Assembly (NCBI GenBank): GCA_947487895.1
Contig: CANKYF010000002.1
Location: 372,001 to 436,000, forward strand
Reading direction: 5' to 3'
DNA length: 64,000 nucleotides
DNA from: an uncultured Flavobacteriaceae bacterium
GTDB lineage: Bacteria; Bacteroidota; Bacteroidia; Flavobacteriales; Flavobacteriaceae
Shown one piece after another: positions 1 to 64,000 of this stretch. The notes under the pieces were generated by a model. That model had not been told where the DNA came from. It saw nothing but the letters and a program-made list of their open reading frames with translations, and did not search any database. Each line of letters opens with the position of its first letter. Position 1 is the stretch's first letter. Made by a program: the position numbers and the translations under genes.

Positions 1-93
1 GGACATTGGATGCTAAGTAATTCATATTGATACAAAATTACACAATGTTTGTGTAAAAACGTATCTAAATTTGTAAAAAATAATTCTCCTCAA

Positions 94-3069
94 ATGTTTT
101 TAAATACGCATACATATTACAGCTTGCGTTATGGCTCTATAATGCCAAAAAATGTACTTGCTATTGCTCAATCCATAGGAATTAAGGCTTTAGCGGTAAC
201 AGATATTAATAATACATCTGCCAGTCTTGATATTATCCGTCTTGCACCCAAATATGATATTAGGCCAATCTTAGGTGTTGATTTTAGAAATGGAGCCAAG
301 CAGAAATTTATAATGCTTGCGCAAAACAACAATGGCTTTGAGCGTATCAATAGCTATCTCTCTGAATTTCTTCATCAAGACGACTTTGAAATCCCAAATA
401 CGGCAAGAACATTACCTGATACAGTTGTCATTTATCCCTTTTCAACATTCAAAGAAGGTATTCTTCAAGACAATGAATATCTAGGGGTTAGTATTCAGGA
501 CCTTAAAACCTTAAAGTTTTCTCAGTTTCAAGGTGATAGAAATAGACTGGTTATTCTACATACAATTTCTTTTAAGGATAAGAAAGGGTTTAATGCCCAC
601 CGGCTTTTAAGAGCGATAGATAATAATACGCTTTTGAGCAAATTGCCTAAATCAGAAGAGGGTAAAGAGTGGCACACATTTAAATCAGAAGCATCCTTGA
701 AAGAAGCTTTTAAAGATTATCCAACGATTATTGATAATACAGTCGCTCTTCTAGAAAGCTGTTATGTAGATTTTAATTTTTCAAAAGAAACACCAAATAA
801 CCAAAGAAGTTATACGGGCAATGAGGATTTAGATTATCGATTGCTTAAAAAACTCACCTATGATGGGCTAGCCTACAGATATAAACAGACCGACGATAAA
901 ATATTGTCTCGTATTGAAAAAGAACTCAATATCATTAAGGAAAAAGGCTTTGTCTCCTATTTTTTAATTAATTGGAAAATTCTCAAATATGCCCGTTCAA
1001 AGGAATATTTCTATGTTGGGCGTGGTAGCGGAGCCAATAGTATAATTGCCTATCTAATTCGTATTACTGATGTTGACCCCGTAGAGTTGGATTTATATTT
1101 TGAACGTTTTATCAATCTCTATCGTAAAAACCCACCTGACTTTGATATTGATTTTTCATGGCGTGATAGGGATGATATTACAGAATTCATCTTTAAGCGC
1201 TTCAAACATACCGCACTTATTACTGTTTACAACACGTTTAAATACAAAGCTTCTGTACGAGAGTTAGGTAAAGTTTTTGGGTTGCCAAAATCAGAAATAG
1301 ATACGCTTTCTTCTGGACGATTTAATTTCAAAACTTTAGATAAGCTTTCTCAATTAGTTATTACTTATAGTGAGCTTATTCAGGGTTTTCCTAATTACTT
1401 AGGTATTCATGCAGGTGGAATTTTAATATCAGAAAGACCTGTCCATCATTATACAGCTACTTTTATGCCCCCAAAAGGGTTTGCAACAACGCAAATTGAT
1501 ATGGTGGTAGCTGAAGATATTGGGCTTTATAAGTTTGATATTCTAAGCCAAAGAGGATTGGGAAAAATTAAGGAAGCTGTAGAAATTGTTAAATATAACC
1601 ATCCAGATTTACCTCCAATAGACATTCATGATATCAAAAGATTTAAAGAAGATGAGCGTATTAAATATTTACTTAAAAACGCTAAGGCCATTGGGTGCTT
1701 TTATGTGGAGTCTCCTGCAATGCGTATGTTACTTAAAAAACTTCAGGTTGATGATTATCTGGGCTTAGTGGCAGCCAGTTCCATTATAAGACCAGGTGTT
1801 GCCAAGTCTGGTATGATGCGCGAATATATTTTGCGTTTTCGATACCCAGAACGCAGAAAAGAAGCCCATCCTGTGATGGTTGATATTATGCCTGAAACTT
1901 ATGGCGTAATGGTCTACCAAGAAGATGTGATTAAAGTAGCTCATTATTTTGGTGGGCTAACCTTGGGCGAAGCTGATATGCTAAGACGTGGCATGTCTGG
2001 AAAGTTTCGTTCCCGAGAGGAGTTTCTAAAAGTAAAGGATAAGTTTTTTGAAAACTGTCTTAAGAGTGGCAAGGAAGAGAAACTTACCAGCGAAATCTGG
2101 CGACAAATAGAAAGCTTTGCTGGTTACGCCTTTGCTAAGGGGCACTCTGCGTCTTATGCTGTTGAGAGCTATCAAAGTTTATTCCTAAAAGCCTATTTCC
2201 CATTAGAGTATATGGTGGCAACCATTAACAACTTTGGGGGATTTTATATAACTGAACTCTATGTACATGAAGCACGTATGCATGGAGGTGAAATTTTAGC
2301 GCCATGTATCAATAAGAGCTATAATGAGACTGTAATTTATGAGACGACCATCTATCTTGGCTTTATGCATTTACAATCTTTTGAATCCAATACGGTCAAA
2401 AAGATTTTAGAGGAACGACAGGCCAATGGATTCTTTTTATCCCTCGATGATTTTATTGATAGAGTTTCAATTTCGATGGAGCAAATCAGTATTCTGATTA
2501 AGATTGACGCATTTCGCTTCACAGGAGTTAATAAACGAGAATTGCTTTGGGAAGCTCACATGAAAATCAATAAGGTAACGTTTGATGAAGACCGAATGAC
2601 ACTTTTTAATGCAGAACGTATTAACTACGATATTCCAAAATTAAGAACCTCAATTTTAGAAGATGCTTTTGAGCAAATAGAACTTTTAGGTTATCCGCTT
2701 TGCAATCCATTTAAACTCTTAAAAGACTCTTTGCCAAATCATTTCAAAGCAAAAGACTTAATCCATCATAAAAACAAGACAGTCACAGTTTACGGCTATC
2801 TTGTAACCACCAAGAAAACCAATACTTCTAATGGAAAACAAATGTTTTTTGGTACTTTCCTCGACATCGATGGCGATTTTTTAGATAGTGTTCATTTTCC
2901 ACCAATTGCTAAAAAACACCCTTTTAGAGGGAGGGGTATATACAAAGTTACAGGGAAAGTCTTGGAAGAATTCGATTGTATCAATATAGAAGTATCTCAT
3001 ATGGAACATATGGCGATTATTGAAGACCCTCGATATGCGGTTAAACCACTTAAAACTAGTGTTGCATGA
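94..3069 (+). CDS. dnaE2: Error-prone DNA polymerase III alpha subunit, DnaE2-like
   Basis: C-family replicative polymerase of the alternative (mutagenic, lesion-tolerant) type. The N-terminus is a PHP domain starting NTHTYYSLRYGS, with the usual TDH motif changed to TDIN, so metal-dependent exonuclease activity is probably lost. The polymerase core carries PDFDIDF (two catalytic aspartates) and YKFDILSQRGLGKI (third aspartate). A helix-hairpin-helix and an OB-fold-like C-terminus follow. About 991 residues, matching DnaE2 rather than the longer housekeeping DnaE. A TTG at 49 is in frame, but ATG 94 is preferred because the PHP motif begins just after it. It overlaps the next gene by four bases (ATGA), so the two are translationally coupled. 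Bases 1-93 hold only the tail of something upstream and no gene I can name. Confidence 0.9.
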   Translation: MFLNTHTYYSLRYGSIMPKNVLAIAQSIGIKALAVTDINNTSASLDIIRLAPKYDIRPILGVDFRNGAKQKFIMLAQNNNGFERINSYLSEFLHQDDFEIPNTARTLPDTVVIYPFSTFKEGILQDNEYLGVSIQDLKTLKFSQFQGDRNRLVILHTISFKDKKGFNAHRLLRAIDNNTLLSKLPKSEEGKEWHTFKSEASLKEAFKDYPTIIDNTVALLESCYVDFNFSKETPNNQRSYTGNEDLDYRLLKKLTYDGLAYRYKQTDDKILSRIEKELNIIKEKGFVSYFLINWKILKYARSKEYFYVGRGSGANSIIAYLIRITDVDPVELDLYFERFINLYRKNPPDFDIDFSWRDRDDITEFIFKRFKHTALITVYNTFKYKASVRELGKVFGLPKSEIDTLSSGRFNFKTLDKLSQLVITYSELIQGFPNYLGIHAGGILISERPVHHYTATFMPPKGFATTQIDMVVAEDIGLYKFDILSQRGLGKIKEAVEIVKYNHPDLPPIDIHDIKRFKEDERIKYLLKNAKAIGCFYVESPAMRMLLKKLQVDDYLGLVAASSIIRPGVAKSGMMREYILRFRYPERRKEAHPVMVDIMPETYGVMVYQEDVIKVAHYFGGLTLGEADMLRRGMSGKFRSREEFLKVKDKFFENCLKSGKEEKLTSEIWRQIESFAGYAFAKGHSASYAVESYQSLFLKAYFPLEYMVATINNFGGFYITELYVHEARMHGGEILAPCINKSYNETVIYETTIYLGFMHLQSFESNTVKKILEERQANGFFLSLDDFIDRVSISMEQISILIKIDAFRFTGVNKRELLWEAHMKINKVTFDEDRMTLFNAERINYDIPKLRTSILEDAFEQIELLGYPLCNPFKLLKDSLPNHFKAKDLIHHKNKTVTVYGYLVTTKKTNTSNGKQMFFGTFLDIDGDFLDSVHFPPIAKKHPFRGRGIYKVTGKVLEEFDCINIEVSHMEHMAIIEDPRYAVKPLKTSVA

Positions 3070-4283
3070 GAAATGACCGCGCTATAGTCCATATGGATTT
3101 AGATACATTTTTTGTATCCTGTGAGCGTTTGCTTGATAGCAAGCTCTTAGGCAAGCCCGTGCTTATAGGAGGAACAACAGACAGAGGTGTTGTGGCGTCG
3201 TGTAGTTACGAAGCAAGAAGTTTTGGTATTCATTCAGCCATGCCAATGCGCATGGCAAAGCAACTTTGCCCTGAAGCTATTATTTTAAGAGGTAATTCCG
3301 GAACTTATACCAAGTTTTCTGAAATGGTGACGGAAGTGATAAAAGAAAGTGTGCCGCTTTATGAGAAAACCTCCATTGACGAGTTTTATATCGATTTAAC
3401 TGGGATGGATAAGTTTTTTGGTTGTCATAAACTGGCATCAGAAATCCGTACACGGATTATCAAAGAAACAGGGCTGCCTATTTCTTTTGGGTTATCGATT
3501 AATAAAACTGTTTCTAAAATTGCAACTGGTGAAGCAAAACCAAATAACGAGATTAGGATCGTAAGTGGGACTGAAAAGCCTTTTTTATCACCACTTTCGG
3601 TAAAAAAAATCCCCATGGTTGGAGATGTGATTTTTAAAATATTGTGTGATTTGGGCATGAAACGAATTAAGAATATCCAAGAAATTCCAATGGAAATGAT
3701 GCTTAAGGTTTTAGGGAAAAATGGCATTACAATATGGAAAAAGGCCAATGGGATTGATAACTCTCCTGTAGTTCAGTATCAAGAACGTAAGTCTGTTTCT
3801 ACAGAACGCACATTTGACCGTGACACAATTGATGTGAAGAAATTAGAAAGTATCATTGCTGCTATGGCAGAAGAACTTATTTATCATTTAAGAACCTCAA
3901 ATAAATTAACAGCATGCGTAACAATTAAGATTAGATATTCCGACTTTCAAACTTACACGCAACAAAAGCGTATTCCTTATAGTTCTGCTGACCATGTGAT
4001 TTTACCTGTAGTGAAAGACCTATTTAAAAATCTGTTCCAAAGACGATTATTGGTGAGGCTTGTTGGAGTAAGATTTAGTCATTTGGTTGAAGGTGGCTAC
4101 CAGATTAATCTTTTTGAGGATAATGAAAAAATCATCAACCTATATCAAGCCATGGATAAGATGCGTCAGCGCTATGGTAGTCGTTCGGTGATTAGAGCCG
4201 TTGGTATGGAAGCAAAAAGTATTGGTCGCTGGAATCCTTTTAATGGAGAACCCCCTCCTCTATTGGCAAATAGGCGGCAATAA
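3066..4283 (+). CDS. dinB: Y-family DNA polymerase (DinB/ImuB-like), mutasome partner
   Basis: Translesion polymerase of 405 residues. Catalytic motifs are intact: HMDLDTFF (Asp11, Asp13) and KTSIDEFYID (Asp105, Glu106), so unlike many ImuB proteins it should be catalytically active. A QINLF pentapeptide at residues 346-350 matches the beta-clamp-binding consensus. It overlaps the DnaE2-like gene by four bases. The pair looks like a mobile SOS-mutagenesis cassette, in which the Y-family enzyme inserts opposite damage and the C-family enzyme extends. No ImuA/RecA-like third component lies in the window; it could be upstream of base 1. The gene converges on the tra operon and ends six bases from the end of traN. 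Confidence 0.9.
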   Translation: MRNDRAIVHMDLDTFFVSCERLLDSKLLGKPVLIGGTTDRGVVASCSYEARSFGIHSAMPMRMAKQLCPEAIILRGNSGTYTKFSEMVTEVIKESVPLYEKTSIDEFYIDLTGMDKFFGCHKLASEIRTRIIKETGLPISFGLSINKTVSKIATGEAKPNNEIRIVSGTEKPFLSPLSVKKIPMVGDVIFKILCDLGMKRIKNIQEIPMEMMLKVLGKNGITIWKKANGIDNSPVVQYQERKSVSTERTFDRDTIDVKKLESIIAAMAEELIYHLRTSNKLTACVTIKIRYSDFQTYTQQKRIPYSSADHVILPVVKDLFKNLFQRRLLVRLVGVRFSHLVEGGYQINLFEDNEKIINLYQAMDKMRQRYGSRSVIRAVGMEAKSIGRWNPFNGEPPPLLANRRQ

Positions 4284-4289
4284 TTATTT

Positions 4290-5084
4290 TCAGTTTATAA
4301 ACTTTGTGTTTAATAATATTTTTCTGCTCCCATTAAGTTCTGCAAGCTCAATTTCTAACTTTTCATTATCTCCAAGAACAAATTTGGGCAAAACACATAC
4401 ATATCTTTTTGATTGTCCCACATCGATGATTTTGGGCATTTTATACTTATAATCCGCTTGTATTAAAAGCTTCTGATAAGAGGCTTTACGCTTCTTGTTA
4501 CCGTTTACTCTGTAAATATTTAAGTAATCTATCCCAAAATTGATTTCTGACTTGTTCTTGATTTCTAATACCAGATAAATTTCAGAAGCATTGTAAACCG
4601 CTCGCTGCAGCTGTAACTTAACTCTCTTTTTGCGCTTGGTTGCAATGGGACTATAATTTGATTTTAATAAATGACTACTGATTTTTTTGAAATAGTCTAG
4701 TCTACCAAGTGGTTGGGCAATTTGCCTTTGCTTTAAAATCACAGGCCGCTCACTTCCGATACTTTCTTTAGTAGCAATAAAGTAGTTCAGCCTCTGCAAC
4801 TCTTCTTTATACTTTAAAATATAGGAATAGACCAGACCATTTTTGGTAACGGCCAGCAAATTACTATCTGTTCCTGGAGTGGCTTGCAATAATCCAAAAT
4901 ATTGTTCTTTTTCTCGGTTATAGGTAAATACAAAATTAGATGTTCCTGTAATTCCCTGGCGAATGGGTTCTGGAAAAAACAGAGCGACATTCATTTTATC
5001 GTTGGCATATATGGTATCCAAGGTTTGCTGAGCAAATACATTGTTAGTAAATAGAGTTATTGCAATTATAATTATAGCTTTCAT
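4290..5084 (-). CDS. traN: Conjugative transposon protein TraN
   Basis: Bacteroidota conjugation protein TraN (DUF4138-type), 264 residues, with a Sec signal peptide ending near VFAQQ. The segment NVALFFPEPIRQGITG followed by NFVFTYNREKEQYFGLLQA is typical of the family. It is probably an outer-membrane or periplasmic part of the mating-pair channel, functionally like VirB9. It is the last gene of the minus-strand tra operon; its ATG overlaps the traM stop by four bases. Confidence 0.9.
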   Translation of the reverse strand: MKAIIIIAITLFTNNVFAQQTLDTIYANDKMNVALFFPEPIRQGITGTSNFVFTYNREKEQYFGLLQATPGTDSNLLAVTKNGLVYSYILKYKEELQRLNYFIATKESIGSERPVILKQRQIAQPLGRLDYFKKISSHLLKSNYSPIATKRKKRVKLQLQRAVYNASEIYLVLEIKNKSEINFGIDYLNIYRVNGNKKRKASYQKLLIQADYKYKMPKIIDVGQSKRYVCVLPKFVLGDNEKLEIELAELNGSRKILLNTKFIN

Positions 5085-6004
5085 AGTATGTGTTTTAGAA
5101 TCAGTTGGTAATTATCGGTTATGGTAACTTTTACGGTACGGTTGTTACGCTGAAATATCCTTTTGATACCACTTACTTGTGGCATACCTACAACATTGAT
5201 ATCATCTATAATATCTCCAGCCACTTCCTGCCTAGCTTCAGCTCTAAAGCTATTTTCAATGTAGATACCTTCACTCCCGTCCTGAAGGTCAAAAGCATTT
5301 AGTTTGACGGGTTTATGATTGATGTTTTCAATCTCTAAGATGGTACGATTAGGCTTAAAGCTTACGAAACCATAAATGGGTGTATTTCTTTGAATAGTAT
5401 TACCATTGATGAGGGCATCTTTGGTCAATCGCATTTGTAAACGATAATTGTTTCTAACCGTTTGTGTACCATCTACTCTCACATATATAAAAGCATCAGT
5501 ATTCTGAGCTATAAAACTTTTATTGCTCAAGGGATTAGATGCAAAAAACAGCTGATGCTCCAATCCTAGTTCTACAGGAGTGATTTTATCTTCTTTGATA
5601 TCTATCTCCGAAACAGAATCATTTAGCTTCGGTTCAATTTCAAACTCCGGATTTCTAAAACTTCTATCGGAATAACTGATTCGACCTTCATTATAGATGC
5701 TGTCAATGATACGATGTTTTTCATATTCCATATAGTCGGGATTGAAGTAACCCTTTTCATCTATCATATGGTCAGGATAAATTGATGGTGCCGTTATTTC
5801 CCGTTCTTCCTTTATGTCATCCAGAGCTTCTAATTTGGAGTCATATTCTTTTTGTCCATTTCCTAATTCCGGTATTGGAATCTGATTGTTTTCAATCGTT
5901 GGCTCTTCTTCGTCTCCTAATGCAATAACAGCATAAGAGCCAATAAATAGCACTACACATAAAATGATGGCTGCGAATACGATTTTATTCTTTTCAATTT
6001 TCAT
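5081..6004 (-). CDS. traM: Conjugative transposon protein TraM
   Basis: TraM family, the VirB10-like scaffold of Bacteroidota conjugation channels. One N-terminal membrane helix (residues about 7-29) is followed by an acidic, Pro-rich periplasmic linker and a C-terminal folded domain. I chose the ATG at 6004 rather than an in-frame TTG at 6013 because MKIEKNKIVF leads straight into the membrane helix. It overlaps traK by about ten bases and traN by four. The family is usually somewhat longer, so this is a compact member. Confidence 0.88.
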   Translation of the reverse strand: MKIEKNKIVFAAIILCVVLFIGSYAVIALGDEEEPTIENNQIPIPELGNGQKEYDSKLEALDDIKEEREITAPSIYPDHMIDEKGYFNPDYMEYEKHRIIDSIYNEGRISYSDRSFRNPEFEIEPKLNDSVSEIDIKEDKITPVELGLEHQLFFASNPLSNKSFIAQNTDAFIYVRVDGTQTVRNNYRLQMRLTKDALINGNTIQRNTPIYGFVSFKPNRTILEIENINHKPVKLNAFDLQDGSEGIYIENSFRAEARQEVAGDIIDDINVVGMPQVSGIKRIFQRNNRTVKVTITDNYQLILKHIL

Positions 6005-6611
6005 AGTTTTCAAGTTTTCTTAGTTTGTTTTCAAAAAAGTTAGTTATCAATAAGCCATGAGTATTATTGGGGAAATTTCTATCCACATGGATAATATTTC
6101 CTGTTGTGGTCAGCTCATAAACATCAACTATTGACCCTCGATTGATTTCAAAAATGACGGTAGTTTGAAACCCATAAAGTTCTTTCTCTACTACAATCTT
6201 AGATTCGACTTTCAGTACCTTTTGAACTAAGGAGTATTGTAATAATCGGTTGTAAACGCCATCCGCTTTTTTCTGTCTGTACAATGCATCCACAGAACTA
6301 TTACCCAGCCATAAAGCTTTCTCAAGATTCTTTTCATAATTACTCGCGTCGATGTGATAGAAATAGCTATGAAAAAGTTCTAAATGCGATAATATTTCTA
6401 CCTCCAAGTTTTCATTTTGCTGTACCATTTTAAGGGGAATGACACTTCCATCCGAATTGACCACAAAGGCATTATTAACGGATTCTTTGTGAAGTTTTAT
6501 GACCATAATTACTGAGATGATACAAGTCAAAACTGCTCCAATAACGACTGCCAAGACAATGAATCGGTTCAAACGGAGTACATTGTAAATATTTTGATAG
6601 GGTGTTTTCAT
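5994..6611 (-). CDS. traK: Conjugative transposon protein TraK
   Basis: TraK family (VirB8-like inner-membrane assembly factor), 205 residues. The start MKTPYQNIYNVLRLNRF is followed by one membrane helix (about residues 17-37) and a periplasmic domain containing YHIDASNYEKNLEKALWLG, the family's best-conserved part. It sits between traJ (4-bp gap) and traM (overlap). In CTnDOT-type operons a small traL lies between traK and traM; there is no room for it here. Confidence 0.9.
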   Translation of the reverse strand: MKTPYQNIYNVLRLNRFIVLAVVIGAVLTCIISVIMVIKLHKESVNNAFVVNSDGSVIPLKMVQQNENLEVEILSHLELFHSYFYHIDASNYEKNLEKALWLGNSSVDALYRQKKADGVYNRLLQYSLVQKVLKVESKIVVEKELYGFQTTVIFEINRGSIVDVYELTTTGNIIHVDRNFPNNTHGLLITNFFENKLRKLENYEN

Positions 6612-6615
6612 ATGA

Positions 6616-7455
6616 TTAGGAAGAAAAAAGTTTAAAGACGAATGATGTTGCCCTGCGATAGAGTTTGAATTTTAGAAAAACAATAAACCCGATGGAGCCA
6701 AATTGAAGCAATGGCGCAAAAAATGTACTTCCCCAATCCGTACCAAAAAGCGTGTTCCAAAAGTTGGTATTGATTTCTGTATACAGGTTGTTTACAAACA
6801 CATTGACAAGAAAAAAGGCAGGCACCAACATATATACTCCTGCATAGAGCTTAAAGAAGTTGTAAGCCAATGAACGGAACTTTTCAAATACAGCAAGACT
6901 AATCACCAAAGGGAAAAACGCCTGCATGATTCCTAACAAAAAGAAACGTTCTGCAAGGAATAATGGATAGATGAATAAGTCTAATAACCAAAGAAATATC
7001 CCGATGATAAACGCCAGCATCTTTAAGCCGTACAGCGGTGTTACCAGAGCTTCATACAACATCGCCATTGCTTTTTTTGCGGCTTCCAATGCGCCCACAT
7101 CCTGCTCCAAATCGATGTCTTGCATCTGTAGCGGGAGGAGCGCAGGAGCCGTGTCTCGGTATTGAGTTTCGATGGCCACAAGAATGGTATCAAAAACATC
7201 CAATACCTGTGTTGAGAAAATAACTAGGATAACCACCGCAAAATTCTTTGCTAGTTCTGCAGGGGTCAACCCCCAGGTATACCCCTCATTGTTGGCAACG
7301 CCTTCATTGTACTTTTTGAGGATATTGATGAGAAAGAACAGAATGGCCAGTGTCTTCATTCCAGTAATGGTATACTGTGAAAAGTCACTGTTTTTGATGG
7401 TGGTAAACACCGCATCAACATATTCCAATCCTATGCCCAAAAAGATACCTGCCAT
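6616..7455 (-). CDS. traJ: Conjugative transposon protein TraJ (VirB6-like)
   Basis: Polytopic inner-membrane protein, 279 residues, with at least five hydrophobic segments (near residues 25-45, 70-90, 145-185 and 195-220, and at the C-terminus). The arrangement and the position between traI and traK fit TraJ, the counterpart of VirB6, which forms the inner-membrane part of the type IV channel. It is shorter than typical Bacteroides TraJ. Its start codon shares one base with the traI stop, indicating coupled translation. Confidence 0.85.
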   Translation of the reverse strand: MAGIFLGIGLEYVDAVFTTIKNSDFSQYTITGMKTLAILFFLINILKKYNEGVANNEGYTWGLTPAELAKNFAVVILVIFSTQVLDVFDTILVAIETQYRDTAPALLPLQMQDIDLEQDVGALEAAKKAMAMLYEALVTPLYGLKMLAFIIGIFLWLLDLFIYPLFLAERFFLLGIMQAFFPLVISLAVFEKFRSLAYNFFKLYAGVYMLVPAFFLVNVFVNNLYTEINTNFWNTLFGTDWGSTFFAPLLQFGSIGFIVFLKFKLYRRATSFVFKLFSS

Positions 7456-8036
7456 TAGTAATTGGTTTCCCTGTTATTGATTTTATCTTGCATTTCACGA
7501 AAGGCAATAACCTTACGATAGCGTTTGGTCTTGGCTTCAATCTCAGCTACCATTTCTTTAGATTTTAGTTCCATATCCTTAAGGACTTCCGCACGTTCTG
7601 CATCGGTCATTTTAAGGGTATTGCTGGACAATATCTGGTCGATATACTCCAATCCATATAGAGAGTTTTCAATAATGGAATTGAAGGATTCTGAGACACG
7701 ATTCACTTCATCAGGTTTGATGTAGGGTGAGTTAAGAATCTCTCGTAAATCGTCCTGTACAATGTTGAATAGGCGTTGGTTGTTCCTTGCCATTTCCCGA
7801 ACTGCCTTTAGCTGTCTGATGACATTGTTTACCTTTTCAATGTTCTCTTTTTGGGTCTTAAGAAACTGCACCGTTTTTAGTAATTGTGAGGTCTGTTTTG
7901 CCGATTCTATTAGAGATTTGGTAAAACTGATAAAATTGGTATTATCATAAACAGGCATTCCTTGGGCCTCAATGTGGCCAGATGATAAAATAGTTATGGT
8001 AAGTGCTAATACTAATGTTTTGATTTTTAATTTCAT
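7455..8036 (-). CDS. traI: Conjugal transfer protein TraI-like (VirB5-like, DUF4141-type)
   Basis: Exported, mostly helical protein of 193 residues. A signal peptide is cleaved near HIEAQG, followed by a long amphipathic coiled region (residues 40-180) rich in Lys, Glu and Gln. This profile and the position directly after the VirB4-like ATPase fit TraI of Bacteroidota conjugation operons, thought to resemble VirB5 minor pilin subunits. Family assignment rests on context and general architecture more than on a strong motif. Confidence 0.72.
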   Translation of the reverse strand: MKLKIKTLVLALTITILSSGHIEAQGMPVYDNTNFISFTKSLIESAKQTSQLLKTVQFLKTQKENIEKVNNVIRQLKAVREMARNNQRLFNIVQDDLREILNSPYIKPDEVNRVSESFNSIIENSLYGLEYIDQILSSNTLKMTDAERAEVLKDMELKSKEMVAEIEAKTKRYRKVIAFREMQDKINNRETNY

Positions 8037-8054
8037 GGTTCTCGTTTTTTAGAT

Positions 8055-10457
8055 TTATAATTGTTTAATGAATGTGTTTATGGCTTCTTCCATATTATTG
8101 GCGTCATTATAAATAGCCATTATGGCCTCACTTTCCTTTCCGTCTGTGAGGTAAGCGGCATAAACCTCTTTGGGTACTTCAAGACGAAAGATGTTGCTCT
8201 CCTTTCCAATCTTGATGAATATCTCCGTGTACTTTCTGTCCCCCGTAAGGTTGTTGCGAATAGATTTTAACTGATTCAAATCGTGACTCGAAAGGTTCAA
8301 TCGCTTTTGAAGCTCATCGTACCCCTTTTCATTTCGTAAACTGTAGATAACTTGGGTATTCTCAAGAATACTTGCCGAAGTAGAATTATTAGGCAATTGA
8401 TTGATGGATTGGAGAATGATGCCAATAGCTCCGTTCTGCTTTCGGATAGCTTGATAATAAAATTCTACACTTTCTAGAACATTATCGAATTTCAGTTGTT
8501 TAGCAAACTCGTCAAAAAGAATGATTCCTCTTTCAGAACGGTTTCTCCAAATGGTTCTTTGGATAGCTGATTTGATGAGCTTAAGCATTACTGAAAGGAT
8601 TTCTTTATTATCCTTTACTTCATCCAATTCAAAGACAATTATACGTTTATCTTCTATCTTATACGTCTGGTCTTCATCGGTGTTAAAGAGAAAACTGTAA
8701 AGACCTTCATCAACATATTCCGAAAGAATGTGCAGAAAGTTGTAGACACTAAAATGTTCTTCCTGTATTTTTAGCTCTTCAATGAGTGTATCCTTTTTGT
8801 TGTCAATAAACTGATACAATGCGGCTAAAGAATGATTAGAACGAATGTGCTTATAAAAGTGCAACAACACTTTTTTAACAGCTACTTCTTTAGCTTTTGA
8901 AACTTGGCTCCCTTCAGCTAATAATTCCAATAAGAAAACGGCAAGATCCTCCAATCGTTCAGGAGTCAAATCTGCTTCGCCAGAAATATAAAAAGGATTG
9001 ATTCCTAAATTCTTTCCTTGTTCATACCTAAGAATTATATGATCGTCTGGATAGAGCTTGGCAAATTTAGAATAAGAACCTCCCAAATCAATAATAACCA
9101 AGCGAACACCATCCTCATAAAATTGTCTAATTATATTATTTGCAGAAAAGGACTTTCCTTCTCCTGTGGGCGCGAAAATGATAAAATTTCTGGCTTTGAT
9201 GCGTTTCTTTTGCTCGTCCCATACATCTTTTAAAACTGGAATATTGTATTGTCTGTCATTGAAAATGATACCCTGCTCATCTGACTTATAGTTGCTGTTG
9301 TTGATATACAGACACAGGGCATGTTTTAAATCGGTGACGTATAAATCTTCATTAGAGAAATTGGAACTGAAACAACAATAGGAATTCAAAAAGTAGTGCT
9401 TTCGTTCTTCCCCTTTCGGATAGTACGGAACAATATCCAGCTCCTTGAACTCCGTTTTGATTTTTGATGCTATCGTATTTAGCTGTTGGGCTTCTGGCGA
9501 CCAGAAAACAATGTTGAGATGCCCACGTATAATTCTTGAACTATCGTCTTCATTAATTTTAGCAACAATGGCTTCAATTTTCTTTTGAATGACTTTGTTC
9601 TGTGTTCCGAAGTTGGAACTCTTACTAAGCTCTTCAATTTTCTTGTCCAGTAATTTTCTCCATTTGTGTTTGTCATCTAGGTAAATGATTTGGTTGATGA
9701 TATGGTTTTCATTCAGGTTCAATCCCAATCCATCAATAAAACCCTGATGGAAAACAAAATCATCCGAAGTAAACTTGTCATTGGTCTTACTGCTTTGTAC
9801 TACATCACCGAAACAGAGTTCGCTATTTACTGCCAGTACATCAAAATGGTTCTCTCCAATTTCAATCTCGGATTTTTTCAATTGAACATCGGTATCAAAA
9901 CCCTCATTAAACCCATTGAAGTATGCACTCGTAAGTTTTAAAATTTCGTCTTCATTTAATTGTCTCAGAGACACCCTGCGGCCGTTATTGATAAAGGAAA
10001 CAGCATCATTTACCGAAGTAATAAACTCTTGGACATTATGGTCTAGTTGTTTGTGAATGCCCTTTTCCACCTTACGGAACGGGTTGGTAAACTTGGAAGC
10101 ATTCAGTGCTTTATCCAAAGGCAGCGTGAAGTACAAATAGGATTGATGGGTTAGGCACTCCCTTCCTTTAAAATATCGATAGGTTGCCTTTTCCAGAAAG
10201 CTTTCATTTGGTAAATTATCTGCCTCATAGAGGCTTTTCTTATAGATATCCTGCTTATGGATAACCGTACTTGTCGGTAGGGATTTGAATGCCTGAAACC
10301 AAGAGCCGTGTATGTCCTCAAAATCGGTTGAGGATAAGGAATAGATTTCTGGCAAGGTTGCTTTATAACACAATATTACATTGCCATTACTGGCAAAAAC
10401 GATATGCTTTTCTATGCTCAGGATAGGGTGATATGCAGATAGATTTATTTTCTTCAT
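8055..10457 (-). CDS. traG: Conjugation ATPase TraG (VirB4-like)
   Basis: The 800-residue cytoplasmic ATPase that powers channel assembly and transfer. Walker A is FAPTGEGKS near residue 430, Walker B is RGIILFDEFAKQL, and the C-terminal part has the FtsK/HerA-like sensor region (GIILQSINQLPN). The N-terminal half is the VirB4-type domain contacting VirB3-like TraF. The gene follows traF after 23 bases and precedes traI by 18. It is the most confident anchor for reading this operon as type IV secretion. Confidence 0.93.
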   Translation of the reverse strand: MKKINLSAYHPILSIEKHIVFASNGNVILCYKATLPEIYSLSSTDFEDIHGSWFQAFKSLPTSTVIHKQDIYKKSLYEADNLPNESFLEKATYRYFKGRECLTHQSYLYFTLPLDKALNASKFTNPFRKVEKGIHKQLDHNVQEFITSVNDAVSFINNGRRVSLRQLNEDEILKLTSAYFNGFNEGFDTDVQLKKSEIEIGENHFDVLAVNSELCFGDVVQSSKTNDKFTSDDFVFHQGFIDGLGLNLNENHIINQIIYLDDKHKWRKLLDKKIEELSKSSNFGTQNKVIQKKIEAIVAKINEDDSSRIIRGHLNIVFWSPEAQQLNTIASKIKTEFKELDIVPYYPKGEERKHYFLNSYCCFSSNFSNEDLYVTDLKHALCLYINNSNYKSDEQGIIFNDRQYNIPVLKDVWDEQKKRIKARNFIIFAPTGEGKSFSANNIIRQFYEDGVRLVIIDLGGSYSKFAKLYPDDHIILRYEQGKNLGINPFYISGEADLTPERLEDLAVFLLELLAEGSQVSKAKEVAVKKVLLHFYKHIRSNHSLAALYQFIDNKKDTLIEELKIQEEHFSVYNFLHILSEYVDEGLYSFLFNTDEDQTYKIEDKRIIVFELDEVKDNKEILSVMLKLIKSAIQRTIWRNRSERGIILFDEFAKQLKFDNVLESVEFYYQAIRKQNGAIGIILQSINQLPNNSTSASILENTQVIYSLRNEKGYDELQKRLNLSSHDLNQLKSIRNNLTGDRKYTEIFIKIGKESNIFRLEVPKEVYAAYLTDGKESEAIMAIYNDANNMEEAINTFIKQL

Positions 10458-10480
10458 ATAGCTTGTCTTTTAAATACCCA

Positions 10481-10765
10481 TTATGGGTCTTCATATTGGA
10501 GTTGACTTTCTCGTTTGTTACTGATGGTCGTTGGGAATACTTTTTTAAAATGCAATAAGGCAGGGTGTTTGGTCAGTTGTGTCAATACCACGTATAGACC
10601 TCCGTTAAAAAGGAATACTGATATAATGACCAAAAAGCTGAACGAAAAGATGATAAACAGCAATGACCCGATGACGGATGTCATCATCAAAGCGAACAAT
10701 GAAATGGGTAACCCCATTATCACTGCTCGCTTTCGGATATCCTTATAGATTTCGTAACGTTTCAT
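10481..10765 (-). CDS. traF: Conjugative transposon protein TraF (VirB3-like, DUF4133)
   Basis: Small inner-membrane protein of 94 residues with two closely spaced hydrophobic segments (about residues 15-60), starting MKRYEIYKDIRKRAVIMGLP. The size, position and hydrophobicity match DUF4133/TraF, counterpart of VirB3, which docks the VirB4-type ATPase. The gap to traE is one base. Confidence 0.85.
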   Translation of the reverse strand: MKRYEIYKDIRKRAVIMGLPISLFALMMTSVIGSLLFIIFSFSFLVIISVFLFNGGLYVVLTQLTKHPALLHFKKVFPTTISNKRESQLQYEDP

Positions 10766-10766
10766 G

Positions 10767-11054
10767 TTACACTACGATGCCTATGAGATAGGTAAATATA
10801 CCCACTACTGCACCCGCAATAAGCACAAAGACCAATACACGGGTAATCCCTTTTTTAAGATCTGCATTCTCACCAAAAAAGTGCCCCGCATTGAAGAGGA
10901 AGCCTATTAGAAAAATGACCCCCAAGATAATCGGGAAAATGGCTCTAATGGTATCCGAAACATCGTTAACGGAATCTTCAATACCTCCAATCTGAGCAAA
11001 AATGGTATTGGAAATAAAGAGTAAAAAAGCAGTAAGAAATAGTGATTTTTTCAT
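10767..11054 (-). CDS. traE: Conjugative transposon protein TraE (VirB2-like, DUF4134)
   Basis: A 95-residue pilin-like protein with a signal peptide ending TIFAQIGG, two membrane helices, and the charged loop FGENADLKKG between them. This matches DUF4134/TraE, the likely VirB2-type pilus subunit. It is the first gene of the eight-gene minus-strand tra operon, so the operon promoter should lie in 11,055-11,219. traA-D (ParA-like and others) are not in the window. Confidence 0.87.
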   Translation of the reverse strand: MKKSLFLTAFLLFISNTIFAQIGGIEDSVNDVSDTIRAIFPIILGVIFLIGFLFNAGHFFGENADLKKGITRVLVFVLIAGAVVGIFTYLIGIVV

Positions 11055-11115
11055 ATCGAAATTGATTTAAAATTTGTTGGATTTCGTTGTTTGAAAAATA
11101 CATTATATTTCAATT

Positions 11116-11140
11116 CAAAATACTGATAATCAGTATTTTG
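11116..11140. promoter_or_regulatory. 11-bp palindrome between divergent tra operon and amidase
   Basis: CAAAATACTGA, then TAA, then TCAGTATTTTG: two perfect 11-base arms with a 3-base spacer. It sits between the divergent traE and amidase genes, 62 bases from traE and 80 from the amidase start. There is no T-run, so a dimeric-repressor or activator operator is more likely than a terminator. The regulator is unknown. Confidence 0.5.
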
Positions 11141-11219
11141 TGGACAAAATATTATTTATATCAGATTGATTTTCAATGCTATGAATTGACATCAAATCGT
11201 ATGAAAAATTGAAGTACCT

Positions 11220-11879
11220 ATGTTGATAACTCAAAAACTTTTGAATGGTTCGATGCTTAAAAACGTCAGTTTTGTGATTTTACTGCTAAAAATGTGTTTG
11301 GTTTTTGGTCAGAAAAAAGTCGTAGTCATCGACCCTGGTCATGGTGGAATTGATTCGGGTGCCATTGGTGTAAATGGCATTTATGAAAAGGATGTGGTTT
11401 TGAAAGTTGTTAATGAGATTTTAAACCTGAACAAATCCCTTTTTGATGACGAATTGGATATTTATCTAACTAGATATAATGACACACTCATTTCTCTATA
11501 TGACAGAAGCCAATTAACTAAAAGTTTAAAAGCAGATGTATTTGTGTCCTTACATTGTAATGCTTCTGGAAACAATTCCAGAGGTATGGAGGCTTATGTA
11601 CATCATTCAAAGAATTCAAATAGCAAAACTTCCATTGCCCTTGGTGTTTCTATTCTGAATGAAAGCACCCAAAAGCTAGGTCTTGAAAAACGAGGTGTGA
11701 AGTTTGCTAATTTTCATGTGCTACGGGAAACAATTTCGTATTGTCCTTCTATGCTTGTGGAAATGGGATTTATGACTAATACTGATGAAGCTGATTATTT
11801 TTTAGAAGCTAAAAATATTAAGGCTATTGTATTGGCTGTTTTGATGGGGATTATGGGGTATTTAAATGTTGGATTATGA
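11220..11879 (+). CDS. N-acetylmuramoyl-L-alanine amidase (Amidase_3)
   Basis: Zinc-dependent amidase that cleaves the bond between MurNAc and the stem peptide. The protein is 219 residues: an N-terminal export signal (to about residue 31, ending VFGQKK) then one catalytic domain. The expected zinc and catalytic residues are visible in DPGHGG, the Glu of IYEKD, SLHCNA and the Glu of LVEMGF. There is no separate cell-wall-binding domain. It is divergent from the tra operon, and in this context it probably opens the peptidoglycan for the conjugation channel. The second Met at residue 12 is also a possible start. Confidence 0.88.
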   Translation: MLITQKLLNGSMLKNVSFVILLLKMCLVFGQKKVVVIDPGHGGIDSGAIGVNGIYEKDVVLKVVNEILNLNKSLFDDELDIYLTRYNDTLISLYDRSQLTKSLKADVFVSLHCNASGNNSRGMEAYVHHSKNSNSKTSIALGVSILNESTQKLGLEKRGVKFANFHVLRETISYCPSMLVEMGFMTNTDEADYFLEAKNIKAIVLAVLMGIMGYLNVGL

Positions 11880-11909
11880 TAATGTTATTTTAATGAGATT
11901 ATAAAAGGT

Positions 11910-12716
11910 TTAAGCAGCTCTTAATAATAGATTTTCAACCCATTCATATCCAGTAGTTTTCATACAAAATTTTACTGCAGATGAATACTCAGAGGTTGAA
12001 GACGCAAGAACTAATAATTCTTTCATTTGAGATGCTATTTTTTGCTTACGAGCCATACAAATATTAGTTCGTTGTAATTGAACAAGCTTCTCAGTAGATT
12101 TAATTAATAATATTGTTCTTGAATATTTATCTTTCCTTGAATCCTTCATTTCTTGTTTATTAAGATTCATCCTCCTTATTGTATATTCAGCTTGAATATA
12201 ATTTCTCTCTGTGTTAACCGTAGATTTTGGTGTTACAAGTCCCTCATTAGTAAAAGCTAACTTATCTGGGTCTTCTATTTCAGTAGGATCTAAAAACCTT
12301 ATATCTTCATTTTCCAAAGAATCAGTGGGTGCATTAGCCTTATTAGCGTTGACATGGAAATAGGCATTTTTTCTAATGTTTTCAGCAGGAGCAGAATATC
12401 TATAATTTAGCCATTCAAAAGCAAGCCACCAATAACCACCTTTATCATTACCATTTTCGTCAATGGCTTTTTTCTTAGGTCTAAAATGATCTACATGACA
12501 ATGGGCACTGTCGTTTTTAGATTCTGAGTACCAACATTTATTATGACTTAAAGCTCTTAAATGATCTTTTAGCTCAGTCCACATGTTTTGATTAGCATCA
12601 ATAATAACATCACGAGCAGCCTTATCAGCAGCTAGAGTGAGTTGAAGAGTTATAGCATCAGCTCGATCAATCCAATCTTGATCTGGTGGATTATTTTCTA
12701 AATCTATATATCTCAT
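11910..12716 (-). CDS. HNH endonuclease, PtuB/retron-type (TIGR02646-like)
   Basis: A 268-residue putative nuclease. The HNH/beta-beta-alpha core is C61-W-Y-S64, then HCHVDHFRPK (residues 72-81, Asp76-His77 being the catalytic pair), then WLAFEWLNYRYS (Asn104). The VDHFRPK and WLAFEW-N signatures match HNH nucleases of Septu (PtuB) and retron systems. The second Cys of the first zinc knuckle is Ser64, so metal binding may differ. It is the last gene of a four-gene operon with HsdM, HsdS and an ATPase, and its ATG overlaps the ATPase stop by four bases. I infer it is the DNA-cutting effector of this defence operon. Confidence 0.8.
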   Translation of the reverse strand: MRYIDLENNPPDQDWIDRADAITLQLTLAADKAARDVIIDANQNMWTELKDHLRALSHNKCWYSESKNDSAHCHVDHFRPKKKAIDENGNDKGGYWWLAFEWLNYRYSAPAENIRKNAYFHVNANKANAPTDSLENEDIRFLDPTEIEDPDKLAFTNEGLVTPKSTVNTERNYIQAEYTIRRMNLNKQEMKDSRKDKYSRTILLIKSTEKLVQLQRTNICMARKQKIASQMKELLVLASSTSEYSSAVKFCMKTTGYEWVENLLLRAA

Positions 12717-14323
12717 TCATTATCTTTTTCGTTAAACAATTCATCTAATATTTCAAGAGCAATTTGATTTTGTTTAACTCTATCTTCTTTAGATACTTTT
12801 TCAACTTGAAATTCTTCTCTTTGACTAATAGCACTTATAAATTTTTGATACATAGGGTCTCTATCAGTTGTATTAATTCCAAGGTCGCTAAGTTTTAAAA
12901 ACAGTTCATTTAATTGTTCTCTTTCAGCATCACTCAATCCTGTATTATCTTTTTTAGTCACTAATCGGTTTCGTTCATTCAAATCTTCTAAGGTGTCTTC
13001 ATCTAATGTACTTGGTAAATTAAAAAACTCGCTAGTCAAAATACCTGCGACTCCTAATCCTTTCGGGTCAAAATCAGGTTCGAAAGTTTCTATATGCTGA
13101 TATTCTTTTCCGTTTTCATCTTCTTTCTTAGTAGATTGAAATATTCGAATTTCTTCTTTTGTTAGTCCTCCAATAACTAATGGATCATGAGTAGTCATCA
13201 AAATTTGGCTTGAGTCATCTTTCCCTGAATATTCTTCCAACAGGTTCATATATTTCCATTTCCATAATGGATTTAAATGAGTATCTGGTTCATCAAGAAG
13301 AATTAATGATTCATCTTCTTTGGTGAAACGTAACAACCCTAAAACAGTCAGTAATTGTTGTTCCCCTTCTGAAAGTTCTTTAAATGTTATATCACCATGT
13401 ACATTCACTTTTTTAACCTTGACTCGAACTTCTTGTATTAAGTCTGAGATATAAGTGCTTTCTAGACTCTTAAAAAAATTAGTATTTGTACCATATTTTT
13501 TAGCGATATTTTCAAGTTTTTCTTGGTTAGAAATGTAGAGGTAAAGTTGTTCTTGATCTGGATGTTTATTGAAATCTTCTCTAACTTTTGTTTTATGATA
13601 AATTGGACCTATTGAAGCATTCCATAAATCATTAAGAAATTCTTTAACAATACCTTTTGCATACCAAAATTTAGGATCTCCCTTTTTCTTATCACCATTC
13701 CATTGAGGTTTTTTTAAAACAAAAAGAACAGACTCTAAGCCAACAATATTTAAATAATCCTTTAGGAAAGTATTTATTTTTTCTTCTTGAAAAGCGTAAA
13801 AAGCCATTAAAACAAAATGACTATGTATTAATCGAGCATAAAATAATGGTCTCGGAGGTACATTATCAGAACTGTCGCTTTTTAATAATGCATCATAAAA
13901 ACGTTTTTGATGTTTATCAAAATGTTCTAATAGGCGATTACTAACACCAGAATAATATGAGAAAACATATCGAGGTAAATATTTTTCCTTGTTCCTTTTT
14001 ACCGCTGCCTTTGAAACTATAGTTGAGTAATCAATTTCTTGACCTTTTCTTTTTCCAACGAAAAGACCAAATTTATTTTTAATATCAGGCCCACCATTGA
14101 CTTTTAAGAGATTGCCTTTGCATTCATATTCAATAGTATAGTTAAAGTCTGTTTGATCTTCTAAATCTAAATCACGAAAAATTATTACTAACGCTTCTAA
14201 TAAATTAGATTTACCTGCTGCATTTTGACCTAGGAACACGGTACTCATATATTTCTCATTGAGATCAATTGAGAACTTTCTGAGATTTTTAAACTCTTCT
14301 ATGTAGATCTTATCTATTCTCAT
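12713..14323 (-). CDS. Restriction-associated AAA/ABC-type ATPase (PtuA-like)
   Basis: A 536-residue ATPase of the SMC/RecF/OLD-like class. Walker A is GQNAAGKS (residues 32-39), the ABC signature is LSEGEQQLL, Walker B is SLILLDEPDTHLNP and the H-loop is MTTHDPLVI. There is no TOPRIM nuclease domain, so it differs from OLD proteins. PtuA of Septu and the ATPases reported beside type I methylase genes have this architecture. Four-base overlaps with HsdS upstream and the HNH gene downstream argue for a stoichiometric complex. I infer it couples recognition by the HsdM/S part to activation of the HNH nuclease. Confidence 0.82.
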   Translation of the reverse strand: MRIDKIYIEEFKNLRKFSIDLNEKYMSTVFLGQNAAGKSNLLEALVIIFRDLDLEDQTDFNYTIEYECKGNLLKVNGGPDIKNKFGLFVGKRKGQEIDYSTIVSKAAVKRNKEKYLPRYVFSYYSGVSNRLLEHFDKHQKRFYDALLKSDSSDNVPPRPLFYARLIHSHFVLMAFYAFQEEKINTFLKDYLNIVGLESVLFVLKKPQWNGDKKKGDPKFWYAKGIVKEFLNDLWNASIGPIYHKTKVREDFNKHPDQEQLYLYISNQEKLENIAKKYGTNTNFFKSLESTYISDLIQEVRVKVKKVNVHGDITFKELSEGEQQLLTVLGLLRFTKEDESLILLDEPDTHLNPLWKWKYMNLLEEYSGKDDSSQILMTTHDPLVIGGLTKEEIRIFQSTKKEDENGKEYQHIETFEPDFDPKGLGVAGILTSEFFNLPSTLDEDTLEDLNERNRLVTKKDNTGLSDAEREQLNELFLKLSDLGINTTDRDPMYQKFISAISQREEFQVEKVSKEDRVKQNQIALEILDELFNEKDNE

Positions 14324-15921
14324 ACTAGTTCCAAATATCCTTTTTCGTCTACAACTTCTTTGATGGATTTCTTTTCCTCTATTTGCTTTTTTAACTCTGC
14401 GTAAAAAGCATCAATATCGTTAGGATATTTAGACATTTTCCAAAGATCTTCTGCGTGTAGTTTGCCGTGTTCTTTTATAAGTTTTACTAAATCCATAAGT
14501 ACCGTTTTACTATTGTATTTTATTTCTCTGGAGAACTTTTTCACATCTTTTTTAGGAGCTATCTTATTTAATAAGATATTGTTTTCATCTCCCAATAATT
14601 CACTTAAAACCGATTGCATTAGTTTATTTGCATTGATTTTATTGGCTATTATTTCTCGCTCTAACACATCACAATTAGCCAATAATTGATTGACTTTTTT
14701 CACTATAGCATTCTGTTCCGAAACTGAACATAAGGGAAATGGCACTCCTAAAACTTTATCTGAAGATGTGTGTTTAACCTTCATTCCTGTTGATGAGTCA
14801 GTAAGTTCTTGTCTAAAGAAACGACAATTGAAAAAATGATAGATGAAATGTTCATTAACAGAATAATTTACCATTGATATCTTACCTAGTCGTTGGTTAT
14901 GCAAATACACTATCCCATCATCGGGAATAAAGGCAGGACTACCTAACAGACCAACTGCTTGCTCAGTCATGGGAATAATCAAGTCACCTGGTTTTAGGAT
15001 AAATTGTGGGTCAACGGATCCTTCATAATACTTTCTTTTTTCAGGTCTGTCACGAAATCCTCCACTTTCATAGAAATTACCAGGTGTCATCAAGACATAA
15101 TTTGTTTTATGCTTAACATAATACTGGCTTTTAAATGCATATCCGTGTTTTAAAGAACATATATCTCCCAATCTACACCATTCCCAGCTCTCAGGAATTT
15201 CAAAAGGGATTTCCTCTTTTGTAATTGGAGGTAACGATTTTTCCTTTTTAATTTTCTTTCCTTTAATGAGTTGCTCTGTCTCGGATTTTATTTTTTTGAT
15301 TAACTCACTCATGGGTTCCATTTTTGGGTTTTGTTCACGCCATTCTTCGGTTAATTTACCCTGCACTGCATCTTGTAATATGGATTGTCGGAGTTTTACT
15401 ATATTTTTTTCTTGAGAGTTTATTTCGTTAACTAATTCTTGATTTTTTATTTCAGCCTTTTCAATCTCATCTAATATTTTTCTTTGTTCTTCTTTAGAAG
15501 GTAAAAAGATGTCCAACTCAAAAATCTGTTTTGGATGTATACGCCTAGAACCGACACCTTTGGCTATACTTTCAAGCTTTAAATAAAATTTTTTCTTTTT
15601 AAAGAAATAAAAAATCCATTCAGGGTAACAGGACTTGTCAATATCAAATGTTGGTATATCCATGCTAGACTCAAAACCATCTAGTTCTTCGGGAATAATA
15701 CCAAACGCTCCTTTATGTAAATTTTGCTTTCCATATACAAATTGTCCTGCTTTACGTATATAGTATTTTGTTGCTCCTTTTTTATCTTTTGTAATAGGTC
15801 TTTTTTCCACTCCAAGGACATTTAGTTTTACCCTAATTCGTTTATCAGTGTTGGGCTTTTCTGAAACAACTTTAGATTCAGTTAAAAGTGTACCTAATTT
15901 TACTTTTTTCCAGTTTTTCAT
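14320..15921 (-). CDS. hsdS: Type I restriction-modification specificity subunit HsdS, extended
   Basis: A 533-residue target-recognition subunit. It has two target recognition domains (about residues 1-150 and 230-400), each followed by a helical spacer. The first spacer contains EEQRKILDEIEKAE and LRQSILQDAVQGKLTEEWREQNP, typical of HsdS. The second is near NAIVKKVNQLLANCDVLE. After the second spacer comes an extra 80-90 residues ending in a winged-helix-like block (LHAEDLWKMSKYPNDIDAFY), which ordinary HsdS proteins of about 400-450 residues lack. Four-base overlaps join it to hsdM and to the ATPase gene. Confidence 0.9.
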   Translation of the reverse strand: MKNWKKVKLGTLLTESKVVSEKPNTDKRIRVKLNVLGVEKRPITKDKKGATKYYIRKAGQFVYGKQNLHKGAFGIIPEELDGFESSMDIPTFDIDKSCYPEWIFYFFKKKKFYLKLESIAKGVGSRRIHPKQIFELDIFLPSKEEQRKILDEIEKAEIKNQELVNEINSQEKNIVKLRQSILQDAVQGKLTEEWREQNPKMEPMSELIKKIKSETEQLIKGKKIKKEKSLPPITKEEIPFEIPESWEWCRLGDICSLKHGYAFKSQYYVKHKTNYVLMTPGNFYESGGFRDRPEKRKYYEGSVDPQFILKPGDLIIPMTEQAVGLLGSPAFIPDDGIVYLHNQRLGKISMVNYSVNEHFIYHFFNCRFFRQELTDSSTGMKVKHTSSDKVLGVPFPLCSVSEQNAIVKKVNQLLANCDVLEREIIANKINANKLMQSVLSELLGDENNILLNKIAPKKDVKKFSREIKYNSKTVLMDLVKLIKEHGKLHAEDLWKMSKYPNDIDAFYAELKKQIEEKKSIKEVVDEKGYLELV

Positions 15922-17342
15922 AAAAGCGTTTTTTTTATTTCGGATAAAAGATTTGCACTTTTTTGAAATGATGCATCAATTTTCACTAATAATTCTTCTG
16001 TTGTGTATACTTGTTCATTTTCAGAAACATGAGGGTTTTTAATATCTAAATTGAAATTTCTTTCTTTTATTTCATTTATGGAGACTTTCCAGGCAAATTC
16101 GTTCCTTTTACGATCTTTCCACCATTTCTTAATATCATCAAAATGCTTAATATTAATAGGTCTTGACCTACTAAAATTCTTTACATCTTTCGGATAAGGC
16201 ATTTCGTAATACCAAATTTCTTTAGTAGGTTTTCCTTTTATGAAAAACAATAGATTTGTATTAATTCCAGTGTAAGGATTGAAAACCCCTTTTGGCAAAC
16301 GTACTATGGTATGTAGGTTACATTTTGTTAATAATTCTTGTTTAATTCTTGCCTTAACACCTTCTCCAAATAAAGAACCGTCTGGAAGAACGACTGAAGC
16401 TCGCCCATTTTTCTTTAAGATTTTTATAATTAATGCTAAAAATAATTCGGCTGTTTCTTTAGTCCTGAATTTTTCGGGAAAGTTTTTCTCCGTATTATCT
16501 TCTTCTTGCCCTCCAAATGGTGGATTGGAAAGTACAATATTCACTTGATTTTTACTTTTCCAACTTTCATATGGTACAGTTAATAAATTACCTTTCGTAA
16601 TAGCTGGTTTTTCAATACCATGTAGAATTAAATTAGTTGTACATAAAAGGTGAGGTAATGGCTTCTTTTCTATTCCTCTAATAGAGTTTTGAATAATTCT
16701 AGATTTTTCATTAAATCCATTTTTACTTGACAAATTATCCAAGGTACAAGTCAAAAAACCTCCTGTACCACATGCAGGATCTAAGACACTTTCTCCAATT
16801 TGTGGTTCTATCATATCAACCATAAATTGAGTGACAGCTCTTGGGGTATAATATTCTCCAGATGAACCTGCACTTTGCAATTCTTTTAATATTGATTCAT
16901 AGATATCATTAAAGATATGCCTATCTTTATTTTTACTAGAAAAATCAATTTTATTTATTTCATTAATGACTTGACGGAACAAAGTTCCTTTCTTCATATA
17001 GTTATATGTATCATTAAAAACTGATTTCACAATCACAGATTGATCTGTATCGGTAGGTTCAATTGTTTTTAATATAGGAAATAATTCATCATTGATAAAA
17101 GTGATTAATTCATCTCCTGTTAACCCATCCTCATCTGCTGCCCAATTTTGCCACTTTAACTTTTCGGGCAATGGACTTTTGTATGTTTTTCTTGATTTTT
17201 TCCACTCTTCTTCTTTATCAGCAAATATTTTCATGAAAAGCATCCACACCATTTGAGAAATACGCTGCGCATCACCGTCAACTCCTTCATCTTTTCTCAT
17301 GATGTTTCTAATAGATCTTACTATTGATGTTACGTTACTCAT
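15918..17342 (-). CDS. hsdM: Type I restriction-modification DNA methyltransferase HsdM
   Basis: N6-adenine methyltransferase of 474 residues. The helical N-terminal HsdM domain contains MVWMLFMKIFADKEEEW, then SGEYYTPRAV, motif I DPACGTGGF (residues 188-196, SAM binding) and motif IV NPPF (273-276, catalytic). It should methylate the sequence read by HsdS and so mark self DNA. It is the first gene of the hsdM-hsdS-ATPase-HNH operon; a small XRE-type regulator gene lies 56 bases upstream on the same strand. No hsdR is present anywhere in the window. Confidence 0.93.
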   Translation of the reverse strand: MSNVTSIVRSIRNIMRKDEGVDGDAQRISQMVWMLFMKIFADKEEEWKKSRKTYKSPLPEKLKWQNWAADEDGLTGDELITFINDELFPILKTIEPTDTDQSVIVKSVFNDTYNYMKKGTLFRQVINEINKIDFSSKNKDRHIFNDIYESILKELQSAGSSGEYYTPRAVTQFMVDMIEPQIGESVLDPACGTGGFLTCTLDNLSSKNGFNEKSRIIQNSIRGIEKKPLPHLLCTTNLILHGIEKPAITKGNLLTVPYESWKSKNQVNIVLSNPPFGGQEEDNTEKNFPEKFRTKETAELFLALIIKILKKNGRASVVLPDGSLFGEGVKARIKQELLTKCNLHTIVRLPKGVFNPYTGINTNLLFFIKGKPTKEIWYYEMPYPKDVKNFSRSRPINIKHFDDIKKWWKDRKRNEFAWKVSINEIKERNFNLDIKNPHVSENEQVYTTEELLVKIDASFQKSANLLSEIKKTLL

Positions 17343-17398
17343 TAAGTTCTTATATCAATTTAGCTTCTGTCTTTGTTATACGTGAATTATTATTCTTT

Positions 17399-17614
17399 TT
17401 AATTTTCTAATTTCAAATCACTAAAAACTTCTTTAAACATTTTCCCTGGGTCAATATCAATTGCCAAGGCAATCAAATACAATTCATCCGCTCGAAGTTT
17501 GGTTGATTGATTAGAAGTTAATTGAGATAAACGCGCCTGACTAATTCCTGTCCGTCTGGAAACCATTGCTTTATTTACAGATTTTTTTGTGAGATATAAT
17601 CCTAAAGAAGTCAT
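17399..17614 (-). CDS. XRE-family HTH regulator
   Basis: A 71-residue Cro/CI-type DNA-binding protein. The helix-turn-helix lies in NKAMVSRRTGISQARLSQLTS, and the fold ends at about residue 60. It is directly upstream of hsdM on the same strand and probably controls timing of the restriction operon, as C-proteins do, so that methylation precedes nuclease activity in a new host. Alternatively it is an element-level regulator. Confidence 0.8.
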   Translation of the reverse strand: MTSLGLYLTKKSVNKAMVSRRTGISQARLSQLTSNQSTKLRADELYLIALAIDIDPGKMFKEVFSDLKLEN

Positions 17615-17728
17615 AGTATTTTCTAGTTTGCAATGATAAATATATATTTATTTTATAGAAATACAGAGTTTCTAAATAATTATATTGATATTAATTAATA
17701 TCCAGAAGAAATCATTCCTGAATTTTAA

Positions 17729-18388
17729 TTATCTCTTATCCCTGCTCCCCCTATCAAAAGCAACCAAATTAAAAAGCTGTCGCATTCGACTACGAACACG
17801 AATACCATAGAGCTCTTCTAGTTCTGCAGCATTTAAGTTGGTAGTAGCATGGGTTTTAATTTTCTTCTCTAGGAACAAGTCATGGCGAGATAGCAGTATT
17901 TCCCCCATCACATTACAATCTTTACCATAGTGCCTGCCCATTGGCTCCACACCTAAATCATCAAAGCAGAAAAATTGAGTATTGCCATAATCTTCAATGG
18001 TTTTGTAACCGATGTGGTTAAATCCAAAAACGATGTTTCGGGTGGGTACAACTTCGTAAGGCTTTCGATGTGGCACTAGATGTTTCAATAAGCGAATCAA
18101 AGAAGTTTTACCACAACCTACAGGACCAGAAAGCAAAATACCCTTATCAATATCAATCCCGATTTCTTTGCACGCAATTCTATCCTGGATGGAGTAAAGA
18201 CATAGTTTGTATAAAATATCTCTGTCTTCTTTATAGATTTTAAATTTCTGCCCGAAAAGTATCTTTCCTTTAGCATCCAGATAGATTAGCATTTTATCAA
18301 AATCATATAAAATTTGATGGCCTCGCATGGTACCCAAAGAATACTGTACAGCACCTTCAACAATGATATGTGGTTTTGGATTGCTCAT
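17729..18388 (-). CDS. DnaC/IstB-like AAA+ ATPase
   Basis: A 219-residue P-loop ATPase with Walker A SGPVGCGKTS, Walker B FFCFDDLG and an arginine-rich sensor region RVRSRMRQL. The layout resembles helicase loaders (DnaC) and IstB-type ATPases. It overlaps by four bases with the upstream winged-helix gene, suggesting a replication or partition module that helps the excised element replicate. There is no transposase next to it, which argues against an IstB role. Confidence 0.75.
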   Translation of the reverse strand: MSNPKPHIIVEGAVQYSLGTMRGHQILYDFDKMLIYLDAKGKILFGQKFKIYKEDRDILYKLCLYSIQDRIACKEIGIDIDKGILLSGPVGCGKTSLIRLLKHLVPHRKPYEVVPTRNIVFGFNHIGYKTIEDYGNTQFFCFDDLGVEPMGRHYGKDCNVMGEILLSRHDLFLEKKIKTHATTNLNAAELEELYGIRVRSRMRQLFNLVAFDRGSRDKR

Positions 18389-18915
18389 AAAGGGTCATCA
18401 TAATTTTTATCCGAACTGGTCTTTAGGTTGTCCTGATATGGGACACTTTCCTGATGGTTTTCTTCAGTTTCCGAATTTGAATTTTCTAAAATTTGCAGTT
18501 TGTTTAAGTTTTTACTGTTTTCTATAGTTTGTATATGTTTGTTTATAGGTACCAATGCTTGTCCAGTACTTGTCTCAATTTTGGTACGGTTTGAGTACAG
18601 AGCTTGTTCGGTACTTGTCCCAAAATTGAACATCTTGATTCGACTTCCCTTAAATGGATTGTGCGATGGTGTATAAAGCAAATAATTCCAATGACTCAAT
18701 TCTTTTATACACCTGTGATACGTTGATTTAGAACCTATTTTGGAAAAGCCCATGACTTCTTCTCGGTTGATGTAGAATTCATCTTTGAAGAAATTGTGGT
18801 TCCAAATCTGAAACAAGGCTACATACAAACTGATGTGGGTTGGATTTAACCTATGGTCTTTGGAAAATTGCTCAAATACCCCATTAAGGTGTTTGATATA
18901 GTTGATGTCTTGCAA
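18385..18915 (-). CDS. Winged-helix replication-type protein
   Basis: A 176-residue protein. The N-terminal about 100 residues look like a winged helix of the replication initiator or DnaD-N type (FSKDHRLNPTHISLYVALFQ, then FSKIGSKSTYHRCIKELSHW). The C-terminal half is polar and low in complexity, probably disordered. The only plausible start is a TTG at 18,915; the upstream frame closes at once. It overlaps the DnaC-like ATPase gene by four bases, like an initiator-loader pair in mobile elements. Function is inferred from context. Confidence 0.6.
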   Translation of the reverse strand: MQDINYIKHLNGVFEQFSKDHRLNPTHISLYVALFQIWNHNFFKDEFYINREEVMGFSKIGSKSTYHRCIKELSHWNYLLYTPSHNPFKGSRIKMFNFGTSTEQALYSNRTKIETSTGQALVPINKHIQTIENSKNLNKLQILENSNSETEENHQESVPYQDNLKTSSDKNYDDPL

Positions 18916-18923
18916 ACCAAAAT

Positions 18924-19202
18924 CTAGAATTTGTTATGAATTCTGTTTTGCTCTAACACCTGCATGATTTCCTGATAGTCATAATACAGTACACCTCCAA
19001 TTTTGGTATAAGGCAATGTGCCATTGATACGTAAGTTTTGCAATGTCCCTGGAGAGATACTCAAAAGCTCTCTGACCTCTGGTGATTTGAGCCATTTTTT
19101 GGCAGGTTGTCCGTTTTGATTTTGTAAAAGTTGCTTAATGTCTTCTAATAATTCTAATTTGAATTCCACAAGATCTTCTGTTGTAACTATAGTTGCTCCC
19201 AT
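18924..19202 (-). CDS. MerR/excisionase-like helix-turn-helix protein
   Basis: A 92-residue protein with a C-terminal HTH_17-type winged helix (WLKSPEVRELLSISPGTLQNL, then LPYTKIGGVLYYDYQEI) after a short coiled N-terminus. Such proteins in CTnDOT-type elements (Xis2c/Xis2d class) direct excision and turn on transfer genes. It lies just downstream of rteC on the same strand, the order known from CTnDOT, and heads the operon with the two replication-type genes. Confidence 0.75.
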   Translation of the reverse strand: MGATIVTTEDLVEFKLELLEDIKQLLQNQNGQPAKKWLKSPEVRELLSISPGTLQNLRINGTLPYTKIGGVLYYDYQEIMQVLEQNRIHNKF

Positions 19203-19220
19203 ATTTTTAAATGTTTATTA

Positions 19221-19260
19221 AACAAAGCCGCCAAATACTATTTTAAATGACGACTTTGTT
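19221..19260. promoter_or_regulatory. Imperfect inverted repeat upstream of HTH/excision operon
   Basis: AACAAAGCCG (19,221-19,230) and CGACTTTGTT (19,251-19,260) pair in 9 of 10 positions. A third AACAAAG half-site lies at 19,279. They sit 19-80 bases upstream of the HTH gene, where RteC or the HTH protein itself could bind. The rest of 19,203-19,485 shows no gene. Confidence 0.35.
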
Positions 19261-19485
19261 AAGATTTGACTTTCGTTCAACAAAGATGTTTTACTTTGAA
19301 TTGCTTTATTCACCATATCACCTTACCTCGGTGAAATTTTAACATTCTATTCTTTGTATCGTTTTGCTATTATATGTTGGTTAGTTAACCTTATACTAGG
19401 AATAAAATTGATCAAAAAATAGAATCGAGTTTGTATAAATAAAGAAACCACAGTAGTCCCCTACTCGGCTTTTTTATCAGGATAG

Positions 19486-20316
19486 TTACCTTTCAGATTT
19501 TTCTATTTCATGTATAAAACTCATGGAAAGTTCATCTAAAAATCGAGTTCTACTTTTCTTTCTAGATTTAATTTCAGAATGTATTTTATAAAAATCCCCC
19601 AAATCAAAATTAAAGAGTTTTTGAAATGCCATGACAATTTCTCTCTTATCTGTATTTCCATTATTGATGGCGCGACTATAATAAAGAGCATATATTAATT
19701 CGGTAAGCGCTGTTTTACTTGAGGTCCATTTTAAATTATACTGCTTGCCTAAGTTATCAATGTTTATTTTTTGTTCTTTCTTTACGAATCGATTTTCTAA
19801 GTATTTAATAAAACGCTTATAAGCAAGTAATTTGCCCAACAAAATATCATGCGAAGTATTAAACTCTATTTCTAAAGTGTAATCTTGTGTAGGGATAATT
19901 TTTAATTCATTATTATACGATCTCGTAAAATACCATGAATCTAAATGGTCATGATTTTGCTCTATATAATTAATAAAATCTAAATGTCTTGCGAAGAAGG
20001 TTTGTATTTTATGTTTTGATTTTGTGATGAATTTTTGCTGTTCTTTTTTTCCTATTTTGGGATAATGTGTTTCAAAACTATAGACCTCCAAATGATAAAT
20101 GAGTGTTTTTAAAGGTATTTGTTTAGTATTTTTAAAGAATTGAACTTCTTCATCTATAGAATTAAAGTTATTTTCAGAAACTACTTTTTTAAGGTCTAAA
20201 AGGACCTTTCTGCATAGTAAAATGACTTTTCGGGATTGTCGTATAGCATCATATTCAAATTGATCTATGTCTTGTAATTGTCTTTTAAATTCACTTATAA
20301 TTGAGAGAGTTTCCAT
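19486..20316 (-). CDS. rteC: RteC-type regulator of element excision
   Basis: A mostly helical protein of 276 residues matching RteC of Bacteroides conjugative transposons. YHLEVYSFETHYPKIGKKEQQ and FFARHLDFINYIEQNHDHLDSWYFTR are typical family segments. In CTnDOT, RteC activates the excision operon. Here it sits upstream of, and parallel to, an excisionase-like HTH gene, so the same role is likely. The ATG at 20,316 is preferred to an in-frame TTG at 20,337. The RteA/RteB two-component pair that drives rteC in CTnDOT is absent. The 258 bases upstream hold no gene I can see. Confidence 0.88.
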   Translation of the reverse strand: METLSIISEFKRQLQDIDQFEYDAIRQSRKVILLCRKVLLDLKKVVSENNFNSIDEEVQFFKNTKQIPLKTLIYHLEVYSFETHYPKIGKKEQQKFITKSKHKIQTFFARHLDFINYIEQNHDHLDSWYFTRSYNNELKIIPTQDYTLEIEFNTSHDILLGKLLAYKRFIKYLENRFVKKEQKINIDNLGKQYNLKWTSSKTALTELIYALYYSRAINNGNTDKREIVMAFQKLFNFDLGDFYKIHSEIKSRKKSRTRFLDELSMSFIHEIEKSER

Positions 20317-20573
20317 TTTATATTTTCCACTTAACAAATAAGGCTTTATATAGATTTGTCACGATTTGTTTAAACCTATTCTTTTTTGTTAAAATTCGTT
20401 ATAAAATGACGTTTTAAAAAGTAGTCTCTCCTTAAATTTATAAATATGAACCCTTGATTTATAAAATTCTATAGGAAAACTTCCTTTTTACATTTTAAAT
20501 AATAAAAAAATGGATAATACCAGAATAAGCCTGATTTACCCATCTTAATGTCTTAATAAATTTAATCTCTTCT

Positions 20574-22769
20574 TTATTTTAGTTGATAATCAGGATTACC
20601 TGTTTGCCAAAATACGTACGAAAAAATATTAGCCCAGTCTTCATATATTTTTGATGCATTGGAAGTATCTCCGTGACCAGTTTCAAAATCTGCTAATAAT
20701 AAAACTGGATTTTTAAGTTCTGTTTTATTTTGCAGTCTGGCAGCAAATTTACCTGGCATCCAAGGTTGAACTTGAGGGTCATTCATTCCAACTGTAAGAT
20801 AAACAGATGGATAAACAACATTATCCTTAATATTCAAATATGGATCCATGTTAATTAGAGATAAACACTCTAGAGAATCTTTTGCAGAACCAAACTCTTC
20901 AGAATTGGTACCAGCAGAACCTATAATTTCTCCGCGAAATGGGTTTAAATAACCATATTCAGATATAACAACCTTAAAAAGATCAGGACGTTCAATCATT
21001 GCCCGCCCTACTAAAATTGCTCCTGCGCTTGCACCATAAATGGCTATATTTTGATTTGAAGTAATCTTTTTATCGATCAAGTACTCTGTACATGAGATCA
21101 AATCTTTCCACGAATTTGGTTTTGTTAATTTTAGACCTCCTTTGTGCCAATTATCTCCTTTTTCTCCACCTCCTCTAACATGAGCAACACAAAACAAACC
21201 TCCTTTTCTAACAAAAGTCAACATTATTGATGAAAAATAAGGGCTTTCAATATCCCCATATGCTCCATATCCATAGATAAAAACAGGATTATTCCCATCT
21301 AATTTTAAATTTTTATTTCTAATGATTGATAGTGGAATTTCTTCTCCGTCATGCGATTTTACGAGAACTTCTTGTGCTATAATATTTTCAAATTCTGGGT
21401 AATTTACTTGTGACGAAAACCTATCTTTTTCGAAAGTTTTATTTTGAGTATTATAGGAGTACCTTACATAAGGACTTGTCCAGCCCTCAATTGATACCCA
21501 TAATTCATCTGAAAAGGCTGATTTATTATTCAAGTTAATTAAACCAGCTTGCTTAGGAGTATTAATTCTTTCTTCTTTTCCTTCGAAAACTCTATAAAGA
21601 TTGGCGTCAACACCATTTTTTAGGGTAGAATAATAAATACCATTACTAGTTATCTCAAAGTCATTTATTACTTCATTATATTTTTCTTTAGCGAGAGTAA
21701 CTGCTTTGTTAATATTTAGCTCGGAGCTTTTAATTGACATTATTTTTTTATTGTCAGCTCCTTTGGCAGATAGGAAAACAAAATGATTAGCAGTGAAATA
21801 TCCTTTAGTAGTTTGAATTTTATCTTCTTTTACATATAATTTTTTCCAACTGAGCTGACCTTTTTTGATATCCGAAATCTTTGCATAATATGCATTCCAA
21901 TAATTATCAACATCAGATAGATAACCGATTATATACTTGTCCTTATCAGAGTTTATTTTTGTAATAGGATAGATCTTTTTCGAGATATTTAAGTTTTCAC
22001 AAGTCTTATTACCGAAGATGTAATTTACCCTACCGTCATTATCTTCTATAAAATGTAATACCGATTGAGAATTTTCTTTAAATCGAGGGTCTGAAATATC
22101 AATATCAGAAAATCTTAAATACGTAAATCCACTATTATCAGGTAGCCAATTTACTCCCCAAAAATTAGAGGGCCAAGCATTGGTTAAAGTTTGAGGTAGA
22201 GCCTTTCTTTTTTCAACATCTAAGATAACCATTTCGGATAAATCTCTCCCTGAATATGAAAGCGCAATTACAATATATTTCCCATCCCAACTAGGCTTAA
22301 TATAGCTTATGTAATAATTATATCCTGTTTCTTTCTTAAAATCTTTGGGTGAATATAAAAGGTGTTCTTCTGAATGTATATTATCCTTAAAGTAAAGTTT
22401 GTAAAAACTATCATTAATATCCTTTTTTAAGAAAAAACATTTATTATTGGAAGTAACATTAATTCTTTTGAAAGAGCTTTTCCTTCTTTTACTTAGTTCA
22501 AGTAAGTCATTTAGCAAAGGCTCTCTTCCAGGTAACACCTCTAAGATATTTTCTGCATATTCACTTTGTTTTTTGTACCAATCAATATTAAGTGAGTCAT
22601 GATAATCTTCCATATCTCTGTACGGATCAATTACATTACGACCAAAATACTTTTCCGATGAATTATCAATACTGACTCTAGGTGGAGGGTTAAACTTTAA
22701 ATAATCATCTCCGCTTTTTTTGCAGCTCGATATAAATATCAGAAATACTAATATTATTTTTTCTCTCAT
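20574..22769 (-). CDS. Prolyl oligopeptidase (S9A) lipoprotein of the peptide cluster
   Basis: A 731-residue serine peptidase with a lipoprotein signal (FISSC, Cys16), an N-terminal beta-propeller (about residues 70-430) and an alpha/beta hydrolase domain. The catalytic triad can be placed at Ser581 (YGASAGA; most relatives have GGSNGG), Asp664 (VGMNDPQV) and His699 (ETGHGD). The family cuts short peptides after proline, and some members join peptide ends into rings. It follows the small precursor gene on the same strand, separated by a terminator-like hairpin. Its target may be the exported peptide, whose core has a single Pro. A general scavenging peptidase is the plain alternative. Confidence 0.87.
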   Translation of the reverse strand: MREKIILVFLIFISSCKKSGDDYLKFNPPPRVSIDNSSEKYFGRNVIDPYRDMEDYHDSLNIDWYKKQSEYAENILEVLPGREPLLNDLLELSKRRKSSFKRINVTSNNKCFFLKKDINDSFYKLYFKDNIHSEEHLLYSPKDFKKETGYNYYISYIKPSWDGKYIVIALSYSGRDLSEMVILDVEKRKALPQTLTNAWPSNFWGVNWLPDNSGFTYLRFSDIDISDPRFKENSQSVLHFIEDNDGRVNYIFGNKTCENLNISKKIYPITKINSDKDKYIIGYLSDVDNYWNAYYAKISDIKKGQLSWKKLYVKEDKIQTTKGYFTANHFVFLSAKGADNKKIMSIKSSELNINKAVTLAKEKYNEVINDFEITSNGIYYSTLKNGVDANLYRVFEGKEERINTPKQAGLINLNNKSAFSDELWVSIEGWTSPYVRYSYNTQNKTFEKDRFSSQVNYPEFENIIAQEVLVKSHDGEEIPLSIIRNKNLKLDGNNPVFIYGYGAYGDIESPYFSSIMLTFVRKGGLFCVAHVRGGGEKGDNWHKGGLKLTKPNSWKDLISCTEYLIDKKITSNQNIAIYGASAGAILVGRAMIERPDLFKVVISEYGYLNPFRGEIIGSAGTNSEEFGSAKDSLECLSLINMDPYLNIKDNVVYPSVYLTVGMNDPQVQPWMPGKFAARLQNKTELKNPVLLLADFETGHGDTSNASKIYEDWANIFSYVFWQTGNPDYQLK

Positions 22770-22772
22770 ATT

Positions 22773-22803
22773 TAAAAAAAGACCTCTTAAGATTAAGAGG
22801 TCT
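22773..22803 (-). terminator. Hairpin plus T-run between precursor and peptidase genes
   Basis: AGACCTCTTAA (22,780-22,790) pairs perfectly with TTAAGAGGTCT (22,793-22,803). On the minus strand the hairpin is followed by seven T. It stops most precursor transcripts only a few bases before the peptidase ATG. Partial read-through would give much precursor RNA and little peptidase RNA. Confidence 0.85.
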
Positions 22804-22816
22804 GATTAATTACAAA

Positions 22817-22975
22817 TTAATTACCACTACCTCCGCTACCTTCACTACCTGGACGTTTTATTCCTTTTCTTCCACCTCCATCATCATCGCCTCCACCAAA
22901 TATTACTTTAGAGTTTTCTAACTTAAACTTCCCAAATTTAGCAAAATTATTGCTAGCTAATGTCTTTGTTTTCAT
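22817..22975 (-). CDS. Double-glycine leader peptide precursor (bacteriocin/RiPP-like), 52 aa
   Basis: A 52-residue peptide read directly from the sequence. The leader begins MKTKTLASNNFAKFGKFKLE and ends NSKVIFGG (Gly27-Gly28). The core from residue 29 to 52 is GDDDGGGRKG then IKRPGSEGSGGSGN. The leader has the double-glycine end that C39 peptidase exporters cut, and such an exporter is encoded at 30,617-32,806. The core is Gly/Ser/Asp/Lys/Arg-rich with one Pro and no Cys, Thr or aromatic residue, so lanthionine or disulfide bridging is excluded. A good minus-strand promoter element lies 27 bases upstream and a strong terminator 14 bases downstream. It is likely an exported bioactive or signalling peptide. 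Confidence 0.8.
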   Translation of the reverse strand: MKTKTLASNNFAKFGKFKLENSKVIFGGGDDDGGGRKGIKRPGSEGSGGSGN

Positions 22976-23001
22976 TGTTTCTAATTTTAATGTTAATTAA
23001 C

Positions 23002-23009
23002 CAAACATA
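23002..23009 (-). promoter_or_regulatory. Bacteroidota -7 promoter element of the precursor gene
   Basis: Minus-strand TATGTTTG fits the TAnnTTTG consensus, 27 bases before the precursor ATG. No TTTG -33 box is seen at the usual distance, suggesting activator dependence. An AT-rich element at 23,058-23,072 matches 14 of 15 bases at 24,788-24,802 upstream of the AraC-type regulator. Confidence 0.5.
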
Positions 23010-23079
23010 CATAAAAGGATTATTTTTTAGAATATAGATTTCTATCAGTTCGTCTAGATTTATAAATTTAGATTAAATT

Positions 23080-24765
23080 TTAAACATCATTTAATTGTTT
23101 AACAAAGTAAGAAGGATAAATTCCTGTTTTCTTATAAAATGCTTTTGAAAAAGACTCAGGGTTATTAAAACCAATATCTCTAGATATAGCTGAAATAGTA
23201 TAATTTCTAAACTTAGTATCATCTTTCAGTTTTTTAATTGCATAATCAACTCTTAAATTACTTAAGTAACTAGAAAAAGATTCGTTTTTGTAATGATTAA
23301 TTATTTTAGAAAGATATGCAGTATTAGTATTAAACATTTTTGAAACCTTGTTTAAAGATATATCATTATTTGTAAATTCATTTTCCAGTTCAAATTTGTT
23401 AAGCTTTTGTAGTATATCATCAATGACTCCTTGGGAAATATTCAGTTTTACTTTTTCTGATTCAGCTATTGAATCTTGTAATTTATTTGTTTTGTTAGAT
23501 TTATCATCGTTCAATATTTCTTCGAATCTTTTCCTGTATAATTTTTGTTTCTTATTCAACAAATAAATTATTATAGCAGAAACGATTAGAAGAATCAAAG
23601 ATATACTGATGATATTTGAATTTTTTTTGTTTTTTTGAGATAATTTTACTTCTAATTCATTTTTTTCTTTCTTTAATTTCGGGATTTCATAATTTTTAAT
23701 AACTGAAGTATTTAAATGTTCAAAATCGACATTTATAATACTATCAACGTATATTAATTTTTTGACACTTTCTAACAGTTCTTTTTCTAACCCTTTTTTA
23801 GAGTAATAATTAGAAGTCATTTTATAAACATCTCTTAAATCACTAAAAAAAAGTTTGGTGTCCTGATATATTGAATCTACTTTTTTTAGATAAAAAATAC
23901 TTTCATTATCCTTATTTAATTTTTGACAAATTCTTGCTTTATAAAAGAAGCATACTGCTTGATTAACATCAATCAACTCTTCTTCAACTTTATTTAAACT
24001 ATCCAAAGCTCTTAGATACTCGTGTTTATGATACAATATTGTGCCACTGTTTAACAAAAATTTCTCATACATTGTGTTATTTCCTGACAATAAGCTAGTC
24101 TTAATCCCTTTTTGAGTTGAAATTAAAGCCGAATCCAATAATGTCATTTCCATGTAATTTTTGGATATATCATCTAGAGCTATTAGATAATCCAATTTAT
24201 ATTTTTCTTTTAAAGAAGAGTTACTTTCGAAGTATAAAACTTGTTCACGAAATATATTTAAGGCATCTTTATAATTACCTGAATTATAATAAATCCCCCC
24301 CATAAATTGTTTTATTTCAATTTGTTGTTCTACATTTTTATTCTTTAGGGAATATTCAAAAGCTTTTAAATAGAACTCCAATGCTGCTTTATCATTTCCT
24401 TTCTCATAGTAATAATAGCCCTTTAGCATAAACCCTAGTGCTGGAAATTTATAGTTGTGATACTCTTTAGTGAGGTTTATTATACTATCGGAATACTTTA
24501 TGGCTTCTTCTATTTCAAGAAGATAGGACTTATATAAATAAGCATAAGCTAGATTAAACGTATCCGATTCAATCTTTGCTTTTTTGATCCATGTGTCAGC
24601 GTAAATTGAAGCTATTATTGTATCCTTCTCATTCTTAAAAAACCTATCCTCTAGATACTCATATGACTTACCTTGTAATGAATCTTTTCTGTAATCTTGG
24701 CTTTTAACAGAATCGAATATAAATACTAAAAAAAGTAAAGGAAGCCAGCGAGAGATTATATACAT
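23080..24765 (-). CDS. Membrane-anchored TPR-AraC transcriptional regulator
   Basis: A 561-residue regulator. A signal peptide (ends VKSQD) leads into about 340 residues of periplasmic tetratricopeptide repeats, for example FPALGFMLKGYYYYEKGNDK. Then come one membrane helix (near residues 378-400, NIISISLILLIVSAIIIYLL), a short coiled linker, and a cytoplasmic AraC-type double HTH ending FNNPESFSKAFYKKTGIYPS. This layout lets an external signal, perhaps a peptide, control transcription without a kinase. It lies directly upstream of the precursor gene on the same strand and is the obvious cluster regulator. Confidence 0.87.
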   Translation of the reverse strand: MYIISRWLPLLFLVFIFDSVKSQDYRKDSLQGKSYEYLEDRFFKNEKDTIIASIYADTWIKKAKIESDTFNLAYAYLYKSYLLEIEEAIKYSDSIINLTKEYHNYKFPALGFMLKGYYYYEKGNDKAALEFYLKAFEYSLKNKNVEQQIEIKQFMGGIYYNSGNYKDALNIFREQVLYFESNSSLKEKYKLDYLIALDDISKNYMEMTLLDSALISTQKGIKTSLLSGNNTMYEKFLLNSGTILYHKHEYLRALDSLNKVEEELIDVNQAVCFFYKARICQKLNKDNESIFYLKKVDSIYQDTKLFFSDLRDVYKMTSNYYSKKGLEKELLESVKKLIYVDSIINVDFEHLNTSVIKNYEIPKLKKEKNELEVKLSQKNKKNSNIISISLILLIVSAIIIYLLNKKQKLYRKRFEEILNDDKSNKTNKLQDSIAESEKVKLNISQGVIDDILQKLNKFELENEFTNNDISLNKVSKMFNTNTAYLSKIINHYKNESFSSYLSNLRVDYAIKKLKDDTKFRNYTISAISRDIGFNNPESFSKAFYKKTGIYPSYFVKQLNDV

Positions 24766-25335
24766 AACATTTTATTTGTAAGTCCAAATTTACAAATTTA
24801 GACCCAAAATTTATAAATATGGATTTGTTCTATTTGTACACCTCCTATATACATTGCAAATTTGACTTATGCTAAAATTTATTTACACATAAATTATTGA
24901 GGGGTTAGTCATTTATCAGGTGTAATAAAATTTACACCTGTTTTACTAAGTCTGACTTATCTAAATAATGAAAAGTATAATTAATATGATTTTTTATTGG
25001 TTTACCCTTATACATCTCTGAATAGAAAAACAGAGACAAATTTTCTCAAAGTGTTCACGTTTAAGGCGAAAGTTTCTCTTCTTAATATTAGAGTTATTTT
25101 CTCTAGTTTAAGATGATTTACATTCTAGACTTATGACCAAAATATGATGGTACATCTATGGATATAAAATCTAACAATTAAAAGAAAGGAGGCATTAATA
25201 ATAAGAAAGTAGAAACATAAAATAAAAAAAGGCAGAGTGCTAGTACACACTGCCATGAACTCCCAACAAGGTTGGATAACGTTCTAAAACAAAAAATTAA
25301 TATCAATTAATAATTTTATTCTAATAACAAAAGTA
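24766..25335. other. 570-bp divergent intergenic region of the peptide cluster
   Basis: It lies between the minus-strand regulator and the plus-strand cargo operon. Two adjacent minus-strand TAAATTTG elements (24,785-24,792 and 24,793-24,800) fit the -7 consensus for the regulator. I see no convincing protein gene, only open frames of up to 18 codons. An unusual AAAGGAGG stands at 25,186-25,193 without a following start. Confidence 0.5.
25231..25287. promoter_or_regulatory. Hairpin, mini-ORF and second hairpin before the cargo operon
   Basis: GGCAGAGTG and CACACTGCC form a 9-base stem with one mismatch (25,231-25,254). Read on the minus strand it is followed by seven T, like a terminator. 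Directly after it on the plus strand is ATG with ten codons (MNSQQGWITF) to TAA at 25,287, containing CCAAC-AAG-GTTGG. This could be an antisense terminator or a leader attenuator. Confidence 0.4.
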
Positions 25336-26040
25336 ATGAAAAAAAAGATTTCAATATTTTTTGGTTCAATCTCATTAGTAGTTGTATGTCTTGCCATGAT
25401 GTTCAGTTTAACTAGCAAGAGGCCTCCTAATTTTGAAGAGCCACCTATACCATGTGATGACCAAATTCGAGATAATATGGGTACAGCATTTTTACAAATA
25501 AATTTTGACCCAAGTGCACAAAATCCGTTTAGAAGAGCAGGGTATGAAAGTTATATCCCAAGTCCTGACATTAGGTTTGGTGATATAGATGGCACTGGTT
25601 TTGGGGTAAGTGACGTTGAATATGCATGCTCAGTAACACTTACATCTCCTCAATGCAGTGAATGGGTATGGACTGGATTTATGAGTGATCAAAATACAAC
25701 TAGTGGTGGAAAAATGACCATTCCTATGCCTCCATCTAATTATGATCTAAATGTTAAGGTTGAATATAGTGAGAAAGGTGAGTCCAATAAAGACCCCAAC
25801 TTTAATATTCCATTAAATGGGAATGATTTTACTTCTGTAGTATATACTTTCGAAATGACTTATTTAGGAGGATGGTCATCAAATATTCCACAGCCAATTT
25901 ATTTAAGACCTTCACATCAAATTTCAGGCTACTGTATGAATAACAGTTGTGGTAAAGGTAGTGTGAAACGTTCTGTTAGAGCCAAAGATTACGGAAATAT
26001 TAATGAGTATTTGGATGCTCATGGTTTATTTGGACATTAA
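25336..26040 (+). CDS. Exported protein of unknown function in the peptide cluster
   Basis: I do not recognise this family. The protein is 234 residues. A hydrophobic N-terminus (residues 7-25) acts as signal or anchor and is followed by the Pro-rich RPPNFEEPPIP. The remainder is rich in Gly, Ser and Asn with five cysteines in the exported part (CDDQ, EYACS, PQCSEW, GYCMNNSC), which could form disulfides. It is the first gene of the plus-strand cargo operon; the next gene starts 19 bases after its stop. Candidate roles are immunity, or a second secreted product. Confidence 0.75.
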   Translation: MKKKISIFFGSISLVVVCLAMMFSLTSKRPPNFEEPPIPCDDQIRDNMGTAFLQINFDPSAQNPFRRAGYESYIPSPDIRFGDIDGTGFGVSDVEYACSVTLTSPQCSEWVWTGFMSDQNTTSGGKMTIPMPPSNYDLNVKVEYSEKGESNKDPNFNIPLNGNDFTSVVYTFEMTYLGGWSSNIPQPIYLRPSHQISGYCMNNSCGKGSVKRSVRAKDYGNINEYLDAHGLFGH

Positions 26041-26059
26041 TAATAAAAACTTAAGAACA

Positions 26060-26833
26060 ATGAAGTTAAAAAATATACAAAAGTACTTTTACATAGGAAT
26101 GGCGATTTTTATTATGTCGTGTAGCCAAGATAAGAGTGATATTGAACTCGGTTCAGAAGAGCTAAAGGAAACAAACCTAAAATCATTTGTAGACTATCTA
26201 CAAATTTATTCGCAGCCCACAGAATTTGGTTCTATTTTAATACAGTCGAACGGTATTGCCTCAAGGCCAGATGATCCAAGTTCGGTTGTAATTTCTGAAA
26301 AAATATCGCCCGAAAAAGGAAAAACTATTCAGTTAATTGACGCTAAGAGAAATGAAATCAATCCATCTCAGAACGGAAAATCTACTGTTTCTTCTAAATC
26401 AGAATATGTTAATATTTTTGGGAATGATTTGTCTTATAGAGCTGTTGGAAGAACTAATAAATCAAGTACACAATCAATGTATGTACCACAATTAATTAAT
26501 TTGGAGCTTAGCTCAGAAGTTGGTAGAGCTGGTAGTGTGGTTTCTTGGAATGTAGATCAAAGCAATAATGAAGGGGTAGTATTATATGCCACTTATCATC
26601 CTTTACATCAAGCAGATTTGATGCTTGCTGAGCAAAATCAAGATAGAATTGTTAGAGGAATAGTTCTTCCTGATAATCAAGGTAGTTATACAATTACTAC
26701 AGAGGACTTAGAAAGATTTCCTAACAACTCTTATGTTGAAATAACAGTAGCCCGAGCAGCAACGACCACAGTGGATAAATCTACAATAAAGGCGGTGACA
26801 AAATCTTCTACTAGTATACAAGTTCAAAGGTAG
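26060..26833 (+). CDS. Lipoprotein of unknown function in the peptide cluster
   Basis: A 257-residue lipoprotein with signal IFIMSC (Cys21), then a polar Ser/Thr/Asn-rich body with a possible beta-sandwich end (SYTITTEDLERFPNNSYVEITVARAA). There is no family I can name. A longer frame opens at 26,003 inside the preceding gene, but ATG 26,060 gives a clean signal peptide and is chosen. Its position between an exported protein and an N-acyltransferase suggests a surface partner or immunity lipoprotein. Confidence 0.75.
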   Translation: MKLKNIQKYFYIGMAIFIMSCSQDKSDIELGSEELKETNLKSFVDYLQIYSQPTEFGSILIQSNGIASRPDDPSSVVISEKISPEKGKTIQLIDAKRNEINPSQNGKSTVSSKSEYVNIFGNDLSYRAVGRTNKSSTQSMYVPQLINLELSSEVGRAGSVVSWNVDQSNNEGVVLYATYHPLHQADLMLAEQNQDRIVRGIVLPDNQGSYTITTEDLERFPNNSYVEITVARAATTTVDKSTIKAVTKSSTSIQVQR

Positions 26834-26841
26834 ATATTTTG

Positions 26842-28317
26842 ATGGTCTTTAAAATAGCAAAAATAATGTCAAAGCAGCTAGTTTTTCTAGCTGCTTTGTT
26901 CAATCGTAACTTATTGTTACAGTTCATTGTAATGTTCTTAATATCTTTTATTTCATGGAATTATTTTGGAAGTGTATTTGTTTTTTATATCACTTATCTA
27001 GTAATAAGAATAGAAAAGCACATAAGTGAAGAAACAGGAGTATTTTTACTTGTTGGAAATCTTATAATGTATATCTCTGCTTGGCATTTTGGAGGACTCT
27101 TTTGGATGCTTGAAATAGATCAAGGTATTTATGGGCTTCTAACCAATATGCTATTATACCTTTTTCCTTTAGGAGTGTATATCTTTCTGAGGAAAAAAAG
27201 AATGATTGGCAAATGGGCATTTGTTTTCATCATTCTACTTTACGAATATTATCTCAATATTTCTGATTTTTCTTACCCTTGGATGACAATAGGGAATGTC
27301 TTTTCCAATCAACTTTATTTAATTGAATGGTATGAAATAACTGGTGTATTAGGAGGTAGTTTTTGGATACTCATTTTGGGAATGATTTGGGCAGGTAAAA
27401 GTAAATATAAAACACCTATTTTAATCTCTTTAGTTACTATTCCTATATCAATTTCTTTTTATATAAACCAAAGTCATACATATGAATTAAATGAGCCTGA
27501 TAAAAACGAAAGAATATTAACCTTTAATTTAGAATCTAAAGAAGGGTTAGTTGATGAAAGTGAATTGGCTTTTTACATAGCAAAAAGGGCTAAAGATAGT
27601 TTGATAGAGACAATATTAATACCTGAATTAACCTTTAGTGGTGTAGTTGAAAAAAAGATCAATAAAAAACTCTCAATTAAATATTTGAAAGGATTAACTA
27701 TTAATAATCCAAAAAAGAAAATTCTAGTAGGAACATCAGTTAATAAGGGAAATAGAGTAATAACTAATTCTTCTCTTTATCTTAACAATGGAGATATTTT
27801 ACAAAAAGTAAAAAAGAAGCTTGTACCGCTTAATGAATACTTACCTACGGGAATTTCAAAATATTTTAAAAAAACATCTTTTCATTTTAACGTACCTGAT
27901 GATACTGAAACAATAGTTAGTAATCATAATTTTTCACCTCTGATTTGCTATGAATCATTTTATAGTTTCTTTGTTGCAAGCCAAATCAGTAATGCAAGAG
28001 TAATGTATTTGCTATCTAGTGAAAAGTTCTTCAATCACTCTTATTTTGGAAGATTGCAATATGACAATATTATTAAATTGAGGGCTATAGAAAATAGACT
28101 TCCCTTAGTTAAAGCATCAAATCATGGTACATCTCTTGTAATCAATAAATATGGCAAGATTATTGATTCAAATAATACGGAGTTTTCTATATTTGATGTT
28201 AAGATTTATCCTCCAAAAAAAACTATCTACAACAGTTTTTCCCATAAAAGAATATTGTTGTTAATCGTTTTTTTATTGGGTATTCATATGATGCTTTATA
28301 AATTAAAAAAACAATGA
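26842..28317 (+). CDS. lnt: Apolipoprotein N-acyltransferase (Lnt-like)
   Basis: About 491 residues. Six or more membrane helices (to about residue 210) are followed by a periplasmic nitrilase-type domain. Catalytic residues can be placed at Glu262 (IPELTF), Lys326 (KKKLVPLNEYLP) and Cys369 (LICYES), with spacing as in Lnt. SYPWMTIGNVFSNQ matches the family's membrane part. The enzyme adds the third acyl chain to lipoproteins. A copy inside a peptide-export cargo is unexpected: it may modify cluster lipoproteins or the peptide, or replace a host Lnt that the peptide inhibits. ATG 26,842 is preferred to an in-frame TTG at 26,839. Confidence 0.85.
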   Translation: MVFKIAKIMSKQLVFLAALFNRNLLLQFIVMFLISFISWNYFGSVFVFYITYLVIRIEKHISEETGVFLLVGNLIMYISAWHFGGLFWMLEIDQGIYGLLTNMLLYLFPLGVYIFLRKKRMIGKWAFVFIILLYEYYLNISDFSYPWMTIGNVFSNQLYLIEWYEITGVLGGSFWILILGMIWAGKSKYKTPILISLVTIPISISFYINQSHTYELNEPDKNERILTFNLESKEGLVDESELAFYIAKRAKDSLIETILIPELTFSGVVEKKINKKLSIKYLKGLTINNPKKKILVGTSVNKGNRVITNSSLYLNNGDILQKVKKKLVPLNEYLPTGISKYFKKTSFHFNVPDDTETIVSNHNFSPLICYESFYSFFVASQISNARVMYLLSSEKFFNHSYFGRLQYDNIIKLRAIENRLPLVKASNHGTSLVINKYGKIIDSNNTEFSIFDVKIYPPKKTIYNSFSHKRILLLIVFLLGIHMMLYKLKKQ

Positions 28318-29171
28318 TGAGATTCATACTTGTATTAATTATTTTTTTGTTCATTGGTCAGAACTCGTTCGGTCAAAATAACAAAACAGAAATGGCTTTA
28401 TATAACATAGGTCTTGGTGGCTTTGTTAGTGGCATTGGAGCCCTAATTAATAAAAAACCAAATGATAAATTTGGAAAGACCTTCTTCAAGGCTTTTACTA
28501 AAGGAGCTTTTGGAGGGTATCTGGTTTATGAGAGTAAAAATCTTGTTGGGAAGATTCAAGAGAAAGAAAAATTGGAATATAGCTGGGCGGCAAAGGTTGT
28601 CAATTCCACAGGTATATCAATTATTGAAAATGCTTCACTAAACAAAGAGTTTTTAGAATCTTGGCATATGAACATTGGTTTTAACAGGCTTGAAGTTCAA
28701 ACAAGAGGGGACGTCAAGTTTAAATATAGAATAATGCCATTTTCTCTAATTGAAATGGCTCGAGCTGCGTACGGAAACAAATTTGAATTAAATAAGACAA
28801 TTAGGTCAGGTGAATTTATTTTTTCTGCTACCAACTTGACAAATGGCTCGAGAACTACCAAAGGAGTTAACTATACCAACTCAATTGTGTATGATAATGG
28901 TATCCTCAATTTATATGATGTAATTTCTCATGAAATAATTCATAGTTACCAATATTATGACTTCAACTTTGTAAACACTTATTTCAATAAAACTTTTACA
29001 AAACTGGAAAATAAGTCCAAATTTTTCAGAGGTTTAAGTTCAATTTTATATTATGATCTTAATGCACCTATTTTTAGAGGCATATATACTTTAGAAGACA
29101 TAAATAATAATGCTCCCTTTGATAACTTTTTTGAGAACGAAGCTGGGTTTTGGTCTAATACTTTAGACTAA
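28314..29171 (+). CDS. Exported HExxH protein, putative zinc metallopeptidase
   Basis: A 285-residue protein with a signal peptide (ends SFGQN) and a short hydrophobic Gly-rich segment near residues 30-45. HEIIH at residues 206-210 lies in DVISHEIIHSYQYYD, the active-site form of zincin peptidases. ENEAGFW near residue 276 could supply a third ligand. The remaining sequence is not one I recognise. Its start overlaps the lnt stop by four bases, so it is co-expressed with the acyltransferase. It could process the peptide or degrade a competitor's product. Confidence 0.65.
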   Translation: MMRFILVLIIFLFIGQNSFGQNNKTEMALYNIGLGGFVSGIGALINKKPNDKFGKTFFKAFTKGAFGGYLVYESKNLVGKIQEKEKLEYSWAAKVVNSTGISIIENASLNKEFLESWHMNIGFNRLEVQTRGDVKFKYRIMPFSLIEMARAAYGNKFELNKTIRSGEFIFSATNLTNGSRTTKGVNYTNSIVYDNGILNLYDVISHEIIHSYQYYDFNFVNTYFNKTFTKLENKSKFFRGLSSILYYDLNAPIFRGIYTLEDINNNAPFDNFFENEAGFWSNTLD

Positions 29172-29358
29172 AAGTTTTACATTATTTTCTAATAATATTT
29201 TAGAAATGATGAACTCAATAACCAAGGGAAAAGAGCTTTTTTACATAACAAAACCTGTGACTTTGATCCTTATAAAAAAATGGAACTCAAAATGATTTCT
29301 TACAATAATTGAAATGCATTCACTAATTTAACCTACTGAAGTAATTTGAGCTAAAATT

Positions 29359-30588
29359 ATGAAAATAATCTACTATTTGTCCATACTAATAATCATCCTG
29401 ACTATTTCTTGTTCTCCAAAACCTAGAAAATTATTAAAAGATGAATTTACCAATAATTATAAATTTGATTTTGAAATACAAGAAACATTTTTAAGTGATT
29501 TGGCTAACCCAGATTATCAAGGAGCAGCAACTTCTTTTTCTGCAAAAGGTGATTATAAAAACGCTCTTATTCAGTGGGATAATGAACCTATGTTTGAGCC
29601 TAAAATAGAATCTTATTCAAAAGCAAGAGTCGATTCTATCAATGATAAATTTAAAGTCTCTTCCGCAAAAGATTATATTAAAGAACAATCTAAAAATAAC
29701 AAACTTATAATTATCAATGAATCCCATCATAATGCCAAACATAGAGTTTTTACAGAATCCCTCTTGGAAGATTTATTTAATAATGGTTATAGAAACTTAT
29801 GTCTAGAAGCTCTCAACAAAGGTTTTAAGGAAGATAGTTTACTCAATAGCAGAAAGTACCCTATACAAACTACTGGATATTATATAAAAAACCCTCAATT
29901 TGGTAATTTGCTAAGAACAGCATTAAAAATAGGTTATAAGTTATTTCCTTACGAAACCACTCAGAATATTGGAGGAGAAGTAAGGGAAAAAGATCAAGCA
30001 GAAAACATAGCAAAAATAATTAAAGAAAACCCTAATGAGAAATTTATAGTTCATTGTGGTTCTGGACATACTCTTGAAGGGGAAATACATTTTTTTGGAG
30101 GTGCAGCTTTAGCTGGAAGATTAAATGAATTAACTGGCATAAACCCTTTAACTATCGATCAGGTTTTCTATTCAGAAAAAAGCAAAAAAGAATATAGAAC
30201 CTCCATTTTTAAGTCTTTCGAGATAGATAAGCCTTCTGTTTTGCTAGATCAAAAAGCCAATCCTTATTCTTATAAGAGAGGAAATTCTTGGATGGATATT
30301 GTTGTTTTTCATCCAAATACAGAATATATCAATAATAGACCTAATTGGCTGATTCAGAATGATAAGAAATTAGTTCAAATTGAAATGGATAAAATCGACT
30401 TAGATTTTCCTATTATGGTTATGGCTTTTGCTGAAAATGAAAACTTAAAAAAAGCAGTGCCAATTGATATTTATGAAGTCGCTAATAAAAAGTCTGAATG
30501 TTTTCTAGTTTTAGATAAGGGGAAATATAATATTATTGTGACTAATAGATCAGGTGATGGACTGATAATTCTAAAAAAAGTAAACTGA
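29359..30588 (+). CDS. Tiki/ChaN/EreA-like lipoprotein
   Basis: A 409-residue lipoprotein (LTISC, Cys18). The core resembles the Tiki/ChaN/erythromycin-esterase superfamily: IIINESHHNAKHR (Glu121, His123, His124), an LFPYETTQ strand, and FIVHCGSGHTLEG further on. Relatives are haem-binding or hydrolytic metalloproteins; Tiki proteins cleave N-terminal peptides. It follows the HExxH gene after a 187-base gap that holds no convincing gene. A peptide-processing or immunity role is possible. Superfamily placement is moderate, function unknown. Confidence 0.6.
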   Translation: MKIIYYLSILIIILTISCSPKPRKLLKDEFTNNYKFDFEIQETFLSDLANPDYQGAATSFSAKGDYKNALIQWDNEPMFEPKIESYSKARVDSINDKFKVSSAKDYIKEQSKNNKLIIINESHHNAKHRVFTESLLEDLFNNGYRNLCLEALNKGFKEDSLLNSRKYPIQTTGYYIKNPQFGNLLRTALKIGYKLFPYETTQNIGGEVREKDQAENIAKIIKENPNEKFIVHCGSGHTLEGEIHFFGGAALAGRLNELTGINPLTIDQVFYSEKSKKEYRTSIFKSFEIDKPSVLLDQKANPYSYKRGNSWMDIVVFHPNTEYINNRPNWLIQNDKKLVQIEMDKIDLDFPIMVMAFAENENLKKAVPIDIYEVANKKSECFLVLDKGKYNIIVTNRSGDGLIILKKVN

Positions 30589-30616
30589 AAAGTTCTTTCA
30601 TCAAGTTCCTTAGACT

Positions 30617-32806
30617 ATGAAGAAATTCCCACATTATAATCAATATGATAATAAAGACTGTGGCCCTACCTGTCTAAAAATAATTGCTAAATATTACAAA
30701 AAGACAATATCACTTCAAGAGCTACGTGAATTAACTGAGACAACACGCTTGGGGAGCAGTTTAATGGGATTAAGTGAAGCTGCAGAACAAATAGGTTTCC
30801 GTTCTACCGCTGTAAAAATTTCATTGGAGCTATTGATGGAAGCTCCTTTACCTTGCATAGTACACTGGAATAAGAAACATTTTGTGGTGTTATACAAGAT
30901 CGAAAAAGATGTGTTTTACGTTTCAGACCCTGCACATGGACGTCTTAAATATTCTAAAGAGGAATTTTTAAAGTTCTGGATCGGCAATAACGCTAATGAC
31001 CAAACAGAAGAAGGCGTAGTATTGCTTTTAGAAACCACCCCTAAGTTTTATAGTCCAAACTATGAGGACAAAGAAAAAAGCCTAGGGTTTTCTTTTTTGT
31101 CTAAATATGTTTTAAAGTATAGAAAATTCATTTGGCAGCTAGTTATTGGACTTATTGCAGCTAGTGTTTTACAGCTTATCTTTCCTTTTCTAACACAAAG
31201 CATTGTAGATGTAGGTATAAAGAATCAAGACATCCATTTTATCTATTTGATCCTTTTTGCCCAACTCGCCTTATTTATTGGTAAAACAGCCATAGAAATT
31301 ATAAGAAGTTGGATTCTTTTACACTTAAGCACACGTATCAACATATCTTTAGTTTCAGACTTTTTCATCAAACTCATGAGCCTGCCCATAGCGTTTTTTG
31401 ATTCTCGAATGACTGGTGATATATTACAGCGAATTAACGACCACAAACGTATTGAACAAGTACTTACCACATCTTCTCTAAGCGTACTGTTTTCAATGGT
31501 AAATTTAATTGTATTTAGCTTTGTACTAGCTTTTTATAACTTACAAATTTTTGGGATTTTTATCGTTGGAAGCACACTATATTTCTTATGGATACTTATA
31601 TTTCTAAAAAAACGTGCCGATCTGGATTATAAACGATTTTCCGAAGTTAGCCAGGAACAAAGTAAAGTAATTGAGCTAATTAGCGGCATGCAGGAAATAA
31701 AACTCCACAATGCAGAAAAACAAAAACGATGGAGTTGGGAATTTATCCAAGCAAGACTATTTAAGGTCTCTATTGATGGTTTAAAACTAGAACAATATCA
31801 AAGTGTAGGGTCTGGTTTTATAAATGAATTAAAAAATATTTTAATTACAATTTTAGCAGCTAAGTTAGTTATAGATGGTAATATAACACTTGGTATGATG
31901 TTAGCCATAAGTTACATTGTTGGTCAGCTTAATGCTCCAATTGTTCAACTTATAGAATTTATAAAAGAGTTACAGGACGCTAAGATTTCTTTAGAACGTC
32001 TTTCTGAAATTCATGACAAAAAAGATGAAGAACACCCAAATAGTGAAAGTATACATGACATCACTAAAAACTCAAATTTCATACTAGACAAAGTATCATT
32101 TAGATATACGGGTTCTAACCAAAATGTATTACAACATTTAGATTTGGAAATCCCTTCAAATAAAATAACTGCTATTGTAGGTGTTAGCGGAAGTGGAAAA
32201 ACAACGTTAATGAAATTACTTCTAAAATTTTATGATCCGAATGAAGGTCAAATAATCATAGGAAATTATAATTTAAAAAATGTATCGCATAAAACTTGGA
32301 GAGATCACTGTGGTGTGGTAATGCAAGAAGGGTATATTTTTAGTGACTCCATAGCAAACAACATTGCTGTTGGAGAAGATTATATTGATAAAAAGAAGTT
32401 GGCCCATGCTGTAGATATAGCTAATATTAAAGGCTTTATAGAAAGTTTACCGCTATCTTATAATACAAAAATAGGAATGGAAGGAATCGGTTTAAGCACT
32501 GGTCAAAAGCAACGTCTTTTAATAGCAAGAGCTGTATATAAAAATCCTGATTTCTTATTTTTTGATGAAGCCACAAGTGCTTTGGATACCAATAACGAAA
32601 AAGTAATCATGGAGAAATTAAATGTGTTTTTCGAACATAAAACAGTGGTAGTTATTGCACATAGACTAAGTACTGTTAAAGATGCACATCAGATTGTTGT
32701 TTTAGACAAAGGGCTTATTGTAGAAGTTGGAAACCATAATGCTTTGGTTAAGCAAAAAGGACAGTATTATAACTTAGTTAAAAATCAATTGGAGTTAGGG
32801 AAATAA
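30617..32806 (+). CDS. Peptidase-containing ABC exporter (C39 family)
   Basis: A 729-residue bacteriocin/RiPP exporter. The N-terminal C39 cysteine peptidase has Gln9, Cys15 (KDCGPTC), His88 (NKKHFVVLY) and Asp104 (VSDPAHG), so it should cut double-glycine leaders. Six membrane helices follow (about 165-440), then an ABC domain with Walker A VGVSGSGKTT, signature LSTGQKQRL and Walker B DFLFFDEATSALD. It is the natural exporter for the 52-residue precursor at 22,817-22,975. The HlyD-type gene starts at the base after its stop. Confidence 0.93.
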   Translation: MKKFPHYNQYDNKDCGPTCLKIIAKYYKKTISLQELRELTETTRLGSSLMGLSEAAEQIGFRSTAVKISLELLMEAPLPCIVHWNKKHFVVLYKIEKDVFYVSDPAHGRLKYSKEEFLKFWIGNNANDQTEEGVVLLLETTPKFYSPNYEDKEKSLGFSFLSKYVLKYRKFIWQLVIGLIAASVLQLIFPFLTQSIVDVGIKNQDIHFIYLILFAQLALFIGKTAIEIIRSWILLHLSTRINISLVSDFFIKLMSLPIAFFDSRMTGDILQRINDHKRIEQVLTTSSLSVLFSMVNLIVFSFVLAFYNLQIFGIFIVGSTLYFLWILIFLKKRADLDYKRFSEVSQEQSKVIELISGMQEIKLHNAEKQKRWSWEFIQARLFKVSIDGLKLEQYQSVGSGFINELKNILITILAAKLVIDGNITLGMMLAISYIVGQLNAPIVQLIEFIKELQDAKISLERLSEIHDKKDEEHPNSESIHDITKNSNFILDKVSFRYTGSNQNVLQHLDLEIPSNKITAIVGVSGSGKTTLMKLLLKFYDPNEGQIIIGNYNLKNVSHKTWRDHCGVVMQEGYIFSDSIANNIAVGEDYIDKKKLAHAVDIANIKGFIESLPLSYNTKIGMEGIGLSTGQKQRLLIARAVYKNPDFLFFDEATSALDTNNEKVIMEKLNVFFEHKTVVVIAHRLSTVKDAHQIVVLDKGLIVEVGNHNALVKQKGQYYNLVKNQLELGK

Positions 32807-34102
32807 ATGGCAGATAATAGTTTAGATAATATAGAATTAAGGAGCGAAGAGGTACAAGATATACTCACTAAAGTACCCAATTGGATGATACGTTGGGGAA
32901 GCACTCTATTCTTAGTTTTAATTATCTTATTACTGCTTATTGCCTGGTTTGTTAAATACCCAGACATCATTCCCTCTGAAGCCCTTATAACAACAGAAGC
33001 TCCTCCCCAAAAAGAGTATGCTAAAATAACAGGAAAACTAAAGACCATTTTAGTTGAAGACAATGATAATGTAACAATAAATCAGCCATTAGCAGTTTTA
33101 GAAAATACAGCTAATTATAAAGATGTTTTTGCATTAAAATCAATTATTGATACCTTAAAAGTTGATACAAAATCGTTCAAATTTCCTTTTGACAGCCTGC
33201 CTGTACTATTTTTAGGCGATATAGATGCGCAATACGCTCTTTTTGAAAATAGTTATATTCAGTATAAACTGAATAAAGAACTACAACCTTTTTCCAATGA
33301 ATCTATTGCTAATAAAATTTCTATTTCTGAACTTAAAAGGCGATTAAAAAACTTAGAATCTCAAAAAGCGATTAGTAAAACAGAATCAGAGTTCAAAGCT
33401 AAAGACTTAAAACGAAACGAAACCCTCTTTAAAAAAGGCATCATTTCTGAACAGGATTATGAAAACAAACAAATGGATTATGCTAGAACCAAACGGAATT
33501 ATCAAAGTTTTGAAGCTTCTATTTCTCAAGTAAAAGAAAGCATAAGTAATGCCCACAAAAACTCCAGAGGTACAGAAATAAATAAGGTGAAAGAGGAAAT
33601 GACCTTACTTAAGAATGTTATTCAGTCTTTCAACCAAGTAAAAAAAGCCCTTAAGGATTGGGAGCAGCAATATGTATTGCAATCAAATATTAACGGTAAG
33701 GTGTCCTTTTTAAATTACTGGAACGAAAATCAAACCGTAAATCAAGGCGATTTGGTATTTACCATTATCCCTAGTGAAAGTTCTTCGTTTATTGCTAAAT
33801 TGAAAGCACCTGCACAAAATTCAGGAAAAATTAAAGAGGGACAACATGTGAATATAAAATTAGAAAACTATCCTGAAACTGAATTTGGCATGCTCAAGGG
33901 GACTGTTAAAAACATCTCCTTATTGCCCAATAAGGATGGGTTCTATGTTATTGATGTTACATTGCCCAAAAAACTCGTTACTACTTACAACAAAGAAATT
34001 AACTTCAAGCAGGAAATGAGAGGCACTGCTGAAATTATTACGGAAGATTTACGTTTGATAGAGCGTTTTTTTTACCAGTTTAGAAACATATATCAACGAT
34101 AA
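32807..34102 (+). CDS. HlyD-family membrane fusion protein
   Basis: A 431-residue adaptor for the adjacent C39 exporter. One N-terminal membrane helix (residues about 31-50, STLFLVLIILLLLIAWFV) is followed by a lipoyl half (KLKTILVEDNDNVTINQPLAVL), a long coiled-coil hairpin (about 150-290), the second lipoyl half (LQSNINGKVSFLNY) and a beta-barrel. It bridges the exporter to an outer-membrane TolC-type channel not encoded in the cluster. Zero spacing to the exporter gene implies coupled translation. Confidence 0.9.
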   Translation: MADNSLDNIELRSEEVQDILTKVPNWMIRWGSTLFLVLIILLLLIAWFVKYPDIIPSEALITTEAPPQKEYAKITGKLKTILVEDNDNVTINQPLAVLENTANYKDVFALKSIIDTLKVDTKSFKFPFDSLPVLFLGDIDAQYALFENSYIQYKLNKELQPFSNESIANKISISELKRRLKNLESQKAISKTESEFKAKDLKRNETLFKKGIISEQDYENKQMDYARTKRNYQSFEASISQVKESISNAHKNSRGTEINKVKEEMTLLKNVIQSFNQVKKALKDWEQQYVLQSNINGKVSFLNYWNENQTVNQGDLVFTIIPSESSSFIAKLKAPAQNSGKIKEGQHVNIKLENYPETEFGMLKGTVKNISLLPNKDGFYVIDVTLPKKLVTTYNKEINFKQEMRGTAEIITEDLRLIERFFYQFRNIYQR

Positions 34103-34164
34103 GAACTAAATTGTAACAGAAAAGGGATTTAAACAACAAATAATAAAAATTAAATTTTTCTATT

Positions 34165-34800
34165 ATGTTCCAACTTGACATTAAAATCATTTTGCCAATT
34201 TTAATCGGGTTGTTGTACTTTATTATTAGTAAGCGAGAAGAAATTTTGTTATTTTTTTATATTAGTCGAAGAGAGTTAAAAAAATATTTATACCTCAATG
34301 ATAATGTAGAATTCAAGAGTGAAGAACTTAAAAAATTTATTGATAACCAAATCCAAAAACATGCTTTTAGAGTTAGTACAGGTCTAAAGTTTTCAAAAAT
34401 GAATATAGAAATTTTAAATTGGTATAATTTATACATGAAAGATGTATTTTCGCCTCCTCAACTCAGGGATATAGCGGAGTTTATGAAAAAAAACGGGAAC
34501 AATTTCATTATAAATATAGATGAAGTAAAAAAGAAAACTATTTACAAGATTATATTTTGGAGTATTTTATTTACTAGCATATTAATACTAATATTACTTA
34601 TATATTTTAACTTTTTCCCTGATACTAAAAATGACTGGATAATTTATGGATATTTAGGTTTCGTATTGTTCATTTCTCAATGGAATCTGATGATTCATTA
34701 TTTCAGACTAAACAATGCTAAAAAATTTATTAATCATTTTCAAAAAGAAGAAAAAATATTAGAAAAAAACATAAATACAGGTGAAACTTCCATATCGTAA
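34165..34800 (+). CDS. Small membrane protein at the end of the cargo operon
   Basis: Not a family I recognise. It has 211 residues with one N-terminal hydrophobic segment (9-35) and two central ones (about 126-147 and 156-175), connected by charged helical stretches. It lies 62 bases after the HlyD-type gene on the same strand and converges on the coupling-protein gene. A small multi-span protein at this position in a peptide-export cluster is a fair immunity candidate. It is similar in general plan, not clearly in sequence, to the protein at 38,901. Confidence 0.7.
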   Translation: MFQLDIKIILPILIGLLYFIISKREEILLFFYISRRELKKYLYLNDNVEFKSEELKKFIDNQIQKHAFRVSTGLKFSKMNIEILNWYNLYMKDVFSPPQLRDIAEFMKKNGNNFIINIDEVKKKTIYKIIFWSILFTSILILILLIYFNFFPDTKNDWIIYGYLGFVLFISQWNLMIHYFRLNNAKKFINHFQKEEKILEKNINTGETSIS

Positions 34801-34822
34801 CTCAGAAAACTGGAAACTTATC

Positions 34823-36268
34823 TTAATTGTTTTCAAAAATTAACCGCGCTTCTTTATGAATCTTTTTATAATTTGATCGCAGGTCTGTCTCGGCAAAAGC
34901 GAGACCTTTTTTAGGTAATTCTTTTTGGATTACTTGTAATTTGAATTGTACCTTTTTATCCTTCCCATCTGCAAAGGTTACAAACTCACCTTGCTTTAAT
35001 CTAAAGAAAATATCCGCCCTACGTTTTGAAACTTCCTTTTCCCCTTTTGTGATTCGGCTTTCAAAACTCAGTCCACTACTTTTACTAATACTTTTGGTGG
35101 GCTGCTTAATAAGTTCAAAAAAACGTTCATAATATTTCGCTGTATCCGGGTCATTCACCTTTCCGAAAAACTGATAGGATAGATTACTTAATATTGCTTT
35201 ACTTGCTTTATCTCCGTACATCATATCATTTTGAATCTTATCCTGCATCACATAGACCGTTGAGATATTATAACTCCGTAAAGTAGCTGGAATACGGTGC
35301 ATGTTTAACAATCGAATAGTTGGAGCCTCTTCCATCATCAAGAATGAAGGTTTTGCATGTCGCACACTCATCTGCTTAGTTATGGTATGAACTACGGTAG
35401 CTATAATCGGAGAATAAGCAGATTCGTATTTGGGGTTATTTACCACGGAAATCACACCTGACTTTTCTTGACTATTGATATCCAATGGTACTTCATCCGC
35501 GGATAGCGCCATAAAAATACGTTGCGTACTTATCTTTTTAAAGGCATTGGCCAAGGTACTTTTAACACCAGCCGTCTGCCTGTCAGAATCTTTACCACTT
35601 ATAAAAGCATCTGCCATAGCTCTTGCTGTTACATTAGACTCTAGAAAAGCAATTAGACTATCTGTATCCAAAATTTGATAAATGGCTATTAAATGAGGGA
35701 GCGTACAATATTCAGGATAGGATGATTTTAGTTTCCAAATTAACCCAGCAATCAAACCCTCTGCGGCATCTGTAAAGAACTTAGTCGTTACTGAACTACC
35801 TGATTCTTTTTGCTCTAATAAATTTTCAATCAATACCCTTGATACTTCATTAACACTTTCTTCATTTTCCATATACCTTGGAGCTATAGGGTTGACTCGG
35901 TGGTATATAGTGTCAAATGAAATGATATAGAATGAAACTTTGGCGGTTTTGAATAATGGATAAGCAATCTCTGTAAGTTCAAAATGTTTGTAGTCATGGA
36001 TAACTCCACAAAAGGCATATTGACTGAAATGCTTTAGGAAATTATAAACTACACTTTCGGTTTTACCACTTCCTGCAGAGCCTATAACTGATGCCCCCCT
36101 TTTTATATTATCAATTTGAAACTTACCCGATTTGACCTTAAACATCACTTGGTATTTCTTATCTGCCCTTTTACTTGAGGAGCTGGATAGAAAAACATAA
36201 AAAAAAGTAAAAATGAATAATACAGGAACTATTATATAAAGTATGATATGTACCCATGACCAGTTCAT
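34823..36268 (-). CDS. Type IV coupling protein (VirD4/TraG-like, MobC)
   Basis: A 481-residue ATPase that brings the relaxase-DNA complex to the conjugation channel. One N-terminal membrane segment (residues 8-28) is followed by Walker A GSAGSGKT (63-70) and Walker B SFLMMEEAPTI. VIHDYKHFELTEIAYPLF and the TraM-recognition-type helical domain fit the family. Its start overlaps the relaxase stop by four bases, so the mobilisation genes form one minus-strand operon, separate from the tra operon. Confidence 0.9.
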   Translation of the reverse strand: MNWSWVHIILYIIVPVLFIFTFFYVFLSSSSSKRADKKYQVMFKVKSGKFQIDNIKRGASVIGSAGSGKTESVVYNFLKHFSQYAFCGVIHDYKHFELTEIAYPLFKTAKVSFYIISFDTIYHRVNPIAPRYMENEESVNEVSRVLIENLLEQKESGSSVTTKFFTDAAEGLIAGLIWKLKSSYPEYCTLPHLIAIYQILDTDSLIAFLESNVTARAMADAFISGKDSDRQTAGVKSTLANAFKKISTQRIFMALSADEVPLDINSQEKSGVISVVNNPKYESAYSPIIATVVHTITKQMSVRHAKPSFLMMEEAPTIRLLNMHRIPATLRSYNISTVYVMQDKIQNDMMYGDKASKAILSNLSYQFFGKVNDPDTAKYYERFFELIKQPTKSISKSSGLSFESRITKGEKEVSKRRADIFFRLKQGEFVTFADGKDKKVQFKLQVIQKELPKKGLAFAETDLRSNYKKIHKEARLIFENN

Positions 36269-37293
36269 ATACCTATGGAACTTGATTTAATGGCCACATC
36301 TACCCCTTTTTTGAGTCGTTTAAAAGCTTTGACAGCCAATTGTAACTTATTGGTTGGAATATTCATCATGGGAACTCCTGACTTCCCCAAGATTTTAAAT
36401 GCTGCTGCTTTTTCGTTGGTAGGCAGACCCATCAATACCGAAAAGTATAACTTGGGATTTTTAATAAAATCCTTTTTAGCTTGGTAGGTTTCAGCATAAT
36501 TCCGTTTATACCCAAATTGCTTATCAAAGGTTTTTTCAGCCTTTGCAAAAAACGAATCCCTATCGAAACCACGTTTTATTTTCTTTCCGTTCATCATAAC
36601 TTCTGAAGCTTTGTATTTACTTCCAGGAGACAGACTCACCGAATTTGAAGCATCTTTGCGACTCACAATGATATGTATATGACTTTGGTTACCTTCTTTT
36701 TGCATCCCTTGGACAATCCGTTTTCCATTTTGTTGATGCGGTGCTTCTCTTTCAAGTTTGGTAATTCTTTGTTTTAATTTTGAAATGTTGCCTACCTTTT
36801 TGCCATTTTCAATTTTTCGGATATCTTGTTTCAACTGAAGAATTTTGGCGGCATAAGGTTGATTTTCCTTAACCTGAAAATCGGTTCCCTTAAACTTCCG
36901 TTGATGTTCAATCTTAGCATAGTATTTAATGTCATCAATAGTAATGGGTTTTCCATTGATTTCCCTATTGAACGATGTCACATAGTCTTTCATCACTTCA
37001 CGGGTGTAGGCTTTTAAATCTTTACTGCTATTCTGTAATTGTTTCAGTTCATATTTGCTCGGACTTATCGTAATGGAATAAAACTTAGGTTCTGTCTTTT
37101 TTAGTTTTGCGGTGTTCCCATCAATTTCTTTGATGACTTCTTTCGCATTTATCTCATCTCCATATTGATTGAAAAAATGTTCCATATCCTGTTGTTCTAA
37201 ACCTTGATTTTCTTTCTCGAGATAGTCCACATAATCTGCAACACTTTGTGAATAAGAGCCTCCAAGTTTTTGTGGTGTTATGGTGATATACAT
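36265..37293 (-). CDS. Relaxase/mobilisation protein MobB-like (DUF5712)
   Basis: A 342-residue Bacteroidota relaxase. SHIHIIVSRKD near residue 200 gives the HxH metal-binding motif used for DNA nicking. It starts MYITITPQKLGGSYSQSVADYVDYLEKEN, with candidate catalytic tyrosines nearby, and has a basic helical C-terminal part. It would nick at oriT and pilot the single strand. It is transcribed between the BfmA-like gene (5-bp gap) and the coupling protein (4-bp overlap). Confidence 0.85.
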   Translation of the reverse strand: MYITITPQKLGGSYSQSVADYVDYLEKENQGLEQQDMEHFFNQYGDEINAKEVIKEIDGNTAKLKKTEPKFYSITISPSKYELKQLQNSSKDLKAYTREVMKDYVTSFNREINGKPITIDDIKYYAKIEHQRKFKGTDFQVKENQPYAAKILQLKQDIRKIENGKKVGNISKLKQRITKLEREAPHQQNGKRIVQGMQKEGNQSHIHIIVSRKDASNSVSLSPGSKYKASEVMMNGKKIKRGFDRDSFFAKAEKTFDKQFGYKRNYAETYQAKKDFIKNPKLYFSVLMGLPTNEKAAAFKILGKSGVPMMNIPTNKLQLAVKAFKRLKKGVDVAIKSSSIGI

Positions 37294-37298
37294 TTTGA

Positions 37299-37676
37299 TT
37301 ACAATTGATTTTCGTTGTTTTTCTTTTCCTGAAATAGTACCTTCTTTTCAACCAATGTCGGTTTGTTTTTCGGCTCTGCTTCTTCAAAAAGAGATTGCAT
37401 CATGGCCACAGTGGGTCGGGTCTGACTTTTTTCCATATCTCTTAGAATGGCAATGACTGCACTAACTCGTTTTTTGATAAGATTTTCAAGGGTATGGACT
37501 GTAGGACCAATGGACTCTTTTGGGGAAACATTATTGGTTTCAAAAAAGTCCAACATCATCAATAAGGTCATTGAATTTGATGCTCCCATTTTCTTGCTAA
37601 ATGCTCGAAACTTTTTGGCTATCGAGCTTTTAAAACTGATGGTGGTAAATTCTTCTTTTTCGTATCCGTTATCCAT
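37299..37676 (-). CDS. BfmA/BtgA-like mobilisation accessory protein
   Basis: A 125-residue protein beginning with a ribbon-helix-helix-like segment (EEFTTISFKSSIAKKFRAFSK) and continuing as helices, with a charged C-terminus. It matches BfmA/BtgA-type accessory mobilisation proteins that bind oriT and help the relaxase. It is the first gene of the mobilisation operon and is directly next to a hairpin-rich non-coding region. Confidence 0.8.
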   Translation of the reverse strand: MDNGYEKEEFTTISFKSSIAKKFRAFSKKMGASNSMTLLMMLDFFETNNVSPKESIGPTVHTLENLIKKRVSAVIAILRDMEKSQTRPTVAMMQSLFEEAEPKNKPTLVEKKVLFQEKKNNENQL

Positions 37677-37765
37677 TTTTACTCTAAAAATTCATTGGTT
37701 TTTCTGGGCTGAACATCATTTTACTCTAAAAATCAGCGCTTTAAATATTATATCTGTTAAATTTA

Positions 37766-37802
37766 TGTTTTTAAAACACTGTAAAACAGTGTTTTAAAAA
37801 CA
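37766..37802. repeat. 16-bp perfect inverted repeat
   Basis: TGTTTTTAAAACACTG and CAGTGTTTTAAAAACA flank TAAAA. It lies 90 bases upstream of the BfmA-like gene. It may be a relaxosome-protein binding site in oriT, or a promoter operator for the mobilisation operon. Confidence 0.8.
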
Positions 37803-37928
37803 AGGGGCTTGCTGAAACATCGCGCAGCGTGTTACCCTCTTGCTTTTCCATTTCGTTCGCCACAAGCGAACAAAATTCCAAACAACCTGACTAAAAAGCC
37901 AGTTGCTTTTAGCTGTAATTTTTGACGA

Positions 37929-37971
37929 GTACGATTATTAGGAAAGTCAAATCACAATAGGATAATCGTAC
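37929..37971. repeat. 10-bp perfect inverted repeat with 23-base spacer
   Basis: GTACGATTAT (37,929-37,938) and ATAATCGTAC (37,962-37,971). It is the second element of the candidate oriT. Confidence 0.75.
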
Positions 37972-37980
37972 ATAAAAATT

Positions 37981-38026
37981 GTCGGGTTTCGACATTCTAA
38001 ATTTAAGCTATTTAGTGAAACCTGAC
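37981..38026 (-). terminator. Nested hairpin downstream of radC
   Basis: GTCGGGTTTC pairs with GAAACCTGAC (10 pairs, one G-T). Inside lies CTAAAT/ATTTAG. On the minus strand it is followed by AATTTTTATG, so it can end the radC transcript. It may also be part of oriT. Confidence 0.45.
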
Positions 38027-38051
38027 CATAGGTAATTCAAGTCAATTACCT

Positions 38052-38648
38052 TCAAATTATATGATTATCGGCAAAACTATAATAGTTTCCGTCAGGTGCT
38101 ATGATTAAGTGGTCTAGAACTGAAATATCCAAAAGCTTTGCGGCTTTTTGTATTTTCTTGGTCAAGCGAATGTCCGCTTCACTGGCTTGTAATTTACCTG
38201 AAGGGTGGTTATGAGCCAAAATAATGCCAACGGATAGCGATTTCAAAACGGTAGCAAAAAGGATTCGAATATCAACTAACGTTCCCGTAATTCCCCCTTT
38301 AGATAGTTCGTAAATTCCCTTTACCATATTGGAGTTGTTCAATAACAACACCTTGAAACTTTCATGTAGTGTAATAGTACCTTCATCCCAATTATTAAAA
38401 AGTAATTCTGCAGCATCTACGGAACTATTAATACTCGATGCTCTCGATGTACTTGTCTTTTCTTTATAACTAATCTGTATTTCATTAACTGTACCATTCA
38501 TTCTTGATTTACTTATTATATCCAGAGTGTTTTCCCTTTTTTGATTTTTAGTTCCACTTCCTTTTTGGATGTTTTGAGATGATTTCATAGTTCGATATTT
38601 TGATTTACTTCCCATAGAGCCTTCGTTATTACCTTTTTTTGATGCCAT
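38052..38648 (-). CDS. radC: RadC-like JAB-domain protein
   Basis: A 198-residue protein. The first about 70 residues are a polar Ser/Lys-rich extension of low complexity, followed by a JAMM/MPN domain with Glu96 (LHESFKV), HNHPSG (His146, His148) and Asp159 (SEADIRL). RadC proteins are carried by many Bacteroidota mobile elements, possibly against host restriction or in recombination; their biochemical function is unsettled. The helix-hairpin-helix domain of chromosomal RadC is missing, as is normal for mobile-element copies. Confidence 0.88.
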   Translation of the reverse strand: MASKKGNNEGSMGSKSKYRTMKSSQNIQKGSGTKNQKRENTLDIISKSRMNGTVNEIQISYKEKTSTSRASSINSSVDAAELLFNNWDEGTITLHESFKVLLLNNSNMVKGIYELSKGGITGTLVDIRILFATVLKSLSVGIILAHNHPSGKLQASEADIRLTKKIQKAAKLLDISVLDHLIIAPDGNYYSFADNHII

Positions 38649-38900
38649 GTATGATTCAATATTCAGATTTGATAAGACGTATAAAAAAGAGCGAGGTGTG
38701 AGCCTGGTTTATGCCGTAGTTCAAAGCTGAATGTTGTTGTTTTGCTGACAAAAAAAGTGATAGTAAAGGCTCGGTAAGTGAATTAAAAACTACATGAAAT
38801 TTAAAATGGAAGGAAGTTGGACTTAATAGTAATAGAATTCCAAATAACTAAATAAGATTAAAAGTGTAATTTTCACTCCTAGCTATTTAAAAATTATAAT

Positions 38901-39614
38901 ATGACATCTTTATTCCTAAATGCTGAAAAAGCACATAATCAATTACTACCTAAGAATTACATTTACAAAGAATTAAAATGGTTTAGGAACCCAACATACA
39001 TTCATCATTCTATATTGTTCTTTACTGCCATTCCTATGTTATTTTGTATAAAGAGTAAATTTATCCCTTACATATTCCTGGTTTGGGGTCTACTAATGGG
39101 GATTATTCAATTTATCCTATTTCATTATGTCAATAAATTAATCTCTAAGAAGTACAGTTTTAAACTAAAAAAGAAGAGGTGGCTTTGGCAATTTCCTACT
39201 AATAAATACAATAGAATAAACAATAAGTTATTTTATGATAAGTTGATTGCACAAAAAGAGTTACAAAATAATAAAGGAGATATTAAGCTTCTAAAAAAAC
39301 TTGAAAAAGAAATTATTGAAAAAGGACTGAAACCGATTTCGTCATATATTCTCCAATCCTATTTCAAAAAAGTATTTCCGATTATTACACTAATTTTTGG
39401 AGTATTCGCCGCTGTAATTTTGGACAAGTCTAAGGATTTTATTGCTGATTCTAAATTATTTCTTGCTTATGGTTTTTTAATAGTTGTTGGTATTTGCATT
39501 GCGATTTATTTTGATAGAATGATTCTTGACATCCTTAATTATAAATATAGAAAACAACAAAATTTTTTAAGAAGAGTTTCTAGGTTAAAAGAATTTTTAA
39601 AATCAAAATACTAA
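38901..39614 (+). CDS. Hypothetical membrane protein near the element's right end
   Basis: I do not recognise this family. The protein is 237 residues with four hydrophobic segments (about 33-50, 54-76, 153-172 and 184-204) and long Lys-rich helical stretches between and after them. It is alone on the plus strand, with 252 bases upstream lacking any gene. It is the last coding sequence before the candidate attachment site, a common place for element cargo. Confidence 0.65.
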   Translation: MTSLFLNAEKAHNQLLPKNYIYKELKWFRNPTYIHHSILFFTAIPMLFCIKSKFIPYIFLVWGLLMGIIQFILFHYVNKLISKKYSFKLKKKRWLWQFPTNKYNRINNKLFYDKLIAQKELQNNKGDIKLLKKLEKEIIEKGLKPISSYILQSYFKKVFPIITLIFGVFAAVILDKSKDFIADSKLFLAYGFLIVVGICIAIYFDRMILDILNYKYRKQQNFLRRVSRLKEFLKSKY

Positions 39615-39789
39615 TCAAAGTTGTTTTTCTACTTAAATTATAGCTCAAAGAAATAAAAATTAGCATTAATATGCTCAAAAAGCGTTATATATGTTAAAGA
39701 ATAGTTAAAAAGGGGCTAATTCGGGGTCGCTAAATTTTTAGACCTTTGAAAACACCTTTAAAATCTAATAAATTGGAATTTTTGGATAG

Positions 39790-39804
39790 TTCCTCTTTCT
39801 CCGC
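39790..39804. other. Candidate attachment site (tRNA-Ser 3'-end-like)
   Basis: TTCCTCTTTCTCCGC has the form of the T-stem end plus acceptor strand of a bacterial tRNA-Ser (which pairs with 5' GGAGA...). The rest of the tRNA is missing: the bases before it are not a T-loop. This is what the far end of an element integrated in a tRNA gene looks like. Confidence 0.4.
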
Positions 39805-39826
39805 TGAGAATTTACTAAATTCTACC

Positions 39827-39859
39827 AAAAGCCCACAAACATAATGTTTGTGGGCTTTT
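39827..39859. terminator. Bidirectional Rho-independent terminator
   Basis: AAAAGCCCACAAACAT and ATGTTTGTGGGCTTTT form a 15- to 16-base stem with a run of A before and T after. It could be the original terminator of the tRNA gene into which the element inserted. Confidence 0.85.
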
Positions 39860-40038
39860 ATCATTTTATACCATATAATATCAAATAAAAAAAAGTATCT
39901 CAAAACATAATTTTACTGAAATTTAATTAATCTTTCCTTAACCTCAAAAAATATCAAATAAACTCTTGAAAACCATACATTTATTAACTACTTTTATAAA
40001 AGTTTCTTTTTCTATTAAAATCTTAAAAAACGAAATCA

Positions 40039-40638
40039 TTGAATTTCAAACTAAGACTCTTACCGCCAAAAACCTCTAAATGGAGAACTATTGCTGTTTT
40101 TTTTATTGCGGTAGTCATTGGTTTGGGTTTATTTATGGCAAGGGAGTCTAGGATAATATCTTATATGTCTGATGACCCACAAGCCTGTGTAAACTGTCAT
40201 GTAATGACTCCCGTTTACAATAGTTGGATGCACAGTTCTCACCGAGAATGGGCAAAATGTAATGACTGCCATGTACCCCACAACAACATTTTCAATAAAT
40301 ATTATTTTAAAGCAAAAGATGGTTTATACCATGCATCTGTTTTTACAGCCCGTGCAGAACCCGACGTTATAGAAATGAAAGAAGCGTCACAAGAAGTGGT
40401 TCAGAATAACTGTATTCGTTGCCATGTACAACAAGTTACACAAGTAAAATATAATGGTTGGCTAGAAGGCCATAAAGAAAATAGAACTGGCCGACAATGT
40501 TGGAGTTGCCATAAGCAAGTGCCTCATGGAAAAGTACATGGTTTAACCACTATAAAATTTAATGTTGCCCCATTGCCTACCGACGAAGAAGACGAACTTG
40601 TTATACCTTCTTGGATGAAAAAACAGATTAAAGATTAA
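40039..40638 (+). CDS. nrfH: Cytochrome c nitrite reductase small subunit NrfH
   Basis: A membrane-anchored tetrahaem quinol dehydrogenase that feeds electrons to NrfA. One N-terminal helix (residues 17-33) precedes four CxxCH motifs at residues 50-54, 74-78, 125-129 and 154-158. RESRIISYMSDDPQACVNCHVM is the typical NrfH start of the globular part. The start must be the TTG at 40,039, because the next in-frame Met lies after the membrane helix. nrfA follows after 14 bases. Confidence 0.94.
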   Translation: MNFKLRLLPPKTSKWRTIAVFFIAVVIGLGLFMARESRIISYMSDDPQACVNCHVMTPVYNSWMHSSHREWAKCNDCHVPHNNIFNKYYFKAKDGLYHASVFTARAEPDVIEMKEASQEVVQNNCIRCHVQQVTQVKYNGWLEGHKENRTGRQCWSCHKQVPHGKVHGLTTIKFNVAPLPTDEEDELVIPSWMKKQIKD

Positions 40639-40652
40639 TAAAAATATACAGT

Positions 40653-42152
40653 ATGAAAAACAAAGTATTATTTATCGTAACCATTATTGTCGTTTTTCTG
40701 CTAGGGCTTTTGGCATCTAGTATTGTAAATAGAAAGTCTGAAGCAAAGTATAAATATGTACCACAAGTAAATATTGGAGAAAATGAACCAAGAAATGCGG
40801 TTTGGGGAGAAAATTTTCCTTTAGAATACCAATCATCTTTACAAACCTTAGACACATCTTTCGCTACCTATCAAGGTGGTTCAACTATGCGAGATGTTCT
40901 TGAAGAAGACCCACGTTTAGTGGTACTATTTGCAGGCTATGGTTTCTCTAAAGACTACAATCAAGGACGCGGACATGCTTATGCTATAGAAGATATTCAT
41001 AATACTTTGAGAACTGGTGGCCCTAAAGGAAAAGGAGACGGCCCTATGCCTGCAACATGTTGGACTTGTAAAAGTCCAGATGTACCGCGCTTAATGAATG
41101 AGATTGGTATTGCTGAATTTTATAGTGGAAAATGGGCAGATAAAGGCGCAGAAATAGTCAACCCGATTGGGTGTGCAGATTGCCATAACCCCGAAACTAT
41201 GAAACTTCGTATTACAAGACCCGCTTTAGTTGAAGCTTTTGATGCAATGGGAAAAGATATTAATAAAGCAACACACAATGAAATGCGTTCTCTTGTATGC
41301 GCACAATGCCATGTAGAGTATTACTTTGACAAAAAACTACCTGGTAAAGAAGGTGTTCCTTATTTGAAATTCCCTTGGAAAGGAGGCTTTACAGTTGAAG
41401 CTATGGAAGAGTATTATGATAATATTGAGTTTGCAGATTGGACGCATAAATTAAGTAAAACACCAATGCTAAAGGCACAACATCCAGGATATGAAACTTT
41501 TGTTACTGGTGTACATGCAGACCGAGGCGTATCATGTGCCGATTGCCATATGCCATATAAAAGTGAAGGAGGTCAAAAATTTACAGACCATCATATTCGC
41601 TCACCTTTATCAAATACATCTAATGCGTGCCAAGTTTGCCATAGAGAAGAATCTGATAAACTCATTGCCAATGTTTATGAAAGACAACGTAAAGCTACCG
41701 AGAATAGATTAAAATTAGAAGACCTTCTTGTAAAAGCTCATTTAGAAGCTAAAAAATGCTGGGATTTAGGAGCAACTGAAGAACAGATGAAGCCCATATT
41801 AACAGACATCCGTCACGGACAATGGCGTTGGGATTATTCGGCAGCTTCGCATGGCGCATCATTTCATTCTCCTGTTGAAACGGCAAGAGTTATTGGTAGC
41901 GGATTAGTTATAGCCCAAGAAGCTCGTGTTAAACTTGCACGTTTATTGGCTGACTTAGGGCACAATAAACCAATAGAAATGCCTGATATTTCTACGAAAG
42001 AAAAGGCACAGGAATTTATAGGTCTAGATATGGAAAAATTAAGAGCTGAAAAAGTGGAGTTCAAAAAAACATTATTACCAAAATGGCTTGAAGAAGCAAA
42101 AGCGCGCGAAGATAAAATGCCAATAAATGCAGTATCTTCAGTAGAAAACTAA
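40653..42152 (+). CDS. nrfA: Ammonia-forming cytochrome c nitrite reductase NrfA
   Basis: A 499-residue periplasmic pentahaem enzyme reducing nitrite to ammonium with six electrons. The catalytic haem has the special CWTCK site (residues 136-140), and four CxxCH sites follow (GCADCH, VCAQCH, SCADCH, ACQVCH). The N-terminus is a signal anchor. It forms an operon with nrfH, so the host can use nitrite as electron acceptor or detoxify it. Confidence 0.96.
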   Translation: MKNKVLFIVTIIVVFLLGLLASSIVNRKSEAKYKYVPQVNIGENEPRNAVWGENFPLEYQSSLQTLDTSFATYQGGSTMRDVLEEDPRLVVLFAGYGFSKDYNQGRGHAYAIEDIHNTLRTGGPKGKGDGPMPATCWTCKSPDVPRLMNEIGIAEFYSGKWADKGAEIVNPIGCADCHNPETMKLRITRPALVEAFDAMGKDINKATHNEMRSLVCAQCHVEYYFDKKLPGKEGVPYLKFPWKGGFTVEAMEEYYDNIEFADWTHKLSKTPMLKAQHPGYETFVTGVHADRGVSCADCHMPYKSEGGQKFTDHHIRSPLSNTSNACQVCHREESDKLIANVYERQRKATENRLKLEDLLVKAHLEAKKCWDLGATEEQMKPILTDIRHGQWRWDYSAASHGASFHSPVETARVIGSGLVIAQEARVKLARLLADLGHNKPIEMPDISTKEKAQEFIGLDMEKLRAEKVEFKKTLLPKWLEEAKAREDKMPINAVSSVEN

Positions 42153-42175
42153 TTTATTTTCAAGATTACTATATC

Positions 42176-42213
42176 AAAGATACCTTATTAAACAAACAGT
42201 AAGGTATCTTTTA
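42176..42213 (+). terminator. Terminator after nrfA
   Basis: AAAGATACCTTA and TAAGGTATCTTT form a perfect 12-base stem with a 12-base loop and end in TTTT. It separates nrfHA from ccsBA, 21 bases before the latter's ATG, so attenuation of ccsBA is also possible. Confidence 0.8.
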
Positions 42214-42233
42214 ATTTATATGCTACCAATTAC

Positions 42234-45200
42234 ATGAATAAACTTTTACGCCTATTCTCCTCTCCTATTTTAGCAGTGTTATTCTTATTTACTTTCGCAA
42301 TTTCTATGGCTGTGGCCACATTTATTGAAAACGATTTTGGCACTGCTACGGCTTGGAAACTTATTTATGATGCTTGGTGGTTTGAACTCGTTATGCTAGG
42401 GTTAGGCTTTTGTTTTATAATGAATATTTATAAATACAAGCTTTGGCGTTTAGAAAAATGGGCTTTGTTGATGTTTCATTTAGCATTTATAGTCATTTTA
42501 GTAGGTGCCAGTATTACACGCTATGCGTCTTATGGTGGGGTTATGAGAATTCGTGAAGGTGCATCGTCTAATATTATTGTATCCAACAATAATTACCTTC
42601 GTGTACATCTATCAGATGGTACGACCACAAAAATCATTAAAAAGCAGCTTAATTTTTCTCCATTGAGCGATAACGATTTTAGTATTACTACAGAATTCAA
42701 TACGACTCCTATTACCATTTCTTATAATGAATTTGTTGCAGATGCCATACCAGAAATAAAGGACGATGCAGAAAACGGGAAAGCCATGATTCAAATGGTC
42801 GTTTCAGCAGGAAACGGAAGAGAAACTGTGTTTTTAGAAAAAGGAGAAGTTGAAGCTATTGGTGCGCATAAACACAAAGTAGGTTTTGAAGTTGACGAAC
42901 CTGATGTGATTAATATTATTGAAAACGATGATGTTTTCAGCATCCTATCTCCTAGAAACTTAAGCACGTTTGTGATGGCTACCGAAATAGCAGGAACTAT
43001 AAAAAAAGATAGTTTACAAAACATGTCATTACGAACATTGTATCGCGATGGCGATGCATCTTTTGTACCACTCTCCTATCATCCAAATGCAGAAATAGCG
43101 CTTGTAAGTGCTGCTGAAAAACCAAAAGACAACGATGAGCAAAAAGATGATGCTTTAGTTGTAAATATTCAAGTAAACGAAACCCTAAAAAAAGCAACAT
43201 TACTATATCGTGAAGGCTTTTTACCAACAACACACAATGTAGACATTGACAATATTAACGTATCGCTATCCTATGGTGCTGAAGCTATAACTATACCTTT
43301 TTCAATTCATTTAGACGATTTTCAATTAGAGCGCTATCCTGGATCAACAAGTCCATCTGCATATGCAAGTGAGGTTAAAGTTCTTGATAATAACACAGAA
43401 ACACCACACCGCATTTTCATGAATAATGTATTGGATTACAAAGGCTATCGTTTTTTTCAAGCCAGTTATGACACAGACGAATTAGGAACCGTATTAGCCG
43501 TTAATCATGATGTTATTGGCACAAATATTACTTATTTGGGTTATTTTTTAATGATGATAGGCATGTTTTTTACCCTCTTTGGAAAAACATCTCGTTTCAC
43601 ATTAATCAATAAGAAATTAAAAAAACTGAAACTAAAAAATGCTCTAATACTCCTACTCTTCTTTAGCCTTTCAAATACCTCTTTTGCTCAAAATGAAAAC
43701 AGTAAAACACTAAAAATTGATTTACAAACTGTAGCCCAACAGCATATAGATGTACAACACGCAGAATTGTTTGGTCGTTTAATGGTACAAGATTTAGACG
43801 GACGTATAAAACCAATGAATACTCTGGCCTCCGAGTTTTTAAGAAAACTATCACGCAAGCCTTATTTCAAATTTACACAAGATGGAGAAAGTATTCGCTT
43901 TAGTGCAAATCAGGCATTTTTGGCAATGCAATCTGCATCAAATGTTTGGCAATATATCCCGCTTATAAAAATAGACCCTAAAAAAGGAGGCGAACTCTTT
44001 AAAAAATTAAACATAAGCGAAGATGGCTTAGTGGCTTTTGTAGGCTTATTAGACGATAACGGAAAGTACTTATTGGGTCAAGCTGTTGAAAAGGCTAATA
44101 AAAAGAAACCTGCAGAGCGGAGCGAATTGGATAAAGAGGTTTTAAAAGTAGATGAGCGTTTCAATATTCTTTACAACGTATTTTCTGGAAACTATTTAAA
44201 AGTATTTCCTAATAGTAATGATGAAAATAACAAATGGCATAGTCAGACACATCATTTTCAAGATTTCCCTTCTGAAGATGGTACATTTGCTAAACAAATT
44301 ATACCAACCTATTTTAAAGATGTTACTACTAAAAATTGGGTAGATGCTAGTGAAAAATTAGGCTATATTAAAACATTTCAAGATGTTTTAGGAAAGGACA
44401 TTATACCAAGTAGAAAGCGTATTGAAGCAGAATTATGGTATAATCAACTCAATCTAAACTTTTGGTTGTTTCAGGTGTTTTTTACTTTGGGAGCCATCTT
44501 ATTGTTTTTAGCCATTAGCAAGATTTTTATAAAGAAAAAAGTAATTGAATTTCTTTGGAATAGCTTTATCATTATAACCCTTATCAGTTTCCTCTTATTT
44601 ACAGGAAACATTATCCTAAGATGGTATATAGCACAACATGCGCCTTGGAGTAACGGTTATGAAATGTTGGTGTTTGTATCTTGGGTATTACTACTCTGTG
44701 GGTTAATGACGTTTAGAAAATCTGATTTTGCATTACCACTTTCCACGCTGTTTTCAGGAGCTTTATTATTTGTAAGTTACTTAGATTGGTTAAGTCCAGA
44801 AATAACCAATTTAATGCCTGTACTAAAATCGTTTTGGTTAAAAATTCATGTAGCTACCATTGTAAGTAGTTATGCGCCTTTAGCCCTTTCTGCTATATTA
44901 GGCTTTATGGCATTATTGCTCATGATTTTTAAAACTGAAAAAACAAAGAAAGAAATAGATATTAGAATTAAAGAACTTACATATATCAACGAAATCTCAA
45001 TGACTATCGGTTTATTCGTGTTAGCTGTAGGCACATTTTTAGGAGGTATTTGGGCAAATGAATCTTGGGGACGTTATTGGGCTTGGGACCCAAAAGAAAC
45101 TTGGGCTTTAATTAGTATTATAGTCTATGCTATTGTTTTACACCTTCGTTTAATTCCTGGTTTAAAAAGCAATTACATGCTAAATACTGCAAGTGTATTC

Positions 45201-45377
45201 GCATTTGGCTCTATTATCATGACATCCTTTGGCGTTAATTATTATTTATCTGGTTTACATAGTTACGCTGCTGGAGACCCCTTGCCAATACCAACATTCA
45301 TTTACGTTTTAATTGTTGTAGTCATCATTGTATCTGTGTTAGCTTATTACAGAAAGAAAGCTTTTTCTCTTAAATAA
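42234..45377 (+). CDS. Fused cytochrome c biogenesis protein CcsBA (ResB-ResC)
   Basis: A 1,047-residue system II haem lyase. The N-terminal half is CcsB/ResB-like: membrane helices in residues 10-100, a large periplasmic domain, and a helix near 430. The C-terminal half is CcsA/ResC-like with about eight helices and the haem-handling WWD motif WGRYWAWDPKETWALI. Such fusions are usual in Bacteroidota and Epsilonproteobacteria. Beside nrfHA it attaches haem to these multihaem cytochromes, including perhaps the CWTCK site, which in some bacteria needs a dedicated lyase. Confidence 0.93.
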   Translation: MNKLLRLFSSPILAVLFLFTFAISMAVATFIENDFGTATAWKLIYDAWWFELVMLGLGFCFIMNIYKYKLWRLEKWALLMFHLAFIVILVGASITRYASYGGVMRIREGASSNIIVSNNNYLRVHLSDGTTTKIIKKQLNFSPLSDNDFSITTEFNTTPITISYNEFVADAIPEIKDDAENGKAMIQMVVSAGNGRETVFLEKGEVEAIGAHKHKVGFEVDEPDVINIIENDDVFSILSPRNLSTFVMATEIAGTIKKDSLQNMSLRTLYRDGDASFVPLSYHPNAEIALVSAAEKPKDNDEQKDDALVVNIQVNETLKKATLLYREGFLPTTHNVDIDNINVSLSYGAEAITIPFSIHLDDFQLERYPGSTSPSAYASEVKVLDNNTETPHRIFMNNVLDYKGYRFFQASYDTDELGTVLAVNHDVIGTNITYLGYFLMMIGMFFTLFGKTSRFTLINKKLKKLKLKNALILLLFFSLSNTSFAQNENSKTLKIDLQTVAQQHIDVQHAELFGRLMVQDLDGRIKPMNTLASEFLRKLSRKPYFKFTQDGESIRFSANQAFLAMQSASNVWQYIPLIKIDPKKGGELFKKLNISEDGLVAFVGLLDDNGKYLLGQAVEKANKKKPAERSELDKEVLKVDERFNILYNVFSGNYLKVFPNSNDENNKWHSQTHHFQDFPSEDGTFAKQIIPTYFKDVTTKNWVDASEKLGYIKTFQDVLGKDIIPSRKRIEAELWYNQLNLNFWLFQVFFTLGAILLFLAISKIFIKKKVIEFLWNSFIIITLISFLLFTGNIILRWYIAQHAPWSNGYEMLVFVSWVLLLCGLMTFRKSDFALPLSTLFSGALLFVSYLDWLSPEITNLMPVLKSFWLKIHVATIVSSYAPLALSAILGFMALLLMIFKTEKTKKEIDIRIKELTYINEISMTIGLFVLAVGTFLGGIWANESWGRYWAWDPKETWALISIIVYAIVLHLRLIPGLKSNYMLNTASVFAFGSIIMTSFGVNYYLSGLHSYAAGDPLPIPTFIYVLIVVVIIVSVLAYYRKKAFSLK

Positions 45378-45448
45378 CTCATGCTCAATCTTCAGGTTTC
45401 TACCTTTCTTTTAAAATCACAAATGGGTTACTTGAACTTTAAATACGG

Positions 45449-45497
45449 TTCACTTTCACTATAAAACACTTCACTTTAGATTTTAGTCGCTTCACTT
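45449..45497 (+). promoter_or_regulatory. Three 21-bp-spaced TTCACTT repeats (array A)
   Basis: TTCACTT occurs at 45,449, 45,470 and 45,491, exactly 21 bases apart. The last copy begins 39 bases before the TACATTTG promoter element. Direct repeats about two helical turns apart are the binding pattern of LytTR regulators, one of which is encoded at 47,569. Array B at 49,525 has the same geometry. Confidence 0.75.
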
Positions 45498-45529
45498 AAA
45501 AAGTCATGATTCTGCCTTTAGTCATGGTA

Positions 45530-45537
45530 TACATTTG
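45530..45537 (+). promoter_or_regulatory. -7 promoter element TACATTTG (unit A)
   Basis: It fits the Bacteroidota TAnnTTTG consensus, 25 bases upstream of the 45-codon ORF. No good -33 box is seen, consistent with activation from array A. Confidence 0.65.
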
Positions 45538-45561
45538 TATAAGAATTAAAACAATAACGTC

Positions 45562-45699
45562 ATGAAAAAGTTAAAATCAATTTCAAAAAAATGGAGTTTT
45601 GTAAGACAGTTTTTAAACATAAAACACTCTAAAAATGATACCTCAGCTAGATTAAATTTAATAAACAGAGACATTAATGACATACATATGTTTATATAA
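45562..45699 (+). CDS. Small basic protein, 45 aa
   Basis: ATG to TAA gives a 45-residue Lys/Arg/Ser-rich peptide beginning MKKLKSISKKWSFVRQFLN. It has no signal peptide and no known family. It is credible because it lies just after an arrayed promoter element and 14 bases before the lipoprotein gene, the same layout as the second unit at 49,645. It may be a small regulator or simply a leader ORF. Confidence 0.5.
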   Translation: MKKLKSISKKWSFVRQFLNIKHSKNDTSARLNLINRDINDIHMFI

Positions 45700-45713
45700 A
45701 TACACTAGAAATC

Positions 45714-46367
45714 ATGAAAACAATAAACAAAATATTAAGCATATTAACACTAATTGTTATGGTTACAAGTTGCTCAACGGTAAGAGTTGTTAGTACTTGG
45801 AACAATTCAAAAGAGCTCAATTTAAATGATAAACGTATCATGGTAATAAGCAAAACGGATGACAATATTGTTAGAAGTCAGTTTGAGAGTGACCTTGTAA
45901 ACAAGTTAAGGGAGCATGGTCTCAATTCTATGGAAAGCTTAACCGTTTTCCCAAAAATTGATACTGAGGTAAAACTTAACGAAAATGAAGTGCAAAAAAT
46001 CGTTGAGGATTTGAAAAATAAAGGCGTAGACATCATTATTCTTAATACTTTAAAAGATACTCAAGAATATACCAGAACAGAAACAACTGGTGGTGGCTAC
46101 TCAACACTTTATTTTCCCACATACTTTAGAGGGCCTAATGGAACATTCTATCGTTACTACAATAGTTTTCATGTAAAATCTGAGCCTGAAAGCACTATTA
46201 CCCATACTGGTAAAAAATACATTCTAGAAACTGTTATTTACGATTTAACAAAAACTGATAACGAACAATTAATATCAGTTATAACGACAGAGATTGATAA
46301 TCCTAAGTCTTTAGGAACTATTTCTAAAGATTTTTCAAAACAAATAATAAAAAAATTGATAAAATAA
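45714..46367 (+). CDS. Envelope lipoprotein, paralogue of 56,258-56,935
   Basis: A 217-residue lipoprotein (VTSC lipobox, near residue 20). STWNNSKEL, KRIMVISKTDDNIVRSQFE and GVDIIILNTLKDTQEY match positions in the lipoprotein at 56,258-56,935, so they are paralogues. The fold is likely a small alpha/beta domain; the function is unknown. It is transcribed with the 45-residue ORF under array A, and so is probably induced by the LytTR system encoded next door. Confidence 0.78.
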   Translation: MKTINKILSILTLIVMVTSCSTVRVVSTWNNSKELNLNDKRIMVISKTDDNIVRSQFESDLVNKLREHGLNSMESLTVFPKIDTEVKLNENEVQKIVEDLKNKGVDIIILNTLKDTQEYTRTETTGGGYSTLYFPTYFRGPNGTFYRYYNSFHVKSEPESTITHTGKKYILETVIYDLTKTDNEQLISVITTEIDNPKSLGTISKDFSKQIIKKLIK

Positions 46368-46401
46368 TTTTCATGTATAGTTAGTTTGGTTGGTTAGTTT
46401 G

Positions 46402-46452
46402 ACTGCCAGAGAATCATTGAGATCCCTTTCATACTTCTCTGGCAGTTGTTTT
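46402..46452 (+). terminator. Terminator after lipoprotein unit A
   Basis: ACTGCCAGAGAA and TTCTCTGGCAGT form a perfect 12-base stem with a 21-base loop, followed by TGTTTTT. It insulates the kinase gene from the upstream unit. Confidence 0.8.
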
Positions 46453-46507
46453 TAACTTCATATTTAAACTATACAAATAACTTATATTAATTTTAACTAT
46501 ATTAGTT

Positions 46508-47563
46508 ATGATCTTCATCAATAACACTATAACTATTTTGACGACCAAATTTATAAAGCAAAATGTTTTACTAGGTATAGCATTTATAATATCAATACTC
46601 TTAACCTCTCCTAGAATCTTAATTATATTTGATATTGTAGATGACTTATCTACAGCTTTCACTACGGCTTCTGTAAAAGATATACTCTTTCGATTTTTAT
46701 GGTTTACCTTTTTTTCTTGGTTGTTATTAGAGTTTAATGCAAACACTAAATATTTTTATTCAAAATTACAAAGCGTAATAAGAGGGTTAACAACCATCAT
46801 AATTAATATTGCTTTATACTTCGCTTTATTACATTTATTCTTCTTTTTGTACCCAAAGTTAGTAGGGGAATCAATGGTTTCAGAAGAACAAGGATTAACC
46901 TACTTCGTATACTTTATTGTAGCAATAATAATCATATTTATTGCTAGAATTTTAAGGTATCAAATGAGCCTTAAAGAAAAATTAATCGAGCAAGAAGCTT
47001 TAAAACAACAAAGCTTGCAAAATGAATTAATGGCTTTAAAAAATCAAGTTAACCCACACTTTCTATTCAATTCACTAAACTCATTAAGTGCTTTAGTTAA
47101 AGACAATAAAAATGCCACTATCTTTATAAACAAACTCTCTTCTATGTATCGTTATATATTACAAAGTAGCGAACAAGACTTAATACCATTAGAAGAAGAA
47201 CTTCTGTTTTTAAATAATTACATTCATTTGATAAAGACAAGATATCGTAATCGTTTTAACATCACTTATAATATTCATGAAAAATGGCTAAAAAAAGAAG
47301 TACCAGTTTTGGCGCTTCAATTGTTAGTTGAAAATGCCATTAAACACAATGAAATATCAGAAGAGAATCCACTTCAAGTCAACATATATTCTGAAGATGA
47401 GTTTATAATTATTGAAAATGAAATAAGACCTAGAAAAAGTTTAGCTTCAGGAACAGGAAATGGTTTATCAAACCTTAATAAACGGTATTATGCTCTAAAA
47501 AAGAAACACATATCAATAAGTAATAAAAACAACACCTTTAAAGTTAAACTTTCTTTAAATTGA
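46508..47563 (+). CDS. LytS-type sensor histidine kinase
   Basis: A 351-residue kinase with four predicted membrane helices (about 20-40, 58-76, 92-115 and 131-148), a coiled linker, the His_kinase domain with LKNQVNPHFLFNSLNSL (His184), the N-box LLVENAIKHN, and GTGNGLSNLNKRYYAL. No separate sensor domain is seen, so the membrane helices may sense the signal. The LytTR response regulator starts 5 bases after its stop, a standard pair. Confidence 0.92.
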   Translation: MIFINNTITILTTKFIKQNVLLGIAFIISILLTSPRILIIFDIVDDLSTAFTTASVKDILFRFLWFTFFSWLLLEFNANTKYFYSKLQSVIRGLTTIIINIALYFALLHLFFFLYPKLVGESMVSEEQGLTYFVYFIVAIIIIFIARILRYQMSLKEKLIEQEALKQQSLQNELMALKNQVNPHFLFNSLNSLSALVKDNKNATIFINKLSSMYRYILQSSEQDLIPLEEELLFLNNYIHLIKTRYRNRFNITYNIHEKWLKKEVPVLALQLLVENAIKHNEISEENPLQVNIYSEDEFIIIENEIRPRKSLASGTGNGLSNLNKRYYALKKKHISISNKNNTFKVKLSLN

Positions 47564-47568
47564 ATACC

Positions 47569-48330
47569 ATGAAAGTAGTTATTGTAGAAGATGAATTAGC
47601 AGCAAGTGAACAACTCACTTACTTAATAAATAATATAGATGCTAGCATAGAGATACTAACTGTTCTGGACTCTATAAAATCTGCCATCGATTATTTTTCT
47701 AATCCAAGCGAAGCCGTTTTAGTTTTTATGGATATACACCTTTCTGATGGTATTTCATTTGAAATTTTTGAACAGGTAACTATCAATATCCCTATAATAT
47801 TTACAACAGCTTATGATCAATATGCTTTAAAAGCATTTAAGTTAAATAGCATTGATTATCTTTTAAAGCCAATTAATGAAGAAGAATTAAGTAGCTCAAT
47901 TAAAAAGTTTAAAACTAATGCTAAAATTGACACAATCTCTTATGATAACATCCAACAATTAGTACAATTAATGCAATCTAAAAATCAGGTTTTTAGAACT
48001 ACATTTTTAGTACATCAGAGAGATGAATTAATTCCTGTTAAAACAGAAGATATTGCTTATTTCTATATAGAAAACAGTATTGTAAAAGCTGTGACACTTA
48101 AAAATCAAACTTACATAATAGAGAAAAAACTAGAAGACATTGAAAACGAATTAGACCCGTATAATTTTCATAGGGCAAACAGGCAATTTATACTTAATAG
48201 AAATGCCATACAGAATATTAAATTCTACTTTAATGGAAAACTAATTATTAATGTAAATCCACCATCTAAAGAGCGCATTACAATAAGCAAAGCCAAATCT
48301 TCCGAAATAAAAAATTGGATAAATAATTAG
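47569..48330 (+). CDS. LytTR response regulator
   Basis: A 253-residue regulator. The receiver domain has Asp55 (VFMDIHLSDG) as phosphorylation site and Lys100 (DYLLKPI). The LytTR DNA-binding domain starts near residue 145 (FLVHQRDELIPVKTEDIAYF) and ends PPSKERITISKAK. ATG 47,569 is chosen over the TTG at 47,560, which overlaps the kinase stop. LytTR dimers bind direct repeats about 21 bases apart, and two arrays with that spacing flank this locus. Confidence 0.92.
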   Translation: MKVVIVEDELAASEQLTYLINNIDASIEILTVLDSIKSAIDYFSNPSEAVLVFMDIHLSDGISFEIFEQVTINIPIIFTTAYDQYALKAFKLNSIDYLLKPINEEELSSSIKKFKTNAKIDTISYDNIQQLVQLMQSKNQVFRTTFLVHQRDELIPVKTEDIAYFYIENSIVKAVTLKNQTYIIEKKLEDIENELDPYNFHRANRQFILNRNAIQNIKFYFNGKLIINVNPPSKERITISKAKSSEIKNWINN

Positions 48331-48365
48331 GCTCACTAAAAACGCCTAACTATCAATGATTTAAT

Positions 48366-49436
48366 TTGAAATCTAGACATTATAAAATATTACGGGATTA
48401 TATCATAGGTTGGTTAATAGCTAGCCTCGTCTGGCAACTCCTGCGAGGATCTCAGGACGTTAACACCCCTTATATGGAGGATTCTTTCTCCAATATATTT
48501 TTTATATTCATTATAGCATGGATAACCCAAGGGTTACTTTACGGCACACTCCATATTTTCCTTGAAAAATTGGTTAGAAAACGTATTCCATTATCTAAGT
48601 TATTGGTATTTGCACTTATACTACAAATTATATCTGCTATTGGGTTTTATATATTTATATTTTATTTGTTTGTTAAGATTGAAATATTTGTAGACACTAC
48701 TTTTAAAATATCAGAGTTTATTCAATTATCTGTTATTTGGGTAAGCTTTATTTATACTATAGTAGTTAACTTCTTTATAAGCCTTTTTCTCAATATTAAT
48801 TTAATGCTAGGTGAAGGCAATTTGATTAAATTCATTTCAGGAAAATTCTATACGCCAAAAGAAAAAGAGCTTATTTTCATGTTTTTAGACCTTAGAAACT
48901 CTACCACAATCGCTGAAAAATTAGGGCATATAAAATATAGCAAACTCCTTCAAGACTGTTTTTATGATTTAGCCATAATTAATACATATAAAGCTTCTAT
49001 TTACCAATATGTAGGAGATGAAGCGGTATTAACTTGGTCTTATAAAGAAGGTATTAAAAACGCTAAAAGTATTCGTGCTTTTTATGCTTTTAAAGACCAA
49101 ATTAATAGTAGAACAGATTACTATCTAAAAACTTATAGTTTAGTACCAGAATTTAAAGCAGGTATGAATTGTGGTATTGTAACTGTTGCAGAAGTTGGAG
49201 AATATAAACGTGAAATTGCATATCATGGTGATACTATAAATACGGCTTCAAGAATCCAAGACCAATGTAATCGATTAGGGTTTGACCTACTTATTTCAGA
49301 AAAATTTTTAAAAGTCATAGAAATCGACTCATGGACGACATCTAAACTTGAAGGTAATGTACTTCTAAAAGGTAAACAAGGAACAATAAATATCTATTCC
49401 GTAACACGTATTGAGGATACGCTTCAATATGAGTAG
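48366..49436 (+). CDS. Membrane-bound class III adenylate/guanylate cyclase
   Basis: A 356-residue protein with four membrane helices (about 13-26, 44-62, 79-103 and 119-145), then a class III cyclase domain. Metal-binding Asp175 is in FMFLDLRNSTT and Asp218 in YQYVGDEAV; GDTINTASRIQ is the dimer-interface and transition-state region. TTG 48,366 is the start, as it is the only one that keeps the first helix. It lies 35 bases after the LytTR gene on the same strand, so cyclic-nucleotide output may be part of the same response. Confidence 0.88.
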   Translation: MKSRHYKILRDYIIGWLIASLVWQLLRGSQDVNTPYMEDSFSNIFFIFIIAWITQGLLYGTLHIFLEKLVRKRIPLSKLLVFALILQIISAIGFYIFIFYLFVKIEIFVDTTFKISEFIQLSVIWVSFIYTIVVNFFISLFLNINLMLGEGNLIKFISGKFYTPKEKELIFMFLDLRNSTTIAEKLGHIKYSKLLQDCFYDLAIINTYKASIYQYVGDEAVLTWSYKEGIKNAKSIRAFYAFKDQINSRTDYYLKTYSLVPEFKAGMNCGIVTVAEVGEYKREIAYHGDTINTASRIQDQCNRLGFDLLISEKFLKVIEIDSWTTSKLEGNVLLKGKQGTINIYSVTRIEDTLQYE

Positions 49437-49524
49437 CATTTTTGAATTCATGCCATTATAATTAGCCCATCAAAACACCCCTTTTCTTCAATTCTTATCA
49501 CTTACCCAATACTAATATTTTAAG

Positions 49525-49573
49525 TTCACTTTCAATTAGAATCACTTCACCTAATTATTTGGTCACTTCACTT
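49525..49573 (+). promoter_or_regulatory. Three 21-bp-spaced TTCACYT repeats (array B)
   Basis: TTCACTT at 49,525, TTCACCT at 49,546 and TTCACTT at 49,567: spacing is 21 and 21. The third copy begins 39 bases before TACATTTG, the same offset as array A. Confidence 0.75.
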
Positions 49574-49605
49574 AAATAGCTCCGATTTCTTCTGTTGCTT
49601 CAGGC

Positions 49606-49613
49606 TACATTTG
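49606..49613 (+). promoter_or_regulatory. -7 promoter element TACATTTG (unit B)
   Basis: Identical to the element of unit A and placed 32 bases upstream of the 62-codon ORF. No -33 box is visible at the usual spacing. Confidence 0.65.
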
Positions 49614-49644
49614 TACCATAAATAATAATTAAATACAAATAGAT

Positions 49645-49833
49645 ATGAGAACTCAAAGCACAACAATTAACAAGACTCAATTCAACAAGGATCTTTACAG
49701 ATTTATAATAGAAGAAAAACCAACATATACACTACTGGAAAAAGTTAAAATAAGTTTCAAAAACACTATCAAAGGGTTTATCAAAACGCTAGAAGAATAT
49801 GGAACAGCTGCAGGAGTAGCTATGAGACAATAA
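49645..49833 (+). CDS. Small soluble protein, 62 aa
   Basis: A 62-residue peptide starting MRTQSTTINKTQFNKDLYRF, mostly helical and basic with no signal peptide. It has no family I recognise. It is the first ORF of the array-B transcript, followed after 12 bases by a second small ORF. It is not clearly similar to the 45-residue ORF of unit A, though both sit first behind the same kind of promoter. Confidence 0.6.
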   Translation: MRTQSTTINKTQFNKDLYRFIIEEKPTYTLLEKVKISFKNTIKGFIKTLEEYGTAAGVAMRQ

Positions 49834-49845
49834 ACACTAAAAGTT

Positions 49846-50007
49846 ATGGCTATTTTATTAGAATACCTGAAAATTATAGTATTAGTGTCGGCATTAATTC
49901 AAATAGGAGTTTTTGGATACACTAAAACAAGAGAGAAAATAAAATCATTATTAACATTAAACACTTCAAATGAATCCATTAAAAATGTAAAGCACGGGTA
50001 CATTTGA
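49846..50007 (+). CDS. Small membrane protein, 53 aa
   Basis: 53 residues: one N-terminal hydrophobic helix (LEYLKIIVLVSALIQIGVFG) followed by a basic cytoplasmic or periplasmic tail. It lies between the 62-residue ORF (12-bp gap) and the lipoprotein gene (23-bp gap) in the same transcript. Small single-span proteins of this kind often tune envelope-stress systems; here the role is unknown. Confidence 0.6.
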   Translation: MAILLEYLKIIVLVSALIQIGVFGYTKTREKIKSLLTLNTSNESIKNVKHGYI

Positions 50008-50030
50008 ATAGAAATTAAAAATAAAACAAG

Positions 50031-50507
50031 ATGAAAAGATTTAAGTATTTATTAATTACAATCGTTGCCCTTTCTATATCTGTATTATCATGCAGCAGTG
50101 ACAACGATAACGACCACGACTACCACTTAGAGTATTCAGGTGTTATAAACGCAGAACTTCCAAATGAATTTAATTACGGGAGTACTTACCAAATTAATAT
50201 AACCATATCGCTACCCAATAGTTGCTATTTTTACTATGACCAGTTTGATTACATTTATGATGGGCCAACAAGGCTTATTTACCCCATAGTACATGTAGAT
50301 GACGGTATTGGTTGTAATGAAGTTATTACTGAAACAACATTTTCAATACCAGTAAAAGCGTTACAGAAAGAAACTTATGTTTTTAAATTTTATCAAGGTG
50401 AAGATTCTGATGGAAAAGATACCTTCTTAACTATTGAGGTTCCTGTTAACACTAGAAATCAAAAGGATATTGAAAATTTAAAAACAAGTGATATTATATT
50501 TGAATAA
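50031..50507 (+). CDS. Small lipoprotein of unknown function
   Basis: A 158-residue lipoprotein (VLSCSSDNDND lipobox; Cys near residue 21) with an acidic linker and a beta-sandwich-like domain (INAELPNEFNYGSTYQINI, then TYVFKFYQGEDSDGKDTFLTIEV). No family is named with confidence. It is the last gene of the array-B unit before a strong terminator. Both putative LytTR units therefore end in a lipoprotein gene. Confidence 0.75.
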   Translation: MKRFKYLLITIVALSISVLSCSSDNDNDHDYHLEYSGVINAELPNEFNYGSTYQINITISLPNSCYFYYDQFDYIYDGPTRLIYPIVHVDDGIGCNEVITETTFSIPVKALQKETYVFKFYQGEDSDGKDTFLTIEVPVNTRNQKDIENLKTSDIIFE

Positions 50508-50520
50508 AAAACAGAGCTTA

Positions 50521-50556
50521 AAAAGAGGTGTGAAAATGTGAAACGCACCTCTTTTC
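50521..50556 (+). terminator. Terminator after unit B
   Basis: AAAAGAGGTG and CACCTCTTTT form a 10-base stem around a 15-base loop and end in TTTT. Confidence 0.8.
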
Positions 50557-50613
50557 ATTTGAATAGACTTTAGTTTTAACTATTTTAGTCCAACTAACTT
50601 CTTTTTATAATTT

Positions 50614-52452
50614 ATGCTTACACTTTTAATTATTTTGGGTATTACAATAGGACTTTTTGTTTGGGGTAAATTCACACCAGATATTGTAGCGCTTATGTCC
50701 ATGTTAAGCTTATTTTTATTTGGCATCTTAGACCTTCCTGAAACTCTTAGCGGGTTTAGTAACCCTACAGTAATAATGATTGCTTCCTTATTTATTATTG
50801 GAGAAGGTTTGTCTCAAACAGGATGGACAGCATTAGCAGGACAGAAATTTGTAAAATGGGCTGGTAAAAGTATCCCCAAACTATTAGTATTAGTCACCTT
50901 AGGCTCTGGTATTCTGTCTGGTTTTGTAAGCAATACTGGAACTGTTGCTACATTATTACCAGTTACTGTATCTGCCGCATATAAAATGGGCACATTGCCT
51001 TCAAAATTATTAATGCCTGTTGCTTTTGGATCAAATACGGGAGGTTTATTGACATTAACGGGTACACCTCCAAATATTATTGCCAGTAATGCCTTAGTAG
51101 AAAATGGGTTCGAATCCTTTTCATTTTTTGAATTTGCTCTCATTGGCTTGCCATTGCTACTTATTTCAATTTTATATTTCCGTTTTATTGGTTATAAATT
51201 ATTGCCAAAAAACACCTCTGAAAATCAGCCAATAAATATAGATTCTGAAATGCATCAATGGATTGAAAACTATAGCATTGATGAAAACATCTACCGCTTA
51301 AGAGTACGTTCAATGTCTCCTCTGTTAAATACTACTATTGGTGAATGGGATTTTGATAATAAATACAATGTTTCAATAATTAGATTAAGAAGACGATTTC
51401 CAAATGTTATAAAAGGCGTAAAACCATATGTTGAATTTCCAACTCCAGATACCATTTTACAATACCATGACATTATTACTGTAAAAGGAAACACAGAAGA
51501 TGTAGATAAAATGATTCTGAAGTTTAAACTCAATTTGATTCCTTTTAAAAATAATAATGATGAGCTAAAGGGTGAGTTTATAAATCAAGAAGTAGGTATG
51601 GCAGAAATGATTGTGACACCCAAATCGCTTTTTTTAGGACACAACATACCTATGGGATTGTATTTGGAACAAGCAGGCATTCAATTATTAGCTGCATCAA
51701 GAAATAACAAGCCTTTAAAAGATAAAAACGTAGCCGTAAAAGCTGGAGATGCCTTTATTATTAGAGGCACTTGGGAGCGTATAGAACATTTAAAAAGCGT
51801 TTATAAAAATTTAGTGATTTCTGGAAACCCTGAAAGCATGTCTAAGGATGTAAATACGTTAACCTATAAATCGTACATTTCATTAGCAATGCTTTTACTA
51901 ATGATTGCATTACTCGTATTTAAAGTTGTTCCTGGAGCCATTGCTGCTATGATTGCTGCGGGTGTTATTTTATTAACGGGATGTGTGCCCATGGCAAAAG
52001 CGTATAAAGGGATTAGTTGGATAAGTGTCGTAATGATTGCAGCAATGATTCCTATGGGTATTGCGCTTCAAAAAACAGGTGTTGCAGAACTTGCTGCTAA
52101 TAGCTTGGTTACTAATTTAGGAAGTATACACCCTATTGTTTTATTAGGTGGCATATTTTTATTAACTACTGGTTTTAGTCAAGCCATTAATAATTCAGCA
52201 ACTGCTGTTTTAATGGCACCAATAGCTATATTAGCTGCAACATCATTAAACATTTCGCCCGAACCATTTATGATTGTTGTTGCCATTAGTGCATCTACTG
52301 CTTTTTTAACCCCCGTTGGCACAACAACTAATGCCATGGTTATGGCTGCGGGCGATTATAAATTTATGGATTATGTAAAAGTTGGTGCGCCTTTACTATT
52401 ATTGTTTTTCATTTTGTCTTTGATTTTAGTGCCTTTGATTTGGCCTTTTTGA
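50614..52452 (+). CDS. SLC13/DASS-type transporter with TrkA-C domains
   Basis: A 612-residue inner-membrane transporter of the divalent anion:sodium symporter type. Membrane helices are at both ends, with the paired motifs FVSNTGTVATLLPV and AINNSATAVLMAP (the SNT-type substrate and sodium sites). Two central cytoplasmic RCK_C/TrkA-C domains span about residues 205-400. Members move sulfate, dicarboxylates or related anions; the substrate cannot be told here. Confidence 0.88.
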   Translation: MLTLLIILGITIGLFVWGKFTPDIVALMSMLSLFLFGILDLPETLSGFSNPTVIMIASLFIIGEGLSQTGWTALAGQKFVKWAGKSIPKLLVLVTLGSGILSGFVSNTGTVATLLPVTVSAAYKMGTLPSKLLMPVAFGSNTGGLLTLTGTPPNIIASNALVENGFESFSFFEFALIGLPLLLISILYFRFIGYKLLPKNTSENQPINIDSEMHQWIENYSIDENIYRLRVRSMSPLLNTTIGEWDFDNKYNVSIIRLRRRFPNVIKGVKPYVEFPTPDTILQYHDIITVKGNTEDVDKMILKFKLNLIPFKNNNDELKGEFINQEVGMAEMIVTPKSLFLGHNIPMGLYLEQAGIQLLAASRNNKPLKDKNVAVKAGDAFIIRGTWERIEHLKSVYKNLVISGNPESMSKDVNTLTYKSYISLAMLLLMIALLVFKVVPGAIAAMIAAGVILLTGCVPMAKAYKGISWISVVMIAAMIPMGIALQKTGVAELAANSLVTNLGSIHPIVLLGGIFLLTTGFSQAINNSATAVLMAPIAILAATSLNISPEPFMIVVAISASTAFLTPVGTTTNAMVMAAGDYKFMDYVKVGAPLLLLFFILSLILVPLIWPF

Positions 52453-52528
52453 TTCAAGATTTATTTCTTAAAATGTACTATTCATATTTTAAAGCTTAAT
52501 TTTAACAAAAACCATATCTCTACTAGCT

Positions 52529-53551
52529 ATGAAAAAAATAATTAGATTAATTCTAATATGCTTATTTACCATACATTATACTAATGCCCAAGACCTATCT
52601 TCTATTTATGAAAGGGTAAGTCCTGCCGTTGTTGCTATTTACACTCAAGAAAGCAATATAGCGACCTCTCAAAATAATGTTTCTCAGACAGTTACAAATT
52701 CTGGATTAGGCTCAGGGTTTATGATATCTAATAAACTAGTTGTAACAGCTGCTCATGTTGTAAAAGTACCTGATACTTTAGTTGTACAGTTTTCAGATGG
52801 AGAAACTATACCAGCTAAAGTAATTACTTCCTATGATAGTGCAGATATAGCTTTATTAGAATTATCAAGACAAAAAATAAATGCTACAGTTTTAAGGTTC
52901 GGCGATTCAGACCGAATGAAAGTTGGACAACGCGTGTTCATCATTGGTGTGCCTCTTGGTGTCGGTTTATCTCTATCTTCAGGTTACATTAGTGCTTTTA
53001 AAAAACAATTTTTAGGAAGAAATCCTTTTACTAATACAGAGTTTATTCAAACAGATGCTGCTATAAATCAAGGTAACTCTGGAGGTCCAATGTTTAACTT
53101 AGAAGGTGATGTTATAGGTATTGTAAGTCACATAAAATCACTATCTGGAGGTTCTGATGGTATTGGTTATGCTTCAACGTCTAATTTAGCTGCCAAACTC
53201 CTTTTAAATAATAAAATGCCTTGGTTTGGTGCTGAGTTATATTCCTTATCTGAAAAAGAAGCTAAACTGTTTAATCTGCCTCAAACAAGTGGTTTATTAG
53301 TGCAACGTATTGCTTCTGGGTCTTTGTTTGACAAAATGGGCGTAAAAGAAGGCGATACTGAGGTAACTGTTGGTAATAAAAAACTAATTTTGGGCGGTGA
53401 TATTATATTGGCTTTTAATGATATAAAGTACGAAGTTACAGACTACACCTTATTGAAAATTGCTGATTTTGCAAATAGCTTAGAAAAAAAACCAAAATTT
53501 GAACTAACAGTTTTACGTGAAGGAAAAATTATTACTTTGCAAAATAAGTAA
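52529..53551 (+). CDS. HtrA/DegP-like periplasmic serine protease
   Basis: A 340-residue S1C protease with a signal peptide (ends TNAQD). The catalytic triad is visible: His76 (TAAHVV), Asp106 (SADIALLEL) and Ser184 (GNSGGP). One C-terminal PDZ-like domain follows (SGLLVQRIASGSLFDKMGVKEGD). It is shorter than DegP, which has two PDZ domains. It is probably involved in envelope protein quality control; two outer-membrane protein genes follow on the same strand. Confidence 0.92.
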   Translation: MKKIIRLILICLFTIHYTNAQDLSSIYERVSPAVVAIYTQESNIATSQNNVSQTVTNSGLGSGFMISNKLVVTAAHVVKVPDTLVVQFSDGETIPAKVITSYDSADIALLELSRQKINATVLRFGDSDRMKVGQRVFIIGVPLGVGLSLSSGYISAFKKQFLGRNPFTNTEFIQTDAAINQGNSGGPMFNLEGDVIGIVSHIKSLSGGSDGIGYASTSNLAAKLLLNNKMPWFGAELYSLSEKEAKLFNLPQTSGLLVQRIASGSLFDKMGVKEGDTEVTVGNKKLILGGDIILAFNDIKYEVTDYTLLKIADFANSLEKKPKFELTVLREGKIITLQNK

Positions 53552-53572
53552 GGATTAATTAATTTTAATAAT

Positions 53573-54244
53573 TTGAAAAAAACAAGACATAATGTATTTA
53601 TAGTCGTAGCTATTTTTATAATCTGTAATATATCTGCGCAGACTACCGATAGTTTAGAAACAGCTTTTAGAAAAGGACGGTTTCTTACGGGTTTATCAGG
53701 GAGTATTAGTTCTACTACAACAGATGCAGGTAACTTAAATTCAAAAGCTACCTCTAATAATTTTGGTATAAACATACAAAGTGGAAAGTTCTTCAAAAAT
53801 CGTCTTTTAATTGGAGGTATATTTCAAGCCAATAAAATCAGTAATTCTGGCGCTTTTACAAAAACAACTGAAACATTTTATATAGGCCCATTTTCTAATT
53901 ATTATTTTATGGATAATAAAACGGGGTCTTTATTTACTAGTTTATCATTAGGCTATGTTAGGTATAAAGACAAAACAGAGCTAGAGGGAATTGAGCCTTT
54001 AATAAATCAAGCTACACAGCAACTTTCTGAAGGTGGTGGTTTAGGGAGTATCATAGGTTTTGGCTATTCATATACTATAAACGATTTTATAGCTTTTGAT
54101 TTAGGTGTGAATGTGAACTTATTTTGGGTTGACATAGAACAAAAGTTACTACCAAACCAAACAATAACAAATACTAGTATTTCTTCGAATGATGTTTCTT
54201 TTTCTTTTGGATTTAACGTTATATTGGATGATTTCTTTTTTTAG
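53573..54244 (+). CDS. Outer-membrane beta-barrel protein
   Basis: 223 residues with a signal peptide (ends NISAQTT) and alternating strands typical of a small barrel (LLIGGIFQANKI, FYIGPFSNYYF, GSLFTSLSLGYVRY), ending in aromatic residues. The start is a TTG (53,573), needed to keep the signal peptide; no ATG serves. The next gene starts at the base after its stop. Confidence 0.78.
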   Translation: MKKTRHNVFIVVAIFIICNISAQTTDSLETAFRKGRFLTGLSGSISSTTTDAGNLNSKATSNNFGINIQSGKFFKNRLLIGGIFQANKISNSGAFTKTTETFYIGPFSNYYFMDNKTGSLFTSLSLGYVRYKDKTELEGIEPLINQATQQLSEGGGLGSIIGFGYSYTINDFIAFDLGVNVNLFWVDIEQKLLPNQTITNTSISSNDVSFSFGFNVILDDFFF

Positions 54245-55360
54245 ATGAAAAAAACAACCCTATACATCCTTTTAATATTCTTTTCTTTTACTGCGCTAGC
54301 GCAACGAAAAGATGAAAACAATCTCGTTAAAATAGATACTATTTCAACTACAAAAAACTATCAACTTATAGCAATACCTATTGCGTTTTATACACCTGAA
54401 ACGGGTTTTGGATTTGGAGGAGGTGGACAACTTTTCTTTCTAAATAAAAAAAACACATTTAAAAACAGATTATCCAACGTTCTTTTTAGCGGTATATATA
54501 CATTGAACAAACAGATTATGTTTGAAATTACGCCTCAAATTTATTTTGGCTCAGGAAACTATTTTATTGATGCACATTATTTATTAGAAGTGTATCCCAA
54601 TCTATTTTGGGGCATTGGAAACAATACATCAGACGAAAATGAAGAAGTGTATAATCAAACAACTCACGCGCTTAGTATTTCGTTTTTAAAACGTCTACCT
54701 CCCGATCTTAATTTTGGTTTTCAATTTGTATTTAAAAATCATGAAGTAACAGAAATTGCTGAAGGAGGTATTTTAGACACACAAAATGTAATAGGAAGCA
54801 AACGTACTGTAGTTGCTGGATTAGGAGCTGTTTTTAATTATGATACTAGAGATAATACAGGTTCACCAAACAAAGGATTTTACTATCAGGCAAAAGCACA
54901 GTTTTCTAGCGAGCTTTTTGGTGCAACTTCTGGTTTTAATAAATTTATTTTAGACTTAAGAGAATATCAACCTTTAAGTAGCCGTAGTCTTTTAGCTTTT
55001 CAATTATATATAGAAAATAATTATGGTGATGTACCTTTTCAAGCTTTAGCAAGTTATGGAGGTGGTAATCGTGCTAGGGGTTACTTTTTTGGTCGCTTTC
55101 TTGATAAACAAATGTATGTCTCTCAAATAGAATATCGCTGGCGATTTAAACCTAGATGGACAATAAATGCATTTGGTTTGTTTGGAGAAGTAGCTGAAAA
55201 ACCTGAAGACTTTTTTAGCATTAATAATCTAAAACCTTCTTTTGGGTTTGGAACTAGATATAAAATATTTAAAGACAAAGACACCTGGCTACGCTTTGAC
55301 ATAGGCTCTGGTATCGATGGTAATTCTGGCATTTATTTTGGTATAAATGAAGCGTTTTAA
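54245..55360 (+). CDS. BamA/TamA-type surface antigen (Omp85 barrel)
   Basis: A 371-residue outer-membrane protein with a signal peptide (ends ALAQR) directly followed by an Omp85-like barrel without POTRA domains: YTPETGFGFGGGGQLFF, YDTRDNTGSPNKGFYYQ and GGGNRARGYFFGRFLD. Proteins of this short type are common in Bacteroidota; their cargo is unknown. It is translated directly after the preceding barrel gene (zero gap). Confidence 0.85.
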   Translation: MKKTTLYILLIFFSFTALAQRKDENNLVKIDTISTTKNYQLIAIPIAFYTPETGFGFGGGGQLFFLNKKNTFKNRLSNVLFSGIYTLNKQIMFEITPQIYFGSGNYFIDAHYLLEVYPNLFWGIGNNTSDENEEVYNQTTHALSISFLKRLPPDLNFGFQFVFKNHEVTEIAEGGILDTQNVIGSKRTVVAGLGAVFNYDTRDNTGSPNKGFYYQAKAQFSSELFGATSGFNKFILDLREYQPLSSRSLLAFQLYIENNYGDVPFQALASYGGGNRARGYFFGRFLDKQMYVSQIEYRWRFKPRWTINAFGLFGEVAEKPEDFFSINNLKPSFGFGTRYKIFKDKDTWLRFDIGSGIDGNSGIYFGINEAF

Positions 55361-55385
55361 ATAGAAGATTACAGTCCTTTTAAAA

Positions 55386-55811
55386 TTACATCATTATATT
55401 TTTGATACCGTCTTTATAGCCCTCTAATGTTAACACATTGTTTGCAGTAAACATGTCTAGAGATTTACCAACTACATATTTAATATTGCTTGGGTCAAAT
55501 CCAATAGCAATGCCCATTCTACATAACCATTTTTCTTTCATCAATTTTGATATGGCATCATCTTCATGTAAAATTTGCGTTATTCTATACAAACTTTCTA
55601 AACGCTGACTATATAAGTAAGGCGCTTTTATTTCATATTCCATATACATATTGTCATCATTCAACTCAAAATATTCCGAGCTTGTAACTCCTAATTTTTT
55701 GCCAAAATGTTGTAAAAACGACTTTTCCTCATCAGTAGCATCATTATCTCTTAAGGTAATTTTCATAATGGAGGCAAAAGCCTCAAAATAAGTACTTCTT
55801 GCATTGCTCAT
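55386..55811 (-). CDS. TerB-like small cytoplasmic protein
   Basis: 141 residues, all helical with no signal peptide. The segment FEAFASIMKITLRDNDATDEEKSFLQHFGKKLGV has the spacing of TerB/DjlA-N-type domains, with an acidic metal-site-like DNDATDEE. I am moderately sure of the fold and not of the function. It is downstream of two envelope-protein genes on the same strand (9-bp gap). Confidence 0.55.
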   Translation of the reverse strand: MSNARSTYFEAFASIMKITLRDNDATDEEKSFLQHFGKKLGVTSSEYFELNDDNMYMEYEIKAPYLYSQRLESLYRITQILHEDDAISKLMKEKWLCRMGIAIGFDPSNIKYVVGKSLDMFTANNVLTLEGYKDGIKNIMM

Positions 55812-55819
55812 ATCTAAAC

Positions 55820-56251
55820 TTATTTTTTTTGATTAAATAAACTTGTTTTTCTACTTACACTATATATTATTCTATTAAAAGTTTCAAGATGAATAACATA
55901 TTGTTCTGGTGTTAATAATATCTTCATTTTTTCATTCATTTTAAAATGCAAAATATTAAATTTCTCTAAAATTTCTGCTTGTGTGTAGTCTTTATCCTTA
56001 TCATCAAGTCTAGACATACTATGGGTATAAAATAATAAAGTGCTATAATATTCGTCCCTTTCTTCTTCAGATAATTTCATTTTATCTACTTCTTCTGCAT
56101 AGAAGTCTTGTAAATTATCTTTTTCTTCTGGAGTATAAAGCTCAACTTTATTCTTTTCTCTTTCTTTCTGTTTTTGAGTTTTCTTTTGGGAAAATCCATT
56201 TATAGTTACTAAAATTAAGCTAAGTAATAGGATTGATTTAAGTGGGTTCAT
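55820..56251 (-). CDS. Small periplasmic helical protein
   Basis: 143 residues with a signal peptide (ends GFSQK), then highly charged helices, with MKILLTPEQYVIHLETF near residue 120. This LTPEQ motif recalls the LTxxQ repeat of Spy/CpxP-type periplasmic chaperones, but only one copy is visible. It has a 6-bp gap to the upstream lipoprotein gene. Confidence 0.6.
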   Translation of the reverse strand: MNPLKSILLLSLILVTINGFSQKKTQKQKEREKNKVELYTPEEKDNLQDFYAEEVDKMKLSEEERDEYYSTLLFYTHSMSRLDDKDKDYTQAEILEKFNILHFKMNEKMKILLTPEQYVIHLETFNRIIYSVSRKTSLFNQKK

Positions 56252-56257
56252 GATTTA

Positions 56258-56935
56258 TTATTTAAATTGTTTTGATATCAATGTTGTGAATTTATTTAAT
56301 ACTTTTTTTCCTGATGAAGGATCAGTTGCTTCTATTTCGAATACACCCACTAATTGTTCCTTTTTTGCCAAAGCTAAATCATAAACAACAGCTTCAAGAA
56401 CATAAGTAGTTGAGGATAGTTTAGTCCCTAAATCTTGATTATCATTATATACAGGCTTTAGACCTTTGCTTATATATTCTATGGAATGTACACTATAATA
56501 ATCGGTAAAACTAATACCATATCTACCAATATTAGCTGTAGAAATGTAATTATTAGAATTGCTTTGAGATTGAGATTCTTCAATTTTTGTGTCTTTTAGT
56601 GCAGTTAATATAATTGCATTAATGCCTTTAGATTTAAAATTTTTAACGATGGCATCAATCTCTTCCTCACTTCTATTTTTATTTTCTTTTAAATCAGGAA
56701 ATAGTTCACATGCAGCAACGGCGTTGACACCTTCTTCCTTTAATTTTGAAGCCATAGCGTTTTCATAAGAAGTTCTTACATCCATATCATTGTCTCTTGA
56801 CACAACTAAAATTTTTCTAGTTTTCGTGGTATCGAAATTTTCAGAATTCCATGAATTTGCAAGCTTTACTGATACACAATTAGTCACAAATATCACTAAA
56901 ACTAATAATAGGGTTATTTTTTTTATTCCTTTCAA
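56258..56935 (-). CDS. Envelope lipoprotein, paralogue of 45,714-46,367
   Basis: A 225-residue lipoprotein (FVTNC lipobox). NSWNSENFD, RKILVVSRDNDMDVRTSYE and GINAIILTALKDTKIEE align with the lipoprotein at 45,714-46,367. The start is a TTG at 56,935, required for the signal peptide. It heads a minus-strand group with the charged periplasmic protein and the TerB-like protein. No TTCACYT array is seen upstream, so its control differs from its paralogue. Confidence 0.75.
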   Translation of the reverse strand: MKGIKKITLLLVLVIFVTNCVSVKLANSWNSENFDTTKTRKILVVSRDNDMDVRTSYENAMASKLKEEGVNAVAACELFPDLKENKNRSEEEIDAIVKNFKSKGINAIILTALKDTKIEESQSQSNSNNYISTANIGRYGISFTDYYSVHSIEYISKGLKPVYNDNQDLGTKLSSTTYVLEAVVYDLALAKKEQLVGVFEIEATDPSSGKKVLNKFTTLISKQFK

Positions 56936-57017
56936 ATCTTTTAAATTATGGGTTATTTTTTTACAAGATACATCTATTTTAAAATTTATTAATCGTTAGA
57001 AATTACATTTTTATAAA

Positions 57018-57671
57018 TTACTTTGACGATTGATTAATGTACTTTCCAACAACAATCGCAGTTATAACAACCAAATAAATCTGCCCCATTAAACCAATTA
57101 AAATAGCTGCTTTATGCGCTAATGTACTTATGGGTAAAATATCGCCATATCCGATAGTTAATAAAGTGATATAGCTGTAATACATTAAGTTTTCTGTAAT
57201 TGAAATACCTTCTATTAAGCCTGAAAACGAATTGGGGTATGCCATTTCAATACTTAGACAAATAAAAAAACCGATTAAACCCAATGAAATATAGCCGCTT
57301 ACCAAACCAAAAATCACATTTTTACTTACCTTTTTTGCTTGCCAAACCTGTTTTATAATCTCTTTAGTAACAACAATGTAAAACAAAAAATAGGTTAACA
57401 TTTTGATAAGACCAACTGTAGCTTCATTAGTTGTTTTTATTAAATCTGAGCCTAATAAAAAAGTACCGATGACCAGTAAGGCAACCAAAAACCACATGGT
57501 TTTCCTTTGCTTTAATAAAAGTACTATACCAGCCAATAGATTTAATAAAAATAGCACAGGTGATAGAAATGTTTCAAAGACCATAGATGGTACAATGAGT
57601 GACCCAAACAAAATAGCTATCTGACTAAAAAAGAAAATCTCAAAACGGTATGGATATAAGCGCTTTGACAT
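57018..57671 (-). CDS. Potassium-type ion channel (TIGYGD filter)
   Basis: A 217-residue membrane protein: four N-terminal helices (about 12-120), then an ion-channel unit of helix, pore loop and helix (about 125-205). The selectivity filter is TIGYGD, the potassium-channel signature. There is no cytoplasmic RCK domain. Its ATG lies one base from the RND pump stop, so it is the fourth gene of the efflux operon, an unusual partner. Confidence 0.88.
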   Translation of the reverse strand: MSKRLYPYRFEIFFFSQIAILFGSLIVPSMVFETFLSPVLFLLNLLAGIVLLLKQRKTMWFLVALLVIGTFLLGSDLIKTTNEATVGLIKMLTYFLFYIVVTKEIIKQVWQAKKVSKNVIFGLVSGYISLGLIGFFICLSIEMAYPNSFSGLIEGISITENLMYYSYITLLTIGYGDILPISTLAHKAAILIGLMGQIYLVVITAIVVGKYINQSSK

Positions 57672-57672
57672 T

Positions 57673-60600
57673 TTAATCTAAAAGTTGTTCATTAAACTCA
57701 TAACCTTTATAATTTACCTTATACATCACACTATAAAATGCTGGAATAAATAGCAATGTAATTACAGTTCCAAATAATAAACCAACCATAATAGTTACTG
57801 CCATAGGTTCCCACATTTCACCTCCACCAAGATATAAAGGCACTAAACCTAAAACGGTGGTAAAAGTGGCTAACAAAATAGGTCTAAAACGTTGTAAACA
57901 TGCTGCTATTATAGCATCTTGTGGTTTACGTTTTAATTCCGATTCTTCAATTTCAATCCTATCCACGAGTACTATCGCATTATTAATAACAATACCTGCT
58001 AATGAAATAACGCCTAAAAACGCCATAAACCCAAAAGGCACACCGAATAGTAAAAGTCCTAAAACCATCCCAATAACTCCCAACGGAATGGTGCAAACAA
58101 TCATCACCATTTTTCTAAATGAATTAAACTGTATGATTAATAGCATGACAATTATAAAAGCTGAAAGTGGTAAATACTTTGCTACAGCACCCATATTTTC
58201 TGCTGAACTTTTTGCATCTCCTCCTAATTCATAAGTGTAGTCTTTACCCCAAATTTCTTTCTGCTCATCAAGCCAAGGTGTAATGGCTTGTGTTACTTCG
58301 GAAGCATTACCCGTTGTTGTTAATTCACTTGATACTTTAATTGTTCTGGTTAAATCAACACGTTTTATTTTTGAATACTGCCATTGAGGAATTATAGATG
58401 CTACTTGAAGTAAAGGCACACTTTTTCCTGAACTTTGTGCATATATATTTAAGCTTTCTAATGACGATAAGGATTGCTGTTTATTTTGATTACTCTTCAT
58501 TACAATAGGGATAGATTTATCACCTTCGCGATATTCCCCTGCTTGAAAACCATCTAAAACAGTTTGTAAAGAGGTAGCAATATCTTGATTGGTAACCCCC
58601 GCTGTTTGCGCTTTATTAGGGTCTATATCTATAACAAACTTTTTCCCTTTAGGACCCCAATCATCTTTAATATTTTTTGTACCAGAAATGGTAAACAATT
58701 TCGCTTTAATGGCTTCGGAGATACTTGCTAATTTATCGGGGTCATCTCCTGACACTTCAATTTCAACAGGTGTTCCACCTCCACCTGAACCTAGCAAACC
58801 AACTTTAATATCGGCATTAGGAAAGTTTTCAAAACTGAAGGCATCCAATTTTTCAATCATATCATTATTTACTAAAAACGATGATGTATTAATTAATATA
58901 TGTGCGTAGTTTGAATTTGCTTCATCTGCATTATACCCCAAATCGTAAGCTGAAGGACCTTCACCAATGTAAGCTGACCAATCTACAATACCATTTGGTT
59001 TATCTTCTGTAACTTTCAGCTCTTTCTGCATAAAGTCTTCAAGTGCTAAAACCACAGATGTTGTATTCTCAATTTTAGTATTCTCTGGTAAATTGATATC
59101 AACCGTTATCATATTACGGTCACTATCTGGGAAGAATACAAAGCCTAAAAGCCCAAATCCGAAAATGGATAAAAAGAACATAAAAACAATAAGAACTAAA
59201 ACCGATTTTTTCCAATTAAGAGCTAATAAAATTAAATTTTTATACTTGAGTTTTAAGCCATTAATGAGTCTATCTAAGAAGCTTACTTTTCCTGCTTCCT
59301 TTGGTTTTACTTTTAGGAAAAAGACACAAAATAGTGTAATGATACTCAATGCGATAATCCATGACGATAAAAGCGCAATAGTAATTACCACGAAAATAGG
59401 CCCCATAATATCTCCCATCACAGATTCTGCCATAAAGAATGCTAAAAAGGCCGCAGATGTTGTTAATGTTGAAATTAATAATGGTGTAAATAATTCTGAG
59501 CATGAATCAATGGCAGCTTTCTTAACGGGAATACCTGCTTCCATTTTTACCATGACCGATTCTGCAACAACTATGGCATTATCTACCATCATTCCCAAAG
59601 CCATAATTAAAGCGGCTAACGAAATTTGATTCAGCCCCACATCTATTAACCCCATAACCATCAATGTTGTTATGGTAACTATTGGAATTAAACTTGCGAT
59701 AACCAATCCTGTTCTTAGTCCTAAAAAGAAAAGCATGACAGCTAAAACGATAGCAATAGCCTGTAATAGGTTGCCAATAAAATCACTAATCTTTAAGTCG
59801 ATGTATTTATCAATGGATGCTAAACGAGATACTTCTAAACCAACTGGTAATTTATCTTGCCACTCCCCAAGTAACACATCAATTTCCTCACCTAACTTAA
59901 TGATATTGGCACCTTCTTTTAAAGATACATGTAATGAAATAGCATCCATTCCATTAATACGTACTTTTTGTTTTGGCGGATTGATATACCCTTTTTTTAC
60001 TGTAGTAATGTCTTCAAGAGCTATAACTTGTCCATTTTCTCCAACAGGGATTAACATCTCCTGTATGGACTTTAAATCATTGAAATTCCCTGTGGGCTCC
60101 AAAATAATACGTTCCGCTTCAACATTAATTGTTCCTCCAGAACTAAGTATATTAGTACTGCCTATAATGTTTTTTAATCTGCTCGATGTTAATCCGTAGG
60201 TTTTTAATTTGGTGTTTTCAAACTCAACAAAAACACGTTCTTCCTGAGCACCATTCAATTCAACTTTAGCAGCATCTTCAAGTTTTATTAAATCATCTCT
60301 CAAGTCATCTGCATAATCTTTCATTTCTGTATAGTCATAACCATCAGAAATTAAACCAACAGCAATACCAAATACTTCACCAATACCATCATCCTGTAAT
60401 TGAGGGCTCACATTACTTGGTAAGCCCTGAATGGTGCTTAACTTTCTGCGAAGTCTATCCCAAACAGGTTGTAGTTCTTCTGGCTTAACTTCCATTTTAA
60501 GTTCTACCTGAACGACCGAAAGTCCTGTACGAGATGTACTTTTTACTACTTTTAATTCGGGTAATTCCTGTGCTACTTTTTCAATTTTATCACTAACTAA

Positions 60601-60783
60601 TTCTTCAACACGTTCTGGACTTGCCCCAGGGAAAGATGATACAATTGATGCTACTCGTATGGTATAAGGTGGCATACTATCTCTCGACAATGAGGCATAA
60701 AACAACATACCCATCACCATAACTACAGCCAAAATACTTAATACAACACGATTACGATTTATTGAAAATTCAGTAAGATTCAT
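57673..60783 (-). CDS. RND-family efflux pump (AcrB/HAE1-like)
   Basis: A 1,036-residue inner-membrane pump with twelve helices in two halves, each with a large periplasmic loop. It starts MNLTEFSINRNRVVLSIL. In helix 4, GMMVDNAIVVAES replaces the AcrB Asp-Asp pair with Asp-Asn, as seen in many Bacteroidota members, so the proton relay may rely on one Asp. The gene sits between the adaptor (19 bp upstream) and the ion channel. Substrates cannot be deduced. Confidence 0.92.
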   Translation of the reverse strand: MNLTEFSINRNRVVLSILAVVMVMGMLFYASLSRDSMPPYTIRVASIVSSFPGASPERVEELVSDKIEKVAQELPELKVVKSTSRTGLSVVQVELKMEVKPEELQPVWDRLRRKLSTIQGLPSNVSPQLQDDGIGEVFGIAVGLISDGYDYTEMKDYADDLRDDLIKLEDAAKVELNGAQEERVFVEFENTKLKTYGLTSSRLKNIIGSTNILSSGGTINVEAERIILEPTGNFNDLKSIQEMLIPVGENGQVIALEDITTVKKGYINPPKQKVRINGMDAISLHVSLKEGANIIKLGEEIDVLLGEWQDKLPVGLEVSRLASIDKYIDLKISDFIGNLLQAIAIVLAVMLFFLGLRTGLVIASLIPIVTITTLMVMGLIDVGLNQISLAALIMALGMMVDNAIVVAESVMVKMEAGIPVKKAAIDSCSELFTPLLISTLTTSAAFLAFFMAESVMGDIMGPIFVVITIALLSSWIIALSIITLFCVFFLKVKPKEAGKVSFLDRLINGLKLKYKNLILLALNWKKSVLVLIVFMFFLSIFGFGLLGFVFFPDSDRNMITVDINLPENTKIENTTSVVLALEDFMQKELKVTEDKPNGIVDWSAYIGEGPSAYDLGYNADEANSNYAHILINTSSFLVNNDMIEKLDAFSFENFPNADIKVGLLGSGGGGTPVEIEVSGDDPDKLASISEAIKAKLFTISGTKNIKDDWGPKGKKFVIDIDPNKAQTAGVTNQDIATSLQTVLDGFQAGEYREGDKSIPIVMKSNQNKQQSLSSLESLNIYAQSSGKSVPLLQVASIIPQWQYSKIKRVDLTRTIKVSSELTTTGNASEVTQAITPWLDEQKEIWGKDYTYELGGDAKSSAENMGAVAKYLPLSAFIIVMLLIIQFNSFRKMVMIVCTIPLGVIGMVLGLLLFGVPFGFMAFLGVISLAGIVINNAIVLVDRIEIEESELKRKPQDAIIAACLQRFRPILLATFTTVLGLVPLYLGGGEMWEPMAVTIMVGLLFGTVITLLFIPAFYSVMYKVNYKGYEFNEQLLD

Positions 60784-60802
60784 AAGGTTAATTTTTTAGT
60801 TA

Positions 60803-61891
60803 TTATAATCTTACTTTTTGTCCATCTAACAAGGTCTGCAAGCCAGCAGTAGCTATTTTATCGCCAGAATTTAAACCTTTTTTTACTTCAAATCCAGATG
60901 GTGTTAATTCACCAATTTCAATTTGTTGTTTTTTTACAGTTCCCGTTATCCCATCGCTTGATTCTACTATAAATACAAAATTACCGTTACCATCTTCTCC
61001 TACAGACTTAACAGGAACTACCAATGTATCATTTGCAATACTTTCATCTTGCTCAAAATCAAAAATGACATTTGTTGCCATGCCTGATTTAATTTCTGGA
61101 ATAGGGTTAATTATTGCAACTGCTGTAATATATGTAGACGAATTGGGGTCTATACTTGGTGACACTTCAAAAACTCTACCTTCAAAAACTTTGCCCTCAA
61201 TAGCCGAGAACTCAATCTTGGTAGGCATATCTACTTTCACTTTATTAATGACTGCTTCTGGCAAACCAACCTCTACCTTCATACCTTTACCTGCATTTAA
61301 TTCTGCAAATTGATGTCCTGCTGAAACTTGCTCATTAACTGCGCCATCTGTCCAAACGATTACACCATCTTTTGGAGCTTTAATGATACCATAACTTAAT
61401 TGCGTAGCTTGTATACTTTTATTTCGCTTTGCAGATTCAAATTGGTCTAAAGCAGATTGATAGGAGTTTTTTGCTTGTTCATAGTCACTCAATGAATTAC
61501 TTCCTTTTTCATATAGTGATTTAATCCTATCTAAACTCGACTTAGCAGTATTCATGGCAGATTTAGCGGCATTTAAGGATGAAACAGATTGCTCATAAGC
61601 TAAGTTTGCCTCAACATTATCCAACCTTGCAATAATAGCTCCTTTTTTAACCTGTGCACCTTTCCAATGGTTTACTTTAGTAATGATTCCACCACTTCTA
61701 AAACTTAATCCAATGGCGTTACTAGATTTTGCTGTTCCGCTATATGTTCTTGTGCCTTGAATATTTGGAGTTCCAACAACTTCATATTTAACAGGTCTCA
61801 ATACTTCTTCTTTAACCTCTACTTTATCCTTGCAGGAAGAAAGGTTTATAACTAAAGCTAAAATTGACAATTTATATATGTGTAATTTCAT
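60803..61891 (-). CDS. RND efflux periplasmic adaptor lipoprotein
   Basis: A 362-residue membrane-fusion protein (LSSC lipobox, near residue 20). It has a barrel-sandwich half (KGAIIARLDNVEANL), a coiled-coil hairpin (about 95-165), the second lipoyl half (GIIKAPKDGVIVWTDGAVNE) and a beta-barrel with C-terminal domain. It joins the RND pump to the TolC-type protein encoded just upstream (6-bp gap). Confidence 0.92.
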   Translation of the reverse strand: MKLHIYKLSILALVINLSSCKDKVEVKEEVLRPVKYEVVGTPNIQGTRTYSGTAKSSNAIGLSFRSGGIITKVNHWKGAQVKKGAIIARLDNVEANLAYEQSVSSLNAAKSAMNTAKSSLDRIKSLYEKGSNSLSDYEQAKNSYQSALDQFESAKRNKSIQATQLSYGIIKAPKDGVIVWTDGAVNEQVSAGHQFAELNAGKGMKVEVGLPEAVINKVKVDMPTKIEFSAIEGKVFEGRVFEVSPSIDPNSSTYITAVAIINPIPEIKSGMATNVIFDFEQDESIANDTLVVPVKSVGEDGNGNFVFIVESSDGITGTVKKQQIEIGELTPSGFEVKKGLNSGDKIATAGLQTLLDGQKVRL

Positions 61892-61897
61892 AATGGG

Positions 61898-64000
61898 TTA
61901 GTTTTTATTTAAAATATATTGGTTGGCTCTTTGAATAAATGCTTGATTGTTATCTTCAGAATGGGTTAAAAAGAAGTACCCTATAGCGCGTTCTAATTGC
62001 ATAGACGTGATTAAATAGTTATAGTTAGCAGTGGATCTTGCTAACTGCGCTTGCAAATAATTAGTCTGTGCATCAATTAACTGAATAATGGGAACTGCTC
62101 CTTCTTGATAAGCATTTTGTGTGAGGTCTAAACTTTCTTTTGCTGTTTCTTCTGACACTTTAGAAATTTCGATGTTTGCTATTTGATTAATCAAATCTAG
62201 CACCACATCATTCACATTTTTCTCAATGTTTAATTCAATATTTTGTCTTTCATAACCCAATTGTTCCTCTTGAATTAAAGCTGATTGTCTATTAATATTT
62301 CTTTGGTTCTGGTTGAATATTGGTAACGAAACATTTAATCCAACATTATAAGTGCCGTCTGGTGCTGTTGGAATTCCAGACGGTATGGTAGAACCTTTTC
62401 CAGACTGAGAAATTGCCAGATTGTATTGCCCCTGTAAAGCAACTGTTGGTATAAAACGACCATAATCGTTTAAGTCATAGGTTCGTTTTGTAACATTTAA
62501 ATTATAATCTATATTCTTTAACTCAGGTGAGTTGGTTTTTGCTTCTTGTACCAAAAATTCAATTAAAGTGGGTTGTAATTTCGGGTCGTCTAGAATCTTG
62601 TAAAAGTCATCATATTTATAATTCTTAAAAACACCTTCGGAAAGTTCAGCATCCAGAATATCTATGTCTTTATTAATTGATACATTCATCAATTGATTAA
62701 TAGTGAAAAATGCTTGTTGCAATTGATTTCTAGCCTCTATAAGACTTTGCATGTTTTGAGCTAATTGACTTCTGAAACGCAACACATCTGATTTTCCAGA
62801 TTCACCTGCTTCAAAGTTTTGTTCTGCTATTTCTAAATTACGCTTAGTAACTTGTAAATTTTGATTCTGAATACTCGTATTAGTCTTTAAAATCAAGGCA
62901 TTAAAATAAGCTACAGTAGCATTCAATAAAGCATCGAGTTCGTTTGTATCATAAATAGCTTGTTCTGCTTTTTGTAATTCTTTCCTAATATCGATATTGG
63001 CAGAAGCACTTTCTGAATAGATGAGTTGCTCTAAAACCACATTTCCCGATGTTGAGAACTCTGGATTTGCGCCATTTGAAATTTCCGCCACTCTAGGGTC
63101 AAGATAAACCCCACTTACCCCAGCAGACACATTTGGCAAATAACCACTTTTAGCTGTTTTAACATCCTGCCCACTTAGCTCTACACTCTTTTCACTAGAA
63201 GATAGACTTAAATTCTTATCGAGAACACCATTCATAATATCCAATATAGACATCATGTCTTCTGAATTGGGTTCTGATTTACCACCTATAAAGTCGGCAG
63301 TCCCCAACATGGCATAACGCAATGGAAAATCAATTTTTTTAGCAGTGTTGTAATTAATGGTTAGCTTGTTTTTATACTCTAACAACAAGGGTAGTTCTGA
63401 GGCGTTAGCCCCATTTGTAATAGCTTCAATATTTAATGCAATACGCCTGAAAAACTGATTTAAATTTGTTTGGGGCTGGTTAGTAGCCAATATACCACGT
63501 TCAACATCCTTAACTCTGTTCGCTGAAAAAGACGGTAATTTTTTAGAATTAATAGCTGATGTTAATTTGTCAAATTGAGTATCGGTAAATTCAAAACCAC
63601 CTGCTAAGTAAACTGCATCAAGACCTTCCAAATCAGATGCACTAATACCATTTTCAGATAAAGGTATTAAACGGTACTTTTTTCCTTCCTTCTGAAAATA
63701 TGGGTCAAATATCGTTTCTAGAGGCAATGCATCAATAATGTACTGCTCAATTAAAACCCCGATATTCTTATAATCATAAATTGTTTTAAAAGCATCCAAG
63801 TCCTTTTTATAAGACAAAGGCGCTATGATGTATGTGATATTATTTATTTCTGATGTTTTGCGTTCTGGGGGTAGATTTATAAAGTCTGAATTAATCGAAC
63901 CAAAAACAATAACTGGTTTAGTATAACTTTCTTGTTGGCTTAAAACAATATTATCCATAACCCCAAAAGCCAAAATAATATCTGCATCACCATTAACTAA
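61898..64000 (-). CDS. TolC-family outer-membrane channel with N-terminal extra domain (partial)
   Basis: The frame is open to the right edge: codons before 63,973 read LVNGDADII, continuing as LAFGVMDN, so the true start is outside the window and the TTG at 63,973 is not it. The visible about 700 residues have two parts. Residues 1-270 look like a periplasmic binding-protein fold (KPVIVFGSINSDFINL, NIGVLIEQYIIDALPL, GLDAVYLAGGF). The remainder is a TolC barrel/coiled-coil (AGVSGVYLDPRV, then ATVAYFNALILKTNT). A fusion of this sort is unusual for TolC. It is the first visible gene of the efflux operon. Confidence 0.82.
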   Translation of the reverse strand, partial: LVNGDADIILAFGVMDNIVLSQQESYTKPVIVFGSINSDFINLPPERKTSEINNITYIIAPLSYKKDLDAFKTIYDYKNIGVLIEQYIIDALPLETIFDPYFQKEGKKYRLIPLSENGISASDLEGLDAVYLAGGFEFTDTQFDKLTSAINSKKLPSFSANRVKDVERGILATNQPQTNLNQFFRRIALNIEAITNGANASELPLLLEYKNKLTINYNTAKKIDFPLRYAMLGTADFIGGKSEPNSEDMMSILDIMNGVLDKNLSLSSSEKSVELSGQDVKTAKSGYLPNVSAGVSGVYLDPRVAEISNGANPEFSTSGNVVLEQLIYSESASANIDIRKELQKAEQAIYDTNELDALLNATVAYFNALILKTNTSIQNQNLQVTKRNLEIAEQNFEAGESGKSDVLRFRSQLAQNMQSLIEARNQLQQAFFTINQLMNVSINKDIDILDAELSEGVFKNYKYDDFYKILDDPKLQPTLIEFLVQEAKTNSPELKNIDYNLNVTKRTYDLNDYGRFIPTVALQGQYNLAISQSGKGSTIPSGIPTAPDGTYNVGLNVSLPIFNQNQRNINRQSALIQEEQLGYERQNIELNIEKNVNDVVLDLINQIANIEISKVSEETAKESLDLTQNAYQEGAVPIIQLIDAQTNYLQAQLARSTANYNYLITSMQLERAIGYFFLTHSEDNNQAFIQRANQYILNKN

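What the first reader, a model, noticed from the sequence alone, without database searches (positions are those of the whole stretch)
22817..22975. Overlooked double-glycine precursor gene defines a new-looking peptide cluster in the conjugative element
Seen: a 52-codon ORF with a leader ending VIFGG and a Gly/Ser/Asp/Lys-rich, Cys-free core. It has its own TAnnTTTG element and a perfect terminator. Known: C39 exporters cut such leaders, and one is encoded 8 kb away with an HlyD adaptor. Inferred: this is the product gene. The core is too polar and Gly-rich for lanthipeptides or class IIa bacteriocins, and no standard RiPP enzyme (LanB/C, radical SAM, YcaO, ATP-grasp) is in the window.
Basis: partly seen in the sequence, partly recalled or inferred. 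Interest (0 to 1): 0.9.

Follow-up and report, generated by a model that had tools for sequence, protein, structure and literature searches.

The report
Peptide signal cassette beside conjugation switch
A tiny overlooked gene on a mobile DNA element of a marine bacterium encodes a peptide precursor that belongs to a recurring cassette (membrane sensor-regulator, peptide, secreted protease), which looks like a cell-to-cell signalling device and may here influence when the element transfers itself.

Summary
The ORF is real: a double-glycine (GG) precursor, 22817-22975 (-). It lies between a regulator (predicted periplasmic TPR domain, membrane helix, AraC domain; 23080-24765) and an exported prolyl-oligopeptidase-like S9 peptidase (20574-22769). 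Of 80 loci fetched with the S9 profile, 52 have the regulator beside S9; 48 of these 52 have a GG ORF between, 1 of the other 28. Hits of the peptide profile alone lead to regulator + GG + S9 or S8 peptidase. Leaders are conserved, cores hydrophilic and variable. A dyad lies 60-100 nt before the peptide start in 37 of 50 discovery loci (2 of 469 controls); before other genes nearby, including the ICE regulator gene rteC in the window, similar sites stand in pairs 21-22 bp apart. Best reading: an autoregulated peptide-pheromone cassette with varying outputs, RiPP clusters elsewhere, probably ICE transfer here. No function was tested; binding, sensing and control are inferred. Nearest analogues: RRNPP systems of Firmicutes and GG inducing peptides; the leader type is known from Bacteroidetes lanthipeptides.

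The parts
22817..22975 (-). GG-leader peptide precursor, 52 aa; leader 28 aa (22975-22892), predicted core 24 aa (22891-22820), stop 22819-22817
   Evidence: cleavage site inferred from GG
23080..24765 (-). Regulator: N-terminal hydrophobic helix, TPR domain (about 30-347, predicted periplasmic), membrane helix, AraC-type HTH (about 441-561)
   Evidence: Pfam HTH_18 2.7e-12, TPR models below cut-off; AF2 model mean pLDDT 87.8; fold and profile matches. Topology inferred from sequence and model
20574..22769 (-). S9 prolyl-oligopeptidase-like peptidase, predicted lipoprotein (ISSC, read by eye)
   Evidence: Pfam Peptidase_S9 2.5e-36, S9_N 5.9e-24; nearest solved chain prolyl oligopeptidase 5.5e-64; S581 and D664 invariant in the 8 aligned sequences, His in 7 of 8 rows
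23053..23072 (.). 20-bp dyad TCTAAATTTATAAATCTAGA, candidate operator of the peptide gene
23002..23009 (-). TATGTTTG, match to the Bacteroidota -7 element (consensus recalled)
22780..22803 (-). Terminator-like hairpin between peptide and peptidase gene
   Evidence: a comparable hairpin in 4 of 49 related loci
24788..24818 (.). Tandem ATTTACAAAT / ATTTATAAAT, 21 bp apart, upstream of the regulator gene
20436..20465 (.). Tandem TTTATAAAT pair, 21 bp apart, between peptidase gene and rteC
   Evidence: (0 of 100 shuffles)
19486..20337 (-). RteC homologue of the conjugative element, behind the peptidase gene; proposed output
   Evidence: Pfam RteC 2e-58
30617..32806 (+). C39-peptidase ABC exporter (proposed exporter)
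32807..34102 (+). HlyD-type adaptor

Best explanation
The ORF encodes the inducing peptide (pheromone) of an autoregulated signalling cassette. Proposed steps: (1) the precursor is cut behind GG and exported by the C39 ABC exporter with HlyD [inferred from motif, gene proximity and the single such exporter found]; (2) the exported hydrophilic core of about 24 residues is trimmed, or cleared, by the secreted S9 peptidase [inferred; S8 or S15 serine peptidases take this place in other cassettes]; (3) the peptide or a fragment in the periplasm binds the TPR domain of the membrane-spanning regulator [inferred]; (4) the AraC domain acts on dyads before the peptide gene and on tandem sites 21-22 bp apart before output genes [sites shown by sequence conservation, binding inferred]. 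Outputs differ by cassette: other GG precursors and LanB operons elsewhere; in the window, sites lie before the regulator itself and before rteC, so the cassette probably links the density of element-bearing cells to the element's transfer programme.
For: Triad constancy: 48 of 52. Peptide profile A3 in 197 relatives: of the 15 best hits 14 lie beside a TPR-AraC gene; 4 of the 15 (window, G005, G122, G154) are rows of the profile, so 10 of 11 others. In 395 Bacteroidota genomes, 7 of 7 opened hits of 18 listed; one (L210) is identical to a profile row. Leader identity 0.41 versus core 0.26. Peptidase family varies while its place stays: S9, S8, S15. Upstream dyad: 37 of 50 exact, control 2 of 469; the motif was found in these same 50. 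Loci not used for discovery, same pattern: 9 of 24 exact, 11 of 24 with near-dyads, at 55-105 nt. Arms stay complementary while changing. TTTATAAA pairs up to 60 bp apart in 1.57 Mb: 11 at 21 bp, 11 at 22 bp, 8 at all other spacings. In the window the 21-bp pairs (each site up to 1 mismatch) lie only before the regulator and rteC. Other mechanically found GG ORFs within 500 nt of a regulator have the dyad upstream in 10 of 13 cases, farther ones in 4 of 39 (counted). TPR domain: bacterial hits include NprR, Rap-Phr, RapF, RapI by fold, RapJ 8e-11, RapF 1e-7, NprR 1e-6 by profile.
Against: No transcript, peptide, binding or phenotype was examined. TPR folds are generic: the top fold and profile hits are eukaryotic TPR proteins (LGN, TONSOKU), not quorum sensors. 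The regulator is linked to the dyads only by position. 25 of 49 cassettes (20 of the 25 Chryseobacterium) have split LanB nearby, 19 directly behind S9, so there the peptide itself might be a modified RiPP. C39 lies in only 16 of 42 full-length cassette loci. 4 of 52 regulator-S9 loci have no GG ORF by my filter, and G039 has a small ORF without GG. 12 of 50 discovery loci and 13 of 24 others lack the dyad in the tested form. No ATTTATAAAT was found before the window's C39 operon. The core-TPR covariation test is weak (partial correlation 0.24 versus 0.13 for AraC; 0 of 500 permutations, relatedness not removed). L110 and G116 have rteC without the 21-bp pair. No route for a 24-mer back into the periplasm was identified.
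Confidence: 0.6

Rival explanations
1. The peptide is itself the effector: a secreted RiPP or unmodified bacteriocin-like peptide. C39 removes the leader, the S9/S8/S15 peptidase (LanP-like) trims the rest or gives self-protection, and the regulator only controls production.
For: Leader type known from Bacteroidetes class I LanA; of 47 members 16 match lant_leader_L1a (best 6.5e-05) and 8 match TIGR04149 (best 4.3e-06) at E<=1; split LanB in 25 of 49 loci, 19 directly behind S9; a POP-type protease is encoded in a class III lanthipeptide family (PMC7268733, passages).
Against: LanC-like protein, by a motif filter, in 1 of 49 neighbourhoods; Ser/Thr content is no higher in LanB loci, 0.141 versus 0.160; cores hydrophilic, mean GRAVY -0.97; other GG precursors with effector-like cores stand in some of the same loci; LanC not found in this genome.
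Confidence: 0.22
2. The peptide is a cognate inhibitor or substrate-like modulator of the secreted serine peptidase, and the regulator senses something else.
For: All three replacing peptidase families are serine peptidases (class recalled); precursor and peptidase genes lie close, in many loci within 50 nt; microviridins, whose precursors typically have a GG motif, inhibit serine proteases (PMC8939145, passages).
Against: Cores are variable within one peptidase family; two cassettes have peptide and regulator with no peptidase seen within the fetched 1.5 kb (L185, L202).
Confidence: 0.1
3. The ORF is a spurious small ORF.
For: The window copy matches no Pfam or NCBIfam model at E<=1, and a direct scan of genome contigs found no close homologue.
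Against: Conserved place, leader and upstream site in many species.
Confidence: 0.02

Closest known systems
RRNPP peptide quorum sensing (Rap-Phr, NprR, PlcR, PrgX), including element-borne pairs that control conjugation
   Same: Adjacent genes for a small exported propeptide and a regulator; peptidase-matured signal; presence on conjugative elements (PMC10075063, abstract and passages; pLS20 Rap-Phr structure listed)
   Different: Those receptors are intracellular and described from Firmicutes; here the TPR domain is predicted periplasmic, joined through the membrane to an AraC domain; the propeptide has a GG leader and the cassette brings its own peptidase
GG-leader inducing peptides of class II bacteriocin and competence loci of Gram-positives (recalled; listing seen)
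   Same: GG leader, C39 export shared with bacteriocins, small inducer beside its regulator
   Different: There a histidine kinase and response regulator sense the peptide (recalled); here a one-component TPR-AraC protein
Bacteroidetes class I lanthipeptide precursors with LxLxKx5L leader ending in GG (PMC7268733, passages)
   Same: Leader motif, GG, C39; split LanB near many relatives
   Different: Cores often without Cys (24 of 49 unique cores), LanC-like protein in 1 of 49 neighbourhoods, own TPR-AraC and peptidase
ICEBs1 RapI-PhrI and CTnDOT RteC control circuits (recalled)
   Same: Element-encoded peptide/TPR census; RteC as regulator of excision
   Different: In the window the two would be joined: a peptide cassette directly before rteC

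Membership tests
RRNPP quorum sensing | Receptor with TPR domain binding the peptide | tested here: inconclusive
   TPR domain modelled with high confidence, Rap/NprR among matches, eukaryotic TPRs rank higher; binding not tested
RRNPP quorum sensing | Intracellular receptor of 250-500 aa, propeptide mostly Sec-exported | tested here: not met
   561 aa, N-terminal helix plus membrane helix, GG leader; criteria from PMC10075063. Not filed as a member
C39-processed GG peptides | Leader ending GG with a conserved hydrophobic residue two places before it | tested here: met
   I, L or V there in 49 of 49 unique precursors
C39-processed GG peptides | Cleavage and export by a C39 ABC protein | not testable with these tools
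   Exporter present, the only one found in the genome
Class I lanthipeptide | LanB and LanC with Cys/Ser/Thr core | tested here: not met
   Window core has no Cys; LanC not found in the genome (control rang in 1 of 14 genomes); LanB search not informative because its control was silent
TIGR04149 rSAM-modified RiPP | Model score above cut-off and radical SAM partner | tested here: not met
   Window peptide 0 families; no radical SAM on its contig C2
Prolyl oligopeptidase (S9A) | Propeller plus hydrolase domain | tested here: met
   Both Pfam domains and POP as best solved match
Prolyl oligopeptidase (S9A) | Catalytic Ser-Asp-His and post-proline activity | tested here: inconclusive
   Ser and Asp invariant, His aligned in 7 of 8 rows; residues assigned by motif; activity not tested
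RteC | PF09357 domain beside conjugation genes | tested here: met
   2e-58; TraG, TraM and coupling-protein domains in the window; role in excision recalled

The most novel reading that the evidence does not exclude
A Gram-negative counterpart of RRNPP quorum sensing: a periplasmic TPR domain reads an exported, protease-trimmed peptide and relays it through the membrane to an AraC domain. The cassette is a portable density sensor plugged into different outputs (graspetide, LanB and class II bacteriocin clusters, and in ICEs the transfer regulator rteC), so the element in this window would count its own carriers before excising.
Probability: 0.4. Interest if true: 0.9.

Novelty: new variant of a known kind. 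Interest (0 to 1): 0.78.

Why it matters
My ten searches of an open-access library showed no peptide pheromone system of Bacteroidota that uses TPR sensors in what I saw (listings; subscription papers are mostly missing there). If right, it gives a testable peptide code for flavobacteria, a role for many of their TPR-AraC regulators, a handle to switch on silent RiPP clusters, and a density-dependent control of conjugation through RteC.

Tried and rejected
Direct homology search with the 52-aa protein: no relative in genome contigs; in 197 relatives 20 weak foreign hits, of which I opened 6 loci and 2 were real cassettes. TPR-AraC regulators alone are not specific: 71 of 197 genomes have a match, and the first two foreign loci opened (G083 array, G079) showed no GG ORF beside the regulator, although G083 has cassettes elsewhere. 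A terminator behind the peptide gene is not a family feature (4 of 49). TAnnTTTG is only mildly enriched. A second half-site 21/22 bp from the peptide-gene dyad was not seen. Window genes 25336, 26003, 26839, 28314 and 34165 had no homologue among the ORFs of 120 aa or more of the 80 loci, 29359 had one, so they were not counted as parts. Plasmids: no match by DNA; phages: 4 records with partial S9 matches of 27-29% identity. G135, among the 15 best profile hits, is a precursor beside a LanC-like gene without the regulator in the fetched stretch, so leader similarity alone does not define the family. Of the 31 hits, 15 weaker ones were not opened; of the 18, 7 were opened.

Full report
What is there. 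The ORF at 22817-22975 (-) reads as described: a 28-aa leader ending VIFGG and a 24-aa hydrophilic core without Cys. The TAnnTTTG element and the hairpin exist. No model of Pfam or NCBIfam matches it at E<=1.

Its neighbours. Upstream on the same strand, 104 nt away, is a 561-aa protein with an N-terminal hydrophobic helix, TPR repeats, a membrane helix and an AraC-type DNA-binding domain (AlphaFold2 mean pLDDT 87.8). Downstream is an S9 peptidase with a lipoprotein-like start, closest among solved structures to prolyl oligopeptidase; the peptide-processing enzymes PCY1 and OphP are also among the hits. In 48 related loci the S9 protein has a hydrophobic start stretch in 42 and a lipobox-like motif in 13 by simple patterns.

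The cassette recurs. A search of 197 relatives with the S9 protein showed a clade of 15 genomes (E<1e-97) apart from generic S9 proteins (best 2.6e-72). In 9 of the 15 a TPR-AraC gene is next door; in 8 of these 9 a GG ORF lies between; G039 has a small ORF without GG. In the 6 without the regulator I saw no GG ORF. A C39-domain gene lies within 10 kb of 8 of the 9 GG cassettes searched for it (G122 is the exception; G091 with S8 is included; the G176 copy is split between two frames) and of 0 of those 6. Control upstream regions: 12 of 445, two of which are regulator cassettes themselves. The majority-rule consensus of the leader is MKK...KKLSLKKLQxxKIxNxxxIxGG. Six loci near the window (L100, L106, L107, L109, L110, L112) share a basic stretch followed by Pro in the core, as in RKGIKRP of the window; the pattern was written after seeing them.

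The peptidase varies, the regulator does not. A profile of 47 precursors in 197 relatives gave 31 hits in 17 genomes. Of the 15 best, 14 lie next to a TPR-AraC gene: 6 with S9, 6 with S8 (Pfam; the G032 copy is shortened), one with no peptidase in the fetched stretch (G083:C4), one at a contig end (G016). Four of the 15 are rows of the profile, so they match by construction. The fifteenth (G135) stands beside a LanC-like gene. One weaker hit opened (G032:C1, L202) also follows a regulator. In a scan of 395 Bacteroidota genomes 14 had hits; the 7 opened of the 18 listed are regulator + GG + S9 (3) or S8 (4), one of them (L210) identical to a profile row. One further cassette has an S15 peptidase (L129) and one more an S8 (L146).

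Different company. In 49 neighbourhoods (48 loci and the window) split LanB genes occur in 25, C39 in 22, grasp-with-spasm enzymes in 9; 12 have none of these three (family names of representatives). In the window only C39 and HlyD were seen. The own genome gave no LanC hit and no radical SAM on contig C2; the LanB search is uninformative because its control was silent.

Operators. A word search of 50 upstream regions pointed to TTTATAAA. It lies 65-95 nt before the peptide start in 29 of 50 loci, control 7 of 469. The general dyad ATTNATNAAT with complementary N is at 60-100 nt in 37 of 50, control 2 of 469. Because the same 50 served for discovery, I applied the pattern to 24 loci found by other routes: 9 exact, 11 with near-dyads, at 55-105 nt. 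Several misses show long dyads with other letters (L002, L212, L215, L216), so symmetry rather than one word may be what is conserved; a pattern widened after seeing them finds 13 of 19 versus 34 of 469 controls, or 16 of 24 with the five loci left out of that run. In the discovery set arm positions 2, 4, 5 and 7 are complementary more often than in column shuffles. In 1.57 Mb, TTTATAAA pairs up to 60 bp apart number 11 at 21 bp, 11 at 22 bp and 8 at all other spacings. Of these 22 pairs I could place 21 against my tables of ORFs of 100 aa or more (not L128): none lies inside such an ORF; the nearest downstream genes include rteC (3), LanB (3), TonB-type outer membrane proteins, a GLPGLI protein and the regulator, and for several no ORF of that size is near. 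Mechanically found other GG ORFs have a dyad within 280 nt in 10 of 13 cases when within 500 nt of a regulator and in 4 of 39 when farther; one of the 10 is the peptide of the S15 cassette. Their cores are of other kinds, for example hydrophobic in L140 and Cys-rich in L141.

In the window the 20-bp dyad stands before the peptide gene (23053-23072) and a 3-mismatch copy before the regulator (24783-24802); nothing else in the 64 kb is within 3 mismatches (expected 0.08 matches). In the whole genome the other 6 rows compare with 4 for the reversed control. Pairs at 21 bp occur twice in the window: before the regulator (24788/24809) and before rteC (20436-20465). Gene 19486-20337 is RteC by Pfam. 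Three relatives on similar elements, L100, L112 and L113, carry rteC behind the cassette with two sites 21 bp apart (158/137, 163/142 and 163/142 nt before the rteC ORF; the second L113 site is ATTCATAAAT); L110 has an inverted rteC without them; G116 has rteC on the regulator's other side with sites about 31 bp apart.

Mechanism. Shown: gene order, conservation, leader/core contrast, dyads and pairs. Inferred: export by C39, trimming, sensing by the TPR domain, AraC binding, control of rteC. The architecture resembles peptide-induced loci (recalled): a hydrophilic GG peptide beside its regulator, effector GG peptides and a shared exporter elsewhere in the locus. L100, the nearest relative of this cassette among the 80 (regulator 47%, S9 55% identity), has three hydrophobic GG precursors with the C39 and HlyD genes and also rteC with the pair.

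What speaks against it is listed with the best explanation. The strongest rival is that the peptide is itself a RiPP effector in LanB-bearing loci. The TPR match to Rap/NprR is a lead, not a proof, because eukaryotic TPRs score better.

Literature. I saw passages of PMC7268733, PMC8939145, PMC10352776 and PMC10075063 and listings of ten searches. None showed this cassette in what I saw. The Bacteroidetes GG leader type and its C39 link are known (PMC7268733). PMC10352776 notes TPR-domain genes in two Bacteroidales RiPP clusters and mentions pheromone binding by such domains elsewhere. The roles of RteC and RapI-PhrI are recalled, as is the spacing of about 21 bp between AraC half-sites.

Noticed in passing
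window 11910-17342 (-): HsdM and HsdS followed by PtuA (PADLOC 640 bits) and PtuB (274 bits) in overlapping order, with no HsdR recognised nearby by eye: a Septu pair in the place of HsdR.
   Followed up: partly
L189 (G032:C6): Between GG peptide and a shortened S8 gene lies a short duplicate of the start of the C39 exporter that follows the S8 gene, as if left by recombination.
   Followed up: no
L023 (G083:C1:1054557-1063130): Several TPR-AraC regulators in tandem, without a GG ORF noticed in the fetched stretch.
   Followed up: no
L116 18781-20637 and 15733-16054: Rows of small GG precursors (MKNLKK...GG and similar) with Cys-containing, mutually different cores.
   Followed up: no
window 25336-30588 (+): Run of genes before the exporter: two proteins with export-like starts, an Lnt-like acyltransferase, another exported-looking protein and a ChaN/Tiki-like lipoprotein; only the last has a homologue in the 80 related loci.
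   Followed up: partly
L100 3894-6029 (-): Three GG precursors with hydrophobic, bacteriocin-like cores between C39 and HlyD genes on a related element.
   Followed up: partly
window 19218-19316 (-): A 32-aa ORF ends KIVFGGFV, like a GG leader whose core is lost or out of frame.
   Followed up: no
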